Virus record (IMG/VR): IMGVR_UViG_3300010430_006938
Span: 1 to 25,691 of that record
Strand: one strand, 5' to 3'
DNA: 25,691 nt
Source of the DNA: a virus
How positions within the stretch are numbered: position 1 is the stretch's first letter; each line of letters opens with the position of its first letter. A program made the translations under genes and the position numbers. Below, in pieces: positions 1-25,691 of this stretch. The notes beneath the pieces are model-generated. The model ran no database searches and was not told the origin of the DNA. It saw nothing but the letters and a program-made list of their open reading frames with translations.

Positions 1-1200
1 ATGGCAAGGAACAAGCTGAAGGCGCTAGAAGTCCGCAACGGAGAGGGGAAACTCTTCGACGGCGCCGGCTTGTATCTGCAGAAAAGAGCGATCGACAAAG
101 GCCGCTGGGTGTATCGCTACAAGTTCCAAGGCCGCAGCCGTGAGATGGGCCTGGGCCCCTACCCGACCGTAAGCCTTGCCGATGCGAGAAAGGCGCGTGA
201 CCAGTGGGAGGCCGTGTTGAAATCCGGCGAAGACCCAATGGCTACCCGTGACCGGCAACGCGAGGACGAACGAGCTGCAGCCAGTAGAAAAGACCCCACC
301 TTCGAAGAGGCCGCCCATACAACCTTTGACGCTAAGAAGGCGGGCCTGCGGCGGAACGGCGCCTCCGGCAAGTGGATGAGCCCGATCCGGCTCTACATGG
401 TCCCGGCCCTTGGTGACATGCGAATGTCCCAGATCCACCAGTCCGACATTCATGGCGCGCTCTCACCGATCTGGCATACCAAGCACCCTACCGCCGAGAA
501 GGCGATCCAGCGCACCAAGATCATCTTCGAGCACATGCGGTTCTCCGGGGTCGAGTGTGATCCGTTCGTGGTGGATATGGCCAAGCACATGCTTGGGGAG
601 GTCAGGCGCCAGGTGAAGAAGACACCGGCATCGGACTGGCATGACATTCCCCGGATCTATGCCGCTCTGGATCGGGACGACGCATCACACCTTTGCCTGC
701 GCTTCAAGATCTTGACCCTAGTAAGATCGGCTGGCGTACGGGATGCCCGGTTTGATGAAGTGGACGGTGATGTTTGGACGGTGCCGCAAGACCGTATGAA
801 GGGAAGTGAGGGCCGGGTCTTTGATTTTCGAGTGCCCCTATCGTCCGCGGCGCTTGAAATTGTGGCACGAGCCGAGGCATGGCGCCGCGGGCCGTACATG
901 TTCCCAGGGGGGCGCAGCGGTGGAGTATCCGAGGTTGCGATCAACAAAGTCTTCAAGAAAATCGATCCGAACGGAACGCCGCACGGATTGCGAACCAGCT
1001 TTAGAACCTGGATCCAAGACACTGATGCTGCTCATTATGATGTCGCTGAGACCGCGTTGGCGCATATCGTTGGTGGAAAGGTCGAGCGCGCTTACGCCAG
1101 ATCCGATCTGTTGGATCGGCGCAGGACGTTGATGGAATCGTGGGCATCATTCGTGACAGGCGAAAACGCCAATGTCGTTCCAATTCGTGGCCGCAAATAG
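1..1200 (+). CDS. int: Tyrosine recombinase, prophage integrase (P4-like, DUF4102 N-terminus)
   Basis: A 399-residue site-specific recombinase expected to integrate and excise the prophage by strand exchange at att sites. Residues 1-85 match the DUF4102-type arm-binding domain of P4-like integrases (LFDGAGLYLQ, MGLGPYPTVSLADARKARD). The catalytic C-terminal half shows Arg I (R242 in VRSAGVR), Lys (K267), the HGLR box (H328, R331), H355 in ALAHIVG and the nucleophile Y365 in ERAYARSD. Length is normal for the family. One oddity is that the Glu usually found after Arg I (R-S-G-E) is Gly here. The start codon is the first base of the window, so no upstream RBS or att site can be examined. It is the only recombinase seen and faces away from the left edge, which suggests that a prophage end or the early region lies just to the left. 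Confidence 0.95.
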   Translation: MARNKLKALEVRNGEGKLFDGAGLYLQKRAIDKGRWVYRYKFQGRSREMGLGPYPTVSLADARKARDQWEAVLKSGEDPMATRDRQREDERAAASRKDPTFEEAAHTTFDAKKAGLRRNGASGKWMSPIRLYMVPALGDMRMSQIHQSDIHGALSPIWHTKHPTAEKAIQRTKIIFEHMRFSGVECDPFVVDMAKHMLGEVRRQVKKTPASDWHDIPRIYAALDRDDASHLCLRFKILTLVRSAGVRDARFDEVDGDVWTVPQDRMKGSEGRVFDFRVPLSSAALEIVARAEAWRRGPYMFPGGRSGGVSEVAINKVFKKIDPNGTPHGLRTSFRTWIQDTDAAHYDVAETALAHIVGGKVERAYARSDLLDRRRTLMESWASFVTGENANVVPIRGRK

Positions 1201-1203
1201 CCC

Positions 1204-1416
1204 ATGCTTTGCCTCCAAATCAAATGCCCCTGTGGGCACTTCGGCCGGGTCTTTGATCAGCAGGTAGTGATGAAGTGGCGCGCAGGTGAAAACCCTGGCA
1301 TCCGCTGCAGCCGGTGCGGTGGAAGGGAGCAGCTGGAGATCACCAGAAGCTTCTATGTCGAGGTGAACCAGATGGCGTCCGGGTATGGCGCTGTTTCACG
1401 AGGGGATGACGAATGA
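1204..1416 (+). CDS. Small zinc-ribbon-like protein
   Basis: A 70-residue protein beginning three bases after the integrase stop. It has Cys at 3, 8, 10, 35 and 38. The C8-P-C10 and C35-S-R-C38 pairs, spaced by about 25 residues, look like a small zinc ribbon, so nucleic-acid or protein binding is plausible. I do not recognise the family. There is no convincing Shine-Dalgarno before the ATG at 1204. A later ATG at residue 23 follows CAGG but would delete the first Cys pair, so I keep the first start. Position next to the integrase makes a small regulatory or accessory role possible, but there is no helix-turn-helix resembling an excisionase. The stop overlaps the next gene's start (ATGA), indicating co-translation. 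Confidence 0.65.
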   Translation: MLCLQIKCPCGHFGRVFDQQVVMKWRAGENPGIRCSRCGGREQLEITRSFYVEVNQMASGYGAVSRGDDE

Positions 1417-1592
1417 ACGCAGAGCGATTGGAAGACGGATCGGTGCGGATCTTCGGGCCTGTCTGGGAAGACGTGTTCCCGGAAGACAAACGCGAAGGCT
1501 GGATCAAATTCTATGACCGCATGCACGCTGACTACGGGTACCCCACATACAAACAGGCCGCGGATGCGCTGAGGAACCTCGGAACCGGCTGA
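1413..1592 (+). CDS. 59-residue hypothetical protein
   Basis: A short gene that starts at the ATG at 1413, inside the stop of the preceding zinc-ribbon gene (ATGA overlap), with GAGGGG about nine bases upstream. The protein begins MNAERLEDGSVRIFGPVWED and ends DALRNLGTG. It is acidic and aromatic-rich with no transmembrane segment, signal peptide or recognisable motif. It lacks a function that I can name. The overlap and good RBS make it likely to be translated as a pair with the zinc-ribbon gene. It ends just before the AT-rich gap that precedes the lipoprotein gene. Confidence 0.6.
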   Translation: MNAERLEDGSVRIFGPVWEDVFPEDKREGWIKFYDRMHADYGYPTYKQAADALRNLGTG

Positions 1593-1685
1593 CAGATTGA
1601 GAAATATCGCATAGCGAGAAAAAACTTTGCATTTTGAAATTACCATCCCGATATTCAAAGAACCATTGAGCTTTGGGAGGAATAG
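1593..1685 (+). promoter_or_regulatory. AT-rich intergenic gap with possible promoter and strong RBS
   Basis: This 93-base gap is the most AT-rich stretch I noticed (about 37% GC over 1621-1680 by hand count). A weak sigma70-like pair can be drawn: TTGCAT at 1627-1632, a 17-base spacer and GATATT at 1650-1655. A clear Shine-Dalgarno, GGGAGG at 1675-1680, sits five bases before the lipoprotein ATG. The RBS is solid and the promoter is speculative. It would allow the lipoprotein to be expressed from the prophage independently of the late operon. Confidence 0.35.
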
Positions 1686-2162
1686 ATGCGCTGGATTGCC
1701 TTATTGCCGATTATCATGCTGCCTGGGTGCATGTCATCAAAGCCAATCTGGTACAAACCAGACACTCCACCGGCGATGAGCTTTAATGCTGCAACTGATT
1801 GTGAGGTAGAGGCATTGAGGAAGGTGCCTCCAAGCAACCAGCTCCGCACGTCGCCGGTCTTCCACACCCCCATGACGGTTCAGTGCAATGAGTTCACCAA
1901 CTCTTGCTCTGCATATGGTGGGAACACCTATGGCGGCCAGACCTATTCTGTAGATGCCAATGCAGGCCTCAGGCAGAACGTCATCCAGCAATGCATGGCA
2001 AAACGTGGCTGGCAGCTGGTCAATCTCCCGCCCTGTGGCGTAAACGAGCACAACACCTATCTGGAAAACCCAGCAGCATACCGGAAACCGAAATCGGTTG
2101 ATGCGACCAGCTGCGCAATTCTCGATCAAGCCCGCAATGAGTGGGTGATTTTCACGCCCTAA
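1686..2162 (+). CDS. Small outer-membrane lipoprotein, probable lysogenic-conversion gene
   Basis: A 158-residue protein with a short signal peptide ending in a lipobox (MLPGC, lipidated Cys15), so it should be acylated and anchored in the cell envelope. The mature part has several further Cys and a Gly-rich GGNTYGGQTYS stretch followed by a D-N-x-x-x-LRQNVIQQC helix. I recall this pattern from uncharacterised alphaproteobacterial lipoproteins. It has its own strong RBS and lies on the opposite strand from the late operon in a locally low-GC region. That is typical of morons, which are expressed from the prophage and alter the host surface, for example by superinfection exclusion. That role is inference only. 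Its stop overlaps the convergent stop of the last late gene by four bases. Confidence 0.8.
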   Translation: MRWIALLPIIMLPGCMSSKPIWYKPDTPPAMSFNAATDCEVEALRKVPPSNQLRTSPVFHTPMTVQCNEFTNSCSAYGGNTYGGQTYSVDANAGLRQNVIQQCMAKRGWQLVNLPPCGVNEHNTYLENPAAYRKPKSVDATSCAILDQARNEWVIFTP

Positions 2163-2431
2163 TAATCATCGGCGCGGTCAAGTCCTGGGGTCTGGTAGGT
2201 CTCCACCTGGTAATCCCATACCAGTTCAAAGACCTGATCGCAGACCTGCTCGAATGAGCCGATGTATTCGGACTCCAATTCGGTTAACGCCAATTTCAGA
2301 GATTCGTCTTTTGCCTTTTCGTAGGCCACAAATTCAGGGGCAGATTTCAGCCCCTGCTTTTCTCCAACCGAATAGGCCAAGAACAGCGCGATAAAAACCG
2401 CAATACCTAATATGAGGTTGCTGAAATTCAC
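2159..2431 (-). CDS. Small membrane-anchored protein, last gene of the late operon
   Basis: A 90-residue protein with one N-terminal transmembrane helix (about residues 5-24, LILGIAVFIALFLAY) and a hydrophilic, acidic, probably helical C-terminal domain. It starts at a GTG that overlaps the stop of the giant gene (GTGA), so translation is probably coupled to the giant. No alternative start lies nearby. Base composition is lower in GC than the giant gene and resembles the neighbouring lipoprotein, so it may have been acquired with it. Function is unknown. An envelope or superinfection role is one guess. Its TAG stop is convergent with, and overlaps, the TAA of the lipoprotein gene. Confidence 0.65.
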   Translation of the reverse strand: MNFSNLILGIAVFIALFLAYSVGEKQGLKSAPEFVAYEKAKDESLKLALTELESEYIGSFEQVCDQVFELVWDYQVETYQTPGLDRADDY

Positions 2432-5400
2432 TCGGCCTGCGGTCCCATCTTCTCGATAAACTTGGCGTTGAACTCAAGATAGAGCGTGTTGCGATCATCT
2501 TTTAGAGGCTTCAGTCTTGCCTCGCGCTGTCGCCCCGTCAATGTCTCGTCGGCATAGACGGCCTCCAGACGGTCACCGATTTTCTTCCTGCGCTTCTCTG
2601 CGGCACGAAGAGCGAACCACAACCCATTGAGATCCTTCATCTCCTGCGTCATGGGATGTCCGGTTTCCTGAGAAAGCTTGGATTGCTTTCTCGCCTCCTG
2701 AACAGCTTCCCTGAATTCGAAATAGCGGTTCTGGTTCAGGAACTCCCCGGACTCGGTGTAGAGAACCCGGACAAGGGGAAGCTCATAGGCTGATGTCTGA
2801 TCAATCGTACCCTCGGCCGCGCGCTCAGCGACACCGTACATCCGGCCAGCAAAGCGCCCGGCGCCACCAGTCATGAACTTGAAGAAGTGGTCGATGTACT
2901 CGGGTGATACGTCGATGAGGCCGGATTCGAGGGGAGATCCACCGGTGGCAGTATTCAGCCCCCGCGCAACCGCCCGAGACGGCGCACTGGCGTTGAACTC
3001 CTTGTAAGCCTGGGGCCCATAGTCGCCATAGGGGTTTTCCGGCCGGATCGGGCGCCCGAGCCAGTCCCTGTTGTTGTCGAACTCGTTGGCGAAGTCCAAC
3101 ACCGTCGGCGCCAGCATCTCGAAGCCGCTTTCACCCGCGATCGGGGAGAACGCGCCTACGGTGGCCTTCAGCAGCTGACCGGCGGCCTCGTCAGGGGATT
3201 TGACACCGCGCACGATCTTCCCAAGCTGCTGACCAGCGAAGAAGAACACGTTGTAGCCATAAGGCAGCGGGATCGTGATATAGCCCTCGTCATTCAAAGG
3301 CGTCGCCACGATGATGTTCCGCTCGGATTTGTAGACCGGCAGCTGGTCGTATTCGAGCTCCCCATCATCATCGGTGCCGGACAGCATGGCCGCCAGCAGG
3401 TCATTGGCGAAGCCGAAGAGGACCATACCCCCGACGATCTTCTTGACCTGCCGCGACCGCATCGCCTTCAGGATCACATGGGAGCCTTGGATCGCAGCAT
3501 TTGCAAATGGATACCAGGCGTTCATGGTGGCACCGATCTCACCGCGGCGGTTGAAGTTCACGGTGAGGTTTTTGGCGAGACTGGCTGCGTCGGCCTTGCT
3601 CCATCCGTTCTTCCGGGCCTCTGCATATGTCGCCAGACGCACAGCATTGTCGACCGCCATGTTCACGTTCTCGATCATGCTAAGAACGGGGTTATCGCGG
3701 GTCGAAGGCAATGCCAGCCGGGAGACAGTACCCGTCAGCTTACCTCTGGACGCGCGCGCCACACGCTTCTTGAAATCGACGCTCTGGCCTTCTGGATTGT
3801 CCACCTTCCAGAAATGGATCCGGCCGCCGGCTTCCGAATACTCGTTGAACCATTTCGCATATTCGGTATCGGTCTTGCCGCCAAGGCCTCGGTGGGCACC
3901 GCGCAGGGATTTGACCCAATCGCGCATTGCCGCCTTGCGCAGCTTGCCCGGGATGTTGCCGCCAGCCGCGCCAAGGTTAACCTGGGCCGTCATCATGTCG
4001 CGGAAGGCGTTCACGATGATGAATGGCGGCGAAAGCATGGTGTTGATTGAGCTGAAGTAGCGCGAGAACAGGCTGGCGATTGATGTCACCTTGCCCATCT
4101 CGTTCGTTCCCAGCTGGCCAAGAGCCTCAGCCAAGCGCGGATCCTTGAAGGTGATCCGGTGTTCCTTGCCGTCGACCTTCAGCGCCATCTCGTTCTCGGC
4201 CAGCGGCCGGGCCGCCGCGCCGACCACGCGGGTCTCTACCTTGCCGGTGGCGTTGTTATAGAACCGCTGTGTCTCCGGGGTGGAGATCTCATACATGGCC
4301 GGGTTCGGGTGACGAACTGCGAAATTGTACATCACCTTGGCGACGCGGTTCTTTTCGGCGCGAACGGTCACCTCCATCGCCTGCGTCAGCAGAGTTGCCA
4401 GCGGGTCGAAGGCTTCGGTGCTGCGCCCAAGGGCACGCTGCCCCTCTTTGCCACGAACATTGAACTTCCGCCCCATGGCCGTGCGCTTGTCGTTGACCAC
4501 ACCGTCGAACATGTCGTCTTCGGCGAACTTCTGGAGCGGGACATAGTGCTGGTACATGGTTCGCCAGATATGGGCGTCCTGTGCGCTCAGAAGACCGGCA
4601 TCCTCGCGCGCGGTGATCATTTCCTTGCCCAGCTTGTCGGTGAGCGCGCCGATCTGGTCGAGACGCGCCTGATAGGGCCCTGACTGCTGCAGGATGGCAT
4701 CTGCCTCCGCGTTGGTCAGGCCGGATCCACCGTCAGGCATCTGGTCGTTGATGGAGGCGATATGCGCGTTCCGCTCTTTGGCGTGCCGGGCCATGAGCCA
4801 CAGGCTCACCGCGTCGGATCCTTCCCGGGTGGTGCCATTGTGATCGGTAATCTCGATCTTGGCTTCGGAGATCAGGTCAACAATCGGCTGGGTGAAGTTG
4901 GCGTCGATCTCATCGAGCAAATAGCCAACTCGGCCGGAATAGCGTTCCTCGGCGAAATAAGGCGATTCCTCCTTGCGGACGCCCTGCCCGGTCAGCTCTT
5001 CGGTGGCCTCCTCCATGCGGCGCAGAACAAGCATGCGGTCCTGCACCAGGCGCCGGAAGCGTTCGAAGCGGGTATCATCGGGGATCGCGGCCGAATGAGT
5101 GGAAACAGCTGTCGCCTGCACACCCTCCGGCTTCATCTTGCGCACAGCCGATGACGGGCGCTGGTACTTGGTCAGCTCCTCGCCGGTGACGCGGCCATCG
5201 CGAGATCCGACTTCCCCGCTCTCCACTGTCTCGAAGATGTCTTCTGGCGTGTTGATCCCCTGCCCAGTCAGCACCTCCTTCATCGCGCGGAAGAAGCGGC
5301 TGATTTTGGCGAAAACGGATTTCAGGCGTCCTTGGGCGGACTGCCCGTCAACATGGGCGGCAAAGGCTTCCGCAATTGCTTCCTCGATCTGCGCCTCTTT

Positions 5401-8400
5401 GGAAAGATCAGGATAGCGCGCCTCGATGTCATACTCGGCCATCCAGCGGCTTTCGGCCTCGGCGGCCAATGCGCTCCACTCGGCATCAGTGAACAGCCCG
5501 CGCGCGCGCAGAACGTGGATCGCCTCGTGGTTCACCGTGTTCATGCCATCGAGCGTGTTCCCGATCAGGATCTCGATCCCCTCGGGGCCGAATTCCACCG
5601 CCCCCTGCTCGCCCATGTCCTGGTCGATGGACAGATCCACGCCGCGGATCATCATCTTATCCAGCCGCGCTTTCAGCTCCGGCAGGAGGGCTTGCAGTTT
5701 AGCTGGGTCGCCGCGCCGACTTGGGCCTTGGCGTTGGTACATCCGCACGCCGGTGTCGGTCTCTTCGGTCTGGATGGTGTCGAACAAGTTGCGGAATGCC
5801 GCATTGATGTCGGCCCGCTCCTGCCCCTCTGGATATGGCTTCACATTGAAGAGGAGGTATTCCGGCAGGAGGTTGTGCTTTTCATAGGCGAGGAAGTCGT
5901 TGCGCGCGTCGATGTCCTTCAGCCGGTCATAGACATAGCTCTCGAAGGCCCGGGCAATCAGCTCGTGATTGGTCGCCCAATAGCCGGATGCGCGCCCGCG
6001 GTCCAAGATCCATGCCTCTGACACAAACTCGCTGGCGACGGTCTTGTCCTTGACCTTCTGCTCTTTGGCTTCGGCAAGGAACTGGTCGGCCCGTCGCTTG
6101 GCCTCGATCGCGAATTGCAGCTCCACCGCCGGGCCGGTGTCACGCCCCTGGTGCTTGCGATAGGCCTGCCGACCGCGCACGTCCTTGTAGATCTCGGCCA
6201 GCTGCAGCACAGGCTCATTGAACATCGGCGGGAAGGTCGAGCGGGATTTCGTCGGCGCTTCAACTTTTTCGCCCAACTTTCCGCTCTGAATACGCTTTAT
6301 CAGCGTGTCGACCTTCAATAGCTGCGCCTTTGTGGCCGGTGCCTTCTTCCTGCCGTACCTCTGCTCGGTCGCCAATTCATCCCGGAACGACTTCAGCTTC
6401 TGCTCCAGCTGCTTGGCGGCACGGTTTTCGATCACCTCGCGGGTGCTGACATCCTCTTTGAACTCGGCCTTGCGCTTGGCAATGGTCTGCATCACGGCCT
6501 TGAAGGCCGCACGGACCTCCTCACGGACCCCGGAGCGGCTGTACTGGAACCCGTGGGAGGCATAATCCTTGGCCTGATCCTTGGCGTCGAACACCTCGTC
6601 ACCGCGCTCATTGGTGATCTTCTCAGAGGAAGCCTTGCCGTCCTGGCGCCCGAAGTAGTGATCTGCTGCATGCATCCACTCATGGGCCAGAGCTCCGGCG
6701 CCTTGGATCTTGGTGAGATTGATGACCCCATAGTTGCGCTCATAATGCGCCCGGCCGCCGGTCAACCCATGCCCTCGGGATCCGAAAGCCAGAGCCAGAT
6801 CACCGTTCAGAGAAATAGCCTTGGGCGGCACGCCCAGAATCTCTGACAGATCAAGGAAGGAATCGAAGGCTTGGTTCAGGATATGCTGACGCTCCGCCCC
6901 GTTGTTCCATTTCCCGAACTCCACGCCGCGGAAGCCAAACACCTCAGAGAAATCCTCGGGCGTCACGTCGCGACCATCCTTGCGGCGGTCCTCTCCCTCC
7001 CGCAGCGCCTGTTCCAGAGCCGGGTGGATCCGGTCATCCAGCCGCATGTCGGTCTCGATGATCTCAACCGCGTTTTTCGCCATGTATTCCATGGCTTCCT
7101 CGCGTGTCTTGAACCCATCCTTGAAGGTGTGGCTTTTCTTGCCGGTCACGCGGTCGATCGAGAACTCTTCTCCCTTGGAGCGGACGCGGTGGTTGCGCGC
7201 GACCTCGTAGAGCGGGATGGCTGCCTCGGCCTCGGCCTCGCTGTCGAACACCTTAACGCGGTATCCGTCGCGGACCTGTCGCCCGGACTTCTTGTCCTGA
7301 AGGATGAACTTTCCGGTCATGCCGCCGCTGTTATTCAGGTCGACCTGCTCCAGAACAGCATATCGCTTGCGCCAGGCGGGCGCGCTCTCTGCCTTAGACT
7401 TCTTTCCACGCGGTCCGGTCTTCTCTGCGATGTCCTTGCGGGCACCGCCGATCTTCTCGCCGAAGTCATCGATGCGCTCTTTCTTGACCGGCTCTTGATC
7501 CGTGCGCTCCTGCACAGGATCCGCAGGCTTAGGCTTGTAGCCTTCCTCGATCTCCTCCAGCACGGTATTGGCGACATCCGGGCCGAACTCTTCCGACAGT
7601 GCCTTGCGCGCGGCGACGACGCGCTCCGTTGCAGCCATGTAATCATCAAGATGGGCGTCATCATCGGGCAGGTCTTCCCGCGCGGTCCATTCCTTGCGCA
7701 GGATTTCCGTCAGCCTTCTTTGGTGCTTGGAGGGTTTTGACGCCTTCTGGCCTGCAGTTTCGCCTTTGGCCACCTCCGGCGCGGTGCTCGGGGCGTCGAA
7801 CATATCGCCCTGGGTATCGAACAGCGGCCCGGCATCGTCCTGCGGAACAGCGGTGCGCGCCTTGCTCTGCTGCTGGCGGGCTTCCATCTCGCGGCGCTCA
7901 TCGGCCTTGCGGGCCTCCGCGCTGCGCTCGGCGCTTTGCTCGGCGCCGGGGATGACAGCCTGTTCGCCTGCTTCTGTGCGCTCAGTTTGAGGGATTCCCG
8001 TGGCTGCAGCGGGGGCCTCATTGGGCTCAGAAGCGGCGTCGCTTACTGCTGTGGCTGCGGGCTCTTCCGCTTGGCCGACATCAGCCCGTCGATCATCTTG
8101 AGCGACTCCCGTGCCTCGGTTTTCTGCTCCGGGCTGGCCTTGGGATCGTCCAAGATCGCCCGGTTCTTCCGATGCAGCATCGCTGCCTCGCGCTGTTTCC
8201 CCGTCTGCGGGTTGCTCAGCCAGTCGCGTTTCGGGAGATTGTTTGCCATAGCCATCTGCTTTTCTGTGAAGGTTCCACCATACCGCATCTTCGACGTTTC
8301 CGCCACGGTCGTTCAGGATGCCAATGATCTCTTGGCGACGGCCAGCGGCGACGCTGCCGGACATGCCGATCTCGGACATCACGGCATCCACACTGCGCGC

Positions 8401-10653
8401 CACGTATTCCATCCGCTCGGAAGGGGTCGAGATGTCCTCCTCCGGGTGCGTGATGACCACGGCGGCATCCTCAACACCTCCAAGGTCGATTTCCTCTGGA
8501 TCCGGGTCGGCGGCCTCGAAACGAGCCTGCGCCTCTTTGGCATCGGCGGCCATCTGCAGATCGGCTTGCTCACCTACCTGCACCGGGGCACCGCGCATCT
8601 CGCTTTCCAGCGCATCGATGACGCCCTGCCGGTTCAGATAGCCGTTGCCATCCTCGCCTACCTCATAGCGGTAATCGCCCCACTCATCGGCCGGCAGGTT
8701 ATCCCAATCGGAGACGCCATTGCTATTGAACAGGCCGGGGTGAGTGCGCGCGTTGATCCCGCGGGCTTTCAATTCCTCAGCCAAAGGCGATCCCGGTTTC
8801 ACCGTGAGCCCGCGCGTCTTGAGCTCGTTTGCGACCGGACGCTTCTGAAGCGTGGTATTGCCCCGCGCCTTGCGCTCTACGACCTCGACCGGCCCTGCCG
8901 CCTGGGGAAGATCCAACGGCGCGACATCGGGACCAGTTTGTTCTTGAGGCTGCTCTGCTTCTTGACGGGGCGCGGATGGCTCATCGGCAATCGTCTCTTC
9001 CTTGCTGGCTTCTACCTTCGGTGTCGGCGCGGGGGTGGTGTCTACCTCTACCGGCGCGTCGGGGGTGATCTTTTCGATCTGTCCCGTGGTCGGGTTCAGG
9101 CGGACGAATTCGCCGGTCTCGCGGCCTTTCTCGTCCATGACCGGCAGAACCTCTGCATCTCCACCTTCAGGCTGTGCTGGTGCCTGGGTCATTGCCTCAG
9201 GCTCAGGGATAGCGCCTGCGGCAACAGGGGCCTGCTCCTGAACAGGTTGTGCCGGTGCCTGCGGCGTCTCTCCCCCGGCAGGGGCAGCGTTGCTCGGCAA
9301 ATTGGAGGGGGGATTTGTGGGGGCATTCTGCGCGACGGGCTGCACCGGGGCCTTCCCACTCAGCAGATCCTCGATCGCGGCCTTGCCGTCATCGATCACA
9401 GCATTTGGCAGCGGGCTCGCCCGGTCGGCTTCCGTCAGCCGAGGGCTATCCAAGCGTTGATCATCGCGTGGCGTCGAAGCGATAGCGCCAAGACCGCCAC
9501 CAAGGATGGCGCCGATCAGCGCGGCCTCACCGGCCCCGTCGAAAGCATTTTGGTCAGGGTTCCATATCCCGCGCGCGATCAGGTTATTGGAGATCTCGGT
9601 CATCGCTTCCTGCGCGCCTTCTTCGCCAGCAGAGCGGAACGCGTCAGACAGACGGCGACCAAGGGCATTGGCGACCCTGCCCCGCGCCTTGGCCGGAAGG
9701 AGGTTCAGAGCGCGCCCGATGGGGACAGCCTCAGTCGTACCAACGATAGCCCCGAGATATGCGGCCGTGCGCGCTTGCTCCTCGCTGGCTCCTTCCTGAA
9801 TAGCCCGCCGATACATGCCAGATGAATTGACTGCGGAACCCGTTGCGACGATGCCAGGCAGTCCAGTCAGGATTGTCGCGCCAACGAAACCAGCCATGCT
9901 GCCGCCGCCTTCGGCCAGCTTTGAAATGAACCGGTCATCAAACTGCGGATCTGGCGTGCCGAACAGCTCCTCGCTGGCCGCGCGGAGCTTGTCGCCTCGC
10001 TGGAACAGGGGCCGATCCTGAGCCGCAGGCTTCAAGGGCCCTTCAGCGGTAGCGATAAGAGGCTCATAGGCGGCTACCTTCCGGCGCTCGGCCGCGATCA
10101 CATCTTGTATCCGCTTCCGCCCTTCCTCGGACATATCCGGGTTTTCTGAGAGCCGCTGTTCAGCAAGGGCGATTTGCTCCCGTGCCCGGTCGACCTCCTC
10201 TTGAGCGAAAAGGGCCGATGCATTCGGGTTCCCTGCTCCAGCAATCGCGGCGGCTTCGGGCAGAGACGCGGCCACCTCGGTTGCGCCTCGGGCAAAACGG
10301 CTGCCCAGATCTCCAATCGGCTGGCTTTCATCGTCACCCGCCTGTTCCCGGCGCCGCGCGGTCTCCAGCTGCTCATCCACGGAGCCCACGCCAGACAAAT
10401 CGTTGGCCGGGACCGCAGGGGCATCCGTCAGCCCATCCATATAGGCTGAACGGCCAAAACCGCGCTCTGCCCGCGCGTCATCGGTCTGATCGGCTTGGCG
10501 CGGTGGGCGCGCAACTGGCCGCTTGGAAACCGCAGGCGCGGCTTCCTCTACTGGCCCCGCCGTATCCGAGGGGATTAAATCATCAAAAAGGCCGCCTCCA
10601 GAGGAAGCGGCCTTGTCATTCTGATCCGGGATCAGGTCGTCAAAAATGCCCAT
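2428..10653 (-). CDS. Giant polyvalent protein (LPD domains, two HExxH zincin motifs), probable ejected internal virion protein
   Basis: A 2741-residue protein taking a third of the window. The order visible is as follows. A duplicated FDDLIP motif lies at residues 4-9 and 23-28. Gly/Ala-rich, possibly membrane-active helices lie near 250-320 and 370-390. A long disordered Pro/Gln/Glu-rich region runs to about 1150, interrupted by a small helical domain near 740-790. An LPD5-like segment follows (about 1160-1230). An LPD1-like domain has HEWMH at 1324-1328 and a later NHELIARAFESY with E1564 or E1571 as possible third ligand. A second zincin has HEAIH at 1709-1713 and EEAIAEAF at 1757-1764. 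An ARHAKERN block lies near 1955, an LPD38-like C-terminal region at about 2200-2600, and a PLxR-type tail (PLVRVLY) near 2622. LPD numbers are from memory. Such polyvalent proteins are known from phages and conjugative elements and are thought to enter the cell with the DNA. The position at the end of the structural operon supports packaging in the virion. The start overlaps the preceding stop (TGATG). Confidence 0.85.
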   Translation of the reverse strand: MGIFDDLIPDQNDKAASSGGGLFDDLIPSDTAGPVEEAAPAVSKRPVARPPRQADQTDDARAERGFGRSAYMDGLTDAPAVPANDLSGVGSVDEQLETARRREQAGDDESQPIGDLGSRFARGATEVAASLPEAAAIAGAGNPNASALFAQEEVDRAREQIALAEQRLSENPDMSEEGRKRIQDVIAAERRKVAAYEPLIATAEGPLKPAAQDRPLFQRGDKLRAASEELFGTPDPQFDDRFISKLAEGGGSMAGFVGATILTGLPGIVATGSAVNSSGMYRRAIQEGASEEQARTAAYLGAIVGTTEAVPIGRALNLLPAKARGRVANALGRRLSDAFRSAGEEGAQEAMTEISNNLIARGIWNPDQNAFDGAGEAALIGAILGGGLGAIASTPRDDQRLDSPRLTEADRASPLPNAVIDDGKAAIEDLLSGKAPVQPVAQNAPTNPPSNLPSNAAPAGGETPQAPAQPVQEQAPVAAGAIPEPEAMTQAPAQPEGGDAEVLPVMDEKGRETGEFVRLNPTTGQIEKITPDAPVEVDTTPAPTPKVEASKEETIADEPSAPRQEAEQPQEQTGPDVAPLDLPQAAGPVEVVERKARGNTTLQKRPVANELKTRGLTVKPGSPLAEELKARGINARTHPGLFNSNGVSDWDNLPADEWGDYRYEVGEDGNGYLNRQGVIDALESEMRGAPVQVGEQADLQMAADAKEAQARFEAADPDPEEIDLGGVEDAAVVITHPEEDISTPSERMEYVARSVDAVMSEIGMSGSVAAGRRQEIIGILNDRGGNVEDAVWWNLHRKADGYGKQSPETRLAEQPADGETARGSDAASEEPGDLGRSQGQPGAENRGTGVAQDDRRADVGQAEEPAATAVSDAASEPNEAPAAATGIPQTERTEAGEQAVIPGAEQSAERSAEARKADERREMEARQQQSKARTAVPQDDAGPLFDTQGDMFDAPSTAPEVAKGETAGQKASKPSKHQRRLTEILRKEWTAREDLPDDDAHLDDYMAATERVVAARKALSEEFGPDVANTVLEEIEEGYKPKPADPVQERTDQEPVKKERIDDFGEKIGGARKDIAEKTGPRGKKSKAESAPAWRKRYAVLEQVDLNNSGGMTGKFILQDKKSGRQVRDGYRVKVFDSEAEAEAAIPLYEVARNHRVRSKGEEFSIDRVTGKKSHTFKDGFKTREEAMEYMAKNAVEIIETDMRLDDRIHPALEQALREGEDRRKDGRDVTPEDFSEVFGFRGVEFGKWNNGAERQHILNQAFDSFLDLSEILGVPPKAISLNGDLALAFGSRGHGLTGGRAHYERNYGVINLTKIQGAGALAHEWMHAADHYFGRQDGKASSEKITNERGDEVFDAKDQAKDYASHGFQYSRSGVREEVRAAFKAVMQTIAKRKAEFKEDVSTREVIENRAAKQLEQKLKSFRDELATEQRYGRKKAPATKAQLLKVDTLIKRIQSGKLGEKVEAPTKSRSTFPPMFNEPVLQLAEIYKDVRGRQAYRKHQGRDTGPAVELQFAIEAKRRADQFLAEAKEQKVKDKTVASEFVSEAWILDRGRASGYWATNHELIARAFESYVYDRLKDIDARNDFLAYEKHNLLPEYLLFNVKPYPEGQERADINAAFRNLFDTIQTEETDTGVRMYQRQGPSRRGDPAKLQALLPELKARLDKMMIRGVDLSIDQDMGEQGAVEFGPEGIEILIGNTLDGMNTVNHEAIHVLRARGLFTDAEWSALAAEAESRWMAEYDIEARYPDLSKEAQIEEAIAEAFAAHVDGQSAQGRLKSVFAKISRFFRAMKEVLTGQGINTPEDIFETVESGEVGSRDGRVTGEELTKYQRPSSAVRKMKPEGVQATAVSTHSAAIPDDTRFERFRRLVQDRMLVLRRMEEATEELTGQGVRKEESPYFAEERYSGRVGYLLDEIDANFTQPIVDLISEAKIEITDHNGTTREGSDAVSLWLMARHAKERNAHIASINDQMPDGGSGLTNAEADAILQQSGPYQARLDQIGALTDKLGKEMITAREDAGLLSAQDAHIWRTMYQHYVPLQKFAEDDMFDGVVNDKRTAMGRKFNVRGKEGQRALGRSTEAFDPLATLLTQAMEVTVRAEKNRVAKVMYNFAVRHPNPAMYEISTPETQRFYNNATGKVETRVVGAAARPLAENEMALKVDGKEHRITFKDPRLAEALGQLGTNEMGKVTSIASLFSRYFSSINTMLSPPFIIVNAFRDMMTAQVNLGAAGGNIPGKLRKAAMRDWVKSLRGAHRGLGGKTDTEYAKWFNEYSEAGGRIHFWKVDNPEGQSVDFKKRVARASRGKLTGTVSRLALPSTRDNPVLSMIENVNMAVDNAVRLATYAEARKNGWSKADAASLAKNLTVNFNRRGEIGATMNAWYPFANAAIQGSHVILKAMRSRQVKKIVGGMVLFGFANDLLAAMLSGTDDDGELEYDQLPVYKSERNIIVATPLNDEGYITIPLPYGYNVFFFAGQQLGKIVRGVKSPDEAAGQLLKATVGAFSPIAGESGFEMLAPTVLDFANEFDNNRDWLGRPIRPENPYGDYGPQAYKEFNASAPSRAVARGLNTATGGSPLESGLIDVSPEYIDHFFKFMTGGAGRFAGRMYGVAERAAEGTIDQTSAYELPLVRVLYTESGEFLNQNRYFEFREAVQEARKQSKLSQETGHPMTQEMKDLNGLWFALRAAEKRRKKIGDRLEAVYADETLTGRQREARLKPLKDDRNTLYLEFNAKFIEKMGPQAE
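8043..8306 (-). CDS. Candidate overprinted gene inside the giant gene (87 codons, alternative frame)
   Basis: A same-strand open frame nested in the giant coding sequence, out of phase with it, from a GTG at 8306 (or ATG at 8288) to TAA at 8043. By hand count about 70 of its 87 codons end in G or C, as in the real genes here, while only about 38 of 87 giant-frame codons over the same bases do. The predicted protein is ordinary-looking and helical (RDWLSNPQTGKQREAAMLHR, then KNRAILDD, then a Lys/Glu-rich helix). The giant frame here encodes a low-complexity A/G/E/Q/D linker. The start has only weak Shine-Dalgarno-like purines. Alternatives are a pair of compensating frameshifts in the giant gene, or a former separate gene now read through. 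I do not recognise the product. Confidence 0.45.
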   Translation of the reverse strand: MAETSKMRYGGTFTEKQMAMANNLPKRDWLSNPQTGKQREAAMLHRKNRAILDDPKASPEQKTEARESLKMIDGLMSAKRKSPQPQQ

Positions 10654-11318
10654 CAGAGGTCTTTCGGTTCAATGCCCATCTCACGCAGGCGCTGCTTGAC
10701 CTTCTCGGGGTCGGCACCGCGTGCAATTGCGTCTTTCGCATCGGCGATAGCCTGCGACGTATCCGGCTTCTGGCTCTGCCCCGCATCAGGTGCAGGCGGC
10801 CCGCCCAAAGCAGACCGAAAGCCATAATTCGTCTGGGTCGAGGTTTCTTCGTATTTGCCATCATCATCCCAGAGCCTGGCCGGGCTCAGCGGGTGGCGCT
10901 CCTTCAATTCGGTGGTGGTAACTTCGGTGCTGCCCCACTCGCCCCGCGCGCGCTCAGCCGCCTTGGCAAGAGATCCCTCCTCTTTGATCAGCTGCTCAAC
11001 ACGGGTTTCAAACGCCCCCAGACCGGGCGCTTCGCCCTCAAATGCACCGTTTTCTGCATAGTCTTTGTAGAGCCGGGCCAGATTGTCCGATTCCGTGTTG
11101 GAGAGAGCGCGGCCAGAGCGTCCTCCGCTGCCGCCACTCCCGGATCCGCCCTTCCGGTAGCGGGCCTTGGAAGCCGCGCGCGATTCCGCGACATCTTTGT
11201 CCAGCTCGGCTTTCTTCTCCATTTTCAGGAGGTCGTCGGCGAGCTTTCTGCGGTCTTCGGCAACCTTCATCAGGCCACCGCCAAGCCCCTGGAGCGCCCC
11301 TGCGAATGCAAAGCTCAT
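10653..11318 (-). CDS. Ejection-type internal virion protein candidate (221 aa)
   Basis: A hydrophilic 221-residue protein immediately upstream of the giant gene. It opens with a short Gly-rich hydrophobic segment (FAFAGALQGLGGGLM), then a strongly charged helix (about residues 18-55), a Gly/Ser linker (GGSGSGGSGG) and helical C-terminal parts, ending in a small PEKVKQRLREMGIEP motif. The start ATG follows GGAGG by nine bases and overlaps the previous stop (ATGA). Its own stop overlaps the giant start (TGATG). No known family is recognised. Position between other small helical proteins and the giant suggests a partner in the ejection complex. This is inferred from gene order only. Confidence 0.7.
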   Translation of the reverse strand: MSFAFAGALQGLGGGLMKVAEDRRKLADDLLKMEKKAELDKDVAESRAASKARYRKGGSGSGGSGGRSGRALSNTESDNLARLYKDYAENGAFEGEAPGLGAFETRVEQLIKEEGSLAKAAERARGEWGSTEVTTTELKERHPLSPARLWDDDGKYEETSTQTNYGFRSALGGPPAPDAGQSQKPDTSQAIADAKDAIARGADPEKVKQRLREMGIEPKDL

Positions 11319-11932
11319 GTCTGCTGGCCTCCTGCCTGTCGCTGCTGCATCATGGCGTCCATGGTCCTTTGCTGGGCGCCACCGACGCGCTGTTGAACAT
11401 TCCCGATCAGATCGTCACCGGCCATCTGGCGGATCTGCTCGGATTGCTCCTGAACCATTTGGGGGTCGATAAGGCCCGCCTGATCCAAGGCCTCGCGCAC
11501 CTTGTCCGCCGCCAGATAGTAGGCGGTCTCGATTTCATCCGGCTCGATCCCTTGCTCGCCCGCAGCCTCGGCCACCATCGCGATCTCCTGAATCACCTCC
11601 CAGCCACCATGCACCAAGATCTCCGGCGGGATCTCATGCCCGTTCTTCTTGGCCTCCATGTAGATCCGCTGAGCGATGCTCGCCCCAATCGACGCCATCG
11701 CATCGGTCTGGTTCGGATGCTTCTTGAACATCTGAACCACTTTCGGCAGGAACTTCTCGTCCCACAGAAGCTTCATGCACATCCCGACGAAGCGGTTGTA
11801 CTGCTCTTGCAGCTCAGGCGCCGCCTGTTTGCCCTGTGCCGCAGAAAATCCTTTGGGCTGCTCTTGAGCCCCTTCCTGCTGCGCAGGCGCGGCGCCCTGC
11901 CCCTCTTTGAGAAGATCGGCAAATCCGTTCAT
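11315..11932 (-). CDS. Helical phage structural or ejection protein (205 aa)
   Basis: A 205-residue, largely helical, Gln/Glu/Ala-rich protein. It has a disordered N-terminus (residues 1-40), a conserved-looking middle (MCMKLLWDEKFLPKVVQMF, GHEIPPEILVHGGWEVIQEI) and a Gln/Met-rich C-terminus. It has no signal peptide and no clear transmembrane helix. An AAGGGGA box lies just before the ATG at 11932, and the stop overlaps the next start (ATGA). I recognise it only as a type of protein found beside giant polyvalent genes in podovirus-like prophages. A virion-internal role is likely but unproven. Confidence 0.7.
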   Translation of the reverse strand: MNGFADLLKEGQGAAPAQQEGAQEQPKGFSAAQGKQAAPELQEQYNRFVGMCMKLLWDEKFLPKVVQMFKKHPNQTDAMASIGASIAQRIYMEAKKNGHEIPPEILVHGGWEVIQEIAMVAEAAGEQGIEPDEIETAYYLAADKVREALDQAGLIDPQMVQEQSEQIRQMAGDDLIGNVQQRVGGAQQRTMDAMMQQRQAGGQQT

Positions 11933-11944
11933 GGGAGGTCCCCT

Positions 11945-12427
11945 TTATGCCTGGACGATCTGACCGGCGTTGCGGTCATACCGGAAACGCTTGGCGCCGG
12001 TTTCCATCCGGTTCCGATACTGTTCACCGAGACGCTTGCGCTTCTCGGTTTGACCAACACGCAGGCCTTCGTTGGATTGCGCATCGGCCCGCTCAAAATT
12101 GTTGGTGGATGCAGCCTGCTCGGCCTCAGGGCTTTGCCCCTGATCCCAGAACCGAACCGCGTCACCAGCACCCTCGTAGCTGTCGCGGACGCGCCGGTCC
12201 TCGGCCTCCCGCATCGCTTCTTCCTGTTTGTACTCGTTTTTCTTCATCATGGCGGTGCCGATGCCGGAGACCACGCCCCCCATGATGGTGGCGAAGGCGG
12301 ATGTGCCCGCCGCTGCTGCGGCACCTGCACCTGCGGCGGCGGCGGCTCCAGCCCCGGCCGCAGCAGCGCCAGCCCCTGCGGCGGGTGCAAAGATGGTGCC
12401 AAGTGCTGGAAGCATTGGGAGGCTCAT
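11945..12427 (-). CDS. Gly/Ala-repeat protein, probable internal virion protein (160 aa)
   Basis: I place the start at the ATG at 12427, which follows AAAGGACTCTGAT, rather than at an in-frame start 45 bases upstream inside the preceding gene. The 160-residue protein begins MSLPMLPALGTIFAP, then has an extreme Ala/Gly tract at residues 16-41 built from three imperfect GAGAAAA(A) units. A second hydrophobic stretch (ATIMGGVVSGIGTAMM) and a charged helical C-terminus follow. The hydrophobic N-terminus plus charged helix is what one expects of a membrane-inserting ejection protein, as for T7 gp14-like proteins, though no homology is claimed. It overlaps nothing and sits one base after the stop of the GNAT-like gene. 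Confidence 0.75.
   Translation of the reverse strand: MSLPMLPALGTIFAPAAGAGAAAAGAGAAAAAGAGAAAAAGTSAFATIMGGVVSGIGTAMMKKNEYKQEEAMREAEDRRVRDSYEGAGDAVRFWDQGQSPEAEQAASTNNFERADAQSNEGLRVGQTEKRKRLGEQYRNRMETGAKRFRYDRNAGQIVQA
12305..12382 (-). repeat. Alanine/glycine-coding low-complexity repeat
   Basis: This tract of GCN and GGN codons encodes residues 16-41 of the preceding CDS entry. It is made of three imperfect repeats of about 7-8 codons (Gly-Ala-Gly-Ala then four or five Ala). Codons are mixed (gcc, gct, gcg, gca), so it is selected at protein level rather than a pure microsatellite, but unit number could vary by recombination between copies. Confidence 0.7.
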
Positions 12428-12428
12428 A

Positions 12429-12917
12429 TCAGAGTCCTTTCTCGTAAAGCCCACCGACCAAGCCGAAGCCATGCCGTCTGGTCAGGAGGGCGCCTATTGC
12501 GTCCGGGTTTGTGATTGCGTCTGTGATCGCGTAGCGGTGCAGGACAGGATGATCGGCGCTGTCCGCCCAATCGATGAAAGCATCCAGCACCCCCAATGAA
12601 GCCCGGGCGCCGGATCCCGGCTCGGCGAACCATATCAGGTCAGATGCCACCGAAACATCAAGGCAGGCATAGAGCGGCTGAACAAAGCCGACAAAGAGCG
12701 CGGACAACCCGCCCCCTGACTTTTCCGCGACGATGACGCGACCATTGCATTGCGGCGCCTCGGTCTGTCCGCTGATCAGATCCATAGCGACCCGGCGTAG
12801 CGCATTGCGATCGATATGCACGCGCCCCGCGAACTTTGAGGACGCCAGCGCCAGATCCATGAGGCGACGGATCTCCGGGATGTCGGAGAAGCGCGCCGCC
12901 CGGATTTCACAACTCAC
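12429..12917 (-). CDS. GNAT-fold acetyltransferase-like phage protein
   Basis: A 162-residue protein with the layout of GNAT N-acetyltransferases. The N-terminal beta-alpha (EIRAARFSDIPEIRRLMD) resembles the usual I-R-x-A-x-x-x-D-I-P start of this fold. Central strands (RVIVAEKSGG, ALFVGFVQP) follow, then a loop GSGARASLG where the acetyl-CoA pyrophosphate loop should be, and a helix (VLDAFIDWAD). The R/Q-x-x-G-x-G/A signature is only partly kept, so activity is uncertain. The start is a GTG at 12917, three bases after the previous stop. The substrate cannot be told. Being set among virion genes, it could modify a structural protein or a host target after infection. Confidence 0.7.
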   Translation of the reverse strand: MSCEIRAARFSDIPEIRRLMDLALASSKFAGRVHIDRNALRRVAMDLISGQTEAPQCNGRVIVAEKSGGGLSALFVGFVQPLYACLDVSVASDLIWFAEPGSGARASLGVLDAFIDWADSADHPVLHRYAITDAITNPDAIGALLTRRHGFGLVGGLYEKGL

Positions 12918-12920
12918 CGA

Positions 12921-14108
12921 TTACCGTCCAGGGTATGTGGGGCGAGTTGTGTTGGTGTCAGAACTCGCGCTTGAGGTGTCGCCGCCATCCGCTTTATCGC
13001 CTTCTTCAGGCTCAGGGGCGGTAATATCGAAGTTACCACCAGCCCAATCGATCTTGGTGTCGAAGAGATCGGACACCATGTCGACCTGCAGGTTCAGAAG
13101 CTCCCCGGCGTTTTGCAGCAATGCTTCGCGCTCTCCGGCCGGAAGGTTGGGGTTCCCGAGGATAGAGTTCAGCGCGTTCTGATACTGGCTGTTCATGGAG
13201 GTGACCATTTCAGACATGCTGTTCTTGGTCTGCTGATCCACATCGATCTGAGCGAGACGTTCGCGCATGCCAGACTCCATGCGCATCAACTGGCGCCGCG
13301 TCTTCGCATCCATCTTGGCCAACTGTTTGTCCGACGCCAGCTGGATCTTTTGAAGTTGGCGCTCCTGCTGAAAGGCCCGGTCGGTTTGTCCGCGCTCGAA
13401 CTTCTGATCCCGCTGTTGAATTTCGAGGTTCTGGCGGTACTCCTCCCTGGACAGCCCGAACTGCTGTTGGAATTCCTGCTCGGACAAGCTTTGGGCCTGC
13501 GCGAACTCCTGTTCTGAGAGCTCGCTCTGAAACGCCTGCTGATCCTCCTGCATTTCGCTCTGGAAGCTCTGGTCCCGTTTCTGGAGCTCCAAACCCTGCC
13601 GGTACTCCTCACGCGACATCTTGAACTGCTGCTCGAACTGCTGATCCGAAAGCGATGACGCCTGCTGGAACTCCTGCTCAGACAGGTCGGCCCGCTGCGC
13701 CGCTTCCTGGCTCGAAAGGGCGCTGGCGAACCCGTACTGCTGCTCATTCTCGCGCAGCCGGTGGCCTGCCTCTCGGTCGGACATTTGGCCGGCGTGGCGC
13801 TGTTGCGCCTCCTGGCTGGCCATCGGCACCACTCGATCCAACACTGCATTTGCCGCTTCGCCAGCCGCCGCCGATGAATTGAGCATGCCGCGGCGGTTCG
13901 CGTTTTGCGCTCCCTGCGTCCTGGCTCGGGCCATCAACGGGTTGTCCTTACCCATCATTTCGCCTGCGATTTCAGACACATTGGTCGTCGGATTTTCCCC
14001 ATTCAACGCGGCACCGAAGCCCCCGGCCATCGTCTGACGGGGAATGGACTGACCGCCCTTTTGGCGCTGCAACCGTTTCTGCAACGTCGAGATTTCCTGT
14101 ACGGCCAT
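12921..14108 (-). CDS. Gln-rich hendecad coiled-coil protein, probable virion rod or channel component
   Basis: A 395-residue protein whose start is fixed by AGGAGG five bases before the ATG at 14108 (a GTG one codon earlier is too close to the RBS). Residues about 120-300 fall into 11-residue steps, each beginning with L, M or I and carrying F or Y near position 6 (LSEQEFQQASS, LSDQQFEQQFK, MSREEYRQGLE and so on). That is the signature of a right-handed hendecad coiled coil. Five steps make a 55-residue unit present twice in tandem (142-196 and 197-251). The N-terminus carries Gly/Asn-rich motifs and the C-terminus is acidic and disordered (DTSSASSDTNTTRP). It heads the block leading to the giant protein, which suggests a rod or tunnel element of the ejection machinery. 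I know of no named family. Confidence 0.75.
   Translation of the reverse strand: MAVQEISTLQKRLQRQKGGQSIPRQTMAGGFGAALNGENPTTNVSEIAGEMMGKDNPLMARARTQGAQNANRRGMLNSSAAAGEAANAVLDRVVPMASQEAQQRHAGQMSDREAGHRLRENEQQYGFASALSSQEAAQRADLSEQEFQQASSLSDQQFEQQFKMSREEYRQGLELQKRDQSFQSEMQEDQQAFQSELSEQEFAQAQSLSEQEFQQQFGLSREEYRQNLEIQQRDQKFERGQTDRAFQQERQLQKIQLASDKQLAKMDAKTRRQLMRMESGMRERLAQIDVDQQTKNSMSEMVTSMNSQYQNALNSILGNPNLPAGEREALLQNAGELLNLQVDMVSDLFDTKIDWAGGNFDITAPEPEEGDKADGGDTSSASSDTNTTRPTYPGR
13356..13685 (-). repeat. Two tandem 165-base coding repeats
   Basis: Two adjacent 165-base units (13685-13521 and 13520-13356) encode 55-residue repeats that align without gaps, for example LSEQEFQQASSLSDQQFEQQ against LSEQEFAQAQSLSEQEFQQQ. 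The DNA copies have diverged at many third positions, so the duplication is old and kept at protein level. Each unit consists of five 11-residue steps. Confidence 0.75.
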
Positions 14109-14151
14109 CACAGCCTCCTTGATGTCGGGTTACAGGCCGCTCAGGCCAGTA

Positions 14152-14176
14152 GGAAAGCCCCGCGCGCTGGCGGAGC
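14152..14176 (-). terminator. Rho-independent terminator candidate after the secreted-protein gene
   Basis: On the minus strand a 7-base-pair stem (GCTCCGC with GCGGGGC, one G-U pair, loop CAGCGC) spans 14176-14157 and is followed by TTTCCT. It starts nine bases after the stop of the secreted-protein gene and lies before the strong RBS of the hendecad gene. It would separate the lysis block from the ejection-protein block. The T-run is short, so it may only attenuate. Confidence 0.55.
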
Positions 14177-14184
14177 AATCTTAT

Positions 14185-14478
14185 TCAAGTCGGATCACCG
14201 TCCGGCAATGTTTGTGCCAGCACCTCAAAGGACTGACCGGATGCCATCAGGCAGGTAATGCCATTGGGCATTGTCACGGTGATGGTCCATGTACCTGTCT
14301 CGGTAGAGGCAAATGTCTCCATCATCACGCCCTGCCCGCCGATGCCGACGTTCTGGCGGCTTTCGCCGTATTTGTCGGCCAGCCGCTCGATCACCACCTC
14401 GCGGGGTGCGCAGTTCCGGCCTTGGGCCGCAGCCGTGATCGGCAGGAGGCACATGAGCGCGAACATAATTGCGCGCAT
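14185..14478 (-). CDS. Small secreted periplasmic protein of the lysis region
   Basis: A 97-residue protein with a Sec-type signal peptide (MRAIMFALMCLLPITAAAQG, cleavage probably after about residue 18). It has two mature Cys (23 and 76) that could form a disulfide, and a compact beta-rich C-terminus containing TWTITVTMPNGITC. I recall similar short periplasmic proteins with a PNG-x-x-C motif in alphaproteobacterial genomes and prophages, none with a known function. AAAGGGGG lies about eight bases upstream of the ATG. Placed right after the spanin genes, it may assist lysis or act on the periplasm. That is inference. Confidence 0.7.
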   Translation of the reverse strand: MRAIMFALMCLLPITAAAQGRNCAPREVVIERLADKYGESRQNVGIGGQGVMMETFASTETGTWTITVTMPNGITCLMASGQSFEVLAQTLPDGDPT

Positions 14479-14499
14479 ATTTTCACCCCCTTTCTGTGT

Positions 14500-14739
14500 C
14501 TAAGGGATCAGGTGTTCCCAGCCCGGGCAGGCCAGTGAAAAGGACGCATAGCTTTCCTGAATGTCGTCCTTGGTCGTGGCGGTGTCCTGGCGGGATCTGG
14601 TTGCAAGGCTGTTACCCCATTGGCGGCACAGCTCAGCTTCGGTGTCGGTTTCAGTCTCGATAGCCCGCGTCGTCGTATGCCCGCACGCGGTCAGGAAGAT
14701 CGCGCTCAACAGTGTCGCGGATAGCAGTCGCTTTTTCAT
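14500..14739 (-). CDS. Outer-membrane spanin lipoprotein (Rz1-like)
   Basis: A 79-residue lipoprotein with a signal peptide MKKRLLSATLLSAIFLTAC, the lipobox being LTAC with lipidated Cys19. The mature 61 residues are hydrophilic with Cys38 and Cys71. Its first 89 bases overlap the end of the inner-membrane spanin gene in a different frame, the classical Rz/Rz1 arrangement. It is expected to link the outer membrane to the inner-membrane partner and fuse the membranes in the last step of lysis. It is less Pro-rich than lambda Rz1, so assignment rests on lipobox, size and overlap. Confidence 0.75.
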   Translation of the reverse strand: MKKRLLSATLLSAIFLTACGHTTTRAIETETDTEAELCRQWGNSLATRSRQDTATTKDDIQESYASFSLACPGWEHLIP

Positions 14740-14878
14740 GGTCCCGTGCCTTCGCTTCGATGTACGTCTCGTTGCGCCCCTCGGCCTTCTTTGATCGTCC
14801 CCAGCCCCAGAGCGCGCCCAGGGTGGCGAAGACGCCGATGGCCCACGGCAGCAGATCCGCCAGCAGAGCGGAGATCAT
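14651..14878 (-). CDS. Inner-membrane spanin (Rz-like)
   Basis: A 75-residue protein starting at the ATG at 14878, which overlaps the holin stop (ATGA). A longer upstream in-frame start inside the holin gene is rejected. It has one N-terminal transmembrane helix (residues about 5-26, LADLLPWAIGVFATLGALWG) and a charged, helical periplasmic part (RSKKAEGRNETYIEAKARDH onward). This matches an i-spanin, although it is shorter than lambda Rz. The overlapping out-of-frame lipoprotein gene at its 3' end is the expected o-spanin partner. Confidence 0.75.
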   Translation of the reverse strand: MISALLADLLPWAIGVFATLGALWGWGRSKKAEGRNETYIEAKARDHEKATAIRDTVERDLPDRVRAYDDAGYRD

Positions 14879-15087
14879 TGCGCCTTTTCCTTGGCCGTCC
14901 AGCTGGCCCAGAAGCCCAGACCGGCCATCAGGACACCGACCAGCGCAGGCCACCCGGCGCCGCCGACCATGGAGCGGATCAGGGCCGCAGGATCGTCAGA
15001 CGCCATGATGAGCGCCAGCACCGGGCCGGTTGCGGTCAGCAGGTGGCGCAGCGCGCCCTGGACCTTCGGGTTCTTCAGTCGGTTCAT
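14875..15087 (-). CDS. Holin candidate (two transmembrane segments)
   Basis: A 70-residue protein with a basic N-terminus (MNRLKNPKVQGALRHLL), two hydrophobic segments (about residues 15-30 and 43-63) and a charged C-terminus (TAKEKAQ). This is the size and layout of class II holins such as the Pam3-type family. The gene begins two bases after the endolysin stop, with GAGG upstream, and overlaps the spanin start. It should form inner-membrane lesions that release or activate the endolysin. The other candidate for this role is the three-helix protein at 15901-16263. Confidence 0.75.
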   Translation of the reverse strand: MNRLKNPKVQGALRHLLTATGPVLALIMASDDPAALIRSMVGGAGWPALVGVLMAGLGFWASWTAKEKAQ

Positions 15088-15089
15088 GA

Positions 15090-15770
15090 TCAGGCCTCGT
15101 TGTTGCTGATGGGAACGCCCGAAGGCGTCAGGTGGATCGGCCGCCCGGTCACTGGAACACCGATGGGCCAGCGGGACGACAGAAGGCGGTCCTTTGCGAT
15201 CCGCGTGACAGTCACCGCGTTGGATTGGTTGCCGCCAAGCACATGGAAGTGGCTGTCATCCTCGCCGAAGTAGAAACCAACGTGCCCCTGCCAGCTGGTC
15301 CGGGATACGCGCCAAAACACCAGCGTGGCGCCAAGCACCGGATCCGTGCTCTGCCCCCAAGGCTGCCAGTTTCGGGCGCCAAGCGGGTTTTCCGGCAGAG
15401 TGATGTTCGGATCGGCAAGCCGGTGGCAGGTGGCCACGAATGCCCCACACCACGGGATGTCGCGAGGGTCGATCCACGACACAGACTGATCGAACCAGCC
15501 CCGCAGGCGAGAGGTGTTGCGCTGCTCATGGAGGCCGCGCACCTTGGCCGCCTCCTGCATCCACGGCAGCCGGTTCTGTACCAGCGTCTCTACCGGGCGC
15601 AGCGCGGCCAGCGTCAGGGGGCCAATGAAGGGTCGCGCGCGGAATCCGATGGATCTCTTGAAGGCCACCACAGCCGCGTCTGTCCGCGGCCCGCGCACCC
15701 CATCAATCGGCCCTGGATCCAAGCCCAGGGCGCGCAGCCGGGTCTGCACCCAGCGATAGTCGATTTCCAT
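15090..15770 (-). CDS. Endolysin: peptidoglycan-binding domain plus TIGR02594-type (CHAP-like) Cys peptidase
   Basis: A 226-residue muralytic enzyme. Residues 5-60 form a PG_binding_1-like domain (VQTRLRALGLDPGPIDGVRG, then a T-D-A-A-V-x-x-F-K helix). Residues 65-205 match the TIGR02594 family, with the likely catalytic Cys108 in IPWCGAF, His163 in QGHVGFY and Asn181 in LGGNQSN, as in NlpC/P60-CHAP amidases and peptidases. The start at 15770 is supported by GAGG eight bases upstream. An in-frame opening further upstream runs through the 39-residue gene and is rejected. No signal peptide is present, so export depends on a holin, which follows directly. Confidence 0.88.
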   Translation of the reverse strand: MEIDYRWVQTRLRALGLDPGPIDGVRGPRTDAAVVAFKRSIGFRARPFIGPLTLAALRPVETLVQNRLPWMQEAAKVRGLHEQRNTSRLRGWFDQSVSWIDPRDIPWCGAFVATCHRLADPNITLPENPLGARNWQPWGQSTDPVLGATLVFWRVSRTSWQGHVGFYFGEDDSHFHVLGGNQSNAVTVTRIAKDRLLSSRWPIGVPVTGRPIHLTPSGVPISNNEA

Positions 15771-15784
15771 GACTGTATCCTCGG

Positions 15785-15904
15785 TTAGAGAGAGATGACC
15801 GCGAGCCCCAGAAGCACCCAGATCACGGCTGAGATTGCGACGCGGAAGGCAAGGACACGAGGCCCCCGCAATGCGCAGCGAAGCCTTTTCCGCGTCCGTG
15901 TCAT
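15785..15904 (-). CDS. 39-residue single-helix membrane protein of the lysis cassette
   Basis: A very short gene starting at the ATG at 15904, overlapping the previous stop (ATGA), with a GGGGGG run about eight bases upstream. The product has an Arg/Lys-rich cytoplasmic N-terminus (MTRTRKRLRCALRGPR) and a single C-terminal hydrophobic helix (about residues 17-39, ending AVISL). It ends 14 bases before the endolysin start. Small single-helix proteins of this kind can be holin partners, antiholins or pinholin-like. Nothing in the sequence decides which. Confidence 0.55.
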   Translation of the reverse strand: MTRTRKRLRCALRGPRVLAFRVAISAVIWVLLGLAVISL

Positions 15905-16263
15905 TTGCCAGCCCCCCGCTTGGCGAACCGGGCCACCACCGCGCGCTTGACCTCGCCCAGCAGATCGTGAGCGACAAAGGCAGCGACAAAGGCCACCAGC
16001 GCAGCGACCGCCGGATGGCTGAAGTCAAACCGCGCCTGCAGGCCAGCGACAATCACCGGGCCGCCAAGGGCGCCGACGAAGCCGTTGAACCCGAAGATCA
16101 CCATGGCCAGGCGCAGCCGCAGATCTTCCATTTCCAGAACCGCCAGCACTGCGCCAGCAAGGGCGGCGATGACCACCGGCCAGCTTGTCCCGGCCTGCAT
16201 CAGCCATGTTCCGGCCACGGCTGCGGACCCGGCCGATGCCGAGCCAATCGTCTCAATTCTCAT
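15901..16263 (-). CDS. Three-transmembrane holin-like protein
   Basis: A 120-residue membrane protein with three predicted helices (about residues 28-45, 52-75 and 82-100) and a basic C-terminus (VKRAVVARFAKRGAGK). This is class I holin topology. The RBS GAGG lies five bases before the ATG, and the stop overlaps the next small gene. It opens the lysis cassette, upstream of the endolysin, while a second holin candidate lies downstream of it. One may be the true holin and the other an antiholin or accessory pore protein. Confidence 0.7.
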   Translation of the reverse strand: MRIETIGSASAGSAAVAGTWLMQAGTSWPVVIAALAGAVLAVLEMEDLRLRLAMVIFGFNGFVGALGGPVIVAGLQARFDFSHPAVAALVAFVAAFVAHDLLGEVKRAVVARFAKRGAGK

Positions 16264-16270
16264 AGAAACC

Positions 16271-16618
16271 TCACAAATCGACGTATTCGAGATACACAGC
16301 CACGTCCTCGTCGGAGACCTTCCGGCTGCTGTGATGGAAGGTCACCCCTCCCTCCCCTTTTAGCTCGAAAACTCGGTCGATTTCTTGGCGCGGTGGAATT
16401 GTGTGCCCGACATTCATGGCAAGCGACGTGAAATCGAGACATTCGCCTACGTATTTTGACAACCTGTCAGAGGCAGTCTCAGGCGTCGGCCAAGTCTCCC
16501 AATACGGCTCTGGGTAAACATCACCGCCTCCGCTATTCCAAACAGTCAGAGAGGCAGAAGGAAACGGATCAGCCATGGTGATCGCCCCATTGATTTCGAT
16601 ACTTACCTCACCAACCAT
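16271..16618 (-). CDS. Small protein after the tail fibre, unknown function
   Basis: A 115-residue protein whose start at 16618 overlaps the last 16 bases of the tail-fibre gene and follows GAGGTGGAAGA. An alternative ATG at 16576 (MADPFPSASL) has a poorer RBS. It is rich in Trp, Tyr and Pro near the N-terminus and has no membrane segment. Its codon use and GC look lower than those of its neighbours. The place directly after a tail fibre is where fibre chaperones or fibre-associated proteins commonly sit, but I see no family match, and a recently acquired accessory gene is equally possible. Confidence 0.6.
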   Translation of the reverse strand: MVGEVSIEINGAITMADPFPSASLTVWNSGGGDVYPEPYWETWPTPETASDRLSKYVGECLDFTSLAMNVGHTIPPRQEIDRVFELKGEGGVTFHHSSRKVSDEDVAVYLEYVDL

Positions 16619-19092
16619 TCTTCCACCTCATCGCTTACATCGCGCATCTTGATCCAGCGGGCGCCCACGGGCTGACCCTTGAGGACGCGAAGCTTGCCCA
16701 TCAGGCCCACCGTGTCCCATTCCGGCCTGTCGGCGCGCGGCGTATATTCCTGTGAAGGGTCATATTCCGGGTTCAGCTTGCGGCGCTGCTGCGTGACGCG
16801 CTCGGCATCAGCCGGGACCGCTACACCATCCGGCACCTCGTCAGCTGCATAGCTATGCTCGATTTCCCGGGTGGTCTGGCGCTGCACCTCGACCATGCGC
16901 GGCTCTTGGTGGATCACCTGCTGGCTCTCATAAATCGGCTGAGCAGGCTCCACCTCGCTGCCGTCCTCATCCAGCACCGGATCAGTCATGCCGATCTGCA
17001 CCTGCCGCATCACCGGATCACCGTTTTCATCCACCAGCGGGAACTCATCAAAGAGCGGCACCTGTACAGTTTCGGTCACAACGGTTTTGACCGCCACGCC
17101 ATCCACCACCTCGATCACCTCGCGGGTGCGCTCCTGCGCTTGGCTCGCCTGTTCATGAACCGTCTCGGTTTCGGTGACGACCTCGGACCAGCTCAGTGCC
17201 TCGTAATCTTCCCGGATGTAGGCCCCGAAGGCGTCCCGCAGATACTTGCCCTTCCAGCGATCAATATCGCCGTCACCAACCACGGACGGATTGGCAGAGA
17301 TGACACCGATAATGTCTTCCGGGTCATCCAGCCATGTCGCCGGACGTAGCTTGAACCCAGGCAGGCGCGCTTTCCCGCTCTCGTCGCAGAACATATAGAG
17401 GTAGGAATGGACCTTGCCGGTGGCGATGCGGGCCAACACAGCGTCCACTGCTGCCTGATCACCGCCTACCCGCGCCTCCACCTTTGCTCGAAGTTCTGTG
17501 CTTGAAAGAACCTCCTCAGCCTCAACAGTGTCGAGGACGACAGAGATACCGGCAGCAGTTTTACGCTGACGTTTCCACTCTTTGAGCCAATCCAGATGAG
17601 CCAGCGCCCATTCGAAGTATTCCGCATAGTCCGCCCCGCCGCCCGTCCAGGAGCCATCGCAGGTTCCGTTACCATCTGCGCGAAGTCGGAACTCGGAGTC
17701 TGCAAAGTTACTGCTGTACGCCTGCAGGAAATCGGCTGTTGAATTAGCCGCGCGATGCATATTGAGGGATAGCATATTATTGCCGTAGCTGGCGTTCGTT
17801 ACATCCACTCTTACCCCCGGCAAGGTGCCGCTGTCCTCCAGAGCATGTACCTTGGCCTCTACCGTAGTTACACCAAGACCTAGGTTCCCAGTTGGCGAGA
17901 TACGCATAGCCTCGGCTGGCGCTGCATTTCCCGACACATTAAACGACATCCCGATGTACCCAGAAGCGGTGCCCCGCACACAACTGATAGACGCATATCT
18001 GTCCGTTCGATCTGAGTGCATTGCCAGTAGTGGCACAGCATTATTGTCAGTAGAGACACTGCTGATAATCGATACGCCATCAATCGCAGTAGCCCAGCTA
18101 GACGAGCTGTTCGGGGCAATAGCAATAGAACCGTTACGGACATCGAGCCTTTCGATGGGTGAGCCTGTGCCGATACCTACATCACCGTTCCCATCAACGC
18201 GCATCTTTTCCGATCCGCCCGGGCCTAGTGACAAATAGTGCACACCACCGGACCAGTCCCAAGACATACCGACGATGTTTCCGGTCCCGGCGCTGTCTGG
18301 AACGCGGATGTCAAAACCATCGGTGTCATAAGACCGAACGCCCATTTCAGCGACAATATTACCACTACGTTTCACAAGGTAACGAGAGCCGTCTGTTGTG
18401 CTGTCGACACTCACTGTGCTGCCGAATTCCCCATATGAATTCGCGGTCAGCGTCGTAACCGCCGCCGGTGCAGGATCACTTTGGCCAATGGTCGCTCCGT
18501 CAATAGATCCGCCGTCAATGTTTACCGAGTCCGCCGCCTGCGTGGCGATACTGCCGAGGCCGATATCGCTGCGGAGCGTGGATTTGTTGGTGGCTTCATT
18601 AAACCGCGGCGCGCCGGTGAACGCAGGGTTGCCAGAGAATACCAGATCGGCGCCAAGGTTTGCGGCGATCCCGGCCATGTGGGAGCGGTAGAACCCCATC
18701 AGCACCATCGCGGTGCCGTTGAAAATGAGTTCCACGATGTCGCCGGAGGTCAGATCACCGGCCTCAACATCTGTCCCGTCCAGCCGCTTGATCGCGCGCG
18801 CACCAAGGCTGTCTACGTTTAGGGTCGATGCGCCGGTGTTTGTTGCGGGGATCTGGAGGCGAAAGCTCTGGCCCGCAGCATAGGCTGTAAGGGTCGCAGG
18901 CATTGCGGCTGCATAGGTATTGGCGCTGCCGGTGGCCACGGCGTAGTGAACCGCATTCTGCTCCAGCGCGTTTTTATCCGGAAGCTTGTCGAAGCCAGCC
19001 GCGATGGCATCGAATTTAGCCCGCATTTCAGCTGAGCGCGCCTTGGAGTTCCGGCTGAGCGGCGAAGTGTTGTTGAAAAAATCGTTGCTCAT
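16603..19092 (-). CDS. Tail fibre/spike with C-terminal Peptidase_G2-type chaperone domain
   Basis: An 829-residue receptor-binding fibre. The N-terminus (residues 1-40, helical) probably attaches to the tail. Residues 50-150 form a fibre-entry domain with NTGASTLNVDSLGARAI, a motif common in phage fibres. Residues about 200-470 are a beta-rich shaft with G-x-V-G-I-G-T and G-N-L-G-L-G-V turns. From about residue 485 (GADYAEYFEW) to the end it matches the Peptidase_G2 intramolecular chaperone (GVISANPSVVGD, W-x-GKYLRDAFG, then PEWDTVGLMGKL and RWIKMRDVS). This family is known to trimerise the fibre and then cut itself off. A segment of about 60 residues sits between the first and second conserved blocks and looks like an insertion. 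The start overlaps the previous stop (ATGA), with GGAGGG upstream. The shaft DNA is lower in GC. Confidence 0.85.
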   Translation of the reverse strand: MSNDFFNNTSPLSRNSKARSAEMRAKFDAIAAGFDKLPDKNALEQNAVHYAVATGSANTYAAAMPATLTAYAAGQSFRLQIPATNTGASTLNVDSLGARAIKRLDGTDVEAGDLTSGDIVELIFNGTAMVLMGFYRSHMAGIAANLGADLVFSGNPAFTGAPRFNEATNKSTLRSDIGLGSIATQAADSVNIDGGSIDGATIGQSDPAPAAVTTLTANSYGEFGSTVSVDSTTDGSRYLVKRSGNIVAEMGVRSYDTDGFDIRVPDSAGTGNIVGMSWDWSGGVHYLSLGPGGSEKMRVDGNGDVGIGTGSPIERLDVRNGSIAIAPNSSSSWATAIDGVSIISSVSTDNNAVPLLAMHSDRTDRYASISCVRGTASGYIGMSFNVSGNAAPAEAMRISPTGNLGLGVTTVEAKVHALEDSGTLPGVRVDVTNASYGNNMLSLNMHRAANSTADFLQAYSSNFADSEFRLRADGNGTCDGSWTGGGADYAEYFEWALAHLDWLKEWKRQRKTAAGISVVLDTVEAEEVLSSTELRAKVEARVGGDQAAVDAVLARIATGKVHSYLYMFCDESGKARLPGFKLRPATWLDDPEDIIGVISANPSVVGDGDIDRWKGKYLRDAFGAYIREDYEALSWSEVVTETETVHEQASQAQERTREVIEVVDGVAVKTVVTETVQVPLFDEFPLVDENGDPVMRQVQIGMTDPVLDEDGSEVEPAQPIYESQQVIHQEPRMVEVQRQTTREIEHSYAADEVPDGVAVPADAERVTQQRRKLNPEYDPSQEYTPRADRPEWDTVGLMGKLRVLKGQPVGARWIKMRDVSDEVEEWLVR

Positions 19093-21170
19093 CGGATCGC
19101 CCTCCGAGGCGTGAAGTTGATTGTCAGCGAAGAAAGGACGTGCGGCTGCTCATAGATCGCGTCAGACGAGAGCGCGATTGAGACGTTTTGCCCGACCCCG
19201 TTGAGCTCCATCTCTGCCTGCCCCTGAACGGCGGCATCCCAATAGAAGTTGTCCCAGAACGCGGTGTCCCAGAAGCCACCGCCACCAGCGAAGGAGAGAT
19301 CGGCCTCCGCACCAGACGGGATGTCCGGGTTTCCGAAATCGAAGTCGCTGGCATAGGTCAGACTGATCCCGGATCCTCCGTCAGAAACCTGCAGCACGCC
19401 TCTGTGATACCGCTTCATCACGGTTGGGGCGCCCTGGTGCAGGAACGACAGCCGCATGAACGCCTCAACAATCTCGCCGTCAGCGGATGTGCCCCTGTCG
19501 ATCTGGTAGACGAAACCATCGCTGGCACCGGCCAGCAGGATCTCATTGCCTGCACTGTCCTCCCCGGACACGACCACTGAAGGCGTGAAATCCATCAGCA
19601 ATGGCATGCACTCCGGGTTCTTCCGGCCGAAGTAGATGCTGATGCATGTCGCATCGCTGAAATAGAGGCGGTACTGATCCTTGCCCCGCACCCGCAGCGC
19701 GCCGACCGGAGCCACCCCGTTTTCGCGCTTCGACCGGATCAGCGGCTCGATCAGCTGGGTCTTGGTCCCGATCTTCCAGTTACCGAAGGATTGGGCGGCG
19801 CTCATGCTCCTGACGCCCTGATCATCCAGAAAGTAAGGCTGGCCGACCACCTCCAGCGTGTCCGCGACTGCGCCGGAATCCTCGGCGATGTCCTGAAGGT
19901 CGAAGTCGCTGGTATCGTTCCCTTGCAGGTATCCGATCTTGTTGCGGCCGGTGATGATCGTGGCGGTCCTGGTGGAGGATTTGAGCCCGGTCAGATCCTG
20001 CCCGAAACCGATCTCCCCGGCCCCGGCCACGGCCCGCGCATCCAGAGGTTCGCCAGTGCCGGCATAGAGGATGGAGCCGCCATCATATCCGGTCATCAGG
20101 TGATTGGCGTGGACCGAGATGAACTTCGGCTTGTCGAGCGAAGTGGAGATGTTCTTTCGCACCGGCGCGAACACCACGCCGTCCCATTCAAAGGCAGGGC
20201 CGACACCATTGACGCCATAGAGGCGCCGCAGGTTCGAGGTGCCGAAGAAGTTGTGGGTGACGGTGCGATACTTCCCGCCCGGTGGAAGGGTGATTGCCGC
20301 CTGTGCCGAGCTGGCGGTTGCAGTTCCCCCCGAAGTGCCGCCCGTGATCGTCTCGGCCGCCTGAAAGGTGCCGGTGATCCCAGACAGCACAAGATAGCCT
20401 TCCCCGGAGCCGTCCCATGCCCCATCCAGCATCGCCACACGCTCAACCGTCGCTGTTGCGCCACTGGTGCCCCCGGTGACTGTCTCACCCTCCCGTAGGG
20501 CCGCGATATTGCCGCTCGTGAAATCCAGCGTGTGCCCGAGGCTCTGCGCCGCCCACCCGGCGCTTGTGGCCTTGTGCATGACCGCTGCCGTGCCCCCGGC
20601 GTTGTTGCGCCAGGCGTAGACATCGCCCTTGTAGGTGGCCACGCCCAAGACGCTACCGGATCCCGGCACCGCGGCGATAACAGCCCGGCGCTTCTCGATC
20701 GCCGCTTGCAGGTAGCTGTCGTCGTCGGCGTCATTGCTGGCGCCGGTTTCAACCGCTGTGCCATTGGCATAGGCAACGGTTGCCGCTGAGACCTCCAGCG
20801 CCTCGTTATCCTGAAAGGTGCCGGAGACGTTGTAGAGCACCAGCATGCCAGCAGCATCGCCCCCTCCCAATGAGCCAGACGAGATGGTCCCGTCCTGAAC
20901 CGCGATGCCGGTAGCGCCTGATGTCGCCCCGGTCACCGTGTCGTCCTCGCTGATGGCCGTGGAACCCTGATCGAACTCCAGCACCCAATAGGAGGCGGCT
21001 GAGGGCTTAGGCTGGCCGTCCAGGCGCTCATAGCCATCTATTCGGCGGTATCCGCGTGCCTCGCTCTCATAGTTCTGAGAAGAAATGCAGAACCCGGGCG
21101 GCACCCGGTTGGCCGGTGTCACCAGATCAAGGCCGCCCTGAAGGACAACCGTGCTTTGACGCTGTGCCAT
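19089..21170 (-). CDS. Large tail nozzle/hub protein candidate
   Basis: A 693-residue protein starting at the ATG at 21170, which shares a base with the upstream stop (TGATG). An in-frame start 84 bases earlier, inside the adaptor gene, is rejected. The N-terminus (VVLQGGLDLVTPANRVPPG, then SQNYE and GYRRIDGYERLDG) is a pattern I recall from large podovirus tail proteins encoded next to the adaptor. Three TSGAT/TSGGT motifs (near residues 76, 229 and 274), paired with GTFQ turns, mark a repeated beta domain. The C-terminus is beta-rich with an aromatic FWDTAFWDNFYWD stretch. By order (adaptor, this gene, fibre) it probably forms the tail nozzle. I cannot confirm a family name. Confidence 0.65.
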   Translation of the reverse strand: MAQRQSTVVLQGGLDLVTPANRVPPGFCISSQNYESEARGYRRIDGYERLDGQPKPSAASYWVLEFDQGSTAISEDDTVTGATSGATGIAVQDGTISSGSLGGGDAAGMLVLYNVSGTFQDNEALEVSAATVAYANGTAVETGASNDADDDSYLQAAIEKRRAVIAAVPGSGSVLGVATYKGDVYAWRNNAGGTAAVMHKATSAGWAAQSLGHTLDFTSGNIAALREGETVTGGTSGATATVERVAMLDGAWDGSGEGYLVLSGITGTFQAAETITGGTSGGTATASSAQAAITLPPGGKYRTVTHNFFGTSNLRRLYGVNGVGPAFEWDGVVFAPVRKNISTSLDKPKFISVHANHLMTGYDGGSILYAGTGEPLDARAVAGAGEIGFGQDLTGLKSSTRTATIITGRNKIGYLQGNDTSDFDLQDIAEDSGAVADTLEVVGQPYFLDDQGVRSMSAAQSFGNWKIGTKTQLIEPLIRSKRENGVAPVGALRVRGKDQYRLYFSDATCISIYFGRKNPECMPLLMDFTPSVVVSGEDSAGNEILLAGASDGFVYQIDRGTSADGEIVEAFMRLSFLHQGAPTVMKRYHRGVLQVSDGGSGISLTYASDFDFGNPDIPSGAEADLSFAGGGGFWDTAFWDNFYWDAAVQGQAEMELNGVGQNVSIALSSDAIYEQPHVLSSLTINFTPRRAIR

Positions 21171-21877
21171 CAGGCGAGCGTCCCGCGCATTTTGATCTCC
21201 GGGAGCTGATGCAGGCGCAGGTCTGACATGACCCGACCATAGTTTCCGTTCCATACCGGCAGCTGCTCGAACGCTTCATCAAAGGTTCCGAGCTTTACCA
21301 GTGCCAGCCACTTGATTGCGGTGTGGAATTCGGCAGGCATCTCTGGGGTGTGAGCATCCAAGGAAAGCGTCTGAGGCGCTTTGTGGTAGCCCCCTCGGAT
21401 CGTGTAGGCATCATCTGGGATCGGCCAAAAGCGCAGCTTGTTGGAGTTGTCCACCGTGAAATAGACCGGCTTGTCCTGCCGTGAGGCCTCGCTACCAACC
21501 ATCAGGTGGCGCCGAAAATACGACCAATCGCGATAGGTGAGGAAACCCTCGTCGGCCTGCCCGAGAGATGTCTTGTAGATGGTGAACAGGTTCTCCCCGT
21601 CCTCACCATAAAGAACCCAGCGAGAGAACCGTTCGGCGATCCCCATTGCGGCAGAATCGTACTGCTGAACAGTCGCCACGGTCTCGCCGGAGAAGTCCTC
21701 CTGCATCCAGCGCCAGGCGTTCTCCTCCCGCTGGATGTCCTCATAGGCCTCGGTCACCCATCCCATGATGCGGAGCAGGCGCCCGGTTTGACCTGTGGTC
21801 GTCTCAGGCTGGCCGATGTTGGAAACTGTGCCGCTGTCTTTGGCGACTTCCTGGCACAGTTTGAGAAAGGTGCTCAT
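21170..21877 (-). CDS. Head-tail adaptor protein (SU10-adaptor type)
   Basis: A 235-residue protein resembling the adaptor that bridges portal and tail nozzle in podoviruses such as SU10. It begins STFLKLCQEVAKDSG with the G-Q-T-G-R-L-L-R-I-x-x-W-V-x-E-A-Y helix typical of these adaptors. It then has W-R-W-M-Q-E-D-F, a middle with K-L-R-F-W-P-I-P-D, and a C-terminus where HTAIKWLALVKLGTF precedes a Y-G-R-x-M-x-x-L-R-L helix. Length fits the family. It follows the small connector genes and is coupled to the large tail gene by a TGATG overlap. Confidence 0.7.
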   Translation of the reverse strand: MSTFLKLCQEVAKDSGTVSNIGQPETTTGQTGRLLRIMGWVTEAYEDIQREENAWRWMQEDFSGETVATVQQYDSAAMGIAERFSRWVLYGEDGENLFTIYKTSLGQADEGFLTYRDWSYFRRHLMVGSEASRQDKPVYFTVDNSNKLRFWPIPDDAYTIRGGYHKAPQTLSLDAHTPEMPAEFHTAIKWLALVKLGTFDEAFEQLPVWNGNYGRVMSDLRLHQLPEIKMRGTLA

Positions 21878-21883
21878 CCCCGG

Positions 21884-22405
21884 TTATGCCGCGTAGGAGA
21901 ACGGATATTCTTTGACCACGCGGGGTTCGCGCAGGCCAGTTTCCATTTCCTGCATCGAGGTATCAGCCGTGATAGGCGGGTAAACGAACTTCTCGGCGTT
22001 TTCGAGAATTTCGACATACTCGACCGGGATGGCATACGGCTCGTTGCGCGGGATATAGAGCTGGACGCCGTTGCACGACACCGGCACCGGTTCGGATCCC
22101 CCAGGCTTCTCCTGCTCCGGGATCACGATTGCCACGCACATGCGCTCTTTGCCGCCGAATTCGTGCATGAACTCGCGGGGCCGCGGCTTGCCGTTGGAAT
22201 CGCTGACAGCGGGGATTTCGCTGGACTTCTTCAGCGTTGGGATGGTGTCTTTCGTCCACCCTGCGGTTTCGATCAAAACCTTGATGTCGTCCTTCTTGGC
22301 ACCTTCAGGCACCTCCAAACCCATCATCAGTTCCGCGAATTGGGTGAGCTGCGTCAGGTTGGCCTTGCTGACGGCGACGTGTTCAACGGGCAATCCCTGT
22401 TCCAT
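21884..22405 (-). CDS. Small head/connector protein (173 aa), function unassigned
   Basis: A 173-residue protein whose ATG shares a base with the preceding stop (TGATG). Residues 28-60 (LEVPEGAKKDDIKVLIETAG) look like a small HeH/LEM-like helix-turn-helix, a fold seen in some phage and transcription-related proteins. The centre is beta-rich (RMCVAIVIPEQE, PVSCNGVQLYIPRNEPYAIP) and the C-terminus is VKEYPFSYAA. Its place between the capsid genes and the adaptor suggests a head-completion or connector part. I do not recognise a named family. Confidence 0.65.
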   Translation of the reverse strand: MEQGLPVEHVAVSKANLTQLTQFAELMMGLEVPEGAKKDDIKVLIETAGWTKDTIPTLKKSSEIPAVSDSNGKPRPREFMHEFGGKERMCVAIVIPEQEKPGGSEPVPVSCNGVQLYIPRNEPYAIPVEYVEILENAEKFVYPPITADTSMQEMETGLREPRVVKEYPFSYAA

Positions 22406-22776
22406 CAGGAAATCTCCTCTTTGGTATATTCGACGCCCCCGGCGTTGTGCAGCGCATCCAGCGCCTCACGGGGCAGAACCTGCGGCTCATTGATCCGCAA
22501 ACTGAAGCTTCCGACGCCGTGAACATGCAGCGGCAGCGGATCACACGGCGCATCCAGAATGGTCAGCCGGATCTCACCGGGCGGCGGGGTTTCAGTGTTG
22601 GTCTCCACCAAGGTTTCGCCAAAGGCGTCACGCTCGTCGGTGGTGATGGTGTCGAAGCCTGCGGCCTTGAGGGCGGCATTCAGGGGCTTCATCTTCGGCA
22701 GGCCATCAGCGGTCATATCATCCGCGCTCAGTCCTCCCACGGCGGCCTGATAGGCCTCCATCGTGGTCTCGGTCAT
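22405..22776 (-). CDS. Small structural-region protein (123 aa), function unassigned
   Basis: The start is taken at the ATG at 22776 because an AAAGGA box lies seven bases upstream. An in-frame ATG 18 bases earlier would place that box inside the gene. The 123-residue product has an N-terminal helical part and a beta-rich C-terminal half (EIRLTILDAPCDPLPLHVHG, SFSLRINEPQVLP). It is the first gene after the terminator that follows the decoration gene. Its RBS can pair with the terminator's downstream pyrimidines. Role unknown, probably head-tail joining or virion assembly. Confidence 0.65.
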   Translation of the reverse strand: MTETTMEAYQAAVGGLSADDMTADGLPKMKPLNAALKAAGFDTITTDERDAFGETLVETNTETPPPGEIRLTILDAPCDPLPLHVHGVGSFSLRINEPQVLPREALDALHNAGGVEYTKEEIS

Positions 22777-22783
22777 CTCATGG

Positions 22784-22798
22784 TCCTTTCGCAAAGGA
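22784..22798 (-). promoter_or_regulatory. RBS-sequestering hairpin before the 123-residue gene
   Basis: On the minus strand TCCTTT, GCG, AAAGGA forms a perfect 6-base-pair hairpin in which AAAGGA is the Shine-Dalgarno of the gene starting at 22776 and TCCTTT is the end of the terminator's pyrimidine tail. The hairpin would lower initiation unless opened. It could be chance given the short stem. Confidence 0.4.
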
Positions 22799-22818
22799 AA
22801 AGGGCGCCGAAGCGCCCC
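22795..22818 (-). terminator. Strong rho-independent terminator after the decoration gene
   Basis: Minus-strand sequence GGGCGC, TTCG, GCGCCC (22817-22802) followed by TTTTCC. It is a 6-base-pair GC stem capped by the extra-stable TTCG tetraloop and followed by a T-run. It begins 24 bases after the decoration stop. It should reduce transcription of everything downstream relative to the capsid genes. Confidence 0.8.
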
Positions 22819-22841
22819 TCTCGTTGATCAATGGTGGAGGT

Positions 22842-23159
22842 TTATTCCTCGCCCCACGCCACCCACATGATGGTTTCGCCGGAAGCGTTCACATCAGCGT
22901 CGGCGCCGATGGTGAAGCCGATTGCAGCAGATGCTTCCGACCCGGCGTAGGGAGTGATCCCGCCGGTTGCGACCTGAGCGTTCGTGCCAGCGGCGACGAA
23001 TTTGTACCCCTCGCCGTCTGTCATGTCTTGCGTCCAGTCCAGCGTTGCATCGCCATCGATGTTGATCAGCTTGACGTAAGCAGGGGTGAAGCCAAGCTCC
23101 ACGTTGATTGCCGCAGCCGTGCCTTCCACGGTCCCGGTCTTGAAATGACCCTTGCTCAT
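22842..23159 (-). CDS. Small decoration-type capsid-associated protein
   Basis: A 105-residue protein with an excellent RBS (AAAGGAGG six bases before the ATG). It has the pattern G-x-x-x-x-T-A-A-x-I-N-V-E-L-G-F-x-P-A-Y-V-K-L-I-N, a central W-T-Q-D-M, then GFTIGADADVN and a C-terminal I-M-W-V-A-W. I recall such small beta-sandwich-like proteins directly after major capsid genes in tailed phages, where a head decoration or fibre role is suspected. It sits alone between two terminators, consistent with a separately tuned, abundant structural protein. The function is inferred from position. Confidence 0.65.
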   Translation of the reverse strand: MSKGHFKTGTVEGTAAAINVELGFTPAYVKLINIDGDATLDWTQDMTDGEGYKFVAAGTNAQVATGGITPYAGSEASAAIGFTIGADADVNASGETIMWVAWGEE

Positions 23160-23184
23160 AGCGGGCCTCCTTTCATGTTGTCAG

Positions 23185-23214
23185 GAAGAGAAACGGGGGC
23201 CACGACAGCCCCCG
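23185..23214 (-). terminator. Rho-independent terminator after the major capsid gene
   Basis: Minus-strand stem CGGGGGC with GCCCCCG (7 base pairs, loop TGTCGTG, 23214-23194) followed by TTTCTCTTCC. It starts ten bases after the capsid stop. The T-run is interrupted, so partial read-through into the decoration gene is likely. Confidence 0.7.
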
Positions 23215-23223
23215 CAGCACCGA

Positions 23224-24225
23224 TCAGAGCTCGGTGACGCCAACTTCGAGGCGGGCCATCCACGTCTGGTTCAGGATCAGCGATGCGAACCAGGTCTTCC
23301 AGCCGACATAGCCGCGCTGACCCAGCGGGTCATCCTTGGTCTTCTGACCGACAGGAATGACGGTCGGGGAAACCGCGCCCTGGCCACGGATGGCGACAAC
23401 GCCGTAGGCGTCCATGCCGAAGAACAGGATCGGGTAGACATCCACGTTGGTGGAGTCCGCGGCAACCATGCTGTTCAGCGTGTCGGAACCAGCGGCAAGG
23501 AAGGGGTCAAGATCCGCCGACAGGATGTAGCGCACATTCTCGACCGAACCGATTTCTTCCTCGCAGACCGGCTTGACTTGGCCGTATTCGGCCACCGGCG
23601 TGAAGCCAGCCAGATTGCGAATATCAGACTCGCAGTCGGTGTGCCCGACAGCGATGTAAGCGGCTTCAATTGGCTTGGTCGCGTAATCCGGAGAGCCGGA
23701 CAGCATGCGGGTGATCTTCTTGGCCTTCTGGGCCTTCAGATACCGGGTGACGGCGCGCTGCTTGTTCAGCGTGATCGCAGTGTTGACCCCGGCCCGCGTG
23801 GTGCCGTTGGCATAGAAGACAGAGGTGCCTGCCTTGACTGTGCCGTAGGTCAGCGCCTCGATGGTGCGGCCCAGGTTTTCGCCGGTCTGAAGGGTTGCGT
23901 CCTCCAGAACCGGGTCTTCGTGGGTGTCTTCGATCACATCGGTGATCCCGACCACCATGCCATACTGGCTGAGGTTCGTGGAGACGTCCTCATACTGGAA
24001 GGCCGTGGTGGTCGGGGTGACGCCTTCAACCAGCGGCGTGGTTACAGCCGCGAACACCTTGGGGCGACGGAACTTGGCCGCCGTCGATTTGTTCTTCGGC
24101 ATGCGGATTGTTTTGGCGAACTTTTCCAGCACCGTGACGGGACCGGCGTGTTTCAGCATCTCGCGGGCAGCCCACACATTCGTGCGCTGGGAGATACCAG
24201 AGGAGGTAGAAGTGGTCATGCTCAT
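23224..24225 (-). CDS. Major capsid protein, N4-gp56 family
   Basis: A 333-residue HK97-fold major capsid protein. The match to the N4-gp56 family (TIGR04387) is strong along the length: KSTAAKFRR, TPLVEGVTP, QYGMVVGITDVIEDTHEDPV, KAGTSVFYANG, VGHTDCESDIRNLAGFTPV, FFGMDAYGVVAIRGQGAVSP and, at the C-terminus, DPLGQRGYVGWKTWF and WMARLEV. Two ATGs stand at residues 1 and 3. GAGGA lies eight bases before the first. It follows the scaffold gene directly, and a terminator follows it. In the virion it forms the icosahedral shell around the DNA. Confidence 0.95.
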   Translation of the reverse strand: MSMTTSTSSGISQRTNVWAAREMLKHAGPVTVLEKFAKTIRMPKNKSTAAKFRRPKVFAAVTTPLVEGVTPTTTAFQYEDVSTNLSQYGMVVGITDVIEDTHEDPVLEDATLQTGENLGRTIEALTYGTVKAGTSVFYANGTTRAGVNTAITLNKQRAVTRYLKAQKAKKITRMLSGSPDYATKPIEAAYIAVGHTDCESDIRNLAGFTPVAEYGQVKPVCEEEIGSVENVRYILSADLDPFLAAGSDTLNSMVAADSTNVDVYPILFFGMDAYGVVAIRGQGAVSPTVIPVGQKTKDDPLGQRGYVGWKTWFASLILNQTWMARLEVGVTEL

Positions 24226-24260
24226 GGCGATGTCCTCAGATTAGGCTCTGCGCCGAACTG

Positions 24261-25313
24261 TCAGCCAGACCGTGCTTTTTTGGCGTCCATTGCAGCGAAG
24301 TGGGCCCAGATCAGATCAGGATCATCAGTATCGGGCGGAAGGTCGCCGGATACCTTCTGTGATCCTGTCGTGCGGGTTGCTGCGGCGCCTGCAAGCTGGC
24401 GGCTGCGGCGGCGTTCAAGCCGTTTTTCGGTTTGGGTTGCAGCCTGCGGATCCGCCGTTTCGGCTTCCCCTTCTGCGGGCTGAGATGCATTCCCCTGGCT
24501 GGCTTCCTGAAGCGCGGCTTTGAAATGAGAGACAACGAGCGCGGCGGCGGTGCCATCCACGAACCGGTCAAGGTTTGCGGTGTAGGCATCACGGATGACC
24601 TTCGGCTGATCTTCGATCCACTCCTGGAAAACCTCGGCGTTGTCTTTGACAACATCCATGCCGTCCGGGTGAGTTTCTTCGAAAGTGGCGATCTCCTTTT
24701 CCTGCATCTCGCGCAGTTCTTCGGTGATCACTTCTGTCCGCTGCTCGTCGGCGTCCGAGAGGTCTTTGAAACGGCCCTTGAGGCTTTTTACCTCATCAAC
24801 GAGCGGTCCCACGACATCCCCGTATTCCTCGGAGAGAGATGCAAGCCGGTCCTCGGCCTGCTCAGCGGTGCCATTGGCATCCTTGCGGCGCTTGATGGCA
24901 TCCAGTTCTTTCTGGAGCCGGTCAGCACGTTTTTGCTGTGCAATCGATCGGGATTGTTCCGAACGAAACTTCTGCTCCAGATCCTTGGTCTGGTTCTGAA
25001 GCTCTTCCAGCGTCGGGGTTTGAGTGTCTTCGTCGCTGTCCGCTTCGGCGCCGTCACCGTTGCCGTCATCCGTTTCAGCAGTGTTCTGGTCGTCGTTGGG
25101 AGCATCATCGTCGTCGGCACCGGGTTCTTCGCCGGTCTCGCCTTCGATGGTGGCATCCTCTTCCAGCTGCTCTTCGAGTTCTGCGGCTTCCGGGTCTTCC
25201 CCAGCAGCGGCGGCCTCTTCAGCAGCCAGTTCCTTCCAGATCTGGTCTTCGTCGGTTGTGGCTTCGCCGGCCATCTCATCGGCGGGCGCGGTGGTGTTTA
25301 CCTTGTCGGTCAT
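24261..25313 (-). CDS. Capsid scaffolding/assembly protein
   Basis: A 350-residue protein with the composition of a scaffold. It has a very acidic, disordered N-terminus (residues 1-100, runs of Asp/Glu), a long charged coiled coil (about 105-215, LEELQNQTKDLEQKFRSEQ onward), a helical middle, and a short basic segment (KRLERRRSRQLAG, about 300) before a C-terminal tail (DPDLIWAHFAAMDAKK) that may bind the capsid protein. It is directly upstream of the major capsid gene, the usual order. It should direct shell assembly and leave or be degraded before DNA packaging. No protease domain is visible. Confidence 0.8.
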   Translation of the reverse strand: MTDKVNTTAPADEMAGEATTDEDQIWKELAAEEAAAAGEDPEAAELEEQLEEDATIEGETGEEPGADDDDAPNDDQNTAETDDGNGDGAEADSDEDTQTPTLEELQNQTKDLEQKFRSEQSRSIAQQKRADRLQKELDAIKRRKDANGTAEQAEDRLASLSEEYGDVVGPLVDEVKSLKGRFKDLSDADEQRTEVITEELREMQEKEIATFEETHPDGMDVVKDNAEVFQEWIEDQPKVIRDAYTANLDRFVDGTAAALVVSHFKAALQEASQGNASQPAEGEAETADPQAATQTEKRLERRRSRQLAGAAATRTTGSQKVSGDLPPDTDDPDLIWAHFAAMDAKKARSG

Positions 25314-25427
25314 TGTCGATGCACTCGATCATTGCGGCGGCGCGGTGCGCGGCCGGTTGCGGGGTGCGGCCCATGCGGGCGGCGTTGGTTTTCGGGGTGG
25401 GCATGCGCCCGGGCTGGAACGGGTCGC
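25314..25427. other. Spacer between scaffold and upstream small gene
   Basis: A very GC-rich 114-base gap. A 42-codon open frame (25404-25276, minus, MPTPKTNAARMGRTPQ...) crosses it and runs into the scaffold start, but it has no RBS and an Arg/Ala/Pro-rich composition, so I do not call it. No terminator or promoter is evident. Confidence 0.3.
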
Positions 25428-25628
25428 CTACTTGGCGTCCGGTTCTAGTTCTGGTTCCACCTCATCCATCAGGTGGCGTAGCTCTTTGATCCTGCCTTGA
25501 AGCCGGTGGATCATCACGGGGTCGCTCTGGTGCTCCAGAGACTTCCTGTGGTCCTCGATGCGGCTGGCGATGTGCTTGCGAACAGCCTTCCACTCGGAGG
25601 AGTACCTGACATGCGAAAGAGGGATCAA
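25428..25628 (-). CDS. Small helical phage protein (66 aa), TTG start
   Basis: A 66-residue charged helical protein (SSEWKAVRKHIASRIEDHRK, then a Gln/Lys helix and an acidic end EPELEPDAK). The start is a TTG at 25628 overlapping the previous stop (TTGA), with a G-run just upstream. No in-frame ATG occurs early enough. Its place between a probable portal gene and the scaffold, and its composition, suggest a small assembly factor. The function is not known. Confidence 0.6.
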   Translation of the reverse strand: MIPLSHVRYSSEWKAVRKHIASRIEDHRKSLEHQSDPVMIHRLQGRIKELRHLMDEVEPELEPDAK

Positions 25629-25691
25629 ATCGCCCCCCCGGCGCTGACACCGGTGCGCTGTTTCTCCGCGACCTCAACGGCCAGGCGGCGC
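25625..25691 (-). CDS. C-terminal end of an upstream gene (portal protein candidate), partial
   Basis: The last 21 codons of a gene cut by the window edge, in the frame ending at TGA 25627-25625 (translation ends EKQRTGVSAGGAI). GC-ending codons and coupling to the TTG start of the next gene support it. By gene order (portal, small protein, scaffold, capsid) a portal protein is the likeliest identity, but the fragment itself cannot show that. Confidence 0.45.
   Translation of the reverse strand, partial: RRLAVEVAEKQRTGVSAGGAI

Follow-up and report, generated by a model that had tools for sequence, protein, structure and literature searches.

Does a giant phage protein with two HExxH motifs carry two zincin metallopeptidases, and do the two serve the same end? 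The question was raised by a 2741-residue ORF in a virus record of 25,691 bases, hereafter the window (the whole stretch of DNA analysed), which a sequence-only reading had taken for a polyvalent protein that, as a hypothesis, acts after ejection as a double protease on host defence or envelope proteins. Exactly two HExxH motifs are present in the chain, HEWMH (1324-1328) and HEAIH (1709-1713), at the places given in that reading. Shuffled chains of the same composition contain on average 0.03 HExxH motifs, with at least two in 1 of 2000 chains, and these shuffles, together with the conservation described below, rule out a pair of chance motifs.

The ORF (Table 1) belongs to a run of virion genes on the minus strand, extending from the capsid and adaptor genes to the giant itself, as in polyvalent proteins. 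Its coupling to a small upstream gene, noticed earlier, is real, since the TGA of the 221-aa gene and the ATG of the giant share one base and read TGATG. The position at the end of a virion operon holds as far as the same-strand run is concerned, but the giant is not quite the last gene, being followed by a 90-codon ORF (2159-2431). Elsewhere in the window, an 829-aa protein (16603-19092) has, close to its C-terminus, a Peptidase_G2 (IMC autoproteolytic) domain and is likely a self-cleaving tail fibre. A plus-strand 158-aa ORF (1686-2162) with a lipoprotein-type signal lies between the virion operon and a tyrosine integrase gene, which sits at the edge of the record (1-1200) on the strand opposite to the giant; because of this integrase, the phage is probably temperate. 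Neither portal nor terminase was recognised within the 25,691 bases, and the window is probably a fragment.

Several unlike domains are joined in the giant chain, as in other polyvalent proteins: the two zincins, LPD1 (PF18796, 70.4 bits for a cut-off of 27), LPD38 (PF18857, 131.9 bits, E 4e-38, cut-off 27) and a marginal LPD5 (PF18799), which reaches 26.9 bits where 27 are required, covers only the C-terminal half of the model and so falls short of a formal assignment. A complete LPD5 is found at the matching place of an E. coli phage relative (L013). Pfam thus confirms the LPD-type domains announced from the sequence, LPD5 with the reservation just given. The PLxR-type tail proposed along with them was not recovered: the PLxRFG model (NCBIfam NF032893), which does match a relative (L003), finds nothing in the giant even at E 1, the PLxRFG string is absent, and the tail is of the LPD38 type. 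We also considered an N4-type virion RNA polymerase (vRNAP) and rejected it, since the polymerase domain is absent (no Pfam match to a T7-type RNA polymerase domain in the giant); the PHROG match is confined to residues 272-528. A PADLOC search gave no match to known defence systems.

Both ligand regions named beforehand were correct, NHELIARAFE supplying E1564 and EEAIAEAF supplying E1758. In zincin 1 the predicted zinc ligands are H1324, H1328 and E1564. Its N-terminal part matches the CLCA_X family (NF041907) with 136 bits against a whole-protein cut-off of 260, and by sequence similarity we regard it as a CLCA_X homologue, not a formal member. In an alignment of seven sequences (the giant, an IMG/VR contig, phages of E. 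coli, Pseudoalteromonas, Shewanella and Dolichospermum, and an Acinetobacter element), the HExxH, an Asp three residues beyond it and the ExxAR of LPD1 are all invariant, and the stretch from HExxH to LPD1 is variable. Across 157 non-redundant homologues drawn from genome and virus collections, H1324, E1325, H1328, E1564 and R1568 are conserved at 100% and D1331 at 99%; the values for H1324 and E1325 are partly due to construction because the search pattern contained HE, with H1328, E1564 and R1568 lying outside the pattern. The distance from HExxH to Glu is 240 in the giant versus 89-100 in solo forms, and some members of the family lack the insert of about 150 aa within the domain.

In the E. 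coli phage relative, a single CLCA_X match covers the HExxH part through LPD1. From this match and the conservation of E1564 and R1568, LPD1, a Pfam domain of unknown function, is therefore read as the C-terminal half of zincin 1, bearing the third ligand. Such a reading corrects the interpretation of plasmid proteins annotated by LPD1, for example in Acinetobacter and Vibrio. In solo CLCA_X-LPD1 proteins (262, 527 and 552 aa) every ligand is retained, so zincin 1 is predicted to be able to function alone. L003, whose zincin 1 is the nearest to that of the giant among the relatives, combines LPD37, LPD39 and a PLxRFG tail and has HExxH only once.

For zincin 2, the predicted ligands are H1709, H1713 and E1758. 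H1709, E1710 and H1713 are conserved at 95-100% in the strong homologues and are invariant in the zincin 2 alignment. The HMM search that had been proposed with the earlier reading matched LPD1, the marginal LPD5 and CLCA_X, but zincin 2 had no match in Pfam. By iterated profile it was found in Ruegeria phage 45A6 (38% identity), and weaker relatives carry HExxxH instead of HExxH. The same profile matches N4 vRNAP at a HELVH site with a fitting downstream helix; the match is weak, 12 bits against 1.2 for the reversed N4 sequence. Compared with each other, the two zincins reach an hhalign probability of 25%, which gives no support to a recent duplication.

An AlphaFold2 model of residues 1150-1840 (78 sequences, mean pLDDT 82) has in both domains a helix, three strands, the HExxH helix and, following it, a helix with the conserved Glu; pLDDT is mostly above 90 in zincin 1 and about 70-85 in zincin 2. 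Every PDB match listed by Foldseek at a probability greater than 0.5 is a zincin (Spartan, MATCAP, PprI), with E-values that are not significant (all above 0.4, best 0.49). Against BFVD, polyvalent proteins come first, followed by phage IrrE and lethal-factor-type proteins. No relative of solved structure was found by single-sequence search, and profile searches gave lethal factor, thermolysin and IrrE below threshold only. The model of the C-terminal region is mostly helical (pLDDT 82), with no meaningful fold match in the PDB. Judging by the near-invariant ligands and the predicted topology, both HExxH domains are genuine zincin domains, as the sequence-only reading had held. In BFVD, parts of the giant occur as separate short proteins of Escherichia phage phi191 (A0A096XES0 and A0A096XES8), so that gene may be broken or mis-annotated.

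Table 1. Coordinates of the giant ORF, its domains and the neighbouring genes in the window
Feature	Position	Strand	Remark
Giant polyvalent protein ORF, 2741 aa	2428..10653	minus	ATG start, 2741 codons, internal stops 0
N-terminal module (Gly/Ala-rich), residues 241-393	9475..9933	minus	part of the conserved chassis
LPD5, residues 1160-1237, directly before zincin 1	6943..7176	minus	Pfam E 7e-6
Zincin 1, N-terminal part (CLCA_X-like), residues 1217-1338	6640..7005	minus	NCBIfam CLCA_X E 1e-39
HEWMH, residues 1324-1328	6670..6684	minus	zinc-ligand motif of zincin 1
Segment of about 150 aa inserted in zincin 1, about residues 1393-1541	6031..6477	minus	alignment
LPD1, residues 1550-1630, bearing E1564	5764..6006	minus	Pfam E 1e-19
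Zincin 2, residues 1645-1820	5194..5721	minus	homologous to a domain of 45A6; about 20 domains match strongly
HEAIH, residues 1709-1713	5515..5529	minus	zinc-ligand motif of zincin 2
E1758, third ligand of zincin 2 (EEAIAEAF)	5380..5382	minus	invariant in the zincin 2 alignment
C-terminal chassis region, residues 1858-2741, LPD38 at 2434-2615	2431..5082	minus	
90-codon ORF, N-terminal hydrophobic stretch, 4-base overlap with the giant's stop	2159..2431	minus	
221-aa gene upstream of the giant, 1-base overlap with its ATG	10653..11318	minus	
205-aa gene, 4-base overlap with the next gene	11315..11932	minus	
175-aa Gly/Ala-rich protein, weak tape-measure matches	11945..12472	minus	
GNAT-like acetyltransferase within the virion operon	12429..12917	minus	PHROG 1249 E 0.001
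396-aa Gln/Glu-rich protein, candidate internal virion protein	12921..14111	minus	guess from position and composition
Upstream virion genes: capsid (23224-24225), SU10-type adaptor (21170-21877), others	19089..25313	minus	

Of the CLCA_X proteins, 133 extend for 600 aa or more past zincin 1, and in 113 of them another HExx(x)H follows within 600 aa, against 8 of 127 upstream stretches of 600 aa (Fisher p 8e-42), so the zincin tandem is the rule among relatives. The pair also exists outside phages, since a 1779-aa LPD1 protein of the MPF_I-typed Marinobacter plasmid pMAQU01 (L176, 1455-6794) has a CLCA_X HEYGH and, in addition, a HEAFH that matches zincin 2 weakly; an EAL-domain gene comes after it. 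The closeness of the second zincin to the first favours the explanation that both are autoproteases which cut the polyvalent chain into working pieces and attack no host protein, a general proposal of Iyer et al. (2017; PMC5512222), in which P1 DdrB is described as processed before packaging. However, the solo forms of zincin 1 (262-552 aa, ligands intact) have little or nothing to release, zincin 1 is missing from most relatives selected by their tail (see below) while zincin 2 is kept, and N4 vRNAP and plasmid ArdC/TraC1 are delivered uncut according to the same source. We regard self-cleavage by both domains as possible yet doubtful.

Relatives were also collected by their tail, which avoids selecting them by zincin. 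The scan with the full tail alignment revealed no conserved stretch, and a smaller tail alignment proved usable. The resulting non-redundant set has 71 proteins in which 1000 aa or more precede the tail, about 67 from the scan with the smaller alignment and the others from earlier tail searches. A zincin 2 match is present in 61 of the 71 and a CLCA_X zincin in 19 (Fisher p 7e-13, a value that overstates the certainty, given the small size of the set and the excess of some lineages in it). In 54 of the proteins an HExx(x)H lies no more than 500 aa from the tail. Three close relatives, L179, 45A6 and L181 (56, 44 and 40% identity to the giant, respectively, measured across the tail or across zincin 2 together with the tail), have the N-terminal region, zincin 2 and the tail in common with it. 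Between the N-terminal region and zincin 2, where the giant has LPD5 and zincin 1, all three carry helicase domains, accompanied by a methyltransferase in two of them and by GNAT in 45A6. An extra ART domain is located between zincin 2 and the tail of L179.

This distribution suggests that the zincins are unequal, zincin 2 going with a conserved chassis and zincin 1 being an optional cargo, and the double protease of the earlier reading, with both zincins directed as one unit against host defence or envelope proteins, is not supported by the comparison. Both active sites are conserved, and the payload position of close relatives holds antirestriction-type helicase/methylase modules, as such a role would have it. 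On the other side, the zincins differ in distribution and are not closely related (hhalign, as above), and zincin 2 behaves as a part of the delivery chassis. We consider a joint attack on the host improbable. Of the two, only zincin 1 is a plausible effector; for zincin 2, self-processing or a part in packaging and ejection is the better fit.

As to delivery, the N-terminal module recurs near the N-terminus of other giants, its iterated profile matching Ruegeria phage 45A6, L158, L173 and residues 312-434 of N4 vRNAP (direct BLAST E 9e-5, as a single-subject search); it could be an ejection or membrane module. Residues 1858-2725 are homologous to residues 3616-4505 of gp69 of Burkholderia phage JC1 (E 1.5e-61), a protein ranking second by score, with 51 unique peptides, in mass spectrometry of CsCl-purified JC1 virions (PMC9144972). 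In N4 vRNAP, the zincin-containing region is required for encapsidation (PMC5512222). By homology to these two proteins, the giant is likely located in the virion and delivered with the DNA. In the accessible part of virion proteomics of BPP-1 and E. coli phages, the giant is not reported.

We suggest, with moderate confidence, that the giant is a virion-packaged protein co-delivered with the DNA of a temperate phage, probably a podovirus, in which chassis and payload are combined and labour is divided between the zincins. The chassis, made up of the N-terminal module, zincin 2 and the large LPD38 tail, would put the giant into the virion and then carry it into the cell. Zincin 2 would act within delivery, the simplest possibility being that it cleaves the chain, either while the virion is packaged or once the cell has been entered, and so frees the payload. 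The payload would be LPD5 and the CLCA_X-type zincin 1, with its third ligand in LPD1 beyond the insert of about 150 aa, and once in the host zincin 1 would probably be a peptidase on a host protein. The analysis itself establishes the domains, the conservation of the ligands, the predicted zincin topology and the exchange of modules, from which we infer packaging, ejection, proteolytic activity and this division of labour; JC1 gp69, which lacks zincin 1, is a counterpoint to this explanation. More tentatively, the LPD5-CLCA_X/LPD1 zincin may be a swappable anti-defence payload, a site-specific protease that replaces an antirestriction-type helicase-methylase module on the same chassis and would inactivate a defence protein of the host, zincin 2 being the release protease. 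Processing of the chain need not happen, because N4 vRNAP is packaged uncut (PMC5512222). The latter protein, which bears a zincin and needs this region for its encapsidation, would also agree with mainly structural or regulatory zincins, that is, a zinc-bound fold without relevant proteolysis which, for example, keeps the chain ejectable. But the general bases E1325 and E1710 are as strictly conserved as the ligands and would be needless in a purely structural site, and we give this explanation very little credence.

A zincin pair in a polyvalent protein is a known arrangement according to the 2017 survey (PMC5512222), and our refinements, LPD1 as half of a zincin and unequal roles of the two zincins, are modest. 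Whether injected phage zincins cut their own chain or host proteins was left undecided in that survey, and our literature search found no later answer. Division into chassis and payload, which was not found in the parts of the survey consulted, makes the predictions differ between two domains of a single chain. The giant forms natural pairs with 45A6 or L179, which have the chassis in common and differ in the payload.

Compared with known systems, the giant resembles N4 vRNAP in being a giant protein encoded at the end of a virion operon, with an N-terminal module and a zincin 2 that are distantly similar; unlike it, N4 vRNAP has a polymerase domain, and the LPD38 tail profile has no convincing match in N4. 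JC1 gp69, a Bcep22-like DarB-type antirestriction protein, has a homologous tail and, about 150 residues before it, a zincin (HEAFH), and its virion operon likewise includes an acetyltransferase (gp63) at a comparable place and small virion genes upstream. It differs in its size (4515 aa), in its helicase-type payload (table in PMC9144972) and in having no CLCA_X zincin. The polyvalent proteins of the 2017 survey are like the giant, combining LPDs and zincin-like metallopeptidases in multi-domain giants among virion genes. Zincins are their commonest domain (PMC5512222), with more than one in about 8% of the chains that have any; HExxxH variants and inserts before the Glu helix are already described, as is a clade of phage zincins in which a further His is conserved and HExxH is followed three residues later by an Asp, the corresponding residues of the giant being H1303 and D1331. 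LPD1 to LPD40 are listed there as domains of elusive function, whereas in the giant LPD1 is predicted to supply the third ligand of the CLCA_X zincin. CLCA_X itself was defined in 2013 by authors who noted its occurrence in phages and plasmids and took the conserved Asp after HExxH as a possible additional ligand (PMC3650047). Zincin 1 is homologous to it across HExxH and LPD1, but the domain of the giant is split by the insert of 150 aa, and our alignment favours E1564 over the Asp as the third ligand.
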